Shown: piece by piece, positions 1 to 64,000 of the stretch
Numbering within the stretch: position 1 is the stretch's first letter
Layout: each line of letters starts with the position of its first letter
Assembly: GCA_026770025.1 (NCBI GenBank)
Contig: JAMXDE010000058.1
Span: forward strand, 62,001-126,000
DNA: 64,000 bases
DNA from: Craspedostauros australis
Lineage: Eukaryota; Bacillariophyta; Bacillariophyceae; Mastogloiales; Achnanthaceae
Direction of reading: 5' to 3'
The notes under the pieces: generated by a model
What the model saw: the letters and a program-made list of their open reading frames with translations, nothing else
The model's database searches: none
Told to the model about the DNA's origin: nothing
Translations under genes and position numbers: made by a program

Positions 1-2335
1 GGATACGGGTGAGTTCGAACTTTCTTCATGGCCAGGCTGCATACTTTGTACGCTGCTATTGCTTTCACGGGCTGTCTGGGCTTCCCCGTCCATCCAATCA
101 CCACCCGCTCACTCACTCACTCACCCATTCATCTTCACTCCACTTTCCCATCTTCGCAGCGTGTTCACATGGAACGACGGTCGCGAGTACCGAGGAGAGT
201 GGAAACATGGTCTGCGACATGGTCAGGGCGTTGAGTTCCGAACTGACGGCGGAATCAGCTTCCAAGGCGAATGGAGGGATCACGAACGCATGCACGTCAA
301 CCGAGCCGCCTCCATGACTCACAATCGAGCCAGCTACGGGGACATGAGCCTGCAGAACCGCGATCGTAGCTCCAGCTACAACCATCTCCAACAAAATGCG
401 TGTAACGACCATTCAAACATGCATTCGAATGCGAACACAGCAGGAGATGCTGGTGCAAGTGCCAACGCTCAATTCCCCAATCGTAATTTTGCAAGCCGGC
501 GCACGAGCACATCGCTGCGAGCAACCCGGACGATCGACGCCGTCGCATTCGGAATCAGTGCGGATCATACATCAGTGGCGGATGCGGAGAGCACTTTTCG
601 TAGCCTGCGGTTGACACGCAGCGTTAGTGGTGGCGGCACCCACCAACAGCACGGTTCAAACACGCAGCGTCAGTATCAGTATCAACATCAACAGCAGTAT
701 CACACATCGCACCAGCACATTCCAAACAATCACAACCAACACCATCGAAGAGGATTTTCAGACGTTTCGCCCCGAGCATTGCATCGCACCCAACAGGCGC
801 AACCATCTGCGCATATCCCACCGCGCATGTCGCAAGCCGCTGCACAGCTGCCATTCCCAGCACAAAACACCCAGCGCTTCACGCGAAACGAATTCACCAA
901 TTACAGCAACAGCGACTTTTACGGCAACACTCCAGACTCTGCCAATAGAAGAATCGGAAACGCCGTGTCATCGGTGGACAATATGCAGTATCCGCAACGA
1001 TCGCAGCAGTACCGACAGACAGACCCAAGCCAGCAATATCAACAGCAATACCAAAGCCAAAACCAAGGTCAACAGCAGCAACAGCATCACCCTCGGCACA
1101 GACATGATTTCTCGCGTGGCGCATCGTATCTTGGCTCGGACGCTGCTCCAACCAGCCACATGATGCGCTCTCCATCACCATCCACGTCCCTTCGCAGCAA
1201 CAGAAGCGTCACGCCATTGCCTTCCGATCCACAGGCGAATCAGGCGGCGCACGGCTACGGCAACTTCCATTCCAGCATCAACGCCAGTGTTGCCAACAGT
1301 CCCATGATCAATGCAGACAGCACCGATCGCGATCGCAGCGGTAGGAACAACAGGAGCATCGCAAGCAATAGCACCGCCTATGCCAATAGCAACGGCGGCA
1401 GCAACAGCATCCGAGGAATGAGATCAGTGATGAAGGGTGCGGCTGGCAATGTGACACCAACAACAAACACAGCAGAGTCACCCTCTCCACCCGTCCGCCC
1501 CCCTGTTGCGGTGACGAACGTAGCATCAAATGGGTTGCCAAGCTTGGGGAACCTTGGTGTTGGAGCTCATAGCGTGAATATCCCAGTAGCTCGGCATCGA
1601 ATTGGACAGCGAAATCGACCCAGGGATCTTGCTGGCAACGACCAACCGGATGATCAGCACCTCCCACCGGAGATGCGTGGCCCACCGCGTGCGCAGCTTC
1701 CGGAGCGGCCACCTACTGGTGATCTTCCACTGGCCAGCGGAGCACCATCATCTGTGATGGCACCGATTTCGGCCCAACTGGCACCAGGTGAAGTAGACTC
1801 GCCCGATTCTGCAGCCAGCGGTCAACGAAAGCGAAGCGGGTCTAAAAAGAAAAGCAGGAGCCGAGCCAAAAACAGCGACGGCAATGCAGCAGGAGCAGAC
1901 GAAGGGAGCCAACGGACCCGCGTGCGTCCTGTGCGTCGTGGACATTCCAATTCCGCGTCGGATGTTGGCTTAGCCACCTCATCCGACGAAGACGGCGAGG
2001 TGTCCGGTGAGAAGCCCAAGCGCGTGAGATCGCTTGGGCGCTTCTTCGGCCGGAGCACCAACCGCAAGGAGAGCAGGCGGGCCAGGGATGACCAGGAATT
2101 GAACAACGCAGACGCGGGTGCGGGTCCGAACACGGGGAATAGCAATGTCAATAACTCGTCCAGCAGCAACAACACAAACTCCAAACGACCACCAAAGCCC
2201 AAGGCCGTGCCGCACAATGAGGATGAAGAATGGGAGCACCCGGCGACCTTCATGGCGAGCGTTGTTCCAGCTCACAATGGCGGCGGGGACCGTGCCCCAC
2301 ACAGCGGCCCCATGAACAATCGGAGAGGACGGTAA
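1..2335 (+). CDS. MORN-repeat protein, 3' part (5' end outside window)
   Basis: The first 8 bases are the end of an exon. A GTGAGT donor starts at 9 and a pyrimidine-rich acceptor ends at 159 (TTCGCAG), giving a 151-bp intron. Joining 1-8 to 160-2335 recreates a MORN repeat (GYG then VFTWNDGREYRGEWKHGLRHGQG), which is strong evidence for the join. A last, diverged MORN-like unit (DGGISFQGEW) follows. About 680 residues after it are disordered: Q/N/S/H-rich, with polyQ stretches and a basic patch near 1825-1875 that could be a nuclear localisation signal. The stop is TAA at 2333. MORN arrays usually bind membranes or act as structural scaffolds; the specific role here is unknown. Bases 9-159 also read open in frame but are intron, so the Met at 59 is not a real start. 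Confidence 0.85.
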   Translation, partial: DTGEFELSSWPGCILCTLLLLSRAVWASPSIQSPPAHSLTHPFIFTPLSHLRSVFTWNDGREYRGEWKHGLRHGQGVEFRTDGGISFQGEWRDHERMHVNRAASMTHNRASYGDMSLQNRDRSSSYNHLQQNACNDHSNMHSNANTAGDAGASANAQFPNRNFASRRTSTSLRATRTIDAVAFGISADHTSVADAESTFRSLRLTRSVSGGGTHQQHGSNTQRQYQYQHQQQYHTSHQHIPNNHNQHHRRGFSDVSPRALHRTQQAQPSAHIPPRMSQAAAQLPFPAQNTQRFTRNEFTNYSNSDFYGNTPDSANRRIGNAVSSVDNMQYPQRSQQYRQTDPSQQYQQQYQSQNQGQQQQQHHPRHRHDFSRGASYLGSDAAPTSHMMRSPSPSTSLRSNRSVTPLPSDPQANQAAHGYGNFHSSINASVANSPMINADSTDRDRSGRNNRSIASNSTAYANSNGGSNSIRGMRSVMKGAAGNVTPTTNTAESPSPPVRPPVAVTNVASNGLPSLGNLGVGAHSVNIPVARHRIGQRNRPRDLAGNDQPDDQHLPPEMRGPPRAQLPERPPTGDLPLASGAPSSVMAPISAQLAPGEVDSPDSAASGQRKRSGSKKKSRSRAKNSDGNAAGADEGSQRTRVRPVRRGHSNSASDVGLATSSDEDGEVSGEKPKRVRSLGRFFGRSTNRKESRRARDDQELNNADAGAGPNTGNSNVNNSSSSNNTNSKRPPKPKAVPHNEDEEWEHPATFMASVVPAHNGGGDRAPHSGPMNNRRGR

Positions 2336-3424
2336 TGGCCGCTCTCTCCTTGTCAGCAGTCAATCGGTAGGGGAGAAAGCGTTACTTGGAAACCCACCGC
2401 AATGCGAAAAACCGACATGCCGGAACGCACGGCGTTATCATGATCGCCAACATGCAAAACTAACCCACAGGAAACGAGGGTAATCAAGTCATCTGGCCAT
2501 ATCGGGTCGTCTCCAGTCATGTCCTTCTTTGAAAACATTAATGCCATATGAGTACCTGTGACTGTACAGAAGCCAGGCGACGTGCACAAATGCAAGCCGG
2601 ATAGAATCCACTATTTCATAAGTACGAGTGCATTCCTCTCACTCATCCTCTTGTCGTGTATTACGCGAAGATTGAACTGAATATTGGACAAAATGCCGAC
2701 AGTGCCGCAAATACATTTGGCTGGAAATACCTACGCAAGTGCATTCCTGACGAAGAAAGAATGATCCTTCTCAGGATCACGACGGTATCGACAACAATCT
2801 TAAACAGGCGAGCACATTGGTCGGACTGTGTGCGAGCGACAAAGCAACGCTTTCCTCGCAGCCACCACCGCCACGACCACTGACATCGCCATCGTCATTC
2901 CGCAATGCACAACACCGACAAAGTGACAGCTCCCTTCTCTCGTGCCGTCCCTCATCCAAGCAGCCACATCTCTTGTGCTCTGCTTTGTCCCATTTCGTAT
3001 TTTGTGACCAAGTCAGATTCAGTTCGGAGTTCCCAACAGAAACTATATATTAACGTTTATTTAACGTCTGCGACACAAGCTCATCCAATCTTGTCCTAAC
3101 GGTCGGTTTCATGTGATTTCCACTTTTTGGAGTCGTTCCTCCTTCTCCGCGAGTTCGAATCATGTGGATGGATGCGTGTGCGGAATGACATGAAATCATG
3201 AACAACAACAATGATGGTGTTCTTGTTGTTGCTGTTGTGGAGAGAGTGTGAGTAAGAGTTAGAGGACGAGTGCGAGAGAGAGTAGATCCCATACCAGAAA
3301 GGGTGACGAAAGCGAGTTCAGCAGCATTGTTGACTCCAGAATCAGCCATCAGCCATCAGCCATCAGCCATCAGCCATCAGACATCAGACATCAGACATCA
3401 GACATCAGACATCAACTACTCATC
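2336..3424. other. Intergenic region with 5' leader of the TLDc gene
   Basis: I see no supported gene. Short reading frames occur on both strands but none has family motifs. The last ~85 bp hold the 7-bp tandem repeat listed separately. Confidence 0.6.
3341..3410 (+). repeat. 7-bp tandem repeat in the leader of the TLDc gene
   Basis: Five copies of ATCAGCC (3341-3375) are followed by five copies of ATCAGAC (3376-3410) and a degenerate ATCAACT. The array ends about 14 bp before the ATG at 3425, so it probably lies in the 5' untranslated region or core promoter. The switch from one variant to the other in the middle suggests two separate expansions. Confidence 0.95.
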
Positions 3425-5917
3425 ATGACAGACATCGTCAAGGGAGACGCGTCGGCGGTTGCTTGCGGCGAGGTTCAAAGCGATGGGCGTGATGGCATCC
3501 AAGGAACGATCCAAGAGCACAGCATGGACGGACGCATGAAGCTGCGAAGACATCTCAAGAGGGCAGGCAAGTCCTTGTCCAAGCTGGAGACGAACTTCTT
3601 GACCTTGGTGGCCGATCTGGGCACAGATGTGGAAGTGCAGCAGGCTCAGACGACGCTGGATGATTCGAATCTATTCTTCATGTCGGAAACCTCCATTCAG
3701 GTTGGTATCGATGATCAATTCGATGAAACGAAGCAAGGCGAAAGAGGCATCGCTCGTGAGAGAGGATATGCACGAGCACAAGCACGTGGTGATTCAGCTG
3801 TGGCACCATCCACATCCAAACCCACATTCACATCCACATCTACACATATCGCCAATAGTAACAACAACAGCAGCAGCAGCACAGCTGGCAAGGAAAGTTC
3901 GCTGCCAAACAACAAGGGGGATCAGGCAACATCGTCACTATCGCAGAACGGAGACGCGAACGAAGGGAGCGAAGCGACGCCCATCACAGCACGAAATGCA
4001 TCTCCCAATGCAGTTCCAAATGCAAAAACTGTTCATTTCAACGAGGATAGCACAGGAGAATCTGGCATGAGATCATCATCAGCACTGCATACAAAGGGAT
4101 GTTCACAAAGACGCATGGAATGCTTGCAGAGACGAAAGACGCAGCAGACTTTGCGTGGGCCCCACGTGTTTTGGAGTGTGCTACAGGCAGGGCTGAAGAT
4201 GAAGAAACATGCCATACGGATCAGAAATAGAAGGAAAGCCCGCAAAGAGGAGGCCAGAGCGACATCCGAGATTGCAACACCACGTACGGCACAGCCGTCT
4301 TCGTCGGACAGACAGCTTTATGTGGCCACCATGGAATCAATCGAGCCCACGGCCATTCTGGATGATGTCTTTTATCGCCATCCCTCGCTGACAGCAGAAG
4401 AAACACGACCAATGGCGTCATCGTCATTGTCAGATCCAACTTCCATTTCAAGTGCAGCTTCAGGTTCGACGCGAAGAGGCAGCAGACTTCTAAGCCAAGT
4501 CTTTGAATCCGTAGAGTTTTCAGACTTGCCACAGGGTTCCGCAAACCTACCTGATGCCGACGAAGACGCCAACAACGATGGGAATCGGACTATATGCCAC
4601 CAAGAGCGTGGCATGAACTCGTCAGCGCGCCACAAGAAGCCTCTTCTTCGCGATGAAGGAAGCCTGCCCCTTGCGGGTGCTCAAGCGCCTCGTGATGCTC
4701 TACACCATCCAGAAAAGCGGCAGCAACGGAAACGTGAGCCACTGAAAAGCAAGGAGAACATAATCAAACCACTTCTGACGCGAATGGCGTCCCTCGGACA
4801 GGGTTTTGAGATCGAGCTTTCTGATCTTATTGACGGCACAGAACCAGGCGAGCACGATGGCCAAAGCAAAGCAGGAAGATCCGCATCTCAACGCCCAAAT
4901 GACGACAATGCAACTCTCGACCTAGAACCAACAAAGGCGGAGCTGTACGACCCGTGGTCGCATCCCATCACCTCCATGCAATCCACCCTTTCTGTGACAA
5001 ATCACGACGATGACACTGATGATGGGTCGTCATCGTTGACGCAGCCACCCACGCCGTTCCACATTCTGGGAACGTCCGCCGACGATGAATCCGCCAAGCC
5101 CCACATCATGTCTCCGCAGATCATGGAGTCAATGCAACAGCATCTGCCATTCTCCAAACGTGGCGAGTCCTTCTGGCTCAGGTACTCGCTGGTGCGAGAC
5201 GGAGCGTCGGCGGCAACATTCCTGCGCCAAATCCGTGGCGCGCAGCATGTCGTGTTGGCGATGGAGAATCTGGAGGGTGAAGTGTTTGGAGCTTTCACAT
5301 CCTCACAATGGCATATCCAGCACGGGCATTTCGGATCTGGCGATGCCTTCGTTTGGAAGCTGCGGCGACCGCGGGAATTCTCAGACCCATCGTCACCGAG
5401 CAGCGGCGGCGGCGGCATGACGTTGCTGGAGCAGCTGCACAACGAGCTGGATATCGAGGTATACCGTTGGGCAATGCAAAACCGCTGCATGCAGACCTGT
5501 CAGAAGAGAAGGATCGCTATCGGGGGTGGCACGTCGGGGACGCCGACGGCAATTCGGCTTTCGCCACCGTCATTTCCGAACCAGCAGCAATCCACCGTGG
5601 GAGACGACCGGAACATCCTGAAGGAGAGCAAGACTAACGATGGCAGCAACAACAACGACGCCGACGACCCGGCATCTGTGATCATGCCGAACCAATGGGG
5701 ATTCGCCATCTGCTTCGAAGATGACAACATGATGGAGGCCACGACGTCACCATGCGTCACGTTCCACAGCCCTGCCCTGAGCAAACACTACAGCGACGGA
5801 TCCCGCTGCGAATTGATCAACGTCGAAGCATGGTCGTTGACCCCTTGCCTTTCGGTGGCAGATGCCGAGATCATGGAAGGCGGAAAGCTCTTCTTGCAGA
5901 AGAACTTGAGGCTCTAG
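3425..5917 (+). CDS. TLDc-domain protein (OXR1/NCOA7-like C-terminus)
   Basis: Single exon, 830 residues, ATG at 3425. Residues 1-560 are mostly disordered (S/T/N-rich, polyS, acidic). From about residue 567 there is a TLDc domain: SFWLRYSLVRDG at the start, then a hydrophobic strand, GEVFGAFTSSQWHIQ, GSGDAFVWKL, a later RRIAIGGG, WGFAICFEDD, CVTFHSPALS and a closing INVEAWSLTP. These are the hallmark segments of the family. The domain is about 260 residues instead of the usual ~165 because of two low-complexity insertions, a Ser/Gly-rich one near residues 655-665 and an N/D-rich one near 715-755. TLDc proteins protect against oxidative stress, and some regulate the V-ATPase; which applies here cannot be told. 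It is convergent with the next gene, 355 bp away. Confidence 0.85.
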   Translation: MTDIVKGDASAVACGEVQSDGRDGIQGTIQEHSMDGRMKLRRHLKRAGKSLSKLETNFLTLVADLGTDVEVQQAQTTLDDSNLFFMSETSIQVGIDDQFDETKQGERGIARERGYARAQARGDSAVAPSTSKPTFTSTSTHIANSNNNSSSSTAGKESSLPNNKGDQATSSLSQNGDANEGSEATPITARNASPNAVPNAKTVHFNEDSTGESGMRSSSALHTKGCSQRRMECLQRRKTQQTLRGPHVFWSVLQAGLKMKKHAIRIRNRRKARKEEARATSEIATPRTAQPSSSDRQLYVATMESIEPTAILDDVFYRHPSLTAEETRPMASSSLSDPTSISSAASGSTRRGSRLLSQVFESVEFSDLPQGSANLPDADEDANNDGNRTICHQERGMNSSARHKKPLLRDEGSLPLAGAQAPRDALHHPEKRQQRKREPLKSKENIIKPLLTRMASLGQGFEIELSDLIDGTEPGEHDGQSKAGRSASQRPNDDNATLDLEPTKAELYDPWSHPITSMQSTLSVTNHDDDTDDGSSSLTQPPTPFHILGTSADDESAKPHIMSPQIMESMQQHLPFSKRGESFWLRYSLVRDGASAATFLRQIRGAQHVVLAMENLEGEVFGAFTSSQWHIQHGHFGSGDAFVWKLRRPREFSDPSSPSSGGGGMTLLEQLHNELDIEVYRWAMQNRCMQTCQKRRIAIGGGTSGTPTAIRLSPPSFPNQQQSTVGDDRNILKESKTNDGSNNNDADDPASVIMPNQWGFAICFEDDNMMEATTSPCVTFHSPALSKHYSDGSRCELINVEAWSLTPCLSVADAEIMEGGKLFLQKNLRL

Positions 5918-6272
5918 AGTCATCCCTCCCCACTGCGGTGTGAGTGTGCGCAAGGGTGTGCGGTTGCACCGCAACGCCTCACGGCGCGCCTCGTCACGTC
6001 ATGAACACAAACACAGAGACCCTGAACGGAGTTACATAGATACATACACACAAACCCAATCAATCCATCCTTGCAACATCACAGCATGGTCCAAGCTTCA
6101 ATCAATCACTGTGCAGAACTTTTTGTGACTAACATACGACTACGAGCAGAGAGTTACAGGGTGTCCGTACTCACTACAACGTGTCCGCCATTTGTGACGA
6201 TGGCCAGACTTTTCTTTTCTGACATATCTGGAGTATTGTTCCAAACCCTTGTGTCCACCCGTCCATAGTTCC
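5918..6272. other. Convergent intergenic spacer
   Basis: This is the gap between two converging genes and should hold both 3' untranslated regions. I see no gene, strong hairpin or clear polyadenylation hexamer. Confidence 0.5.
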
Positions 6273-9200
6273 TCATTTGCTTTCTGATAATGTGTCTGAC
6301 GGGGGTTGCTGCGGCTTTCGCGATGACATGACCCTTGAGAACAGATCGTAGCTGTCGCTCGTCGCTGCATGATGCAGGAGGGTCTTGCGCTCGACGATGT
6401 AATCGCCCTTGATGATGCCAACGGTGTTGTCTCTGAGATCCTGCGGAATTGTGGAGTCCAGCAGGGCGCGGACGAAATTGGGCTTCTGCGCGTTGGGCAT
6501 CAGCGGGATATCCTCGCCACTGTCCTCTTCTCGAGAGCCTTCTGACCCGGAGGAGGATTCATCGTAGTCGCCATCATCATCATCATCATCCTCGTCGTTA
6601 CCGCCAAAGCGTTGGCTGTCGTCACCGAAGTTGGCGGAGGAAGCGAGTGAGACGAATTCCTCCGCGCCGCTGAACTCGCTGTCCAACCCGGCAACTGAGG
6701 TTGCCTCGAGATGCTGGCGACGGACGGTGTCTACATCGGAACCTTGCGGGCCGCCGTCTCCGGTTTCTTCATCCCCGGATGGCTGAGTGTTGGATTCTTG
6801 CAGACGATCCATGGGATGGTTCATGAGGTAATCATCTGCGTCGATGGAATCGATGCGATGTCGATTCACCAGTTCCAACTCCTCCTCATGGGCAGGTCCA
6901 TGCGGACGCGGTTGGAGAAAGGATCCGTCAGCGTGGCGTTCCGGCGTGGAGAGCAGGGGAAGAACCTGCTGCCGGGCCTGGTGGAGCTGCTGCTTTTCTG
7001 AAAATGTGGAGAGCGTCCCCAAGGAGAATCCGCTCTTGTTGTCCCATTCCTTCCACTTGCGCCCTAGACGTTTGTTCCAGTGCTTGTGCGGTGTTTGGTT
7101 GAGTGCTCGGCTGCGCGCTTCTACGGCTTCGACCGAGTACTCCAAATGTGGAAAGACGAAGGTGTGGACTATGGCCGCGATGAACATTTCGATGCAGATG
7201 AGGTAGTCCTGCATGCCCTTGGCGACGTCTTCGGGCGTCCACTCGGTGGGTCCTTGGCCGATGGCCTTGCCGCCGTGCTGATCGAAGGCCAATGCCGCCT
7301 GTTCTTGGACTCCCCCGGACGTGACATCGAAATCGCTGGGCGTGAAGACGGTGGCGGTCATGCCATCATCCTCCCCCAGGCCGGAGGGCGCGAAGGAGGA
7401 TGCCCGGTAGTGCGGGATGAGGTCCATCTGGTATAGGATGGATATGCAGACGGACTGCCACCAGGTGAAGAAGACTAGGGATTTGACCGCTAGGAACTTG
7501 CCGACGGGTCGGATGGAGCCGAGCTCGTTCTTGGTGGCGTAGTAGAAGAAGATGAGGCAGTATAGCGCCCAGCACTGGCTGAGGTTGGTGAGGATGCATA
7601 TGTATAGGTATCCGCCCTGCGGCGTGAAATTGCCCTCCTTGTAGAGTCCGTAGCGCTCGAGTATGACGACTACGATGCTGCAGACGATCTTGAGGAGGAC
7701 GTACTGCAGCACGCCGAACTTGCAGTAGACGAAGAATGGAGAGCTCCAGTGGACCCGCTTCAATGCCCGGTTGCTGTTTTGGGACACGGAGGATTGCGAT
7801 GCCGTCGTCTTGTTGGATGAGGCGACGTGGAGATCATTCCCCAAGTCGCGGAAGGTGGTGGCGACCGCTTCAGCGGCCACCGCGATGGCATCGCCATCAC
7901 CCATGCTGCTTTGGCTGGTCCGGTGGTTGTAGGGTTGGTCACGATCGAATTCGTTGTAATTGTCGTTGTGATTGGCATTGCGATTGTCGTTGTTGTGATT
8001 GTCGTTGCGATTGTCGTTGTGCGTTCTGGAAGTGGACTGGTAAGTCTTTCTAACTGGCTGCCCCATCAACCATGGCTTGACGAACCACTGGAGGCCCCAC
8101 ATGTGAACGCCGCGCGTGGGGGACTTATCCTTGAGCATAAGAATGAGGGCCTCCTCACCACCCAGAACCTGGATGAGGAACTGTAGGAAGCTGTAGAGGA
8201 CGTAGCTTTCGTAGCAGTCCCTGAGGGTTTCGATGTAGATGGCGTATCTGTGAAATCTGAGGCAGAGCCATGACTCTATGCTGTAGATGGGCACCATCCA
8301 GAGGATGCGTACCACGTAGCATTGGACGGAGGGCTGGTTGTAGTTGGCGAGATGCGAGATGATGCCGAAGATGGAGATGGGGAACCCAAGCAGCACGAAG
8401 GCGCCTGCCGAGAACCACGCGACGAGGTGGGGGTCAGTGCTGCGCCATGAGGTTGTTGATGGTGAATTATATTGTGTGTGTGTGTATTTGCGAAAGAGTG
8501 TGTTGTACGCGTGTGTGCATGAATGGATGGGCTGTGTGAGTGGATTGGCAGGGTGAAAGATCAAGACGTTGTACGTAGACATTGCACGTAGACATTGCAC
8601 ATGCATAGCGCACATGCAAATACCATACTTGTGATGCGCACACGCTGTCGCGAAACACAAACCAATGCACTTCGCCTCGCCTCGCCTCACATCACTTCAC
8701 ATCACTTCACAATAATATGATACTCTCCATTGGCATTGCAGAGTGTTGAAAGACAAAGAGACTCACCCGTTGTTCTTGAGCTCGTAGGAATACCATACCA
8801 CGGCTACGCAGAGCGCCACCATACTGCTCCACATGACGATCTTGGCGAGTATATTCATGACGAAGAGGGTGGATCGGACGATGGTCTGATCGCAGCACCT
8901 TCGCGCTCCCTGACGCGAATGTGGAAATAGATTCCTCCAACAGCAGAAGCAGAAGAAGCAGCAGTACCTCCACACGGAGGGCTGGTCGTTGGGGACATGG
9001 CGGTTGTTCCTGTCGCCATCCATCTCGATGATGTTGATGTTTGCATCGTCCGTGCTGTCCTCCGACTTTGATCTTCGACGGCGTCGTCTGCGCTGCTTTT
9101 GACGATCCCTTTTGCGCTGTCTCGGCAGGCCCTGTTGCTGCTGCTGTTGTTGCTTCTGTTGTCGTTGATGGTGTTGCTGTTGCTTTCTCAAGCGATTGTC

Positions 9201-9806
9201 GCCGAAGTCCAAGTTGCCGTTGGTGTTGCTGTTGTCGAGAACGGGCGTCGATGCTGTGCTGGAGGTGGAGGCCACACGCACGAGGCTGGTGCGCTCCAAA
9301 GGTGGGCGATCCCAGGAGTCGTTGGTTTTGAGCAGCGATTCCATCTCATCGTCTTCGTCATCATTCTGATCGTTGCACTCTGCGTATTTGAACTTGTTGC
9401 TGAACTTGTTGCTGGACTTGTTGCTTGGACGCGATCGGTTGGCCTCATTCCTTTGTCTCTGTTGTTGCTTCTGTTGCGACATGGCATGCTGAGATCTTCC
9501 AGGTTCCATTGATTGCGTTGATTGCATTGATTGCGTTGGCTGTAATGATTGCATTGATTGCGTTGGTTGTAATGACTGTCCTGACTGATGCAAAGGAGAT
9601 GGCTGCAACTGCTGCGGAAGGAACATGGAGCCAGAGTCGCTGATCCAGAGGTTGCCACTCTCCACGTTGCTCCTGTTGCTGCTGTTGCGACCTGGCTTGG
9701 CTGTCTTTGCCTTTCCCTTGCGTCTGTTGCCTGCAGTGTTTGCATTGGCACCATGCTTGCTGTTACCCACGGCTTTGCCATCGATGATGCCGAATGGAGT
9801 CTCCAT
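6273..9806 (-). CDS. OST-alpha/TMEM184 (DUF300) family membrane protein
   Basis: Two exons on the minus strand: 9806-8767 and 8439-6273, with a 327-bp intron (donor GTGAGT at 8766, acceptor GCAG ending at 8440). The join gives a Gly codon and about 1068 residues. The start is the ATG at 9806 (METPFGII); the frame is open upstream but has no earlier ATG. The N-terminal ~310 residues are Q/N-rich and basic. The first membrane segment ends exon 1 (MWSSMVALCVAVVWYSY). Exon 2 holds the family signatures: FPISIFGIISHLANYNQP, IRILWMVPIYSIESW, CYESYVLYSFLQFL, an FFTWWQ motif, and ICIEMFIAAIVHTFVFPHLEY, with about seven more membrane segments. An Asn-rich insertion built from 12-bp repeats splits the membrane domain, and the ~300-residue C-terminus is acidic and disordered. 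The family includes organic solute transporters. Confidence 0.87.
7946..8021 (-). repeat. 12-bp repeat inside the OST-alpha-family gene
   Basis: On the plus strand, imperfect repeats of GATTGTCGTTGT run through this stretch. On the coding strand they give an N/D/H/R-rich loop (HNDNRNDNHNN...) between membrane segments. The unit is a multiple of three, so expansion keeps the frame. Limits are approximate. Confidence 0.75.
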
Positions 9807-10096
9807 GTTGGTGTAGCAGTAGTACTGTCGCAAGTAGAATATATGGCTCTACTCGACTGTACTGTACTCGACTGTAGTCTACTATTCCAATCTCCTCCAC
9901 TCCACTCCACTCCGCTATGAGTATGAATGCAAAGGGCGCCGTCGTGGTATGAATACGAGTCCAAGTTTGCGTGATGCCCAGGTCTCTTGCGATGCCAAGA
10001 TCTGCTCCGCACTTTGCACTGTGCACTCTATACTTGTACCTGCGATTCCGATCTCTGATCGATGATCTCCGATGATCTTCAAGGTCAGAGGATCCT

Positions 10097-10144
10097 CCTT
10101 GATTGTCTCCTTGATTGTCGCCTTGGTTGTCGCCTTGGTCGTCG
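10097..10144 (-). repeat. 12-bp minisatellite, 4 units
   Basis: Four units (CCTTGATTGTCT, CCTTGATTGTCG, CCTTGGTTGTCG, CCTTGGTCGTCG) occur in exact phase. The reverse complement, AGACAATCAAGG, is nearly the same unit as the array at 21832-21903 on the other strand. Confidence 0.9.
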
Positions 10145-10200
10145 CGTTCCCCTTGCACGGTGAGACAACTTGTGTTATATTGTATAACAATGTATTCTAT

Positions 10201-10223
10201 TACAATACAATACAATACAATAC
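10201..10223. repeat. TACAA microsatellite
   Basis: Four perfect TACAA copies plus TAC. Confidence 0.95.
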
Positions 10224-11181
10224 GAGATATAATAACAGTTGTGGACCCACTTGTCCTCTACAGTATTGAATGGATGGTGCTCTGGTGGTTGTCTCTGTTG
10301 TCCCTTGTTGCTGTTCCTGTTGTTGTCGCCTTGGCGCGTCTCCAAACAGGCTCCTCCGCGGCTGCCAGTCTTGCCAATTCTTTCCTTGCATCTCTCTGCC
10401 ATGTTCTCTGCGGCGCTAAAATGCGGTGTGTGATTGCTGCTCCGTGTGCGCGTCTCTCTCTTTCCTCGCACAACATTTCTGCCACCAACAATCACAGCAA
10501 CCATCGCAACCATCGCAACCATCACTTCCCGCTGCCGCCACCAACAACCGCCACGCTTCACATTCGCCCATCGTCTCGTCATGTTTGAAAAAGTACGATC
10601 CACTCACGAGCTCCTCAACCATCTTTCCACAGACCTCGCACAGAATCACGAGGTCTGATCGAGGTGGATCGTGGCGTTCTTCAGAAATGTTCGACAGATA
10701 CATACATAGTCCCTATTTGTTCGTGGAGATTCTTGTTGATCAGTCGTGGGCATCGCTACCCCAAACGTGTACATACAGTATCCGTTGGATCTGCAACGGA
10801 TGCATCATTTATTCAGAGTTAACGTGCGTTAACGCCTACTCGCCAACGGACAAAAGCACACATCTCCCCTCACATCTTGCACAAAACGGATGTCGCACGT
10901 TGCATCCACCTCCATCATCCTCTTCCACATCACACGACCATGCAGGATTTAATGGAAGCTGCGCCATCCACTGCGCTATCGATCAATCACTGTCAACAAC
11001 GCTCGCATCTACGATAAGAAGAACTCCACATGTCCTCTACGTCTATGTGTGTCAACGACGTTGAGCGTATGGGACTTCGTCAGAGTGTGCTCATCGCAGC
11101 CACAACTGGGAACAGCCAACACCAACTCCCACGGCTACTTCCAACGCTGTGGTGACAGTGGGACTTGTGCTGGTGGCGACA

Positions 11182-14100
11182 ATGGTGAAAACCTTGCACA
11201 GTCGCAATCGCAACACCGCCAGCAACAGCAACAACAGACGCAACAGCAACAATATCAACACCGGCAACTATCGCAATTCAAATCAGTTGGTGCAACCATC
11301 AAATCGAGACCCATCGGATCGGTCTTCCGTTGCCGTCCCGATCCAGCAACTGGACTGTGCCACCACAACCACAACCACATCTACAACCACCAGCACCGCA
11401 CAACGTCATCGCAATTCGAACGATTCCACCATGTCCAGCCCATCGTCGCCATCGTCATTCAGCATGACTGCAAAGCCCGTCCGCGACCAACCCGATGTAC
11501 CGATCGCTGCGCTGTCACCACCGACCTTTCATGACGATGCGCAAGACGAAATCATCGATCAGAAATTGCAGGAGCACGCCAGCAGCTGCCTTCCTGTTGC
11601 TGCCTCGGCTGAACAGTTTGCGACCTCCAACGCTTCGGCCATCGCTGCAATGGCTGCGGCCATAGCGGCACGGACGAGCCAAGCATCAGGCACGCCACCA
11701 ATCCCCACGGCAAACCTTGCTCAGCAAGACGAAGAACCACCCACCACAGACAATACGGAAACCAATACTGTCACTCCTACCGCCACCTGCAGTGGCAATA
11801 CCAAAGCGCTGGCCAGGCCAACAGCACAACTGGAGCATCACCATGCGAATGATGACATCAACTTCTCATCGCTTTGCATCGCCGCGGCATCCACCATTGC
11901 CAAATCAAGCGTCGCGCAGGATTGCCTCTTTCCACCGGCCCCCGCATGCGCACCTGCCGACAATCGTGGAGACGATCCTACAGCGGGCGGCACCGTCACG
12001 GTACCGTTCTCCTTCGCTTGCATGCTGCTGCCATCGCAGATCACCCCGCGCGTCCTCACCGCCGATCCACATGCTGCCGACGTGGTCGATCATGAGCGGC
12101 TGCTGGAGGAGATCGAGGCGGAGACGCTGGCTGCCGAACGTGCCAAAGCGGCCGAATACGCCGAACGACAACGTCAGGAGCAGTTGCTGAGACGGCAGCA
12201 GGAACTGGATCTTCGCACCCTGTACGACATCGATGGCGGGCATCACGAACTGTCCGCCCATCTGGAGGAGCTGGGGCAGCAGACCCTGGAGGAGGTGCAT
12301 TACCAGTCCGCAAAGACGTACGGTGCCTACCAATCCCTCCAATCCAACGTGACGACCCAATGGCAGAAGATCAAGTGCCCCAGGCCTGACCAGACCGGTG
12401 AGCCGCAGGACCACCATTCCGCGACGGCGTCGATGATGGCGGACGAAGCGAGCGAGTCGTTGGACTGCGTGGCATGCCACACGGACTGCGGGGACCATCA
12501 CTCCTTGGACGATCTGCTATCCCCCACCACCATAGTGCAGAGCGTGATGGACGAGCCGTGCGGCAGGAAGCAGGATGCGCAACACTCCCACCATGATTCG
12601 GCTGCACGAACGAGGCACGCCGGCACGAGCGGTCGGCACAGAACAAGACGAGAACGCATGGCGCAGACGAGATCGAAGCAGCACGAACATCGCAAGCCCA
12701 ACGGTTGCGTGCAGGCGGGGTACGACTGTGCGCAGGCACTGCCCATGGCGTCGAAATCCCAAACTGCGCCCATGCGGTACGAGACAGGCGATCGGAGCCG
12801 GCCCCATGGTCCGTATGGACATGACCAGCAGGGTACGAATGCAACCCATGACGAGGATCGCGACGAAGGAGCCGGATTAATCACCCACAGATCCAACCTG
12901 ATCAAGGAAAAGAAGAAACTGAAGAAGGCGAAGTCGAAAAGATCCAAGGGCAAGTCACGCAAGAGTCGCAACGTGGCATCATCCACTCCGGGCAACGATC
13001 GCGGTGATTCGCACGAGCATGCAAGCCACGCCCACGGAACCAAATCATCCAGAAAGACAAACACGAATGCCGAAACCAAAGACAAGGCAGAAGCTCAAGG
13101 AAGAGAAACAGCGGCAGCAGGGGCAGCAGCAGCAGCAGCCGTATCCAAAACAGAAAGCAAGACGAAGGGAGGCAGGGGTGCCGACCGAAGAAAGAGCAAG
13201 AGGAGAGCCAAGGATGCTCGTGGAAGTGCTGTGAACAGTTCAGACTTGGATCGCAAGGTGAACATGACTGACGCAGAAGGCAAACGTGACCAAAACGAAG
13301 CTGACACCAAGGTTGAAATGAATGAGACTCGGCAGCCGACCAACCGCCATAAATCCAAAGGGCAAGGCATCGACCGCAAGAGATCCAACCATGAAGGATC
13401 TGATATTAATGAAGCGGACAATGCTCAGTGTGCGGCCGAGGCTAATTTGGGTGAAGTGGACGTTGCAACAGAACCTGCGGTGGCCAAGACGCACTCGGGG
13501 AAGGGGCGCGATGATGCGAACGTCAACGTTAAGTTGAACATCAACGTGGAAGTGAAAGAAGGACGAGAACTGATTGACTTGACAGAGGAGAAGGATGATG
13601 GCAACAGCAACAACGACGACAACGATGGTGATGTTGACGCTGGATTGAAACCGTCATCCTCGCAGTCTTCGTCAGATGACGCCTCCACAGTCGCAGTGAA
13701 GCCAGATTCCAAAAGCGTGACGAGATCCGAAAGCAGGCACAAATCAAAGCCCAAGTCCGACTCGAAGTCAAGCTCAAAGTCCAGCGCAGCACCGAAGGCA
13801 ATGACATCAACCGAAGCCTCAGGACACGAAACGCTCACGGCGCCACAAGCACAACAGCAATCACAAGCGCAACAGAACTCGGAAGAGCCAGGCCAACCGA
13901 AACGATGGAATGACGCTGAACGACTTGCAATGTCTGAGTTTGTTACACGGAGCCAGTTGGAGCCCGAGGATCCAAACACAGAAAGTGAGCTGATGTTGAC
14001 ACCAAGCCAAGCACAACCACCAACGCAGGCAGCACAACCACCAATCACGACAGCAGACCATCTCACACCACAGATCATGTCGCCATCAAGAACCGAACCA

Positions 14101-17100
14101 CGATCTGCCTCCACATCGCCTCCATTCCCAACATCTCCGACATCAGCAACTTCGACATCGATGCATGCCCACAACCTCTTCGAAGTATCCGAACCAGCAC
14201 GATCCGATGCCGCAGCATCGAACGCAACAGCATCCACAAGATCCACAGCAGGTGCCGACCGTCTCGCATTTCTGCTCTCGGAACAGCTACGAATCTCCAG
14301 AGAGATTGGCGAACAACGAAACACGATTGGGACGGAGCGAAATGATGCGTTTGGATGTGATGCGACTGATTCGACTCAAACTATGGAACAACGTGCCCCA
14401 CAACCGAATCCCGCCGGACGAGGCACACGAACAAACACATCAAGACGCGAAGCGTTTGGCGGTGATTGTGATAGCGGCGATGTCGATGGGCACAATGGCG
14501 CGAACAGTGGCATGTTTGGAGGTGACCAGCATCCACAGCAGGGTCTGCAACAGCATCCTCCGTACGACCATTCCACTGCTGCACTTCATCCCGCTATTCA
14601 TGACGCTCCCCCATCCTCAGATCATCGCCTGCATGACCACGGACGTCAAGTGAATATTCATCCACAACATCGCCGACACTCACAACAGCAGTCAACGCAG
14701 CAGCAGCAGCAACAGCAACAGGGAGACGAGAGAGCGGCGCCAGAGGTCATAAACTGGACAGACGCCACTACTTCGAAGACCAACCAGACAGAGCTTCCGA
14801 CCGATCACCAATCAACTGAAGATAGCCAAGCACTGCGCGCGGACAGGAGTTCTCCAATCGACGCAAGCGCAAACGGAACTGGCATCGCCGACGGTGAGCC
14901 AAACGCGAGCACTGCAGCAGCTCCAACTGTTGCCAAAGGCACCGATCTGTTCGCTCGCAGACGACGCGTTCAGGAGTACAGAGCCTCGCTGAAGCTTCAG
15001 GATCATCACAAGAACAGGCGATTGGCCATTCAACAGCCACAGCAACAGCAACAACAGCAACAGCAACAGCAACATTCATTAGAATACCACCAGCATCCAC
15101 AGCTATCTTCACAAGACGAAAGAGAGGATCGGCACACTCATCCTACTAGCAGACAACTGCAAGAGAACGACAGAGTTGATGCACCCATACCTATACCACA
15201 CAACGACGACTACGGCTCCAACTACGACTATACTGGAAAATACCCTCACCACAACTCCTCCGACGATTCGTATCAAGCATATCAACCTTATCAAGCATAC
15301 CATCCCGTTGATCCGATCAACATCGAGGAACGCACGCAGCCAGCCTCCCCTCCACACACTCAAGTACGTCACGTTTGGGACAGCCGCGAAGACGACGCGC
15401 ATCAAGTTGTGACCAGCGATATCGGTCACAACCACAACGGCGGTGAAAGCAGCGACTACAACAACGCTTACGACGCCAAGCAACAAGGTAACCAACAAGG
15501 CAACCAACAAGGTCGCAGCCACAGCCACAGCCAATACAATAACCAATACGACAACCAATACGACAACCAATACAGGCATCACGGAGGCGGCGACATCCAA
15601 CACGTGGGCCACTTCAGCGCTCGCGACATTCATAACAGTATCAACGATCCAGCTCACTTTGTGACACAACTCCACAACAAGTCGGCAGCACACCATCCCA
15701 ACGACTGGACCGGTGGTCGTGCCACGAGAAGAAGCCATACAGAATTCGTGGAGGAGAACTCTGCTACAAACGCTTCCGAACAGGCACACCTTGGTTCGAA
15801 CGCACAAAGAAGTGGCAGCGAGTACGTCGGCAGGCCCAAGAGAGAAACTCCAACTTCATTTGATCGATTGGGTTTTCCAGGACACGCACGGCAGCAACGT
15901 CCCGATTGGCATCGTCAGCACCAGCACCAGCAGCAGCAGCAAGAGTACGAACCGACCAGCATCCACCATCACACCAGTAGCTACGATCACTACCAGCGCC
16001 ACCAACCGCAACAACAGCATTATCATCAACAAGACCAGCAACAGCAGTACCGACAGCAGCAGCAACAAGAGCAAGAATACCAACAACCGTCTGAGCACAG
16101 CCGACACCACGAACGTGAGGAGTACGACGAGCAGCCATTTGCTTGGATTCAAGACAGGCCTCAACCTGAAACGTCGAACACAAACTTAGTCGCTGAAGGG
16201 AATCACATTGATCATCTCCACGTTCAAACCCTCAGCCACAACAGACAACACCTTGACAGCCAACATACAAACTCGTACGACTACGCTCCGGCACCCATCA
16301 GCAAGCCAATCAGCAGCAATCCAGACCGGACCTTCAACGACGATTCAGCACAGAACCGTTTTGTCATCAACGATAGCAGCGACGCACCATCCGTCAGGTC
16401 ATTGGAATCTCTGGAGCCATTGGATCCGTTGGTCGTTGTCATCGGCACCAGCAACCACAGCCGCGGCTACGCAACCAATCAGAACGACATTGGGTCACGC
16501 AGTCCCGACCAGCACAAGCAATCAGCGCACCAGCGGTACCGCGGCTTGCAGTCCAAACTCCCGTCAATTTCGGAAGGCACCGGCAAGGGTATTGTCAAAG
16601 ACACCGGCGTGAGCAGAGCGGAAACGGCATTGCAGCTTGTCGCACACAACGGCCATCAGCGTCCGCAACGTGACAGCCGCCATCAGCATCGTCGTCAGCA
16701 GCAGCAGCAGCAGCACGACGAAGATCGAAGTCTGCACCTCCAGAACACCCACCATCGCTTTCGGAGACAGTCACAGGGCCACCGGATCCTTCCCATCACT
16801 TCAAACATGCCGTCCTCGCAAGGCGATCCGCTACCGTCAGCATCATCGCCGAGCAATGCCAAACTTGGCAACGCCCGCGGTCAGATAGATGCCAGGAACA
16901 GCACGCCCTCCGCAGCAACGGGAAATGCGTCAAATGATCCTGACAGCGACTCCGCATCCGCCAGTTCCAACGTCCGGCAGGAGCAAATCGACAACCTCCG
17001 AAATCGAGTGGACTCCGTGTTGCATCAACTGATGCAGACATCCATGGCGGGTGGCCAAGCGTCGATGATGTCCATGCAGCAGCAGCAAATGTATGCCTCC

Positions 17101-19538
17101 AACCCGAATGGTATCCAACTGATGTCGAGCGTGTCTCAAGCCGAGTCCGTCGATGGCAGCAGCCATCTGCTGTGGAGCGACTCCGGTGGTCCCAGCCTTT
17201 CGATGCCATCTCAGGAAACGATGGTCATCAGGAACACGCACGCGACGGGCGCCGCACCCCAGAACCACTCTCAGCAGCAGCAGCAGCAGCAGACGGCTTC
17301 GTCGTTGCTGTCTGCAGGCGAAAGGCCGGACAAGCTCAACTTGCGCCAAGCCTCAGACGCAAGCCAGCAGAGCAACGTGAGTATGGCATCCGCCTCCAAC
17401 ATGCCCCTGTCCAGCAACGCCCAATCCAACCCCAACCGCGCAGGTCCTGGCACGGGCGCCATGGATCCGCCATCGGACGCGATCCCGCGCTCCCAAGCAT
17501 TCCCAAATAACGATGCGGTCAGCGCCTCGTCGTCATCAACATCATCGTCATTAGCGCCGGTGGGGATATCTTCTGCGTCTTCTTCGTCATCCACCGCAGT
17601 TGAAATGGCAAAGAAGAAGTGGATCGTCGACCCGTACGGCGATCAGGGAGAGTTTGATGGACAAATCTTGACGAGCACGAAGCTGCCGCAGGGCAAGGGC
17701 ACCATGTGCTACTCCGATGGCAGAGTGTACTCCGGCAACTGGCAGCATGGCCACTGGCACGGGCAAGGATCCGCCATGTTCTCCAACGGTGACGTCTTCC
17801 AGGGTGAATACCACCAGGATCAGCGCCATGGCCACGGCGTGTACAAATGGAAGGACGGGAGAGGTACGTGACATTGGTGGAGTACGAGTACGACGACTGC
17901 TCTATTGCTTGCATCGCTCGCCTGCAATTTGTATCGAGCGATATGAAGCGGTGTGATGCGATGTGACATGTGCTACTCCATGCGATTATGTGGGTGGCGC
18001 TGATGGTATGGATGGAGCCTGGGATGCTTGGTGCACGCTTGGTGCGCTTGTGGCACTTGGGGATGTTTGTGGAATGAGGTTGGAGCGGACAAGAACTGTC
18101 ACAGAGACCGATGCCTCGATTTTGTGATGGGAGTTGAATCGTGACATTGTTTGGTTGCAGATCTTTGGAATCTTTGACATCACAAATTGAATCGTGAAGC
18201 ATCACTGGTCGGTCAGTATCTGTGATCTTCGCTCTCCTCTTGTGTTGGCGTCGCAAGGTTCGCTCACCCGCTGCGACACACTGCTCTCTCCCTCTCTCTC
18301 TCATTTGTTCACATCCGCGTGGCGATCTTTGCCAACGACACTGGCACGGGCACGGGCAACAACACAATTCACGACTGAACTGATGTTTGGGACCTCTCGT
18401 CTCTGTTCGAATGACATTCTGCATGTCCGCCATGGCACAAAAACGTGCACATCCAATTCGATTCCATCTCCCTCTGCTGTTGACGAATCCTGACCTTCTG
18501 CGACCATGATACGCCACCGCCTGACCCACGACCCAACGCAACGCTGCATCAATCACATTGCACCATATCACACACTCAGTCTACGCCGGTCAATTCCACA
18601 TGGACCAACGCCAAGGTGAAGGCAAATACACATGGCCTGACGGAGCCAAGTACGAAGGGGAATTCCACAAGGGACTCCGTCATGGACAAGGCTCGTACAC
18701 CTTCCGAGATGGCAGCAAGTACACAGGAGAATGGCAGAAGGGAAAGTACCATGGGTTTGGAGAGGTGAGTTGTTGATCAGACGAGCGCGCGAGTACTGCA
18801 TGTACCGCACATGCCAATGCTCTACTCTTCTCCGCTGCCTGCCGACAGTGAGCATTATGGCTGGCCATTTGCGACATCCGTGGCATCTGAGCATTATGCG
18901 TGATGGAATGGAACGGGACAGGATGGATACCGACAACAATACCTGTGCGGACCGCGATGCTCGCGCTCTGCACTTGCATTCACGTCTGCGACTTTTCAAG
19001 CAGTTTTGGGTGTCTTCGGCGAAGTTTCTTTGTTTCCCTTTTTCTGTTTGTGTGGCGTCATACCAATCCAGAGAGCGCACTTGTACGTTTGTCTGAGCTG
19101 CGATGCCTTCATCCAAGCACTCACGCGACACTGTGCCAACATTCCTTGTGTGGTATCATCCACGTCTGATCGTACCATCTCCTTCATCCTTTCTCATCGT
19201 GCCATCTCCCCATCGCTCATTGTCCTTGTGCACAATGCCTCTCTTCAAACAAAACGTATCATTGATGAATCTGCCACTCGGTTGCTTCCGTCTTTCCTTC
19301 ACCACAGTGCCGATGGGCGGATGGCAGGCTCTACCAAGGCGAGTGGCATCACGGCAAGGCGCACGGTCGTGGCCGCGAGACGAGACACGATGGCTCCGTG
19401 CGCCATGACGGCCGATGGGAGAATGACGTCCCGGTCCGATCCAGCAGGAGCAGCAAGTCCAGCCGGAAGAGCGGGCAATCGAATGCACCTGACAACACCA
19501 ATGATACCGACAACGTCACTCAATCCGCTAATGTGTAG
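11182..19538 (+). CDS. Giant disordered protein with C-terminal MORN array
   Basis: Three exons: 11182-17863, 18580-18764 and 19308-19538, with introns of 716 bp (GTACGT to CTCAG) and 543 bp (GTGAGT to CACAG). Both joins restore MORN repeats (KWKDGR to VYAGQF; HGFGE to CRWADG), which supports them. The product is about 2365 residues if the first in-frame ATG (11182) is used; ATG 11431 has a better context (CACCATG), and an upstream exon is possible. Residues 1-2140 are low-complexity, with polyQ near 15040-15073 and 17276-17291, many KS/KR-rich basic tracts, and one possible helix near 12100-12360. The last ~190 residues hold about six MORN repeats and a closing unit (GRGRETRHDGSVRHDGRWENDVPV). 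Probable role: a membrane-associated scaffold; the exact function is unknown. Confidence 0.85.
17864..18579 (+). other. Intron 1 of the giant MORN gene
   Basis: Donor GTACGT follows exon base 17863, and acceptor ACACTCAG ends at 18579. Without it the MORN array would end at a TGA after GGT ACG. The intron carries pyrimidine-rich tracts (CTCTCTCCCTCTCTCTCTC near 18283-18302) and no conserved frame. Confidence 0.8.
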
Positions 19539-20266
19539 AGTAGAGTAGAGCAAATGGTTCTGTTGCATGAGTACTATACGACTAGCACACTGACTCTCTA
19601 TGTTCCTCAATTCAGAAACAGATGCTCTGGAGTCGAGTGCTCTGGTTGAGACTTGCCGCGGCTGCGTGTTTGAGTTGAAGTATGCCTGGAGTCCTGGTGG
19701 GCCACGACTTCATGACGCGATGTTATTGCGAATGCCTCATCCAGACACGAAGGCAGACATTAGGTCGCTGGTGTCAAATCAAGAGAGTATAGTGGTATTG
19801 TATTACATTACATTGCATTACATTATAGTAGTAATGTATTATAGGATAGGAACTAAAGGGCACGATGTGAATGCAGCAAAGGAGTGTAGAGCACTCCCTC
19901 CAAGTACACGCGCAGGTCCTGCAGAGCATGCTCCAACTGATCCACGCCATACTCTAGTCTGCTCCACTCCACTCTGCCCATGGAGACGCGTCCGTACCAA
20001 CGTGTCATTCCGGCCCAGCACACGGCAAGCCCATGGTGCATGTAGCACAGTTCGTAGGCAATGGTACTATATTAGATATTGTGTATGATTAGGCACCAGA
20101 GCGCAAGGCAACAGGGTTGTACTAGTATTCTATTGGAGTGAATTATGGAGCACGAGCACAGCCGTTCCATTCGTATAATACCTTTTATGAATCTGCAACT
20201 GCGTCTGTGCCTGTACTTGTAGTGGAGCGTGTGAGCCTATGGGGCGTGTACTTTCCAAACTCAACT
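19539..20266. other. Convergent intergenic spacer
   Basis: This lies between the 3' ends of the giant MORN gene and the macro-domain gene. It contains ATTAC-type repeats around 19800-19845, where TACATTAC can pair with GTAATGTA. No gene is supported. Confidence 0.55.
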
Positions 20267-21364
20267 TTACTCTCCATCTTGTTGGTGCTGGTGAACGCGA
20301 TGATGGGCGTTGTTGCTGTTCTGAGGATGGAGGCGATGTCTTCCACTGGCGACTGAAGTCGGCGAATAAGGAAGGTTGGCATCGTCTTGGTTGTTTGGCC
20401 ATCGCTTCTCATTGTACTCGTCGTGACCGCGAGGAGAGATATCCATGCTGTCCCGTGTTGGCGCTGAATGGGCGCTGTCGTTGTTGTTGTCGCTGTTGCT
20501 GTTACTTCTGTTGCGATGATGATGGTGCGGCTCTGCATGACGCGGATGGGCTGGTCCGTTGACCCCATGTTGGCTGCCATCGCTGTCGCTGTTGCTGCCA
20601 CCGCCTTCATCCTTCGTTCTGCTGCGGTTGGAACACAGGAGGGCGGGATCGAGGTGATCGGCCTGGACGGCAGGCGCTGATCTGCGACGGTACGGATTGA
20701 CGTGCGGCGAAGGCGGACCAAGACTGCCCGACGAACGACGGAATTGGTTGTTACGTTGCAGTTCAATGTACTGTCGTTGTTGGCTATGCAGGAACTGCTG
20801 GCGAGATTGCTCCTTCTGAAAGTGCTCGTATCGCATGGCCTGGTTCGTTCTGTAGACATCGCGGCCTGCGAACGGCGCCGGGGAGACGGGAGGGGCTGGC
20901 TGGTACACCACGAGCGTGTGATCTTCCCCCCGCAGCTCGCTGTCGATGATCTGGGCGATGTGCCTCCAGTCCCCACCGGCCAGACCAGCGCCGATCTTGG
21001 GGTACCCGATCCGCTTGCCTGCAAAGTCGTGCTTGAGTTGCGCGAAGAGGCATCGCACTGCGTGGTAGTCTACATTGCGGTACTTGCGTCCGATGTTGTC
21101 AACGTGGACTCTGTAGTCGTACTGGGTGTAGCCATTGACGACGACCAGGTCCCCGTCGTTGACATTTGCGTGAGTGTAGGTTCCAAGCTTGTCCCTGCAG
21201 GCGAACTTCGAGTGGCAGTCTGCGGTGTAGGCCTCGGGGAAGACCACCCTGATGGTGTTGGCGACGCCAGCCCCCATCGTGTGGAAGCAGTTGCAACCGT
21301 GGATGATGACATCGAAGCGGCCGCTCAGGGCCATCTCGATCAGGTCTCCCTTAATGATTCTCAT
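20267..21364 (-). CDS. Macro-domain protein (phage/bacterial type) with disordered tail
   Basis: Single exon, 365 residues, ATG at 21364, stop TAA. Residues 1-160 form a macro domain of the phage T4 Tk.4-like / Appr-1''-p-processing type: IIKGDLIEMA, then VIIHGCNCFHTMGAGVA with the ADP-ribose-contacting Asn and Gly-rich loop, FPEAYTAD, LVVVNGYTQYDY, and IGYPKIGAGLAGGDWRHI. Such domains bind or hydrolyse ADP-ribose derivatives. Residues 160-365 are a Q/R/S/N-rich disordered extension with no known domain, typical of other proteins here and not of phage or bacterial homologues. That combination suggests a transferred domain that gained a host-style tail. The family call is secure; the substrate is not known. 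Confidence 0.87.
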   Translation of the reverse strand: MRIIKGDLIEMALSGRFDVIIHGCNCFHTMGAGVANTIRVVFPEAYTADCHSKFACRDKLGTYTHANVNDGDLVVVNGYTQYDYRVHVDNIGRKYRNVDYHAVRCLFAQLKHDFAGKRIGYPKIGAGLAGGDWRHIAQIIDSELRGEDHTLVVYQPAPPVSPAPFAGRDVYRTNQAMRYEHFQKEQSRQQFLHSQQRQYIELQRNNQFRRSSGSLGPPSPHVNPYRRRSAPAVQADHLDPALLCSNRSRTKDEGGGSNSDSDGSQHGVNGPAHPRHAEPHHHHRNRSNSNSDNNNDSAHSAPTRDSMDISPRGHDEYNEKRWPNNQDDANLPYSPTSVASGRHRLHPQNSNNAHHRVHQHQQDGE

Positions 21365-21370
21365 GTTTGT

Positions 21371-21403
21371 GCCTGGATTGTGCTTGGGTTGTGCTTGGAT
21401 TGT
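21371..21403 (-). repeat. 11-bp tandem repeat in the leader of the macro-domain gene
   Basis: Three near-identical 11-bp units (GCCTGGATTGT, GCTTGGGTTGT, GCTTGGATTGT) begin 6 bp upstream of the ATG of the minus-strand gene. Confidence 0.9.
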
Positions 21404-21762
21404 ATGCCTTGTGTGGCTTGTATACTCTTGAGTGTGGACGGACGTCTTGGCCGTGCTACCTCCTCGTGGCGATCGTGATCAGACAAAGGATGAAGGGCTG
21501 CTGCTTGCGAGATTATGGAGGTTGTTGAAGTTGTCCTCTTTGCTCGCACCGTGATACTGCCGTGGAGTGTAAGTGAAGCGTGGTACTACTACTGGTTGAG
21601 CAGAGGAGTCGTTTGCGCGTTTGGCTTGCTGCGTGGCGATTGTGCGAGCGTGGGCACGGTACTACACGAGAGTGGACTTCTGAAATGGAACCGAATCACA
21701 GATGCAAGAGAGGAGCGCGGACAGGGACACGAAAAGGGATGCACAAATGTACGCGGAGTATG

Positions 21763-22438
21763 AACGAGTGGGTTGAGATGAGATGGGTTGAGCAGGAATG
21801 GGGAGTTGAGAGAGTCAGACACGGAGGAAAAGAGACAATCAACGAGACAATCAAAGAGACAGTCAAAGAGACAATCAACAAGACAATCGAAGAGACAATC
21901 GAAGAGGCAGAGCTCGCACCCAACGGAGACAGCTCCGAGACAGAAACGTGCGGCGAAGAAGGTAAGCCAAGACAGCCTGGAGTTTTAGCGGGAGGCTGCC
22001 TTTGCAAACCTGCTTCTTGGCAGACGCCACTTCCGAGCGCCCTTTGGAGTTCACTGCTCTTCGCTGAGTTTCCGGAGTCATGAGGCAGAAGGCGGCCCTC
22101 CTTCATGCTGATGTCAGTGATGACCCTCTCCACCCGGAGCGGGAACGTTAGTCGATACTTACCTATAGTAGTATACTTGTGTGGTTGATTGCTGAGTTGC
22201 TCTGGCCTGTTTGGTTTGGTTTGGTTGGTTTCGTTTGATTGTTTTTATGTGCTTTCTCTTGTGTGGATCCAGTGCTCCTCTCGCATTGCGTTTCCTTGCT
22301 TCCCTTCGCAGTGAACGCTCGCTGAAGTGTGGTCTCTTCTTGTGCGTCTTTGGTGGCACGATCTATGCAGCAACTTGGATGGCACCGGTTGCCGTACGAC
22401 CCACCAACACAGAGGGGTCTGCAAGTGTTGAAGATTGA
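21763..22438 (+). other. Possible small spliced gene built on a 12-bp repeat
   Basis: An ATG at 21763 opens a frame through the 12-bp array (TIKETINETIKET-type peptide). A good donor, AAG then GTAAGC, lies at 21962. A good acceptor, with a pyrimidine tract and TTCGCAG, ends near 22310, implying an intron of about 349 bp, similar to those in real genes here. No single frame gives an obviously natural protein: in the ATG frame the spliced product stops after four codons, whereas another frame continues into a hydrophobic segment (GLFLCVFGGTIYAATWMAP). It may be a non-coding or leader transcript. Confidence 0.2.
21832..21903 (+). repeat. 12-bp minisatellite, 6 units
   Basis: Six units in exact phase of GAGACAATCAAM or its variants (GAGACAATCAAC, GAGACAGTCAAA, AAGACAATCGAA). 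All three plus frames stay open through it. It is related in sequence to the array at 10097-10144. Confidence 0.95.
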
Positions 22439-25400
22439 CACCGACAACTTCGAAGTGACACAACCCGAAGTCAAGAAACGGTCAAAACACGAAGAGGGAT
22501 CAACACAAGACAGAATCGCGATTCTGCCCAGAGGATGATGCCGAAGATGATGCCAGCGATGGTCTGTGTGTTGCTGTTACTTTTGGTGTTGCCGTCGTCA
22601 AGGATGAAGGTGTTGTCTCGACATGTAGTAGTATTGTGTTGGATGAGTATGACCTGTTCACGATGGTATGCGATCTATGGTACGAGCTGGTGGGGACGTG
22701 TGCTTTGTGATGTTCCACGCGTTGCGATGGAAGTGGATCACCTGTTGATGTGTTTGCGCCGCAAGCTGGAGCGAAAACAACAGTGAAACCAGTCGCGACA
22801 ACAACAACAAGAGCGAGAGCGAGAGTGGCTGCTCGTCGGCTTGTTGTGCCTCGTTGTGTCTTTCGTTGTGTCTTTCGTTGCGTCTTTCACTCCCCTGGTC
22901 GTGCCTGTGGCGATGGATGTGGATTGTGCAACCCATGGATGCTCCGGCGTGTTTTCTCCACAAACGAAAGGTTGCTTGGCCAGAATCGCCCTTCGTGTTG
23001 GCGGGAAAAATAGCCACGGCGCGTTGCCGTACACACGAGTAGAGCTTAAATGACACACCACGCTACGTCAAGTCGCGTCACGATAGGATGCGATGCGATG
23101 CGATGCACACAGTTGCTCTGTGCTTTCTTTGCAGCGTTGCACATCTCCTCGCGCTCATCCCACACGATCTGTGCCAATTTCTCGTTCCGCGCGGTCGTTT
23201 CCATCGCAGCGAACACGCATTCGATGGCGCTCTATTTGTCCATTAACCAGAACTTCCCTCCACGTCTGCAAGAGGCTGCCTTCCCCACACGCTCTGAGAC
23301 GTATTACACGCAAATTCAAACACACGTACAGCAGCTCCTATGACATAAATTGCAGACGTTCGGCCACGGGAACCGCGGTAAATACGTTTTCGGCGTCGTT
23401 TTCCAATGGGACTGCCTTAGTAGTCCATTTAGTCCGTGCGCTTGGCATCACAACACGCAAAGGTACTACTGTAGACGTGTGATCGACGTCCCGTGGGAGA
23501 GGCTATGAACACTAGGAGCTACTTCTGTTGCCATTGATTGCCCAGTGCAGGACAGCTCGACGGGGCTTAGCCCGCGCCTGCGCCATCAATTGTTGGCTGG
23601 GTGTCTTTGGGCATGTTGCCACCATCGGTGGCGAGGCCAATCGCCCAGGTACGCGCTTTCTGGGCTTGATCTTCAATGTGCAGTCTTGCTTCAACAGCGG
23701 AAACAGTGAGCGCAACCACGAACGCAGGTAGAGGGCAACGCCTCGCGCGTACTCTGTGGTACAGGAAGCACGTATGTTCTGACCAGAATAGCCTGCGAGT
23801 GCGAGCAGACACATCCCGCTCGCCGAATGTGACATGACATGTTCCGTTTGCAAACTGAGGCAAGGGCGATAGGAAGAGAAGGTGGATGGAGTTGGCGTGA
23901 ACTTCGAAGCGGTATTCGCCAGTACGATGATTGATACACAGGGCGGCTTGGCTGTCCAAATGCCCGAAAGCGATTTCTTCATCTTGATGAGAACGAGTGT
24001 TTTGTCCTACAGCAACAGGAGATGGCGGAACAACTATGCCTTCTATGACGTCACAATGCATGAGGAGTCGTCATGTGAGTCCACACCACGATCCATGCGA
24101 TTAATTGTTTGACTGCGCAGATAACACGCAAGGTTAGTGGCGTCACATGACTCAAAATGACACAGTGAGCGTCCACCAGCGCGAACGATGATGCAGATCG
24201 CATCGGCCTTCACGTTGCTTTCGTAGTCACTGATGTGGGAGCAGGTCATTCCCGCACGTTGCCCGATCACTTGTCATCTCGAGTCTGACTCACACGAATG
24301 GGGAGAAGTTCTCTTTTCGCTCAGCCTGGTTGGGGAAACGTCAGCACATCATCTGGACCGAACGAGCACAGGAAGCTGCCGGCATTCGTCGTCCACAGAA
24401 GAGTTGGGCCATGGCTATGTGCCATGCGAGACGAGTTGAACTCGTGATCATTGATTATCAGGCATGATTGCGTCAACTTCTTGTTTGTGGTGCGCAATGT
24501 GAGCGACATGTCGGAAACGAGGGGCTCTCTTCCCTCACGCGGAACAGTTCACCTCAACATAGCCCCTCCTCCAGGATCACTTGTTTCGTGTTGGGTGTTC
24601 AAAGAGATGCGCAGAGTGCAATGGTTGTGTTCGAAGTACTGCTTCGCAAGAGACACCCAGTCACTGCTTTCGCTCCTGCCAGTTTTCCTATCTTCGAGAC
24701 ACATGGCTTTGAGACACCAAGCTAGACATGCGATAGCACATGTATGCAACCACACAGACTGCAAGATAGATTGGTAACATCTTCATTTGCGCTCATTGAC
24801 ATTGTTGCTAGACGTGAAGAGTTGAGGTAATACTTCTGAAAACTGTACGTGTATGTTCATGTCTGACTATTCAAACAACAGTAGTCTATCTCGAACGTGG
24901 ATTGGCCTGACCGATGATGCACGTTTGATGGTGCTCGAGTTGAGGAGGGCCCGGTAGCAGACATCTTCATGGTTGTTCTTCCGCTGGTGAGGTTGACCGC
25001 TGCATGATCGTGACGATCGGACGCGGTGCTGACTGATTCGCCAATCTATTAGTGGTTACCCGCATCCCCCAGGCTGTATTTGTCCGTTGAGTCATTGAGA
25101 GTCACGCTCAGTACCTGGGAATGATAGTGCGTTCTTCGTCTCCGATTTCCAGCGAACACGAGCGCTTTCGGCACATGTGAGTATCATGATACTATGCCCC
25201 AACACAGATGAGGAGCGGTGAAACTACAGTGACCGACGTGGCGAACGCACCCGCACATCGAAGAGGGAGGGGCAATACATGGGGGAGAACACGCTCCAGT
25301 GTCCAAGCCCCGTCGGATCGGTGTTCTTCCGAAGTTTCGCACTCGCGAACGTGCATTGGCACTCGCGTAACCGTCACTGAGTATGTTAAGCGGCATGCGT

Positions 25401-25522
25401 TGGTAGTGACATGGTCACGACACAGGACCGACATGAGATCCCTATGAACACGCCTTGGACACGACACAGACGTGCGACAAGCACGACATGAACATGCGAC
25501 AGACACGACAGAGGACCGGATC

Positions 25523-25568
25523 GACGAGCAAGGGGACGCGCAAGTGACGAGCAAGGGGACGCGCAAGT
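25523..25568 (+). repeat. 23-bp minisatellite, array 1 (2 units)
   Basis: Two identical, adjacent 23-bp units, GACGAGCAAGGGG followed by ACGCGCAAGT. Confidence 0.95.
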
Positions 25569-25881
25569 GACAACCAAATTTCTCGCAATTACCGTGGTTT
25601 TGTCACTGTGACATGCTGCGAAAACGGCCATACTACGGTGTCTAATCTAGTTGTATTTTAAAGGGCGGCAGAGTGCACTTTTCAAAAATAGACTGCATGA
25701 ATGTAAGCGTACTATCCATATCATGCTAGCACACGTATTTGATCTTGATTGCAACATCATTCTGAAACACAGTTGACAACAGAGTTTTGCATCGCAGCGT
25801 CTCCAGACTGATCACCTACGATACTGTGACATCTCTCTATAAGTAAAGTGCGGTAAGGGACATGTCGATTTTTCAGGAATC

Positions 25882-25950
25882 GACAAGCAAGGGGACGTGC
25901 AAGTGACAAGCAAGGGGACGAGCAAGTGACGAGCAAGGGGACGTGCAAGG
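25882..25950 (+). repeat. 23-bp minisatellite, array 2 (3 units)
   Basis: Three adjacent units (25882-25904, 25905-25927, 25928-25950) of the same 23-bp family as the array 314 bp upstream, with one to three changes each. GAGCACGACGT repeats continue after it to about 25990. Confidence 0.95.
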
Positions 25951-28900
25951 GACGCGACATGAGCACGACGTGAGCACGACGTGAACGCGACGTAGACATG
26001 CCTTCGATGTGACATTGGTGCAATGGATGCACGACTTGGACGCGACTCTGTCACGACTTGGACACGACATAGGTACGACTTCGCACACTGGGCTGTACAA
26101 GGGGCGTTGCGAATGACAGTGACGCTCAACGCATGCGTGCGGAGAAACTAGTGTCCGTTCCGTTGGTTGGCCTGTTTCGACCCCATAAATAGGCGCCTGT
26201 GCTATCCGCAGGAAATACCCCGAGCACTGAACATCGTGACACAAAGAGCTGCAGGGGCATACATGTTGATCGTGCTTCGCTTCCATCATTTTGTGTATGG
26301 GACTCATGCGAACATCGCTCACTTGTTGTGTAACCGCCTTTCACGTGCTTGCTTCGCGGAGGTTCGCATCCAGGAAACGTGTTCTCGCCACGCGCGGTAC
26401 TACACTGTTGCATGGAGGAAACTGCTACCGTTATCATCTGGATGTGCTCCACCGCGACTCCTCGCAGACGGACGCGCGTGATGACATCAGCAATAAACAT
26501 CGCGGTGAATCACGTGAACAGCGGAGAGTGAAGGTCGTGTCGCATGCGCTGTCCGACACCCAATCGCAACGCACACAGTCTCATCTGTTCTCTCCCACTA
26601 CTCTGCGCAACCAATCATGACCAATTTTGTCACGGTGAACACAGCGGGCGTGCCCATCACTGAACCAGGACAAATTCTGCTCATCTCGTGTGCGTTGCGA
26701 TGTTCGTGTTGCAGTTGCAACTGCGGGGGATGATGGCGACAGCCAGCTCGTTGCTGTGTGGCGTTTGGGGCGATTCTCCGTCTTTTGCCAGTGACTGGAA
26801 CCGAAGTGAGCGCGTCACGAAGTCGGATGCGCTGATGCTGGACGCTGTGGGGCGCCTTGTGTCTTTGCGCCAGCTTACTGTGCGGATGGAATCCTCTGCC
26901 GCTGCCTCCAACCGACAACAGGCGATTCAAGCACTCGTCATGCACGCATCTGAAGCGCATTCAACACAGTAGCAACACTGACTCGAATTGAACTCTGTGA
27001 TGGCTTGCCCTCGTTTGATGTTGTTCCTGTGATGCAAGAGGCATGCGACGGGTAGGCTGCGCAAACAGATGCACAGAACACACGATAGCTAGCCCATCCC
27101 TTGTACTAGGAACACATAGCTCAACTGTCAAAACCACGAAACGTGATGATCGTCGATAGCTTCCTGTGTCTGTTGAGTTTGCGCGTGGTTGGTGTCCTGG
27201 TTTGAAAAGAGCAAGCAAACAATTGCACTGATGGGGTATTCGGGAAAGCGTCATGTTCCGTTGTTTGACGTTGTAAATACTATATTCTGAGTGTGCATCT
27301 CGGACGCACTGGACAAGCATCGTGAGGAACGCAAAGCGAATTTCGTGCCCTCGTGGCAACACCCCCAAAGAAGAAGACTGCCAGACACCCACGCTTGCTG
27401 AAGAGAGTCCCACTTTGTCATGCGAAAAACCCAGAGAATCACCAACGAGCACCTGAGCCGCACAGCCAAACAAACGTTGGACGGGGGCAGGCTCACCGCC
27501 TTCGACAACGGACACGAGCACGACAGTGATCACACAACAACGTAGCGCGCATTAATACAGGAACGTGGAGGAATGGCGCTGCTCCCGGTGCAGAGTGCGA
27601 CGATTGATGACATGAAGTTCAGTAGGCTGGTAGGACAACGGACAGCTTGTAGTTGGAGGAGCGCTCTGTGGTAATCAACGACGGTGCGAAAAGGAACCGA
27701 TCGGACAAGTACGAAAGTTACCTGAGCAAGGGGAGGGGAGAACACGAATGATGATTGCAGATCAGCCACTTCTTTCCAAAGAGGGAAAGCAATTGTGTGA
27801 CTGCATCGATGCCGCGTCGTGTGGTGGGTCTGGGAGGGGATGTGTTGGGACATACACGACAGGGGTGGAACGAGGAAAGGGGACATCATTGGCATGTGCG
27901 AACAGTGTGCGGCATCGCAACCACGAACGCAAATCAGCGCGACGTCATGTCGACACGGGAAAGGCGTGCTCTAGTAGTCCCATGAGTGCATGACTCGACA
28001 GACCCAAAAACCGCACAACACACCCCAAGCGTGAACAATTCAAAAATCGACGCAAAAAGATGCTTTACCGCGCTTCCCACGGACACAAATACCGACAGTC
28101 ACGAACGCAGACATGCCAACTCGGTCTGGTATGATCTTGGTAGCTCAAATTTAGCACTCTTCCAGGAGTCCATTCGACATCCTCCAGAGCAACTGCAGTC
28201 AGGTTCAGATTCAGATTCAGCTGTGCTTTCGCTCCACCTCCACCTCCGTGGTCTGCTCCTCCTCCTACCATACACTCCTTCCATACACTCCTGCCCTGCG
28301 GAGTGAACTCCAGAGTCCTACTATACTGTCCGCAAGGCATCGTATCACAACCTGTCACTCCTCCATCGCATGCCATTCCTTGTGTGACGAGACGCAGGCA
28401 TCCATCAAGGCTGACAAGCCAAACACAACAGAATCACCAGACACGCGCAACAAACACACTCTCCTCCGTTCGTGGTCGTCCCAACCTCTCATCGTCGCAC
28501 AGGCACAGCGTGCATAGTACTCCACTCGACAACTACTCTCCGAGTACTCTCCTCTTTTCTCCTTCTGACTTTTTGTACTCCGTCCCTGATTGCACTCCGA
28601 AGTATCACACAGGTATCACTTCTTGTTTGGAAGAACACAAACACTGACAAAGAGTGCCAAAGCGTGTCGGTGTGTGGGGTTAAGGAGCAGAAACGCCAAT
28701 AGAATCGAAGCAGGGCCATAGCACGAGAGGAAGAGAGACCTTCTCATCAAGCGCCTTCCATCAACTCGTGTCGAGAATGTACGCAACAATTCGCAAGGGG
28801 AAAAGGAAGGTATAGTCCTCGGAAAGTATGAAGCCTGCCATGTCGATTCCGGACAGACGAGAGGCATCGCAAGCGCAGAGATCGCCTTCCCGAGACCAAC

Positions 28901-30555
28901 AACATGGCGCTCATCGAGCGTTATTACAGAGTAGAAGCGCGTGGAGTCGAGTCGAGTAGAGAGTTTTGGCACGAGCACTATTGCCTCGACGTGCGTGCCC
29001 TCGCGCTCGAACTCCCAGCCCCCATCATCACATCAGGTGGCATCAGATGTCATGGACATTGTACAGCAACGGCGTACACATAGCAATTTGTGGCATGTCT
29101 GTATGGAAGGCGATCTGCGTACTTTGTCGTGAGGCAATAATGTGTGAGGATGACGTGACGCGAAGGAACCACAATCGAAAACGGCAAGATCACCACAAAC
29201 GCGTCGCACAAGCAACATCCGCGCTTCCGAAGCTCGCTGTTGTGTTGGCTGGTCCACTCCAGACCCGCAACGCGGAATTCGAGGAATGAAAAGGGCGCCA
29301 GAACTCTGCTCACGTCTGCGCGCAAATGATGCCAGAGGACCAAGAGTCCAAGGAATGGGCCTTCTGCGTTCGGCAGACATCCCACACTCTTCGCTATGAC
29401 ACGGACCAACGGTGCGATTGTGAAGGAACGCTTCTGCAGCGATGTGCAAATCATGGAGAGCTCACCATGTGTTGTGGATGAACGCATCACAGACCAACAT
29501 CGTCTCATACAATGTAGTCGTACCTGTTCTCTCACTCTCGTGAGGAGGGTCATTGGTTCTGCTGAGAAGTGGTTGTCGACATCTCCGATTGACAAACAGA
29601 AACAAGAAGTGGCACCATGCGTGATGGATGACGAACACGACAAACAACGCACAGCACACAAAACGCAGGCACATACACAATGAAGAGCAGACCATTTCCA
29701 TGCCAAATCGCCGTGTGAGCAGGGTTGAAGAGGTTGGAAGCGACGACACTTTCTGAGAGTCTCGCACGCTCGTTCCCCATCGTGGGCTTGTGTGTTGCGA
29801 TCCTTCCTGGGCCAAGGATGGTTGAGATGAGGAAGAACATTCACCAAGCACCGGAGTGAAGCAACATGTTCCGGTGGATCGTCGCATCTTCTTCGTCCAC
29901 TGTCTCCGCTCATGGATGCGATACATACAACGGCTTTCATGTGTTAGCCATTCCTCGTTCCGCTTGCTGTACTCAACCATGCCCGTCCTCCACACATGCT
30001 CTGCTCAACTTGTTCCGCAGGGATGCAAACGAAGCAGCGCGTGAACCTTACCACGCAGCTCTCCCTCGATTCTATCAGAACAAGCCACGGCAGTTCATTT
30101 GCAACAGAGGCCCTTCCGGAGGTGATCCTTCCCAGACATGCACTCCGGAGGTAGGGCACCGGTTCCGTTCCGTTGCGTTCATAAACTCTCTCTCTGCGTG
30201 TGTTTCTATGTGATCCTTTTGGCACAGACCGGTCGAGGGAATTGTCCTTTTGCATTTTCGGCTGCTCTGGGACAATGGAAACAACACAACATGTCCGGTG
30301 GCACCAGAAGTGAAACGTGTTCATGAATGAAGGAGGCGGTTGGGGGATGGCGAACCAAACCAAGCAGAGGAAAGGCGAGGGCACAGAGAGCCAGAGGATG
30401 CAACCAGTCAACCAACAGCACCATTGACGCTTCCAACTCTCTGGAGAGAGTGGGAGAGAGAAGGCAATGGCGATGGTATCAGCGCCTGACTTTGTTTCTT
30501 CTTCTCCATTCTTTTGCCTCATTTCTCACTCTAAATGCATCGCATACTAGTCTAT

Positions 30556-30574
30556 AGGGAGATATCGCATGTAA
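30556..30574 (+). repeat. Dispersed 19-bp repeat, copy 1
   Basis: AGGGAGATATCGCATGTAA occurs here and, inverted, at 37040-37058, outside the retrotransposon on its other side. The following bases (TTTGATGAGTCCC) resemble the flank of the palindrome at 30691-30711 (TTTGAAGAGTCCC), linking the two. Confidence 0.85.
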
Positions 30575-30645
30575 TTTGATGAGTCCCAGGGTCCAAAATA
30601 ACCTGATAGAGACATTTATTTTGGGGGGTGGATGAGAATTTCGCT

Positions 30646-30706
30646 TCTTCAAATTACATGCCATGTCAAACGAAAGTTTCGTTTGACATGGCATGTAATT
30701 TGAAGA
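30646..30706. repeat. Perfect 61-bp palindrome (MITE-like)
   Basis: Arms 30646-30675 and 30677-30706 are exact reverse complements of 30 nt separated by a single G at 30676. The arm end (GCATGTAATTTGAAGA) recurs as a direct near-copy at about 30567-30582. This could be the foldback end of a small inverted-repeat transposon or a decayed hairpin element. Confidence 0.9.
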
Positions 30707-31305
30707 GTCCCGCCAAATACGAACTCCACGCGGAAGTAAACTGAATTGACAATTTTTTATCCAATCAGAAGCGTACATGTTTCTTCGGTTCGCATCTTCA
30801 TTGTTCTTGAATTGCCTTGTTTCTTTCCTAGACTAACGTTGATGTGAACGGTTCGAGTTAGCCATGTTGCAGCATGCACGAAGCTGATCCTTGCCTCTGC
30901 GCAGGCCTTGTCCTCAGGCAACCAATTTCACACATGTCGAGACATGTTTTGGAGAAGTCGTAGTTGTTGTTTACCACATAGATTATAGTCTTTAACTATG
31001 CGCCGTAGGCGCTTTGTGTCACCTCGTTTTTTCTGAATGAGTCATCTGGCAGGAACGGATGATGTTGGGGAAGCTGCTGTCCTTGTGGTGTATTCGATTG
31101 TGTGCATTAGATAGCGTGCATTATATAGTGTAGGTGTAGTTAGAGCATGCATGTTACGCTAAGCGTCACTGGACGTCAACGGCAGGAGACGGGGCGGCGC
31201 CCACGCGGTCAGCTTCAGGGCTCCAGCTCGCAGGCTGGGAGATGCGGCGACACATCCACGCTTTTTGCACTGGGGAACGGTAGCTGCGATGTGGGACATA
31301 GCATG

Positions 31306-31322
31306 TAGCAGAGTGAACAGCC
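31306..31322 (+). repeat. Target-site duplication, left copy (17 bp)
   Basis: TAGCAGAGTGAACAGCC is identical to 36389-36405. The first two bases may belong to the TTA tail on the right, so the true duplication is 15-17 bp, typical of target-primed reverse transcription. Confidence 0.92.
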
Positions 31323-31323
31323 T

Positions 31324-32220
31324 ACGGTGTGGTCCCAGCAGGTGAGAGTACTGGCGGCGGCAGGTCGGGAAGAAGACCCGCACGAGGCGTGGGGCAACGA
31401 CATGGCCAATGGGATCAGGAAATGGCGAACTGAAGGCAACACTATTATACTGGGAGTCGACCTCAACGACGACGTCCTGGACAGTACCACTGCTCGCCTT
31501 CTGGAGGCCACAGGGCTGAAGAACGCGGTATGGAATAGAACAGGAGACCAGGCAAGGCAAGCTACCCAACAAAGAAACCAAAACAACGTGCCTATCGACG
31601 CGATATTCGTGTCGGAAGGAGTGCATCTGGAGAAGGCAGGCTACCTGGAGTTTGGCGAGGCCATACCATCCGACCACAGAGCGGTATGGGTCGACGTTGG
31701 TTTCGAGCAAGTCCTAGGTGTGGCCGTGAAGCCCATCTGGACCTCTCAGCCCAGGCGGTTGGTCCTCAGTGACCCACGTGTCACCCAGAAGTACAATGAC
31801 GCACTGTTGGAAGAGTACGGAAAGCACAACATATGCGAACGGATGCAAGAGATATGGCGCCTGGCGAAATCTCAAGGATGGCGACTGACCCCTGCCCAAC
31901 AACTCCAGTACGACAAGCTCTTGGCGCAGACCTATGAGATCAGAAGATACACAGAGAAGAAGTGTCGCAAGCTGAGAATGGGTGCCGTGGCGTGGTCTCC
32001 CGACCTGCAACACGCGAGGAACGTGATCAAGTTCTGGTCCTTGGAAGTGAAGCACATGTCCGGTGTCAAAGTCAGTTCGTCCCTTCGACAACGCACCAAG
32101 AAGTCAGTGGGGCTGGACAGCGAGGCAACGCTGGAGCAAGCGAAACAGAAACAGTCTGAAGCATACGCAGCCTATTACACACAGAAAAACATCACACACA
32201 AGCGCAACGACACTACCTGG
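31324..32220 (+). pseudogene. Retrotransposon endonuclease domain, C-terminal remnant
   Basis: Reads TVWSQQVRVLAAAGREED onward. ILGVDLND (about 31450) is the Asp/Asn active-site strand, IDAIFVSEG follows, and SDHRAVWVD (about 31668) is the catalytic Ser-Asp-His strand of exonuclease III-like endonucleases. The N-terminal half of the domain, including the catalytic Glu, is missing because of the truncation. A connector (about 31750-32180) leads to the reverse transcriptase. The frame shifts between 32180 and 32205, where an A5 run (GAAAAAC) is a likely slip site; the continuation is in the third frame. Confidence 0.85.
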
Positions 32221-34523
32221 TGGAGATTGCGAGGCAACGCCACGATGCTCATGATCAAGAATACGAAACTGCACTACATCTTCTGCTGAACTGTGAGAGA
32301 CAAAGGGAGCAAGCAGGCCACCTTCAAGCGATCTTCGGTCAGGACAAGTCAATGACCACCAAAGTCCTGTTCACCGATGAAGATGGCAGGCTTCATGAAT
32401 GCACCAAACAACATGAGATTGTCACCGCGTGTATCTGGGAGAACAAGCGAAGGTTCTCACAAGCAAACGGTACTCCCTGTATGACAGGTCGAGACAAGGG
32501 TGTCATGGATCGTATCTGGCAACCGGAACTCGCAGCCCAACAGGTGAACAAAGAGGGCACGTCTCCAGCCAAACTTGACCCCATGATCCGGACCCTACTC
32601 GCAGCACTAGAGCCCATAGCACAGGACAAGACCAAACTCACAGTCGAGGATCACCAGAAAGCGTGGAAGCGACAAACAGAGCTCACCAACTCGGAGCCAA
32701 GCAACCCACATTTTGGCCACTACAAGGCAGCAATGATGGTGGATAGCTTGGCTAGAACGGACGTGCAGTTGCGTGATGTCCCATACCAGACGGGACACTC
32801 ACCCCGACCATGGCAACGGATCACAGACGTTGAGATCCTGAAGAAGGCCCAAGTGTTCAATATCGAGAAAATGAGGACCATTCAACTCATGGACGCCCAG
32901 TTCAACCTGAACAATAAGAGATTGGGCAGGCAAATGATGAAGACTGCTGAGGAGGCAGACTGATTGTCCAGGTTTCAATTCGGCAGCAGGAAATGCAAAT
33001 CTGCCATGAGTGCCGCCCTGAACAAGAGGCTGAGTGTTGATCTGGGTTTCCAACAGAAGGTGGCAATTGGGTTCTGCTCGAATGATGCCAAGTCGTGTTA
33101 CAACAGGATCGTCCCCAACTTTGTGGCAGCTGCAATGATAGCGGCAGGCGCAAATGGGGCAGCCATGTGGAGCATGTTCAAGACCCTTCGAGACGCCAAC
33201 CACCGCATCAGCACAGCGTATGGGGTGTCAGATAGGTCATACCGTCGAGGCCCAGACTGTGAAATGCATGGCATTGGACAAGGCAACGGAGCAGGCCCTG
33301 CGATTTGGGCCGTCATCAGCTCCGTGATGTTCAATGCTATGCTCAAGTTGGGGCATGCATCCCAAGTGACGACGCCCGACGGAGAGGTCATTGAGATCCT
33401 CGGCTCGGCGTTTGTTGACGACACGGATCTGGTCCAACTGGAGGTCACAGGCAGCGAAGGAGCCGACACGGAGGCATTCAAGAGTATGGTCCACGACTGG
33501 AGCCGGCTGTTGAGAGTGACAGGCGGGGCGTTGGTTCCTGCTAAGTCAGCTTGGTGGGCCATCCAGCCCGAGTTCGTCAAAGACGAGTGGGGCTGGAAGG
33601 ACGTCGACACCCGCACCACCATCCAAATCGAGGACGGAAATGGTGTCAGGCCAGAGATACCCTACAAGATGATGGACCAACCCCTGTTCAAACTGGGAGT
33701 GTTCATTGATTTCGACGGCGACCAGACAGAGCAGATGCAGAGGATGCGAGCGAAGGCCGAGGATTTCGGAGACAGAATGCGGACAGCACAGATATCACCG
33801 GAAGACGCTAAGTCGGCGCTATCGCTGAGGTTCCTGAAGACGATCGAGTATGCCCTGCCAATGACGCAGCTTTCCAGACAACAATGGCGACGAGTCATGG
33901 CTCCGGCGCTGCTGGTGTCACTTCCAAAAATGGGAGTGTCCAGGAACTTCCCACGGGCCCTTGTGTACGGCACAACCTCGCTTGGCGGGTTGGGAATCAT
34001 TAACCCGGCCAACGCCCAGCTGATTTCACAAATACAGCTTGCATTTGATGAGGTGCATCGAGGAACCCAGACAGGAAAGATGATCGAATGCTCTATTCTG
34101 GCACTCAAGGAAGAGCTGGGAACGGGCAGATCTATTTTCCAGTACCCCTTCGACAGTGTGGGCCACTGTGCCACACAGTGCTGGGTGACGGGGCTATGGC
34201 AACAACTCCAAGACACCATCATCCAGATTTACGAGACGACGACAGCGAAGGTCCAACGGGAAGGAGACAGCTTCCTCACGGATATCTGGCTGGAACAAAG
34301 CATCAAAGGAGCACAGCTCCGTCACCTGAACATGGTGCGCCAGAAGTTGGGAGTGCTACGCTTGTCCGACATTGTATCGGCCAATGGCACAAGGATATTT
34401 GGCGAGGCTCACGACGGCACCATGGCGTCTTGCATACCCAAGCGCTGGGCCAACCAGCTGGAGCGATTACCAAGCGGATGGTGGCAAGAATGGCAACACT
34501 GGTGCAAGTCCACGTGTTTTTGA
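32200..34523 (+). pseudogene. Retrotransposon reverse transcriptase, with in-frame stop
   Basis: The third frame picks up at RHYLVEIARQRHD and runs through the palm and fingers. DAKSCYNRI (about 33084) is motif A, GIGQGNGAGPAIW (about 33268) motif B, and FVDD (33411-33422) the catalytic motif C. A TGA at 32961 interrupts the frame between the N-terminal part and the palm, and a second TGA at 34521 ends it. TGA is a real stop here, since several host genes end with it, so these are disabling mutations rather than recoded codons. Confidence 0.88.
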
Positions 34524-36286
34524 GGCCTTCTCCTGCACGAGCCGCTCGGTAGGTGGTACCGCGACGATGGGTCCTGGCGGTGGTGGAAGGATACCTACGG
34601 CCATGATATATTCGACACGGGGACACAGCCCCTACAGCGATATTCGCTTCGTCGAAACAGCAGAACCCGCAGGCAGCTCTACTCTTGGCGAGGGACAGCA
34701 GACAGTCTCCTAACAGGAGCCAAACGTGTCTCAGTGACTCTCACAGAAACCGGCATGATGTGGGACGGCTTCGTCGGATTGGCACAGCCGATCGATGAGC
34801 GCGAAGAACCCTACGACCCAGTGGAGAATCTGCAAGGCGAACTGAGTCTTGAGGAGGCCAAGTGCGCTGCACGGAGATCCCAGCTGCTCGTGGTGAGTGA
34901 CGGATCATTCAAAGATTCCAGAGGGACCGCGGCTTCTATTCTGTACGACGAGGCGACGACGGCAAGCATGACGTGCCAGACGTTCGTCCCGGGCCCGTCC
35001 GAAGCGCAAAGTGCTTACAGAAGCGAACTCGCGGGAATCTGGGCGTCACTTACCGTGATAGCCAGGAAGCGAGGTCTGGACGCCTCGTGTGCGATTACCA
35101 TTGCACTTGACGGCAAGCAGGCGATGTTGCAGGCCCAAGAGGATGGACTACGCCCGGGCCAACGCGACTGGGATGTCCTGACTGAGATTCGAGAGCTGCG
35201 GCACAGGATTCTGGCGATACTGCACTGGAAGTGGGTGAAAGGCCACCAGGATGACACTGGCAAGCAACTGACAACGCTGGAGAAACTCAACGTAGTAGTC
35301 GACAACCACGCCAAGCAGTTCTGGAGCCTGACAGAGAGCCGACGTCAGGTGAAAAGGTGGCACACGTCTACAAACAGATGGAGGTTACGTCTCCGCAACG
35401 CCGACTACTCGCATGTGGACGCGAAGGAGCTCCACGAGCTGCTGCAGTCTGCCGACGCAGCTACCTATTGGGCATCAAAGTTCCAGTGGGACAAAGATCA
35501 ACTGACGCAGGTGGACTGGTACACATACAAGAAGACGCGCGCGGCCAAGAAGAACAAAGAGGTGGCAAAGTTCGTCTCGAAGTGGTCATCAGGCTTCGTC
35601 GGAGTCAACAAGAAGCTGCACCAGGTTGGTCAGCGAGAGACGCCAAAGTGTCAGTTCTGCCAGCAGGACGAGACAACGATGCATGTGCTCCGCTGTAGCA
35701 AACACCAGGAAGCCTGGCAGACCTCTACGTCAGAACTTCTCGACCGCATGGTGCGGGTAGGCACATGTCCGCGACTGGTGCGAAATATGAGAGTGGGGCT
35801 GGTGAAATGGAGGCGAAAGCTCCAAGTGGACGGGCCACAAAGTTACATCGGTTGGTACCCCCTCCTGCTTGGTTTCATCCATAAGGATTGGGCCCGCCAG
35901 CAGACACAGTGGATGATGACGAACGAGTGCATATATCCAGACGCGAGAGCGTGGGCGCGAGAGATGGTGCGGTGGATCTGGAAAGTACCGTGGACGGTTT
36001 GGATTGCCAGAAACGAAAAAGTACATGACGCAGATCAGCATCCGACGATGAAGGACCTGCGCCGACAGGTGCAACGGATGCAACAGAGCGCGAGCAGCGA
36101 CATGACGGCATCGGAGCTTCATCTGCTCAGGGATGGCCGGAATATTGAGTATGATACCGAGCTGCAAATGCAGCAGCGGGTGCACTCTATGACGGCGGTA
36201 CAAGTGGCAGTGAAGGCCAGACGCAGGGCTCGATCTATGCAGGCAGAACGGCAGGCCATGGCAGCATGGCTGGGAATAGGATGAGT
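34524..36286 (+). pseudogene. Retrotransposon RNase H and zinc-knuckle region
   Basis: The same frame continues after the TGA at 34521 (WYRDDGSWRWWKD), showing that the two blocks were once one protein. The first Met is at 34755. RNase H: VVSDGSFKD (about 34888), YRSELAGIWASL (about 35020), TIALDGKQAM (about 35098) and a late KWVKGHQDD (about 35230) supply the acidic residues and the conserved His. Near 35650 a CQFCQQDETTMHVLRC motif fits the C-x2-C-x8-H-x4-C zinc knuckle common after RNase H in LINEs. The last codons end with TGA just before the 3' untranslated region. Confidence 0.85.
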
Positions 36287-36388
36287 GGCAACTTGATGGC
36301 TCGCTCAAAGCCTGGTCCTACAGGGCCGGCGGCGACGAGGGTAAAGCCTTGAGGCACATCTATGATGTAATCACTGAGTTATTATTAT

Positions 36389-36405
36389 TAGCAGAGTGAA
36401 CAGCC
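36389..36405 (+). repeat. Target-site duplication, right copy (17 bp)
   Basis: Identical to 31306-31322. It follows directly on the TTA tail. Confidence 0.92.
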
Positions 36406-37039
36406 ATTCTGCCTGTCGTGGCTCCGACGTTGGGACCTGCAGGGCGAGCTGGCAAAGGTGGGTGGGGATGGGCCATGGTGGCAGCTCTTGGAGTGTTTGG
36501 AAGTAAAATCCCATGCGCTGGGACATCACATCGCGCTCTCTTTCCTCGTGAAGCGCGTGGTTCCGACTAGACCGCTGTTGCAGCATCATGTGCCATAGCT
36601 CGTGGATCACCTCTGCCTGCCAGTGGATGGGCCGGCAGCGGTCTGGGGATGGAGGAGGGTTGGGGCTGTGCTTTGGGGAAATCTAGAGTGGGAACACATA
36701 CAAGGCATGTGCTACATATGACCTGTATGACAGAAACACGGAAACGGAACAGTAGGCAGTGATACCAACAAGCACGAACATGCATGTGGAAGCGTTGAGC
36801 ATTCATTTTTGTTTGCTGTGAATGGAAACAACAAGTGGAGAGGAAGGAACTTCCTGTTGTCATAGTCTTCCACCGAGGAAGGCTACTCAACAGCATAGAT
36901 TAGGCTAGACAGTATTGATGACGTCATTGTATGATTAATTTGATTATTTCAGTCCCTCCAAGATCCAACGCGAACGCGAACATTTGGGGAGAGCTCCCCA
37001 CTAGTTGTCACCACGACAGGTTCCAGGGGTGGCTTCATT

Positions 37040-37058
37040 TTACATGCGATATCTCCCT
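37040..37058 (-). repeat. Dispersed 19-bp repeat, copy 2 (inverted)
   Basis: Exact reverse complement of 30556-30574. The adjacent bases also resemble it (AATGAAG against TTTGATG). Confidence 0.85.
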
Positions 37059-38737
37059 TATGTATGACAGGTCGAGGAGGCAATGGAGTCTCGCCGTCAC
37101 AGTCGATTGTCAAGCGCTTCCTCATGCACAGCACAACGATCACACCAACACAAGCAAACAGGTCTCACCTAAACCAGCGAGAACTCAAGGCGCTTCCTCA
37201 CAGGGATGATGAAGATTCATCGATCTCTGTTTCGCAAGACTGCTGACAAAGCAGACACATCTTTCATGATGAAACTGCAGCAGAGCATGTATTATACAAT
37301 CTATTATACGCACGAGTATCATGCCACGCCATACGACTACCATCCGAGTTCACAAGGAACAGAACGGCACAGGTGAGATCTTCGAGCCCGCTTCCAAACC
37401 TGGGTGATGGTCCATCATAACCCGTCAGAGCCTACCTGTTCGGTAGGAATGTCTGTGTCTGCCCTGCCTGCCATACATACGTACAAGCGCGCTTCTTCTC
37501 ACAGAGATCACATGGAGAACCAGTCATCAACGTTGGGTGACGATGGAAGACTCAGCAAGGTGGGAGCACCCCCGCGAGTGCTCCGAAGACGTCTTTCCAC
37601 GGAGCCACGTTCAAGGGTTGAAGCAATAAAGATGTCACGTGTCCAAGTTGCAAGACGCTCGACAAGAGCAGGAGAGCCGCGCTGCGAGAAATGGATAGGA
37701 ATGAGTTGAAAGTGGTTGGGAGGAGAGCAACATGGCCACAGACCTGCCACCAAACCAGACATGCACGGCATCCAAAAAGGAAAAGAGTGTTCGGCTGCGC
37801 ACCCGTGGTCGGACATCTCACGAAGTCAAGAGGTCACGAGAGCCCCGCTCTCTCTCCCTCTATTTGGAGACACATGTCGTGGTTGGCATCCACCAACGAC
37901 AAGGCGTGTCTGGAGAAGTTGCGAAGCCCCGTACGATCTATCATCCTTGCACCGTGCGCTCTCCTCGCCCAAGGCGTGACAAAAGCGAAGCAATCACAAT
38001 CGCCATCAACAGCTGACGTTGGTTGATGATGGAGTTGGTTGCTGTATCCATTTGGCGGCAACGGTCACAGGTGGAAGAGTGAACCGCCATCAGCTTGAGC
38101 ACATCCCAAACGACGACCAATCACTGTGTTACTCCAGCAACAGTCGCGTAGAGCAATTCTCCCAGACACCTGCCTGCGAGGGTGGTGATCGATCGAGAAT
38201 GGGCTGGTACCATACTTCCGCAACTCGCCAGGCATGACGACCTGTGGGGCAGTGGGCAGGCATGTGTGGCACCATGGGCACGTCCCATACTCGTGCCAGA
38301 TGCAGTGCAGCGTGATCGAAATGGAATGTCACCATCTCTGCGTCCTGCAATCGCCAGACCATGCCAACAACATTTCCTCTGCCAATTCAGTCGATCGTCC
38401 ATGGTATAGTACCATACTACTATTACACTCTCTTTATCTGCCAATCCTCTGTCCTTGTTCGGTTGCTTCGCCTCATCTCATCTGACAGAGGACGATGATC
38501 CTTGTGTTGGTGACGAAGTATTTACTGCAGTACCCATTCTATCCATATCAGTCTAAATGGTCTGATGAAAGCATTCGTTTGAGTCGATGGTTTCGCGTCG
38601 TGGTTGATTCACGAATCCACGGAAAACGAAACCACCAAAACTGCGAAAAATGCACGCAAGCAGAGTGGTGCCACCACGACCAAGATGACAGGCAAGAAGA
38701 CGAGAACGGAAACAAGACAATCCACCAAGAAAACGAA

Positions 38738-38809
38738 CAAGTCGGTGAGCAAGAATCCAAGCAAGTTGGTGACCAAGAATCCAGACAAGTTGGTGAGCAA
38801 GAAAGCAGG
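38738..38809 (+). repeat. 24-bp tandem repeat, 3 units
   Basis: Units 38738-38761, 38762-38785 and 38786-38809 share CAAGTTGGTGAGCAAGAA and vary at the end. It lies about 140 bp upstream of the triple-MORN gene. Because the unit is a multiple of three, several frames are open, one giving a Lys-rich peptide (38604-38864); I do not take this as a gene. Confidence 0.9.
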
Positions 38810-38898
38810 GATCCTCGCGCCATCGTCATTCCCATTCCCATTCTCATATAATTCAATAGAATAGTACAATCGTTGAACTCTCATAGAACAACCACAAT

Positions 38899-38946
38899 AG
38901 CGTTAACAACAGCGTTAACAACAGCGTTAACAACAGCGTTGACAAC
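38899..38946 (+). repeat. 12-bp tandem repeat in the leader of the triple-MORN gene
   Basis: Four units of AGCGTTAACAAC (the last has GTTGAC) end 3 bp before the ATG at 38950. Confidence 0.97.
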
Positions 38947-38949
38947 AAC

Positions 38950-41900
38950 ATGGAAAGCAACGGAGAGAAGCTGCTGTACGTGTCGGACTCCCGCGTGTTC
39001 GACTCCAAGGGCAACCCTGGGGTGTACAGCGGGCACATCTTGCCAACAGCCGGCGGATTGCCCCATGGCGACAACGGCACGTTCTGCTACATCGGAGCTG
39101 TGACGCAGACGCCCATCGACACGTTCGTGGGCAGCTGGAACCGCGGGGAATGGCACGGCCATGGCAAGTGCCTCATGCGCAACGGGGATGTCTACGAGGG
39201 CATGCACGAGTTCGGCCAGAGGCAGGGAACGGGCAGGTACACCTGGAAGCTCAGCAAGAAGACTCAGTCCGGTGCTTCCGCAGCAGCAGCAGCAACGGCG
39301 GCGCTGTCATCAGAACCGAGGGTCTACGAAGGGGACTTCGTGCAGAACCAACGCCACGGCCAGGGACACTACCACTGGGGCAACCTGTCCTACTACAAGG
39401 GCAACTTCGTGCACGGCCAGAGGCAGGGCCACGGGGTCTACGTGCACCACGCGCAGAAGCTGGAGTACGTGGGAGAATGGGTCAAGGGCAAGTACCACGG
39501 CCAGGGCGTCCTCACCTACCCCTGCAGGCGCTGCGTGGGCCGCAATCTCACCACGGACAAGACGGAGTCCCTCCTGGCCACCTACAAGGGCTCCTGGGTC
39601 GCGGGCCAGCGCCATGGCTACGGCATCGAGACCATGGGCGATGGCAAGGTGCGCCATGATGGCATGTGGAACCATGACACTCCCATGATCGTCAGCCACA
39701 CCGGCTCCTCGCGTGCCTCCAGAACTATGGGCGGCAGCATCAGCGATGGCATTGGAGATATCAATGATGCTTCTTCTGCCTCTGCTGCCTCTGCTGTGGA
39801 CTCTCGCAGGAGCAGCACCGGTTCATTGGGTCGCACCTTGACTTCAAACTCAACGTCCACTGCAACCGCGGCCACGCAGGCAGGCCCACATGCAGGCACG
39901 GCAACAGGACAGACCCTAACGTCCAACTCATCCAGCCGTTCGGCAGCCAGCACCTCGCAGTCCCAATCGCACTCGCAGACAAATCAACGCGAAGCACCGG
40001 ACACGTCTGGCGAGGCAAACACAATCGTGGTCAACCAGGAAAGATGCAGGGACGCACGCGGCTTCTACGGACTCTACAAGGGCATCCTCTTTCGCGATCT
40101 GCCGCAGGGTGTGGGCACAATGAACTACACCGCCACGGACGACAGCAACAACAACAACAGCAGCAGTAACTATCACGATGATGTGGCCATGAATGAACCT
40201 TCCACTGCCAACAACCCCGTGGCCGAATACGAAGGATTCTGGGAGGACGGCAAGTACCACGGCTTCGGCAGGATGCAGATGAAGAACGGGGACAAGTACG
40301 TCGGAAACTTCGACAGCAACCAGCGTCATGGACCGGACGGGGAGTACTGGTACGCAGACGGCCGACACTACAAGGGGGACTGGTACAACGGCGTGCGACA
40401 TGGCAGCGGCCGCTTCCTCTACCCCGAAACGGGAGATCTATACCAGGGAGACTTCGTGCACGGCCAACGTCAGGGTCAAGGCAAGTTCACCTTCGGTCGC
40501 GACGGAACCTCCTACGACGGACAATGGTTCCAGGGTCAGTACCATGGTCAAGGCGCTCTCATCTCCGAAACGGGCGCCGTTTACACGGGAACCTTCGAGT
40601 ACGGCAAGTTCCATGGGGAAGGCCGTCACGTCGATTCCAACGGCGAAGTCATCTTCGACGGCGAATTCATCAACGGCATGCCGCTGCCGGAATACGAGAA
40701 GAAGCAGAAGGCGGAGCAGCAGAAGGGCATCTTCTCCAAGATGGCGGATGCCGTCCTGTCGCCGGGCAGCGCAACGCCGCGCAGGAAGCTCGATGCCGCC
40801 AAGCTCATGGGCAACTCCACCATGAAGGGCGGTCTGGCTGCCTTGACCTTGTCGGCGTCGGCCCAACGTTCCAAGCTCGGTCGCGATGATCTCAATCCGT
40901 CCAGGAACAGCATCACCTCGTCCTCCCTCCTCTCCGGTCTCATGGTGCCCAACATATTCGGTGGTGGCAGCAGCAACACCAACAGCAACGGCACCGCCAA
41001 AACTAACAGCAACAGCAAAACCAGCGCGGATGAAACCAAGCAGGATGATGATGACAACTGCAAGGCCGTCGTGGATCAGCTGGTGTGGGATGGCCAGAAC
41101 AACTCGGGCAGGTACACTGGCATCCTCCACATACCGACGCAGCGACCGCACGGCGTCGGACGCATGGTCTACAAGGACGGCAACCGCATCTACGAAGGAT
41201 TCTGGGCCAAGGGACACCGCCAAGGCCACGGCCGTTGCATGTTCGTCCACATGGGCGACTTCCACGAAGGCCAGTACCACATCAACCTTCGCCACGGTCC
41301 TGGCAAGTACATCTGGAAGGATGGCCGTCGCTTCGTCGGAGAGTACCGCCACGACGAGCGTCACGGACCGGGCAAGTTCTGGTACCCCAACGGCGACAAG
41401 TACGAAGGCATGTTCGAGCACGGCCAGCGATCCGGTCAGGGCGTCTTCACCTTCGGTCCCAGCTGCTCCTACCGCGGATCATGGGCCAACGGCGTCTACC
41501 ACGGACCCGGCACGCTGCAGTGGACGCAGACCACCAAGACGTCCGTCTCGGCACCCATGATGCGCTCCAAGCAGAAGGACGTCACCACCGTGCGCACCAC
41601 CAAGCACAAGTACGCCGGTGGATTTCACGCCGGCGCCTTCCATGGTCGTGGCGCCGAGTACGAGATCGTCACTGCTGGTGGCGGCGAAGAAGAGCGGCTC
41701 GTGCGCAAGGGTGTCTGGGAGAAGGGTGAGTACATGGGCGAGGTCAGCGATGATGAACATGATCATGAACACGCCGGCGGCGGTGACAGCGGTGCTGGTG
41801 AAGACGAACAAGGAGGCAGCGGCGTCAAAGTGTCTACAGCCAATACCGACTCCACCCAAACAGAAGCTGCGGTTGAACAAACCAACGAGCAACCGCTACT

Positions 41901-42303
41901 CACGCTCCCGGTGGCTCCGATCCTGGTGGAAGAACCCAGGAGCCCCACCAAGATGGAGGACGGTGAGTGGGAGAAGGTGGCGGCGGAACAGAACGGAACT
42001 GCAACCGACAATACGCCCGCCGCAGCCGAGTCATCTTCCGAGTCGGAGAAGCCAGCAGTGGAAAAGGCAGACAACGACAACAAGGAAGGCGATGACAGTG
42101 CGGAACCCACTCAGTCCAAGGATGATTCGCACATTCCGCTTGTCGACGCAAGTCAGAAGCCTTCCACGGTGAAGCGCGCCCTGTCCGCACCACCCGTGCC
42201 ACACCAGAACACCAAGACCCTTGCCAAGGAATGCAGCTCCGGCGAAGAGCAAACGTACGAGGCCGATCGGGATGCCTGGCGATCGACGTTGGACATGGAG
42301 TGA
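38950..42303 (+). CDS. Protein with three MORN-repeat arrays
   Basis: Single exon, 1117 residues, ATG at 38950 after a tandem-repeat leader. Array I (about 39060-39700) has six to seven repeats and closes with GDGKVRHDGMWNHDTPM. Array II (about 40066-40690) opens with GLYKGILFRDLPQGVGTMNY and contains YVGNFDSNQRHGPDGEYWY and following repeats. Array III (about 41068-41740) opens with GRYTGILHIPTQRPHGVGRM and closes with RLVRKGVWEKGEYMGE. The linkers are Ser/Asn-rich. A Lys-rich segment after array II (EYEKKQKAEQQKGIFSKM) could be helical, and the C-terminal ~180 residues are acidic and disordered. About 20 MORN units in one chain suggest a large membrane or cytoskeletal scaffold; no enzyme domain is present. 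Confidence 0.92.
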   Translation: MESNGEKLLYVSDSRVFDSKGNPGVYSGHILPTAGGLPHGDNGTFCYIGAVTQTPIDTFVGSWNRGEWHGHGKCLMRNGDVYEGMHEFGQRQGTGRYTWKLSKKTQSGASAAAAATAALSSEPRVYEGDFVQNQRHGQGHYHWGNLSYYKGNFVHGQRQGHGVYVHHAQKLEYVGEWVKGKYHGQGVLTYPCRRCVGRNLTTDKTESLLATYKGSWVAGQRHGYGIETMGDGKVRHDGMWNHDTPMIVSHTGSSRASRTMGGSISDGIGDINDASSASAASAVDSRRSSTGSLGRTLTSNSTSTATAATQAGPHAGTATGQTLTSNSSSRSAASTSQSQSHSQTNQREAPDTSGEANTIVVNQERCRDARGFYGLYKGILFRDLPQGVGTMNYTATDDSNNNNSSSNYHDDVAMNEPSTANNPVAEYEGFWEDGKYHGFGRMQMKNGDKYVGNFDSNQRHGPDGEYWYADGRHYKGDWYNGVRHGSGRFLYPETGDLYQGDFVHGQRQGQGKFTFGRDGTSYDGQWFQGQYHGQGALISETGAVYTGTFEYGKFHGEGRHVDSNGEVIFDGEFINGMPLPEYEKKQKAEQQKGIFSKMADAVLSPGSATPRRKLDAAKLMGNSTMKGGLAALTLSASAQRSKLGRDDLNPSRNSITSSSLLSGLMVPNIFGGGSSNTNSNGTAKTNSNSKTSADETKQDDDDNCKAVVDQLVWDGQNNSGRYTGILHIPTQRPHGVGRMVYKDGNRIYEGFWAKGHRQGHGRCMFVHMGDFHEGQYHINLRHGPGKYIWKDGRRFVGEYRHDERHGPGKFWYPNGDKYEGMFEHGQRSGQGVFTFGPSCSYRGSWANGVYHGPGTLQWTQTTKTSVSAPMMRSKQKDVTTVRTTKHKYAGGFHAGAFHGRGAEYEIVTAGGGEEERLVRKGVWEKGEYMGEVSDDEHDHEHAGGGDSGAGEDEQGGSGVKVSTANTDSTQTEAAVEQTNEQPLLTLPVAPILVEEPRSPTKMEDGEWEKVAAEQNGTATDNTPAAAESSSESEKPAVEKADNDNKEGDDSAEPTQSKDDSHIPLVDASQKPSTVKRALSAPPVPHQNTKTLAKECSSGEEQTYEADRDAWRSTLDME

Positions 42304-43117
42304 TGACAGTGTCCGAGGATTCACGAGTATGTATGGTATCGCATGGTATCGTAGGGCACGGTACGTAGAGCTGTTGATGTTAAAATTGATCGAACACAGA
42401 ACGCTGAGCACTGAATAGTTAATAGTTAAAGTTTGGAAGTATCATGTGTAATATAATAGGTCGTACTACGTAGTACATGCATGAGTGGTTGTCCTGTTTG
42501 CTCAGTCCTGTCGCTCTGACTGTGCTGTTGTGTTGCAGTGCGATGAATCATGCAACCAATCCAAGCTGTGCACGAGAGTCCACAGCTCTCTGGAGAGGGA
42601 CTGTTAGTCAGTTGTGGCGACTGGGGCGAGCTTCAGCGCGTACATATTCTATCATTGAGCTGACCGTTGAGCTGAAGAGACGTCCCGTGAATGTATAGTA
42701 GATACATGTGTATATGCACCACCAAGTGAATGGCTATGCTGCGTGTGTCCATGGAAATACTCGTACCCTGCGAGTATAATACGTTTCTTCCCATCCCATT
42801 CGCAATTACAAATCCAGCAATGGGCAGACCAACACTGCAGGGTTGAAGGGATAGGCTGCAAGCTGCCACGGAAAGCGTGGCGGAATCACCTGCGACTTCA
42901 TCGATTGACGTGTTGAGCCGGAGCCGTGCGTTTGCGACGGGCGATCGATCTGGCCGTGGAATTATGCGCGTGCCTGGATCACCATTGATCCAGATACACA
43001 CCACAAAGCATCGACTCATCCGGCGGAATGCAGCACAATCGCAGCGCTATCAGTGCGACAGCTGGAACCATGCTGCAGGCAGGATGATGCGGTTGGAGAT
43101 GACATATCAGAGTGGTG
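42304..43117. other. Convergent intergenic spacer
   Basis: This lies between the 3' ends of two MORN genes. It contains short repeats (TAATAGTTAATAGTTAA near 42414) and a 14-bp palindrome, GTACTACGTAGTAC, near 42465. No gene is supported. Confidence 0.5.
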
Positions 43118-43969
43118 TCACCGATTGCTGACATTGATCTGATGCTTGCCATCGGACTGGCGGACAGGGCTGCCTTGCTCCCAAAAGCCATCGTGACGCA
43201 CCGTGACGCCATCCGCGTCAATCTCCTTGCCTCGACCATGGATGGCGCCTTCCACCCAATTGCCAACGTACTGAACGCCGTCGCTCCACGTGAGACTGCC
43301 GTTGCCGTGCATGAGGCCGTGATCAAAGTCTCCATCGTAGACGCTGCCATCGGGGAAGGTGCAGTGGCCGGGTCCGTGGCGCTTGCCGTGCTTCCATTTT
43401 CCGCGGAAGACGGTGCCATCGGTGTAGATCATGGTGCCATGGCGCATCTCGCCTCGCACGTGATGGCCGATGAAGACGCGACCGTCCTTGAATTCGATAC
43501 GGTCGTTTGAGGTGACAGTCTGCGAAGTGGCGGATGCGGTGGAAGTGGATGAGGAGTTGGAGTTGGTGGACTTTGTGGCTGTGGTTGCGTTGGAAGTGGA
43601 AGCATTCTGCGGTTGCTTGGGGCCCTTGCGCTTGGAGGGCTTGCCGAGCGTCGCGTTGGCATCCGCCATGATGCAGGGGCTGGACATGGGCGACAGAGGG
43701 GCAGTGAGGGATGAGGTGGAGGCGGTCCCCTGTTCCCAAGACTCCGACGTGAGGCTGCTCTTGCTGTTGTTCATGCTGCTGGTGCCGTGCTTGTTGGACT
43801 TGCTGACATTGCTGGAAGACGGGGCAGAGAGCGAGGCTGTCTCTTCACCCATCAAAGCCACGTCCTTGAGGCTCTCCTGCATGACCATGAGGGAGAAGGA
43901 GACGGAGCCGCTGATGGAGGATGAAGTGGAGCACTCTGATGGACGTTTGCTTGGTTGGGACAGACGCAT
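43118..43969 (-). CDS. Small MORN-repeat protein
   Basis: Single exon, 283 residues, ATG at 43969. Residues 1-150 are Ser/Thr/Asn-rich and disordered with a basic KPSKRKGPK patch. Residues 150-270 hold about five MORN-type units: DGRVFIGHHVRGEMRHG, DGTVFRGKWKHGKRHGPG, DGSVYDGDFDHGLMHGNG and DGVQYVGNWVEGAIHGRG. They end in the cap KEIDADGVTVRHDGFWEQGSPV, which matches the caps of the larger MORN proteins in the window. It is convergent with the triple-MORN gene, with which it could form a duplicated pair. Confidence 0.9.
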   Translation of the reverse strand: MRLSQPSKRPSECSTSSSISGSVSFSLMVMQESLKDVALMGEETASLSAPSSSNVSKSNKHGTSSMNNSKSSLTSESWEQGTASTSSLTAPLSPMSSPCIMADANATLGKPSKRKGPKQPQNASTSNATTATKSTNSNSSSTSTASATSQTVTSNDRIEFKDGRVFIGHHVRGEMRHGTMIYTDGTVFRGKWKHGKRHGPGHCTFPDGSVYDGDFDHGLMHGNGSLTWSDGVQYVGNWVEGAIHGRGKEIDADGVTVRHDGFWEQGSPVRQSDGKHQINVSNR

Positions 43970-43984
43970 TTTGATCGATCTCTG

Positions 43985-44009
43985 CTTTACTTTACTTTGC
44001 TTTGCTTTG
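43985..44009 (-). repeat. 5-bp tandem repeat in the leader of the small MORN gene
   Basis: Five units on the plus strand: CTTTA x2 then CTTTG x3, starting 16 bp upstream of the minus-strand ATG. Confidence 0.9.
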
Positions 44010-47000
44010 GTTGGGATGTTGGGAATGTACTTCTGCTGCTACTACTGCTACTGCCGCCAATGATGATGATGATGAAGGGCTGTGGTTGTTGCTTTGCTGG
44101 TATGGTAGAGTACGATCTATTGAGACGAGTCTGTATGGCACGATCTATTGCGACCTGTGCTATTGTATTCAGCAAGTGGCTGGGTTGGCTGGATTGTGAC
44201 CAGTTTGCCTCGTTCGTTTGCTTCCGAGTTTATGTTTTGAGTGTTTGTGTTCTGCTCTGTCGTGATCTGTCGTGATCTGCTGCAACCGGTTGTGGTTGTT
44301 TGTTCTTTGGATCCCTGTGTGCACTGGTCTATCGGTCTCGATGTCGACCTCACCACTCGTGTTGGTGTTGGTGCTTGTGATGTTGTTGGTGTGATTGTGT
44401 GTGTTGGTGTGGATAGAGTTCGCAACCTGTTTCGCGGCGTTTTTAAAGCAGTGTTGTTGTGGCAATCTGGCCGTCTCGCGAACAGCCACGCAGAAACTTT
44501 ACGGCACTGCGGTTCGTTGTCGGTGACAAATCACCAGTTTTGTGACACGAGTGCGAGCCGACGCCTTCTCCATCATGTGACTTTCTCATACTTTGTGACT
44601 TAGAGGCACTGTACTTTTGCGCACTGTCAAGCACTGCCAAGGACTGTCAAGAGTCATCACAAGGGGCCGTCTTCTTCGTGACACGCTACAATTATTGCCC
44701 TGAGGAAACCCGCGGAGTCTTGCTTTGCCAAACAACTATGGCCTGTTTCTCGCAATTGTGAATGGAAGACGTCCGGAATGACCACTTTAGCGAGATGGCG
44801 AGTTTTCTGGCGTACATTTCATGTCGCAGCACATAATCCGGCGCGGAACACAACCAACTCTTCTGTTCCCACAAAATCAAACAATGCCAACAAACCAGCA
44901 AACCAACAACGAAACAACTGTTGTTGGTACTTGTCCCGTTCCTCTCCAGAAACCACCAGTTCGTTCCCGTGCTCTGCCTGGTTGCTGGTTTGCGTTGTTA
45001 TCTATTCTATTACTATATGTGTTTGCCAGTTGGTTGATCGCTGGAGAGTTGCACTCATGCGGACATAACTCTTGTGACGACATCGATTAGTTGTTGATGG
45101 TCAGGGTGGCATTTCGGTTTGTCGGCATCGAGCGGCGGATCGCCATCACGCCGACATCCACATTCACATCCACATCCGTGCTTGGACGGGCATCGTCTCA
45201 TTCATCCATTCATCCAGACACCTCCATCCATCAACCTGAAGATCATATCGTAGTATGTCTATCAGCACAGATGCAAACGAAAAGCAACCATTGCGTGCGC
45301 GCTCACGACAATGATTCCTCATCATTCAAATCTAAAAAGAAGAGGGTAAATCGGAGTTGCATGCCAACATCGGAGTGGAACCAACTGGCGCATTGGGGTC
45401 CCGTCCCTTCCCACCATCATGGACTTGCTCACAGGCGATGTCGTAACAGCCCTCGCAATCACATGGATGCGGCTCTCACCCAGCAACGGAAAGACGCTCG
45501 CACGAGTTCATCGCAACTGCAAACACAACCACAACCACAACCACAAACCACCGCAACACCAAAAGACGAAGCGCACAAGATGTCTCCCTTCCGTCTCTCT
45601 CGCGCTTCTTCGGAACGAACACACCGAACGCGGCAGAATTGCGACAAACCGCGCTCCGCAACCCACGACACATGGCAGAACACGACGTTGCGGCCAACGC
45701 AAAAAAACAAACCAACCAAGTCGTGGACGACTCCGACTCGACGGAGTTGTCATCGCGGCTAGAATTCGTGACTCGGCTTCAATTGAAACACGATTCATCA
45801 TTTCAGTTGAATGACTCGATGGAACCAATACGAATAGTCGACCACTTCGATTAATGACGGATCATCCAAGAAACAAGACGAAGTCCGAGAAAGTCCGATG
45901 GGAGGGATGTTTTCTTCCGGTGGCGAGAAGCGGCACAATTAAGCCCAGCCAATTTTGTCGAAGGGTCGCCATTTTTTCGAATGTTGCCATGTGCTCGACA
46001 TGAACACTTGGAACCACGCAACGTACAACCTCGCGGAGTTGGCCCACAAATTTGAAAAAATGGTGCGAACTTCTTGCCTTTGGTCCCGATGATACCCACC
46101 CACGAATGCGCCATGGCGGTTCGACGAAAATGATGAGAGAGGAACGCCCATCAACCTGTCTGTCATCGAAATCTCGCCATCCATCATCGCGCACCGCGAC
46201 ATGCCAATGCTGATTGTTGATGAGTTGGCACTTGACTCAGTGCTGTGACGATCAGCTTGTTTTACGGTGACAGTGTTTGTGATTGTGGTTGTGCTCACTG
46301 GTTCGTCGGTATAACACATGGGGATGTTCACCCAACCATCACTACACCTGCATCATTCCGTGCATTCGTCCGTCCGTTCGTTCATTCATTGATGGCGATT
46401 GGCAACAATTTCGGTGCCGGCGGTTTGTTGATCGTGACCACAGGAAGGGGCACAAAATAACTAACAGGGGAAGGTCGTGTGGTCTTGGTTTGGATGTCCA
46501 CAGGCATCAATCCAGCATCACGATCGGACCGTCATTCGGACAGAAAGGCATCACTGCCAACTTCCGCCAGGTACCCAAACCAACCCTCATTTGCCATCTC
46601 AAGTCACCCCATCCAACATCGGACATCGAGCCTTCGAACATCCATCAACCGGTGGATCGCCTTGTCGGCTTCGTCAAGCAACCGATTGATCGATTGATGG
46701 CTGAAGGCAAGAGAAGAAGGAGACATCAGTAGGTTGAGTTCAGCGATCGTCCAGCCATCCTGGCAACCAGCTTATCAGGCGATCTGCGTATCAGTCAAGC
46801 AACGCACCAGCTTGGTGGAGTACCTTGCGGCTCCTTCTTGTTTGGATTGTGGAGACGGCACCGTCCAACGCTCCGTTGGAGGTGATCACGTCGGCCACTG
46901 TGCGAGTGAAGGCCAAGAGGAGGTGCAGCGTACTCTCGTTCACAAGGTTGTGCCATACGCACCATCAGCCTTCCTTCCTTGCTGATCCAGACAGAGAGAG

Positions 47001-48119
47001 AGGGTGGCATTGCAAGTGCAAGTGCAAGTGTAATTGCAATTGCAACCAAAGCAGAACGAGAGTGCGTGTCGATCCATCATCTGTATCGGTTGGATTGTGA
47101 CGAAAAGGCAGACAGAGAAGAGGAGGAGGAGCTGTGCCAACAAGGATCACATCCTCCTCCAGACCTGCTCGGTCGACTTTCGTCTTTGTTGTTCGTCGCT
47201 ATCCTCTCCCACAACACAACGCAAAGCAAAGCAACGCAACGCAACGTCCAGCCACAACATTGACCAGGAGCTCGAACACATTCGCACTCTTGTAGCAGCC
47301 AAAGGCTCTCAACAGCATTGGACCCACACCACAAGCACCTTGCTACCCTCCTGCACATTTACTCTGCACCACATCGAACGGAGGAAACCAAAGTGTCTCA
47401 TCGTCACGATACTTGCGTGAGCGACCAAGGGGGGACGTGGAAAAGTCCGCCTCTTCATAATTCATAACCAAAAAGAACACGATCCGCCAGAAACACACCG
47501 ATGACAACGACAAACCACGATCAACACCTAAGGACATTCGACGACAAGATCACGTTCACAAACGCCACTTTGGGCACATTCTGGCCATAATTCACGCTGA
47601 CACGCGCAACGCTGCGCTTCGCTCGGATCATTCATCATTCATAACATCCACAGTCAGACACACTGTGATAGACACACACTGTGACAAGCACAAACGCAAA
47701 CACGAACGCAATACACCGCGAAGCTTGACAATTCACAACTCATAACACCCATACACCCAACCACACAAACAAGGCGACAAAAGCAAGACGAAAATACGGG
47801 CACAACAAGCATCCCATAGAGCACATAGGTCGTATAATACCACATACGAGTATAGCAAGTACTACAGCACGTGCAGAACCGAGACAGAACGGAGACAGAA
47901 CGAAGGCAGAGCTGAGCGGAACGGAACGGAAAGAGAAAAAGACTTGCCACTTCTCCAACACGGATACTCCTATTCCTCTGTTGCTGACCATCCTCGTTCC
48001 GTCAACATAGAAGTAAAAGTCCGCGACATTGTGCTCTCTCCGTCATTCTCTGCCTTCCTTGGCCTTGTCCCACAACGCAACGCCAACCATACTTCACAAC
48101 CAATCCATCGATCAGCCGA

Positions 48120-48250
48120 ACAACTAATCGGCCACTCACAATCCACAACCAACCATCGAACCATTCATCCAACCAGCCACTCAAGCAACCATTCATCCAT
48201 CTAACCATCCACCCATCAATCCAACCAACAACTCACCCATCCAACAGCCA
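48120..48250 (+). repeat. Degenerate CAACCATCCAT-type repeats in the leader of the orphan gene
   Basis: Imperfect repeats of CAACCA, CATCCA and CCATTCATCCA fill the ~130 bp before the ATG at 48256. Period and unit are irregular, unlike the perfect arrays before other genes. Confidence 0.7.
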
Positions 48251-48255
48251 CAACC

Positions 48256-51200
48256 ATGGCCAGCAACGTCCCGAACCTCGCTTCGAGAACTGCTGCCACA
48301 GACGGAGACTGCGATTGCGGCAGCGAAGACGGTGGCAACCCTTGTCTGCCGACCATGCCATCGGCCAGCGTCCCTTCCATTCATACTGCCGATGCCGTCC
48401 ATACTTCCGATGCTGTTGAGACCATTGATAGCAACAATGGCAACAATGGCAACAATAGCAACAATAGCAACAATAGCAACAATAGCAACAATGGCAGTAA
48501 CAGCAACAATGGCAACAGCGACAGAGGCAACAGAAACTCTTCCATGCCACGCTTCAAGGGGTTCCTTCGTTCGTTGACCCAGAGACACAAGCAGACATCG
48601 AAGAAGCAGAACAGAGCCTCAACTTCCAAGCCATCCAAAGCATCCACACCATCCATGTCAACATCGACTACAGCTTTGACGTCGGCTTCTGCCCCCACTC
48701 CCGCTTCTATACCTACCACCACTTCTGCACCTACACCTACACCTGCTTTGACCAAACAGCAACGCAACATGGATGCAATGGCCTCCATCGACTTCCAGCT
48801 TTCCCAGACCACAATGACTACGGCGGCGCCCACCATCACTTCGTCAAGCCACCATCATTCCGTCCAATCTCTGTCACCGAAGCGACCCAACAGCAACAGG
48901 TTCTGGACAGAGTCCACCACCTCCTTCTTTTCCAACAGCGCCAGCTCCTTCTACAGCCTTCAGACTCCCAGCATCCTCAACACCAGTCAGACCAGCATGC
49001 AGCTGCAGCCTCAAACGCAACAACAAACTCACGCGCAAATGCAAATGCAAATGGCCGGACCCGCGGGCTTCCATGACACATCACTCAGAGGACGGCGAAC
49101 GCAGCAACCATTGGGGCCTGCATCTCCACTTCCACCAGCATCATGGTCACCACGGCGCCAACGTCCAACCAAATCGGCATCGCTGCCACCTTCCACGACA
49201 ACAACATCAGCATCAACGACAACAGCGAGAGTGATGCCAAGCCACTCATTGTTCCCCGCTTCTCCAACCGGTACCGATGCGCACAATCCTCACTTCGACA
49301 TTGAAATTGGTCTCAATGATCAGCAACAGAATCAGCATGCTGAGGACGACGACAACACTCATGAGGGCGACACTCACATGGACAGCCGACCACAGCACTG
49401 CCACAGCAACATTCGATCTGCACCACAATCAAATCCCAAGCCCCGCCTGTTCCAAAAACGTTTGACGGATGCCACAGAGCAGACGGTGCCATGGTTTGGT
49501 GGCAGCAGTCGCGATCTCAGTTTTCTCAAGAATGATGACACCCTCGCCTACCAACGCGACTCATCGTCAAGTCTGCAACAACTGCAAGGACATGACCATC
49601 AAGCTTTCCATGCGATAACAACAACGGCAACGACTACATCCAATCCGGATGAATCGGCAGATCCGGAATCATTATCATTCTCGTCATCCTCGGCGTCCAG
49701 GTCGCCGGGATCTGCAAATATTCCATTGACAACCGCAGGAGAAGCAGTGGCGACGGAAGTGTCCCTTGATCCGCATTCAGCGAGCACAGCCAAAGCTGCT
49801 ACTCACGCAAATACCAATGACACCACCACAAGCAACCATGTCAGCAGCGGCAACAGCAACAGCAACAGCCAACGCTCGTCAAGTCGCAATTCATTCGCGG
49901 CATCCATCTCATCCGACAGCGAAGTGGAGGTCCTGCGCGTATCCGAGGGCATCCGAAGGACTCGGTCGGTGCAGCTCTCATCGTCATCCTCGTTCCCGTA
50001 TGGCGCCGGTTCGAGTGGTGAAAGCACGAGCTATCCATCCAGCGTGCCGGCCCTCTCCGAACCGTCCATATCGTCAGTGGAGGATATCCTCCAAATGCAC
50101 ATGCAATTCGAACCAGAACAGCAGCAGCAACACTTGCAGCCCTATGCCGACAGAACCAACCAGGATTCCTCGTCGAATCACTCCGTGTCGACCAACGCGC
50201 CAGTCCAACCAGTCTCGCATTCGACGCTGTATCGCAGACGCTGCTCGAAGAACTGGAGGGATTCGAAGGTCAAGAAGGAGGAAAAGCATCCGGCTGAGTG
50301 CATGCGACGACCCAGATCCTTCGATAACATATCCACGGCCCGCAAGGAAATACACACGAGGCGCTGGCAGAAGGGAAAGTCAAAGAGCTGCGACTCGCTG
50401 TGGGACGACATCACCAGCTTCCGTCATGATTACCTGCCGCAGAAGCAACGTCGCAGGCGAGGGCCTCCCGTTGCACCCACGCGCTGTGTCGAGGGATCTG
50501 CATCCTCGTCATCCTCCCACACGACAGCGAGGAAGGAGCAGCGTCGCGCACGGCGTCGCAAGTTCAAGCATAAGAAGCGGAAGAGTTCCATGTCGGGTCC
50601 AGCCGCCATTGCTGTGTCCGAAATTACTGCCGTCAGCCAGCCACCTGCTGTCAGTTCCAACAGTGCGCACAGCGGAAGTTTCCATCATGCCGACAGTGAT
50701 GATGGCATCGAGAAGAGCGACACTGCCAATGATCGCTGTCATGAAATCGAGGAGAATGACAACGGCGGTGATGTCCACGCAGGTATCCACGATGATGTCC
50801 ACGATGATACAGACGACGAGGAAGAAATCTCCATCAGCGTCAATTCGAGGCCGATGAACCGTCTGACCTCGCGCGATGGCAGCAGCTCGCCGAGTCGCTG
50901 CCAGCTGCATCTGTCGACATCGGTGGACACCAGCAGGGGAACCGCCTCCCCAATTTCGCCCATCACATCGCCCGAGATGATCTTGCGACGCGGTGTCTCC
51001 TACCCCGACATTCGAGATCTTGCGCACAACCGCGGCTTCGACGAGGACAGGGTGGATGCCGACACGAAACCCATCCTTCCCACCAAATCGTTCGATTTCA
51101 ACAGTGCGTTGCAACAAGATGAAGAGATTCCACCCATGCCTGCGCTGTCCAACCCGCAATCCAATCATTCGCCGACCGATTCAGTCGAGGAACCGCGCTC

Positions 51201-52317
51201 CATGCGGCGCAACAGCGATGGCATGGTATTCCGCGCGTCCCTGTCGCAGCGTCACACTCCTCCCGTCATGCACCGGCAGCGCTCGTTGGGGATACTGCGG
51301 TCCAGCCGTCATCGCGCCACCCTCAGCGGCGGTATTCCGCTACCAAAGCATTCCAACCGAGGATCGTCCGCAACAGCGAGACCCTCGGATAGGGCAGCCC
51401 ATAGTCTGTCCATGGCCTGCATGGCAAGCGGCATCGATCCCAGCACGCCGGACGTATCCCCAACCTCGCCCTGGGTCAAGATGAAGCGTTCCATCGAGAA
51501 ATCCAGCGCCCAGGACTTTCCATCGCTTCCAAAGAAGGCAGATACGAGCCCGGAGACGTTTGGCAAGACCTTCGGAGATGATGATGATGATGAAGATGAT
51601 TCTGTGACATCTCTCACGTTGGATGACTTGCTCATGTCATCTGATGCCGTCAAACCTCCCGCACGGGCGCCATCGACAGTACCATTACCACGGCATGATC
51701 GATCGCGATCACCTCGTAAGAATCAGCATTACCGGCGTCACCAGCATCATCATCATCACCCACAGCATCATCTCAATACCAAGCGCAGCGATGGTCACCG
51801 TCGGCATCCCATCTCGAAGTTCAGATCCGTGGACGCCTCGCCTTTGACGATGAACGATCAGGACTTCCTCGCGAGCAACGAGGCCCATCAACCTCCGAAC
51901 GAGTACGATCGTCCAAAACATGGAATGCGGAGTGCCGAGATCAACCGCAAGGACATGATGGTGTCGTTCGAAGAGATGGACGCCATCCGCGACATCATCC
52001 GCACCGAAATGAGCACCATGTTCCAGCAAATCGTCCCTCCCATCGTGAAGAAGCTCGGCAAACAACGCAAGCTGGAACGCGATTACTTGCAAGAAACGCT
52101 GAAGGCCGACATGCGCCAAGTTCTGGACAAGGTCTTTGCGACGCTGGATGAGGCAGAGCAGGACGCCGACGACTCCACCTCCTGCCAATCGATGAGCATC
52201 CCATGCAATTCATCATCTCACCGACGCTGCGCCAACAAGCCCGACGGGAGCAACCGTGACGGCAGAGGCAACGGCAGAGATGCCGCCAGCGACGACGAAA
52301 CCGTCACATTTGCTTGA
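48256..52317 (+). CDS. Large disordered orphan protein with C-terminal coiled coil
   Basis: Single exon, 1353 residues; ATG at 48256 has a strong context (AACCATGG). I recognise no domain. An Asn-rich tract (48427-48516) comes from an ACAATAGCA-type repeat, followed by S/T/P-, Q- and H-rich stretches. A basic cluster (RARRRKFKHKKRKSS, about 50548-50592) may be a nuclear signal. Many basic-residue-plus-Ser motifs occur (RRPRSFDNI, KSKSCDSLW, RRGVSYPDI, MRRNSDGMV, RQRSLGIL), which resemble kinase or 14-3-3 sites. Residues about 1230-1310 (FEEMDAIRDIIRTEMSTMF, then KKLGKQRKLERDYL and DMRQVLDKVFATLDEA) look like a coiled coil and are the most conserved-looking part. A scaffold or regulatory role is a guess. 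Confidence 0.88.
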   Translation: MASNVPNLASRTAATDGDCDCGSEDGGNPCLPTMPSASVPSIHTADAVHTSDAVETIDSNNGNNGNNSNNSNNSNNSNNGSNSNNGNSDRGNRNSSMPRFKGFLRSLTQRHKQTSKKQNRASTSKPSKASTPSMSTSTTALTSASAPTPASIPTTTSAPTPTPALTKQQRNMDAMASIDFQLSQTTMTTAAPTITSSSHHHSVQSLSPKRPNSNRFWTESTTSFFSNSASSFYSLQTPSILNTSQTSMQLQPQTQQQTHAQMQMQMAGPAGFHDTSLRGRRTQQPLGPASPLPPASWSPRRQRPTKSASLPPSTTTTSASTTTARVMPSHSLFPASPTGTDAHNPHFDIEIGLNDQQQNQHAEDDDNTHEGDTHMDSRPQHCHSNIRSAPQSNPKPRLFQKRLTDATEQTVPWFGGSSRDLSFLKNDDTLAYQRDSSSSLQQLQGHDHQAFHAITTTATTTSNPDESADPESLSFSSSSASRSPGSANIPLTTAGEAVATEVSLDPHSASTAKAATHANTNDTTTSNHVSSGNSNSNSQRSSSRNSFAASISSDSEVEVLRVSEGIRRTRSVQLSSSSSFPYGAGSSGESTSYPSSVPALSEPSISSVEDILQMHMQFEPEQQQQHLQPYADRTNQDSSSNHSVSTNAPVQPVSHSTLYRRRCSKNWRDSKVKKEEKHPAECMRRPRSFDNISTARKEIHTRRWQKGKSKSCDSLWDDITSFRHDYLPQKQRRRRGPPVAPTRCVEGSASSSSSHTTARKEQRRARRRKFKHKKRKSSMSGPAAIAVSEITAVSQPPAVSSNSAHSGSFHHADSDDGIEKSDTANDRCHEIEENDNGGDVHAGIHDDVHDDTDDEEEISISVNSRPMNRLTSRDGSSSPSRCQLHLSTSVDTSRGTASPISPITSPEMILRRGVSYPDIRDLAHNRGFDEDRVDADTKPILPTKSFDFNSALQQDEEIPPMPALSNPQSNHSPTDSVEEPRSMRRNSDGMVFRASLSQRHTPPVMHRQRSLGILRSSRHRATLSGGIPLPKHSNRGSSATARPSDRAAHSLSMACMASGIDPSTPDVSPTSPWVKMKRSIEKSSAQDFPSLPKKADTSPETFGKTFGDDDDDEDDSVTSLTLDDLLMSSDAVKPPARAPSTVPLPRHDRSRSPRKNQHYRRHQHHHHHPQHHLNTKRSDGHRRHPISKFRSVDASPLTMNDQDFLASNEAHQPPNEYDRPKHGMRSAEINRKDMMVSFEEMDAIRDIIRTEMSTMFQQIVPPIVKKLGKQRKLERDYLQETLKADMRQVLDKVFATLDEAEQDADDSTSCQSMSIPCNSSSHRRCANKPDGSNRDGRGNGRDAASDDETVTFA

Positions 52318-53030
52318 GCTGCGAGAACAGCAGAAGACAAGGCGTAGCATTCATGCACTCATATGACGCGCATTTGTGGAGTACAGATGTGTTGATGCGG
52401 AACGACGGGGAAATAAAACACCTTGCTCGACAGAAGCGGGGGCAGCTTGTTCGTGGCTGGAAATATGAACATGGAATGGAGTGATATCTGGGCAATGGAC
52501 TACGGACCATTGGCATCAGCACACCGCAAGGTCCTGGAAGAATCTAATTAAATCATAAACACACATTCGGGCATCCACGCAAGCGCTTGGGGTAGTGGTC
52601 GGCGCTAATCTCGTTCCTCTTCGTGCTTGTACTTCACCGAAGCAAATGGTGGAAGTCTACAGCCAAGACTAGTCCATTTTCATTCGTAGTGACGTCACAA
52701 ACGGGACATGACTGACTACGGTCGTTTGGGTCGACTGTGACAAAAGGCGAAAATCCAACGGATAGATTTTGCTTCTCACATTTGTGCTGTGATCGCACTG
52801 ACAGGACCCAAAAAGTGGAGGGAACGCATCCGAAGAGACATCATCATCATCATCATCATCATCTCCCGCTCCACGCTCTCCATCATACCATAGTCGTACT
52901 CGACTCGACTCGATTTGTGCGGGATTGGTACATGCAATTCACAGGTGCAACCATACTCGGAACAAAGGCTTCGAAGACCGATCATCATCGTTCACCATCC
53001 CTGCCATCTGAGAAATTGACATTGTCGACG
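52318..53030. other. Intergenic region before the SET fusion gene
   Basis: An AATAAA at 52412-52417, about 95 bp after the preceding stop, could be a polyadenylation signal. The rest holds a CAT repeat and the leader of the next gene. The frame is open upstream to 52737, so a longer N-terminus (ATG 52932) cannot be excluded. Confidence 0.5.
52839..52863 (+). repeat. CAT trinucleotide repeat
   Basis: About eight CAT copies lie 170 bp upstream of the preferred start and 69 bp upstream of the alternative ATG at 52932. Confidence 0.95.
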
Positions 53031-56000
53031 ATGGCACCACGGATGACGGCAGGAATGAGCAACATGAGGGCGTCCTGCAGCTGGATGAAAGCCAGCCTGC
53101 CGTTGTCATGGAGAACTCTCTTTCTCTTGGCCCTGCTGTCCTGCGCATCAACCCATCCTCGACCATCGTCGTCGTTGATGGTCGCGGCAAGGCCCACCAC
53201 CTCTGACAAAGATTTTTCCCCATCGACTGACGCAAGGATCAACGAAGTCATCGATTGGTTGAACAATGCTCCGGAGGGGTTCTTCAACGACAAGCAGGTC
53301 GTGAGGAAGGCGAAGGACACAGCATTCCATTCCGGATCCGAGGTTGGACTCGGCATGTTCGCCCAGGAGAGGATCGAAGAAGGCGAAGAGCTGATGCGCA
53401 TTCCATGGGATCACATCATTGCCAAGGCGGGCGACGATGAATTCCCAAGCGTGGAGCTCGAATGTCACACGGTCACGGAGCTCATCAAGCAAGTGGAGCT
53501 GGGGGAGGAGTCCTACTTCGCGCCTTACGTGAACTACCTCATGAACGCCGACATGACTGGGAATCCAAGTGCATGGAGCCAACAGGCGAGGCAGATGTTT
53601 GACTCCGTTCTCAAAGGAACGACGGTGTACCAGCAATTGGCACCCTTCGAAGGCATCAACTGGCTGGACATTTGGGAGAACGAGTGCATGGGACAGCGGA
53701 GTCCCGTTGCGGACCGTGCCGTCATCGCGGTGGTGTCCCGAGCCAACTTCAACCTCCTCATCCCCATGTTCGATTTCTACAATCACGTCAGCGATCCAGA
53801 ACTTGACAACGTCGACTCTCGTGTTGATGAGGAGATTTCCTTCTTCGCCACCAGAACCATCGAAGCTGGCGAACCCATCGCGTACTCCTACCTGGATCCA
53901 CCCACGATGGAGAGGCCAAGATACTACGGCACAATAGGTACGTGGGATGGCTACAAGCCCAAGTGGAAGCAAAAATGGGAGTGGCCGTGGCTGTGGCTCT
54001 TGTGAGAGTGGTGCCAACGCCGCAACGTATCACATGCAGCCTGACTTCAATTGGATCGAGTTCGAATTCAAGCAGCTTGATATTCCCCGACTGAATGGTC
54101 TCTCCTGCATTCGTACGCTGCACTATACAATTCAGCGCGCAGTACGTTACCCACGCTGCATGGCATGAGATGGAACCAACAACTGACAATGCGCACACCT
54201 CCATGACTTGCCCACGCCACCCCATGCACCCCCAACCGTTTCTGACTCTACTCCACCCCATGCCCCACTACCCATCACGACTCGTGCATTCGCAGAACTG
54301 TTTGGCCAGTACGGCTTCATTCCGGATTATCCTCAGACATGGGCGTTCTTCTACAACGCACAGACCTACGCGCGGCTCATTGCAGACATCGAAGAAAACG
54401 ATCCGTCCAAGCACGGTGGCGCTGATGAAGGTGCAGGAAGGTTCACCGTTGAATGGGACATGGAACCAATCGACGACGATGGACCAGAGATGCTGGAAAT
54501 CTACGTCAGCCAGCTTGCTCGGGTACATGAAGAACTCAGCTCTGGACCAGATGAGTGGGCATTCGCACGCAATACAACCGATGTCATTTCAGAGGAAGAA
54601 TGGAACCTCGTCGTCAATTTCATTGAATCCGAGTTGCTGGCAGCAGCGAATATGCTGCGGTCCATCAACGACACAGACATGTTGAAAGACCCGAACTCGC
54701 CCATGGCGAACGAAGCGGACTGCTTTGATCACATTGGAAGCGAATGCTTCCTCAACCAGCTCTACCACACTCTCCAGTCCGAAAAGGAGATCGTGCCCGA
54801 GAGACAAGAATCGTGTGATTCAGACGTTGTGAGGAACTTCACCAACTACCAGGAATGGCAAAAGGTGATGTCCGAGTATCAGCAGATCGTGTTCCGCAGG
54901 CGCACGGAGGATGATGGAGATGTGAATGTTTGCATGACGCTGGATAACATCGTCCAGATCTGCGACAACTACAGACCGCACTACCACGAGTACGCCGTCA
55001 ACTACGCAGCAAGATACCTGCCAGAATTGAAGCGCGTCGCCTTCATCGGTGGTGGTGATTCGATGATCCTCCAGGAGGTGCTCAAGTACCCTAACCTCGA
55101 GCTCGTCATCGGACTGGAACTCGATCAGGTCGTCGTGCGCAACGCATTCGAATGGTTCCACACAGATCCGCACTTCCACGATGACAGGGTCGAATGGTGG
55201 TTCGGTGATGCCACCAAGTCTCTCCTCCTCCTCCCCAGAGAGTACATGAACTCATTCGACTTCGTCATGGTGGACGTGTCCGAAACGGGAGCCAGCCTCA
55301 CCGTCACCGAGCATCTCGATATCCTCAACGCCATGGCACTGCTCGTCAAACCAGGTGGTATCATGGTGAAGAACGAACCGCACTTCGAAAAGATCTCCGC
55401 CACCTTCGATTACTCCGTGGATGTCCACTTCTACGACAACCCCATGATCTGCGACCAGTCCATGATCATGGGCAGCAACCACATCGATTTCTACCATCAT
55501 GACAAGATGACGGATCATGGCGTCGACAACCTCCTGTTGCCAGAGATCGACGACTACCCCCACCAGTACTACCTGTGGCGTGACTACAAGATCAACGATC
55601 CAACCACAGACGGATCCTGCGATGCTCTGGCTGAAGCCATCGAAGACCAGAAGAAGGCCGAGGGTATCCGAAAGGGCAAGAGCGAAGGTATGCTGATGGT
55701 GATCGAGGTGGAGCACTGCGCCATTCCGTTGAACACCATCGAATCTGCGCTGATGACAGCCCTGGAGGGTCTTGGTTTCACATCCATCGTCGCCGACGGT
55801 AACAACAAAGACGACGACGACGACGACGATGCTGGGGATGATGATGATGATGATAAGAGCAGTGACATCGTGATCATGATGGCGGAGGGATACGTGATCG
55901 CCCGCTGGTGGAAGGGACGATCGTACGTTGGATTGGACATCCATCTGTGGGGACGCTTCGAGAAGATGGACGCCACACGAACGGCGTTGGTGAAGGCTCT

Positions 56001-57414
56001 CGGAGCCGGCAACGATGCCGTAAAGGGCTCCGTCTCGTCGTACCGCGTCATCGTGTCTGGAATGTACGGCAACAACTCGTGGGAGGAAGACACGAAGCTC
56101 ATTGGTCCAGATCTCACCACTCACACCCGCAAGTGTGATACGTCCGAGGAGGATGCAACTGCGGCTGTTCCATCTGCCACTACCACCGGCACCACTCCAA
56201 CACCTGCAGCTGCAGCCACCATCGAAAGCCTGATGGCTGACGATGACTTCCTTGCGACATCGCTGGGTGCCATCACGGATGCGATGGATGTTGCGGATGG
56301 CTCCATGGTGGTTGTGTTCTGTGGCAGCCAATCCAGCAGGTGTCTTTCTGCCTCCGCATTGGAGAAGAGCAACAGCAACAGCAACAACAGCAGTGGATTG
56401 TTGAAGATCGTCCCGGTCCATGTCTGTCCTGAGATGGAGTCCCTCATCTTCGGAGACGGCGATGTCAACAACAGCAACCTTGCTGACTTGCATGAATGCC
56501 GCCATTCGATCGAGGATGAGATCAAATCCGCCATCCGCGAGCACAACCAACCCATCGGAGCTGTCATCCTGGATGCGGAAGCACCGTACGCCATGGCACG
56601 CATCTTCACGAGCTTCTGGACATTCCGACGCAACATCTTCCAGAACACGGTCGTGCCTCTCTACGTCTCCATCCTTCCAGACTCCACGAAGGATGAATGG
56701 CGTCGCAACACTCTCAAGCAGATCCGCTTGAAGCTCGACATCGACCCTCTGACCAGAACCGAAATCATCGTCCAACCCAAGCGTGCCAAGATGGATGCTC
56801 CTGCATTCGAGCTGTCCATCCTCACCGTGGACATGAACGATACCTTCCCTCGCATCCGACGTGTGGAGGACACCATCGCCACCAAGTACGGTGACACCTT
56901 CATGGTCAAGCCAAGCGTGGTGCAAGGTGGAACACTGAGATACCTCGACAACGACGAGTTCAACGCGACACTGTTTTCGCAACGAGACTACGATCTGAGT
57001 GCCGAAAAGCAGCAGCTGGAGGACCAGCTCGCCTTCGGTCGTCAGTCGGTGCTGCAGCTTGGACGCAGCAGCAAGGACCACGATAACAGCCCCAACATCG
57101 CCTCCATCATGACGAGCGTGATGGAGGACGAGGATGTCGACTTCACCGTGAAATCCATGCGGGTTTACGATGATGTCGGTGACGGTGTTGTGGTGGTGGC
57201 GCGTTGCGTGGAAGGAACCGTGGTGAGCGTTTGGGACGGACGTGATCACATCGTGGTGAATCTGTTCCAGTTCGATCAGGAGCGTTCGGAGGCCGACCTG
57301 TTCTTGACGGAGTACTTGGAGGTGGCCGGAGAAGGCTGGTCGAAGGAGCTGAGGGATGACATGCCCCGGGGCACGAACAAGGTGATCAACTTCAGCACGA
57401 ATGATTCGAAGTAG
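53031..57414 (+). CDS. SET methyltransferase / aminopropyltransferase / AdoMetDC-like fusion
   Basis: Two exons, 53031-53937 and 54296-57414, with a 358-bp intron (GTACGT to TTCGCAG). The join gives TIELFGQYGFIPDYP, restoring the end of the SET domain. The product is about 1341 residues. Residues 24-39 (LSWRTLFLLALLSCA) are a likely signal peptide. Residues 95-330 are a SETD6/Rubisco-LSMT-like SET domain (GLGMFAQERIEEGEEL; IPMFDFYNH; GEPIAYSY; YGFIPDYP). Residues 500-680 are a spermidine-synthase fold: LDNIVQ, HYHEYAVNYAARYLPE, IGGGDSM (554-559), GLELDQVV, GDATKSL and VMVDVSE. Residues 768-870 resemble AdoMet decarboxylase (MAEGYVIARWWKGRSYVGLDI) but lack its key residues, and residues 1225-1320 repeat that pattern. 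Residues 900-1220 are unrecognised. A poly-Asp loop interrupts the first AdoMetDC-like module. Probable role: making or methylating polyamines in the secretory system, perhaps long-chain polyamines of silica. Confidence 0.87.
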
Positions 57415-58877
57415 AATGCGTGTCCTATTCGTGTACTGTACGTGTACTATACGTGCCCCCTGGTGTAGAGGCTCCACCCGCAGAGCAATGTGAGCGATAC
57501 GCAGCCATGCACAGCGACACAGTTGCATAGAGAACACAGGGTATAACATAGATCGTGGCTCGTACATAGCAGAGAGCACATGCTTGAGACTCCAGGGACG
57601 TGCATGAACTTGACTCCAGTTGATCTCTCTCTCTCTCTCGCACCCGTCGCATCGCCGACATGATCAGACCCTGTGACGAGGCTGAGATGGTTCCACACCC
57701 TGTTGGCACCGGCATGATCCCTGCCTCTTGTTCTGCAACGATCCTGTTCAATCGCAACGACGTCGATGTTACCGTTTCGTGCGATTTTGTGGAGCGACAG
57801 GGAGGCCTTCTTCCAGTCCCGCAAAAGTAGTCGTGCGAGCTTCGTCGTCATTTCTGGACATCGCGAGAGATTCGTACGACTCATATGACTGATCTCACGA
57901 AGATGGTCATCACACAATTGCTTGATGCGGTGTTCACGATCTCATTGATGTTTTTGGATTGTGTCAAACACGGTCAACCTTCAACACACACGAGCTGGCT
58001 TCGCGGACACGCTCGTCGTCCAGTTTGTGACCACCGTGCCATCCAGTGGTAGTGCGGCGACTCGAAATTCACTCGAGGCTTAAGCTGAAATTTCACGACC
58101 AATGGATAGATGCTTCTCGCCTTCGTCCGTTGTCATCAAAAAGTGTGCGCCCAACCTGTTTATTTATGCCGGCTGCGAAACGGTTGACGAACATTCAGAA
58201 ACCATGCGCAGACATCGAACACCTGTTGAGATCGCTTTGGTTGCGGTTGTTTGTGCCCCGCGCAGTAACCTCGTTTCGATTGGGCTTGTCATGTTGCGCC
58301 CTGAGCGAACAGTGGGCCGCATTCAGACGACAAACCGTTTAAATGTCTGGCTTATGCTCCCCTTGCTCCATGCGCTCACGACGAGATCCAACGGTCTCCG
58401 TCGTTGAGAATCATGGCAGCGCGCTTGGGTAGTGGAAGAATTGCGGAGGATTCCACGAATACTCGCATCCGAGCGACGAGGATGATTCGCAGCAACGCCA
58501 AACGCTCCGAGCACGCTGTCGCAACAAAGTCACAGTGTTGGCGCGAAAGATCACTCAAAACACGCAACGAAAACGAGAGACAAAATCCAAGGGGAACGAT
58601 CATCGCATCCACACAGGCACAGACACGAAGGGAAGAAAGTCGAAGCACTTTCTTGCCCAGCTCTTTCCATTCTTGTCTGAGCTGGACCAAGTTGCGTTGT
58701 GCACAAATAGCGACAAGAGACAAGAAGCAATAGACAAGAGAAAATAGACAAGAGGCAATAGAGATAGTTGCACTCAGGAAGTGTTTGTGCACAACATACA
58801 ACCACCAATAGAGAGAGAGAGAGAGAGTGTGTGTGTGTGAGAGAGTGAATAGTAATACTCTGGCTGAGCCCACCACG
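57415..58877. other. Intergenic region, about 1.5 kb
   Basis: No supported gene. Short frames on both strands (57425-57917 on minus, 58046-58407 on plus, 58404-58747 on plus) carry no motif. It ends with the GA/GT repeat in the leader of the next gene. Confidence 0.5.
58810..58839 (+). repeat. GA then GT dinucleotide repeat in the leader of the last gene
   Basis: A GA run (about 58810-58827) passes directly into a GT run (to about 58839), about 40 bp before the ATG. Confidence 0.95.
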
Positions 58878-61800
58878 ATGATGGAAGTGCGCGAGCTGAA
58901 GCCGCCATCCAACCGCTTCCTGGCGCGTCGTTCCTCCATGAACGGCAAGGACGGCAACAGCAGCACAAAGAGACCGTCAGGCAGCAGATCGCTCATGGCA
59001 GGAGACACCACTGCCACCAATAGCAGACAAAAGGGCGTTCAGGCAACGCAGGGCATTCCCACGATGCAGGTGAAGCAGAGCAATGCCAGCATCAGCACCA
59101 GCGCGAGGGCAATCGGGTCCTCCATCGGTCGGGTCTCCATGAAGTGCCTTCCTGGTTCCTCCGGCCATGGCAAGCCGAGGGAGCGCAGGTCGTCGGCCAC
59201 TGACAAGCTCAATGGCAATGCTGATGATGGTGGCAACCATGGCACCCAAGGGAGTGACGGCAAGGCGGAACGCGGCGCGAGACCCAAGTTGATCAAGCTG
59301 GCGCCTTCGAAGCGCGATCTCATGCGCTCTCAGTCATTCAGAACTGTCGATCTGGATCTGGAGCAAGAGCAGGGGGAGGAAGACCAGCATCAGCATGATC
59401 GGGTTGGCGTTCATGTTAACGTTGACCTTAACGTTAACGTTGACGGTGAGACCGATGCAAGAGCGAACAAGCAATCCCAGAAGGACAACCACAATGGCAG
59501 AGATCGAAGCAGAGGCAGGGGTAGAGGCAGAGGCAGAGAAAAGGACGGCCAGCGCAGCACAAACGAGAAAAGAGGCATGGCTCCTAGTGCCACTCACAGA
59601 GGCAGCAGCAAGGACTCGGCCAACTACCACCAATCGGTGGCCAGCGGCGATACGTGGACCTCCTTCAATTCGTCCTTCGGAGATGAGTCCTTTGCAACCT
59701 TGGGCACGACAGCATCCTCCGAACGTTTGGGTGAGGGCGATACAGCCGACGACACAGTGGACGACACAGTCGAGCGCAGCATGAGCAGCATGGGCAGCAT
59801 GGAAAGCGCACTTGATGACGATGGGATGGATGGTGATGGTGGCACGGAACACGAGAGTCAGAACCAGAAGGGGAATGGCGACAGCAGCAGGACGCAGCAG
59901 TCGGAAGTCAGTGGTGCCCGTCACAGAAGGAACAGATCAGGATCGGACCCCAGACCCCAGCGCCAATCGTCGACGCTGTCAGCATCATCGAGGCGACGCA
60001 AGCTTTCCAGCAGCAACGGCAGCAGCAACAGCAACGGCGAAGATCAGGATTCCAGCACCAACGAGGGTGTCCACAAACGTCCGTCTTCGCTTGATTCCAG
60101 GCGCAGTGCCGGTCGTCGACGGGCCAAGCAGCGATCCAGCTCCAGATCGCGCAAACGATCGGGTTCGGCGAGGAGGCGCCCGCATGCGCAACGCAAGGAC
60201 CAGCCATCGGCATCAACATCAACAGCCGATGCTAGCAACGATGAACACGTTCAGGCAACGAAGCCCATGATCCGTCAGCAGTCGATCGGCAATCTCAGCA
60301 AGGCGACGGCGAAGACGGTGCTGTCCAGCTCCTCCGAGTTTGATCCCAACCAATCCCATCCGTCGATGGCCTCCACCGTCTCGACGCTGTCATCGGGCCT
60401 GCCGCGTCGAAGGCTGGTTCATGAGCAATCCGAGAGCTGGCTGGGTCTTGTGCCGGAGGCGAGCGACGAGGCCAGCAAGGCCTCCACTTCTGTTCCAATA
60501 TCACCGGTAGACCAGCGCTACTTGCAAAAGAAACAGCAACAGCAACCGTCGCCGTCGCCAGCGCAATCGCAGACGCCGGATCGGTCGCATCAGCGAAAGA
60601 ACTCCACTCAGAATCCGCCAAGGTCACGATCGAGAGGCTCCCGAACGCGCAACGACAGGCTGCAGGCGCACAGCAGCCATCAATCCACCAACAGAGCCAG
60701 GCGCCGCAAGAGCAACGACTCCTTGTCGCAGAGTCTGCACGTATCGTCGGGCAGTCGCAACGACCTCACCTTGTCAAGTCACTTGCAACCTTCGCCTCGC
60801 CAAACCCAGCGACGTAGAGACAACCGAACGGCAGCCAAGCATGACGACAAGCTCCATGACAGCAATGAATCCACCATCATCGATCAACGGCCACCGCGTC
60901 GCAGCAGCAGACTTCCATCCAAAAGCCCCAAGGCGCCCACTGGCCGCAATACCATCCACTCCACCAACAACGAGCAACAGCATCACGCTGCCAACAATGA
61001 AAAACTTGATGGGCCTCGCCATGCGGATCACCGTCGATCACCGCTCCACAAAATACAATCATCATTCCGGAACCGATCATCAAAGACCGCAACCACCGAT
61101 GACAAGGCGTCCACAACAGAGCCTTCGGTTCAACGCAGCAACAGCAGCGACGATCTCACCAAGGAGGAGGTCGACAGATCATCGCACAGCCGACGCCGCA
61201 TGCAACACACGTCGACAAAGATGGCCGCCTCGACAAGAAGCTTGATGCCCTCTGCTTCTCACAAGCGCGACGAAGCAAGCACCGGGCGGCAACAGCAGTC
61301 AGAACAGCCACAAAAGCAGCATCAACAGCAGCCAATCGGAAGAAGCAGCTCGCACTCCTCCAAGGCACGGCGCCAGCATCGACGCCCACGACGTTCCTCC
61401 ATGGACACCATCAATACCACCACCACATCAGGAGCACCGCCTGCCTTCCAATCCTTCACTTCCTCGTCACCCGCGAATGTGTCAGACAGAAACAAGAATG
61501 AGGCGGACATGCCTCTGGCTCCGATCAAGCGGTCCAATTCGGAAGGCTCGTTGGCGGATCTCAAGCGAGTCAACTCCCTCTTCACACAGCAAAGCCCGCA
61601 TCAGCCCAGGTTCCGAAGAGCGCCGTTTCCAACAAGATCGCGATCGCAGCAGCGCCAACCACAGCAGCAGCAGCAACGGTCGAGATCTTCATCGTTGTCG
61701 CGTCGAAGGATTCCCAGACGAGCGTCGATGGACTCCATGGCTGGCCCATCATCCAGCAATCTCGGCACAAGCCTGCACAGGACGAATGCCAGGGGCTTGC

Positions 61801-64000
61801 CAGGGCAGGGTTCGCTGCTTGATCTGCGCAGACGCGTCTATGCAAGGCATCGATCCAACTCGGAAAGCTCGATCTTCCAGTTGCAAAATGCCGTCGCTGC
61901 GAAAGCCGAAGGCACATCGATTGGTCTTGCTGCGCACATGGCAAAGAGCAACGACGAGATTGGCGACCTTGGCGCAGACACGAAGGACGGCGAGAATGTG
62001 AACGCCGTCAGCAAGAATGAACTGCTCGTCCTGCTGCAGGCACTCAACGAGCGCCTCGCGCGTGCGGTCTCAGCCGAACACACGCAGAAGTCGAAGGGTC
62101 AGCAACACGACGGGAAAAAGGTGGACAAAGAGGACGCCGCCGAACAGCAACGCCGACGACAGTCGCAGACGTCGGAAAAGAACGACATGAAGATGACGAA
62201 GCACATGAGCAGAAAGGAAGAAAGGAAAGGGCGTTCGGAAACGCGACAGCGCAAAAAGTCCACATCGTCAAGAGCGATCGGCCTGAATGGCTCAGTGGAG
62301 GATGATCGCGATTCGGAGGAACAGCCCCCCTCGATCTTGAAAGAAATCCAAGATCACGTCGAATCGTCGTTGAAGGAATTGGGAGCAAATTCTCAAGTGT
62401 CAGAAAGCAAGCCGAAGGCGAAGAGTAGCGGTGGCCGCGATGAGGGTACTCGAAGATTCCAACGGCATCGGAAGCAGCTGGAGTGTGACCTCTCTCACAC
62501 CTACCTGTTCCAAGTCATCCAACACGCCAGCATGCGTGATTGCGATGATGTCTTCAAAGCGCTCGCAGATGCATCATTTTCGGACGTCGAATCCTTGAAC
62601 GATGGCAGCAGAACCACCTCGCTGTCCCTGGACCGATTCATCGTCATGATGAAAGATTCGCAGGATGAGTACGAACTGAATTTGTCAAAGTACCAGCATG
62701 AGGATTGCGAAAAGGATGAAGACTGTCATGATCTCAGCCGCGATGATCTCGGTGATACAGGTCGCGTAGACGGATCGCCTGGCGCCGACATGTCTCCTCG
62801 GCACGAGGTGATGCAAGATTCAGACGAAGACGAGACCATCAACGATCAGGAGGAGAGCGATAGCGAAGTCAACGATGACGACGTCGATGATGATGATTAT
62901 GATGGTCTTCGAAGTGCTCACGGCAAACATGATGCCAACAACAATGACGACGACAATACCGATGACGATGACAATTGCGCGTCGCAGTGCTCAGTTGATT
63001 CGAGCTACTTCTCCCTCCACTACGAGGAGACGGAGCACACCACACGAAGCGTCTCATTGAATCTGCGCGGAGATCAGTTCGTCCCGACCAGCCCATCGCA
63101 GAGGACGGAACGGACGAACCGATCCTGCACGGAGCGCAGCTGGAGCGCCATGGGATCGTTGCCGGAGGGTCAGCAGGAGCTGGAATCCAAGACTCTCCTG
63201 CTTTCTCTCGACATCATGCAACGCCCCATCGAACCGCAGGATCTGGACGATGACAGGATCATGGTGAATGACATGGAATATGACGACGACGAGACCGGCC
63301 TTCGGATGAAGTATTCGGGCATGCTGTCCGAGGAGAGCGGCAAACCATGCGGACACGGCAAGCTCCAGTACCTCGACCGACCATCACAGCAGAAGCGAAA
63401 TCCGAAGCACTTGAAGGACCTAGCGAAGAACCACGATTTTCAACTGCGGTGGTACAAGGGGCAGTTCGTCCATGGCGTCAAGAATGGCTTCGGGCAGAGC
63501 TGCTACTGGAGCGGTGCGACGTACAAGGGTTTCTTCTCTCAAAACATGAAGAACGGACACGGGACGTTGGACTTTCCTGACGGCCGTCGCTTCGAAGGTC
63601 TGTTCGAGAAGAATGTGAAGCTGGAGGGCACCATGATGTACGAGGATGGATCCACTTACTCAGGCAAGTTCGCCCACGGCGTGCGTCACGGTTCCAACGG
63701 CACGTACCGATTCGGCAACTCCGCGCTTGTTTACGTCGGCGACTTCCGCAAGGATCAAATCGAGGGTCAGGGCACACTGACGTGGCCGAACGGAGGCAAG
63801 TACGTTGGTGCCTGGAAGAATGGTGTCCGGCACGGGCATGGGACCGAGTACAGAGCTGATGGCAGCCTGATGAGGTCTGGCAAATGGGAGAATGGCTCGC
63901 TGATCGAGCCCGAGAAGTTCGATGAAGAACCGGACGCCCAATCCTATGAATACGACGAAGCGGAATCCAATTACGACTCTGACTCTGATGAAGAAAGCTA
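58878..64000 (+). CDS. Disordered protein with C-terminal MORN array (reaches window edge)
   Basis: An open frame runs from ATG 58878 (CACCACGATG) to the last base without a stop; the final two bases are TA, so a stop may fall exactly at the edge or the gene may continue. More than 1707 residues are visible. Residues 1-1100 are S/R/Q/N-rich with repeated basic-Ser motifs (MRSQSFRTVDL, RQQSIGNL, RRKSNDSL, RSNSSDDL, RSNSEGSL). Residues about 1120-1260 may be partly helical (LLVLLQALNERLARAVSAE; FQVIQHASMRDCDDVFKAL). An Asp-rich stretch lies near 62820-62980. From residue ~1472 (GLRMKYSGMLSEESGKPCGHG) a MORN array of about seven units follows, closing with GTEYRADGSLMRSGKWENGSL and an acidic tail. 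It has the same array plan as the other MORN genes here. Confidence 0.85.
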   Translation, partial: MMEVRELKPPSNRFLARRSSMNGKDGNSSTKRPSGSRSLMAGDTTATNSRQKGVQATQGIPTMQVKQSNASISTSARAIGSSIGRVSMKCLPGSSGHGKPRERRSSATDKLNGNADDGGNHGTQGSDGKAERGARPKLIKLAPSKRDLMRSQSFRTVDLDLEQEQGEEDQHQHDRVGVHVNVDLNVNVDGETDARANKQSQKDNHNGRDRSRGRGRGRGREKDGQRSTNEKRGMAPSATHRGSSKDSANYHQSVASGDTWTSFNSSFGDESFATLGTTASSERLGEGDTADDTVDDTVERSMSSMGSMESALDDDGMDGDGGTEHESQNQKGNGDSSRTQQSEVSGARHRRNRSGSDPRPQRQSSTLSASSRRRKLSSSNGSSNSNGEDQDSSTNEGVHKRPSSLDSRRSAGRRRAKQRSSSRSRKRSGSARRRPHAQRKDQPSASTSTADASNDEHVQATKPMIRQQSIGNLSKATAKTVLSSSSEFDPNQSHPSMASTVSTLSSGLPRRRLVHEQSESWLGLVPEASDEASKASTSVPISPVDQRYLQKKQQQQPSPSPAQSQTPDRSHQRKNSTQNPPRSRSRGSRTRNDRLQAHSSHQSTNRARRRKSNDSLSQSLHVSSGSRNDLTLSSHLQPSPRQTQRRRDNRTAAKHDDKLHDSNESTIIDQRPPRRSSRLPSKSPKAPTGRNTIHSTNNEQQHHAANNEKLDGPRHADHRRSPLHKIQSSFRNRSSKTATTDDKASTTEPSVQRSNSSDDLTKEEVDRSSHSRRRMQHTSTKMAASTRSLMPSASHKRDEASTGRQQQSEQPQKQHQQQPIGRSSSHSSKARRQHRRPRRSSMDTINTTTTSGAPPAFQSFTSSSPANVSDRNKNEADMPLAPIKRSNSEGSLADLKRVNSLFTQQSPHQPRFRRAPFPTRSRSQQRQPQQQQQRSRSSSLSRRRIPRRASMDSMAGPSSSNLGTSLHRTNARGLPGQGSLLDLRRRVYARHRSNSESSIFQLQNAVAAKAEGTSIGLAAHMAKSNDEIGDLGADTKDGENVNAVSKNELLVLLQALNERLARAVSAEHTQKSKGQQHDGKKVDKEDAAEQQRRRQSQTSEKNDMKMTKHMSRKEERKGRSETRQRKKSTSSRAIGLNGSVEDDRDSEEQPPSILKEIQDHVESSLKELGANSQVSESKPKAKSSGGRDEGTRRFQRHRKQLECDLSHTYLFQVIQHASMRDCDDVFKALADASFSDVESLNDGSRTTSLSLDRFIVMMKDSQDEYELNLSKYQHEDCEKDEDCHDLSRDDLGDTGRVDGSPGADMSPRHEVMQDSDEDETINDQEESDSEVNDDDVDDDDYDGLRSAHGKHDANNNDDDNTDDDDNCASQCSVDSSYFSLHYEETEHTTRSVSLNLRGDQFVPTSPSQRTERTNRSCTERSWSAMGSLPEGQQELESKTLLLSLDIMQRPIEPQDLDDDRIMVNDMEYDDDETGLRMKYSGMLSEESGKPCGHGKLQYLDRPSQQKRNPKHLKDLAKNHDFQLRWYKGQFVHGVKNGFGQSCYWSGATYKGFFSQNMKNGHGTLDFPDGRRFEGLFEKNVKLEGTMMYEDGSTYSGKFAHGVRHGSNGTYRFGNSALVYVGDFRKDQIEGQGTLTWPNGGKYVGAWKNGVRHGHGTEYRADGSLMRSGKWENGSLIEPEKFDEEPDAQSYEYDEAESNYDSDSDEES

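Follow-up and report, generated by a model that had tools for sequence, protein, structure and literature searches.

A diatom family of predicted secretory SET-aminopropyltransferase fusions with a dead AdoMetDC-like domain

INTRODUCTION

Diatom fusions of AdoMetDC and aminopropyltransferase (APT) domains, sometimes with a histone-type methyltransferase domain, have been proposed to make long-chain polyamines (Michael 2011, FEBS Lett 585:2627, pmid 21827754, as paraphrased in PMC12029483, PMC3820600, and PMC6356823). Excerpts on Nitzschia inconspicua count 32 APT-containing fusion proteins (PMC12803844), and diatom-specific SET methyltransferases are described by citing papers as tied to cell-wall formation and polyamines (Nemoto 2020, pmid 32488507, through PMC11554505 and PMC11151724). 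In the excerpted literature on these fusions, how the long, N-methylated polyamines in the glass walls of diatoms are made is still a proposal without enzyme proof.

The gene described here, in a window of 64,000 nt (the whole stretch of DNA analyzed), belongs to the known kind of diatom fusions described in 2011, as citing papers paraphrase them: the module set, a predicted signal peptide, and a diatom host are all found here. The sequence-only reading of this DNA had suspected that diatom fusions of related modules were already described, and these paraphrases agree. Like N. inconspicua, the present genome holds a large APT fusion family in one diatom, a likeness of count and not of layout. 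The SET domain and the proposed tie to wall and polyamines are shared with the proteins of Nemoto 2020 as citing papers describe them, an APT fusion not being stated in those descriptions. Relative to Michael 2011 as paraphrased by citing papers, the contrast between a conserved tail and diverged heads, reported below, is new here.

RESULTS AND DISCUSSION

The fusion is read from two exons:

53031..53937, + strand: exon 1, open frame with splice donor ATAG/GTACGT, encoding the signal-like N-terminus and the SET domain (Pfam SET)
53938..54295, + strand: intron, GT-AG, 358 bases; the same place fits in 12 paralogue loci
54296..57414, + strand: exon 2, 1,038 codons, the rest of the protein including the stop codon

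Spliced, the frame gives 1341 aa with one stop, at its end, and the proposal that one clean intron restores a single polypeptide is upheld by this GT-AG intron, by the joined frame, and by the agreement of the paralogue loci. Upstream of 53031, an in-frame ATG at 52932 is a possible alternative start.

The SET-APT layout, with the same exon structure, is shared by 12 paralogues in this genome, giving 13 genes in total. In unguided tblastn searches, the match to exon 1 stops at query residue 300-301 for 9 of the 12 paralogue loci, and for 10 of them the match to exon 2 starts at exon 2 residue 1-5. A frame-keeping GT-AG intron fits in all 12, its exact place being partly by construction, as paralogue splice sites were picked by likeness to this gene; the exon junctions read G-x-x/[EDH]-[LIM]-[FL]. 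Because the match ends and starts coincide and the intron fits at every locus, the SET-APT join is, judged from these sequences, more than chance. It is very improbable that SET and APT are encoded by separate genes or mRNAs and that their fusion is a reading artefact: besides the shared break and intron, no separate signal sequence is apparent by eye where the exon 2 frame begins, and the paralogue L046 has linker and second SET within one open frame. The family alignments comprise 12 rows, L047 being excluded from all of them owing to an insertion in exon 2, L046 being entered with its second SET unit only, and the N-termini of some models being cut back to the likely Met.

Upstream of the APT domain, three segments are distinguished:

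53031..53153, + strand: signal-peptide-like N-terminus, residues 1-41, with hydrophobic core TLFLLALLSCA at 29-39, on hydropathy only
53346..53891, + strand: SET domain, residues 106-287, with Asn251-His252 and presumed catalytic Tyr287 (Pfam, alignment columns)
54304..54885, + strand: variable linker after SET, residues 306-499, without Pfam match

The signal-like N-terminus noticed earlier is present as this core, and hydropathy places a hydrophobic core within the first 75 residues of 12 of the 13 family models. The protein has 10 N-x-S/T sites, 13 of its 18 cysteines are invariant across the 12 rows, and it is probably secreted. Moreover, the SETD6/LSMT-type SET domain is recovered by Pfam (E = 6e-10), its best solved relatives in the PDB being SETD6 (9e-7) and SETD3 (3e-4). 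The N-H motif and the tyrosine, which we take to be the defining residues of SETD6/LSMT/SETD3-type SET methyltransferases, are both present in this protein. Asn is lost in 2 of the 12 rows and the tyrosine in 3 of 12, and because of the latter, methylation, as far as these columns predict function, cannot be the role of the whole family.

Exon 2 carries the APT domain:

54901..55623, + strand: APT (spermidine synthase) domain, residues ~505-745 (Pfam PF01564; PDB spermidine synthases)
54982..54990, + strand: Tyr532-His533-Glu534, equivalent of the Tyr79 motif in human spermidine synthase
55048..55059, + strand: GGGD cofactor loop, residues 554-557
55273..55275, + strand: Asp629, equivalent of catalytic Asp173 in human spermidine synthase

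The spermidine-synthase fold that had been recognized by GGGDSM and ELDQVV is confirmed by both motifs (GGGDSM at 554-559, LELDQVV from 576) and by Spermine_synth (PF01564), which matches exon 2 at E = 6.7e-14 (52.3 bits against a cut-off of 22.9) and all 12 family members (best, 1.3e-19); PDB spermidine synthases match the domain at 1.3e-13. In the human enzyme, according to excerpts of PMC12812037, the amine is deprotonated by Asp173, and Tyr79 helps position it; the residue equivalences given here are taken from the PDB match and that paper. Tyr532, His533, Glu534, Asp557, Glu577, Asp579, Asp607, and Asp629 are invariant in 12/12 rows. Conservation is highest in the APT core, with a mean share of the commonest residue of 0.84-0.85 at 551-650 versus 0.40-0.70 in the blocks of 751-900, which suggests selection on APT catalysis. 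The putrescine-pocket loop DSSDP is replaced by D[VL]SET, and P-x-[IL]-C takes the place of IPTYPSG and its Tyr241 (mapping by eye), so that putrescine is an unlikely acceptor on these residues.

The remainder of exon 2 is divided as follows:

55678..56103, + strand: first AdoMetDC-like domain, residues 764-905, predicted catalytically dead
55882..55911, + strand: AEGYVIARWW at the place of ESHxxxHTW of active AdoMetDC, Gly834 standing for Ser and Arg839 for His
56206..56793, + strand: region of residues 940-1135, in which the cysteines at 978, 985, 1013, and 1037 are invariant
57034..57288, + strand: probable second AdoMetDC-like domain, dead, residues 1216-1300

Searched as this protein alone, the first AdoMetDC-like stretch has no Pfam match at E<=1. 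At the level of the family, the AdoMetDC-like segments proposed from the letters stand, since 10 of 12 members score E<=1 against PF02675, the best of them 1.6e-8, and a PDB search with the family profile retrieves Thermotoga AdoMetDC at 2e-4 (hhalign, 4.8e-8, residues 764-905). In the Thermotoga enzyme, Ser63 is the processing residue, and His68 and Cys83 are catalytic. In 12/12 rows the processing Ser is replaced by Gly (Ala in one row), His by Arg (Thr in one), and Cys by Trp, the Cys position being that of the hhalign alignment, whereas HMMER places the Cys in an insertion. The module is thus real but, by its residues, dead, and the absence of pyruvoyl-forming and pyruvoyl-using residues throughout the family implies that dcAdoMet has to be made by other proteins. 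An intact AdoMetDC motif is kept at four other loci of the genome, with Ser, His, and Cys in all four read. The fusions described in 2011 reportedly carry signal peptides and include alternatively configured forms with dead AdoMetDC.

A new activity had been suspected in residues ~900-1220. The searches do not show one, and the C-terminus ends, at residues ~1216-1300, in a probable further AdoMetDC-like domain, also dead, for which none of 1000 column shuffles of the combined profile scores as high. The C-terminal profile gave one PDB match, at 0.46; NCBIfam gave none for this protein and, for other members, four families at E 0.066-0.15, and Pfam on the exon 2 set gave three single-member matches, at E 0.09-0.1. 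Residues 940-1135 were also considered as a second APT arising by tandem APT-AdoMetDC duplication, which is not supported: APT profiles reached E 0.03-0.69 over 1-27 columns, and comparing the entire APT-SPD1 part with the entire C-terminus yielded 161 columns at E 0.019 and probability 2.4.

We propose that the gene encodes a secretory-pathway APT using dcAdoMet from other enzymes, with a SET domain that N-methylates where intact and dead AdoMetDC-like domains in a structural role, a reading to which we assign a probability of about 0.55. The fusion protein would enter the secretory pathway, where its APT domain would add aminopropyl groups to polyamines or to polyamine chains attached to the lysines of silica proteins, and an intact SET domain would N-methylate the same amines. 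Its dcAdoMet would be supplied by other proteins, probably the active AdoMetDC-APT fusions that this genome also encodes. The dead AdoMetDC-like domains may be dimer or scaffold modules, for which human spermine synthase (SMS) offers a comparison. The N-terminal domain of SMS resembles AdoMetDC. This domain is associated with dimerisation, according to excerpts of PMC11203672. The extra domain of SMS is single and N-terminal, whereas in the present fusion the AdoMetDC-like domain follows the APT domain, with a probable second copy, and a SET domain stands in front.

Putrescine N-methyltransferase evolved from spermidine synthase, and the APT-like domain could similarly have turned methyltransferase, making the fusion a double methyltransferase acting on polyamines made by other enzymes. 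The D[VL]SET loop, the lost Tyr241 segment, and weak matches of 5 of 12 members to the general methyltransferase model Methyltransf_12 (best, 6e-4) point that way. We nevertheless hold this unlikely, given that Asp557, Glu577, Asp607, Asp629, and Tyr532 are all retained and Spermine_synth matches every member; moreover, the active AdoMetDC-APT loci read in the same genome also lack IPTYPSG (by eye), and therefore that loss alone is no sign of methyl transfer. Somewhat less probable still is a regulator comparable to the trypanosome AdoMetDC prozyme, in which the dead domains would pair with and switch on the active AdoMetDC-APT fusions, APT and SET being secondary: the family retains one AdoMetDC-like domain, and probably a second, in which the catalytic residues are missing, and candidate partners exist in the same genome, but the strongest conservation falls on the APT core. 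The sequence-only reading had favored a single machine building and N-methylating polyamines. All three module types are indeed present, yet as a self-sufficient machine, making its own dcAdoMet before aminopropyl transfer and methylation, this is highly improbable with Ser, His, and Cys of the AdoMetDC module replaced in 12/12 rows.

The 13 genes of one layout give clear predictions, with APT residues kept and AdoMetDC dead in 12/12 rows, SET dispensable in some, the acceptor pocket remodelled, and the tail probably shared by conversion in three. The last point concerns a break in identity within the gene:

54916..54925, + strand: breakpoint, residue ~508-513; near-identical to two paralogues downstream, not upstream

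From the APT domain to the end, three paralogues are 84-97% identical with low synonymous divergence, whereas synonymous divergence in their SET and linker is near saturation, and the identity break is sharp, at residue ~510. This pattern probably reflects gene conversion of the catalytic tail behind diverging heads. More tentatively, and as a possibility that we would not favor, the family may form a combinatorial system, in which one APT-dead AdoMetDC-dead AdoMetDC tail, homogenized among some loci by gene conversion, would serve fast-diverging secreted SET/linker heads that choose the silica protein or amine, some heads binding only, without methylation.

Ten neighbouring ORFs were tested, with MORN repeats in 5, TLDc in 1, Ostalpha in 1, a sub-threshold Macro match in 1, and no match in 2; none of them points to polyamines, and the window holds no tRNA and no Rfam match. 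Scans of IMG/VR and GTDB contigs, seeded by one or two short patterns, found nothing related to either the APT or the C-terminal alignment, and hence revealed no direct bacterial donor. The genome itself looks diatom because of its 88 matches to the silicon transporter family, against 0 above cut-off in 14 control genomes. Near the C-terminus, the fusion carries a family signature:

57349..57372, + strand: LRDD[MFQ]PRG

Gene structure and paralogue family

The gene under study comprises two exons encoding 1,341 residues. Splicing of position 53937 to 54296 restores the frame, unspliced exon 1 meeting a stop ending at 54005. By Pfam, exon 1 carries SET (6e-10) and exon 2 carries Spermine_synth (6.7e-14). 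This bears out the single intron proposed in the sequence-only reading to join the SET and aminopropyltransferase (APT) parts. An alternative in-frame upstream ATG is possible at 52932. Counted from the start at 53031, a hydrophobic core lies at residues 29 to 39; such a core falls within the first 75 residues in 12 of 13 family models, as judged by hydropathy rather than by a signal-peptide program.

A Pfam search of the 74.8-Mb genome (90 contigs) gave 21 Spermine_synth matches, and the study gene and 12 paralogous loci share a common layout, i.e., SET, a break just beyond it, and a long second exon. The window spans bases 62001-126000 of contig C56; family members on this contig are as follows.

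53031-57414 of the window, + strand: study gene
about 175-180 kb of C56: paralogue
about 180.5-185 kb of C56: paralogue
about 224-228 kb of C56: paralogue
about 229-234 kb of C56: paralogue

In unguided tblastn, the exon 1 match stops at residue 300 or 301 in 9/12 loci and the exon 2 match begins at exon 2 residue 1 to 5 in 10/12. All 12 accommodate a frame-preserving GT-AG intron, the splice sites having been picked by resemblance to the study gene. The C-terminal 402 residues occur at 13 genomic places, every one within this family (13/13 scored candidates). Paralogue L047 looks disrupted: the APT cofactor region of its exon 2 is interrupted by 982 inserted bases (L047 3313-4294; C56, ~176.8 kb), flanked by terminal inverted repeats of 20 bases and resembling a DNA transposon. 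Paralogue L046 (1308-7170) carries two SET units in series, in the order SET exon with hydrophobic N terminus, a single frame holding the linker and the second SET, and APT exon; it is the sole model without a hydrophobic core, having been scored from the second unit, and by eye its first SET exon starts hydrophobic.

Near-identical tails beneath diverged heads

Among the study gene, L044 (C56), and L043 (contig C6), the head (SET plus linker) shows 38 to 49% identity with dS of 1.15 to 2.5 or saturated, and the tail (APT, first AdoMetDC-like, and C-terminal parts) 84 to 97% identity with dS of 0.08 to 0.33. The break is sharp in all three pairs, at residue ~505 to 513, where APT starts. Near identity drops at ~1177 between the study gene and L043, and extends 20 bases beyond the stop codon between the study gene and L044.

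Table. Fourfold-site identity, with Fisher p for head versus APT part
Pair	Head	APT + first AdoMetDC	C-terminal	p
Study gene/L044	40/81	143/154	168/181	8e-14
Study gene/L043	24/68	141/151	134/152	2e-19
L044/L043	26/76	143/154	129/152	9e-21
L036/L037 (next pair)	0.42	0.65	0.49	-
Median, 66 pairs of 12 rows	0.37	0.44	0.36	-

GC3 is nearly alike (0.68-0.70 versus 0.72-0.75). Since purifying selection alone should not so lower fourfold divergence, the mosaic likely arose by recent gene conversion (or by exchange of heads). Trees of the head, APT, and C-terminal parts each group the three genes (3/3, support 1.0), thus favoring conversion of the tails over a swap of unrelated heads. The mosaic is limited to 3 of 12 aligned members, the contrast being far weaker in the next pair, L036/L037. 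In the partial texts retrieved under diatom, gene conversion, and polyamine, no report of such conversion was found, and we claim no wider priority.

Conservation of the catalytic modules

Residue counts cover 12 aligned members, L047 being excluded. A PDB search with the family profile places APT on spermidine synthases: of 29 sequences reaching E<=0.01, aminopropyltransferases account for 25, among them 8iyi, which bears just the name KLLA0B09372p; the other 4 are AdoMetDC, picked up by the domain after APT. Tyr532, His533, Glu534, Asp557, Glu577, Asp579, Asp607, Asp629, and Glu632 are invariant. In human spermidine synthase, Asp173 deprotonates the amine and Tyr79 helps its positioning (PMC12812037); by alignment, Asp629 and Tyr532 match these residues, so that both equivalents are kept. 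The substrate side is altered: in the family D[VL]SET replaces DSSDP and, by eye, the IPTYPSG segment is lacking.

In SET, His252 is kept in 12/12, Asn251 in 10/12, and Tyr287 in 9/12 members, the last being Gln, Leu, and Phe in L036, L039, and L041; this pattern shows that methylation is no constant trait across the family. Thirteen of 18 cysteines are invariant, which is consistent with disulfides in a secretory lumen. Genome-wide there are 79 SET matches, including several tandem groups (e.g., C28, 531-537 kb, and C17).

The AdoMetDC-like modules of the earlier reading hold as to sequence relation, the first aligning to Thermotoga AdoMetDC (PDB, 2e-4), but not as to catalysis: in 12/12 members the processing serine is Gly/Ala, the histidine Arg/Thr, and the cysteine Trp, this last site being located by hhalign (HMMER places the cysteine within an insertion). 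The motif ESH[VI]S[FL]HTW...TCG is retained at four other loci, L048 to L051, where an APT motif follows; at two of these, which both lie on C10, Pfam also matches SET farther downstream in the unspliced sequence of that strand. By eye, a membrane-anchor-like segment precedes the motif in L048, L049, and L051, and in L050 a comparable one occupies a frame of its own further upstream.

In the study protein, residues 940 to 1341 gave no Pfam match at E<=1, no NCBIfam match, and nothing convincing in PDB. A canonical AdoMetDC profile (one PDB and four own-genome sequences) is colinear with residues ~1216 to 1300 over 82 columns (E 0.0067), against 1 to 23 columns (E 0.04-0.62) for control regions (940-1137, 305-500, SET, and APT). 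Combined with the first-domain profile it scored 29.8 against the whole C terminus, a value reached by 0/1000 column shuffles (top, 28.2); shuffles scored as high in 5/1000 for the first-domain profile alone and 1/200 for the canonical alone. A low-confidence structure model of residues 1200 to 1341 gives a helix, four strands, two helices, and a strand, an order compatible with AdoMetDC topology. We regard a second dead AdoMetDC-like domain at ~1216 to 1300 as probable. Comparisons of residues 940 to 1135 with APT gave no support for a second APT.

Proposed working and neighborhood

We propose that the protein would be a secretory-pathway APT relying on decarboxylated AdoMet from separate active enzymes, the SET/linker head supplying methylation or acceptor choice, and the dead AdoMetDC modules serving as dimer or scaffold parts. 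The N-terminal domain of human spermine synthase, which resembles AdoMetDC, offers a precedent for such a structural role. It is linked to dimerization (PMC11203672). As the sequence-only reading suspected, the fusion principle is already known, since later papers report AdoMetDC, APT, and histone-type methyltransferase fusions in diatoms, proposed in 2011 by Michael for long-chain polyamines (PMC6356823, PMC12029483, PMC3820600), mention 32 APT-domain fusions for one diatom (PMC12803844), and credit diatom-specific SET proteins to Nemoto 2020 (PMC11554505, PMC11151724).

The silicon transporter family PF03842 is very large here, with 88 genome matches (best E 4e-249) and none over cut-off in 14 control genomes, and on this ground we assign the genome to a diatom; by row count, 28 are near full length without stops, along with many fragments. 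Within the window, 31309-36281 holds a series of open frames, reverse-transcriptase-like by eye, of which the one tested, 32964-34520, has no Pfam match. MORN repeats occur in 5/10 tested neighboring ORFs (2-2332, 11065-17868, 38887-42300, 43121-44038, and 58812-63998).
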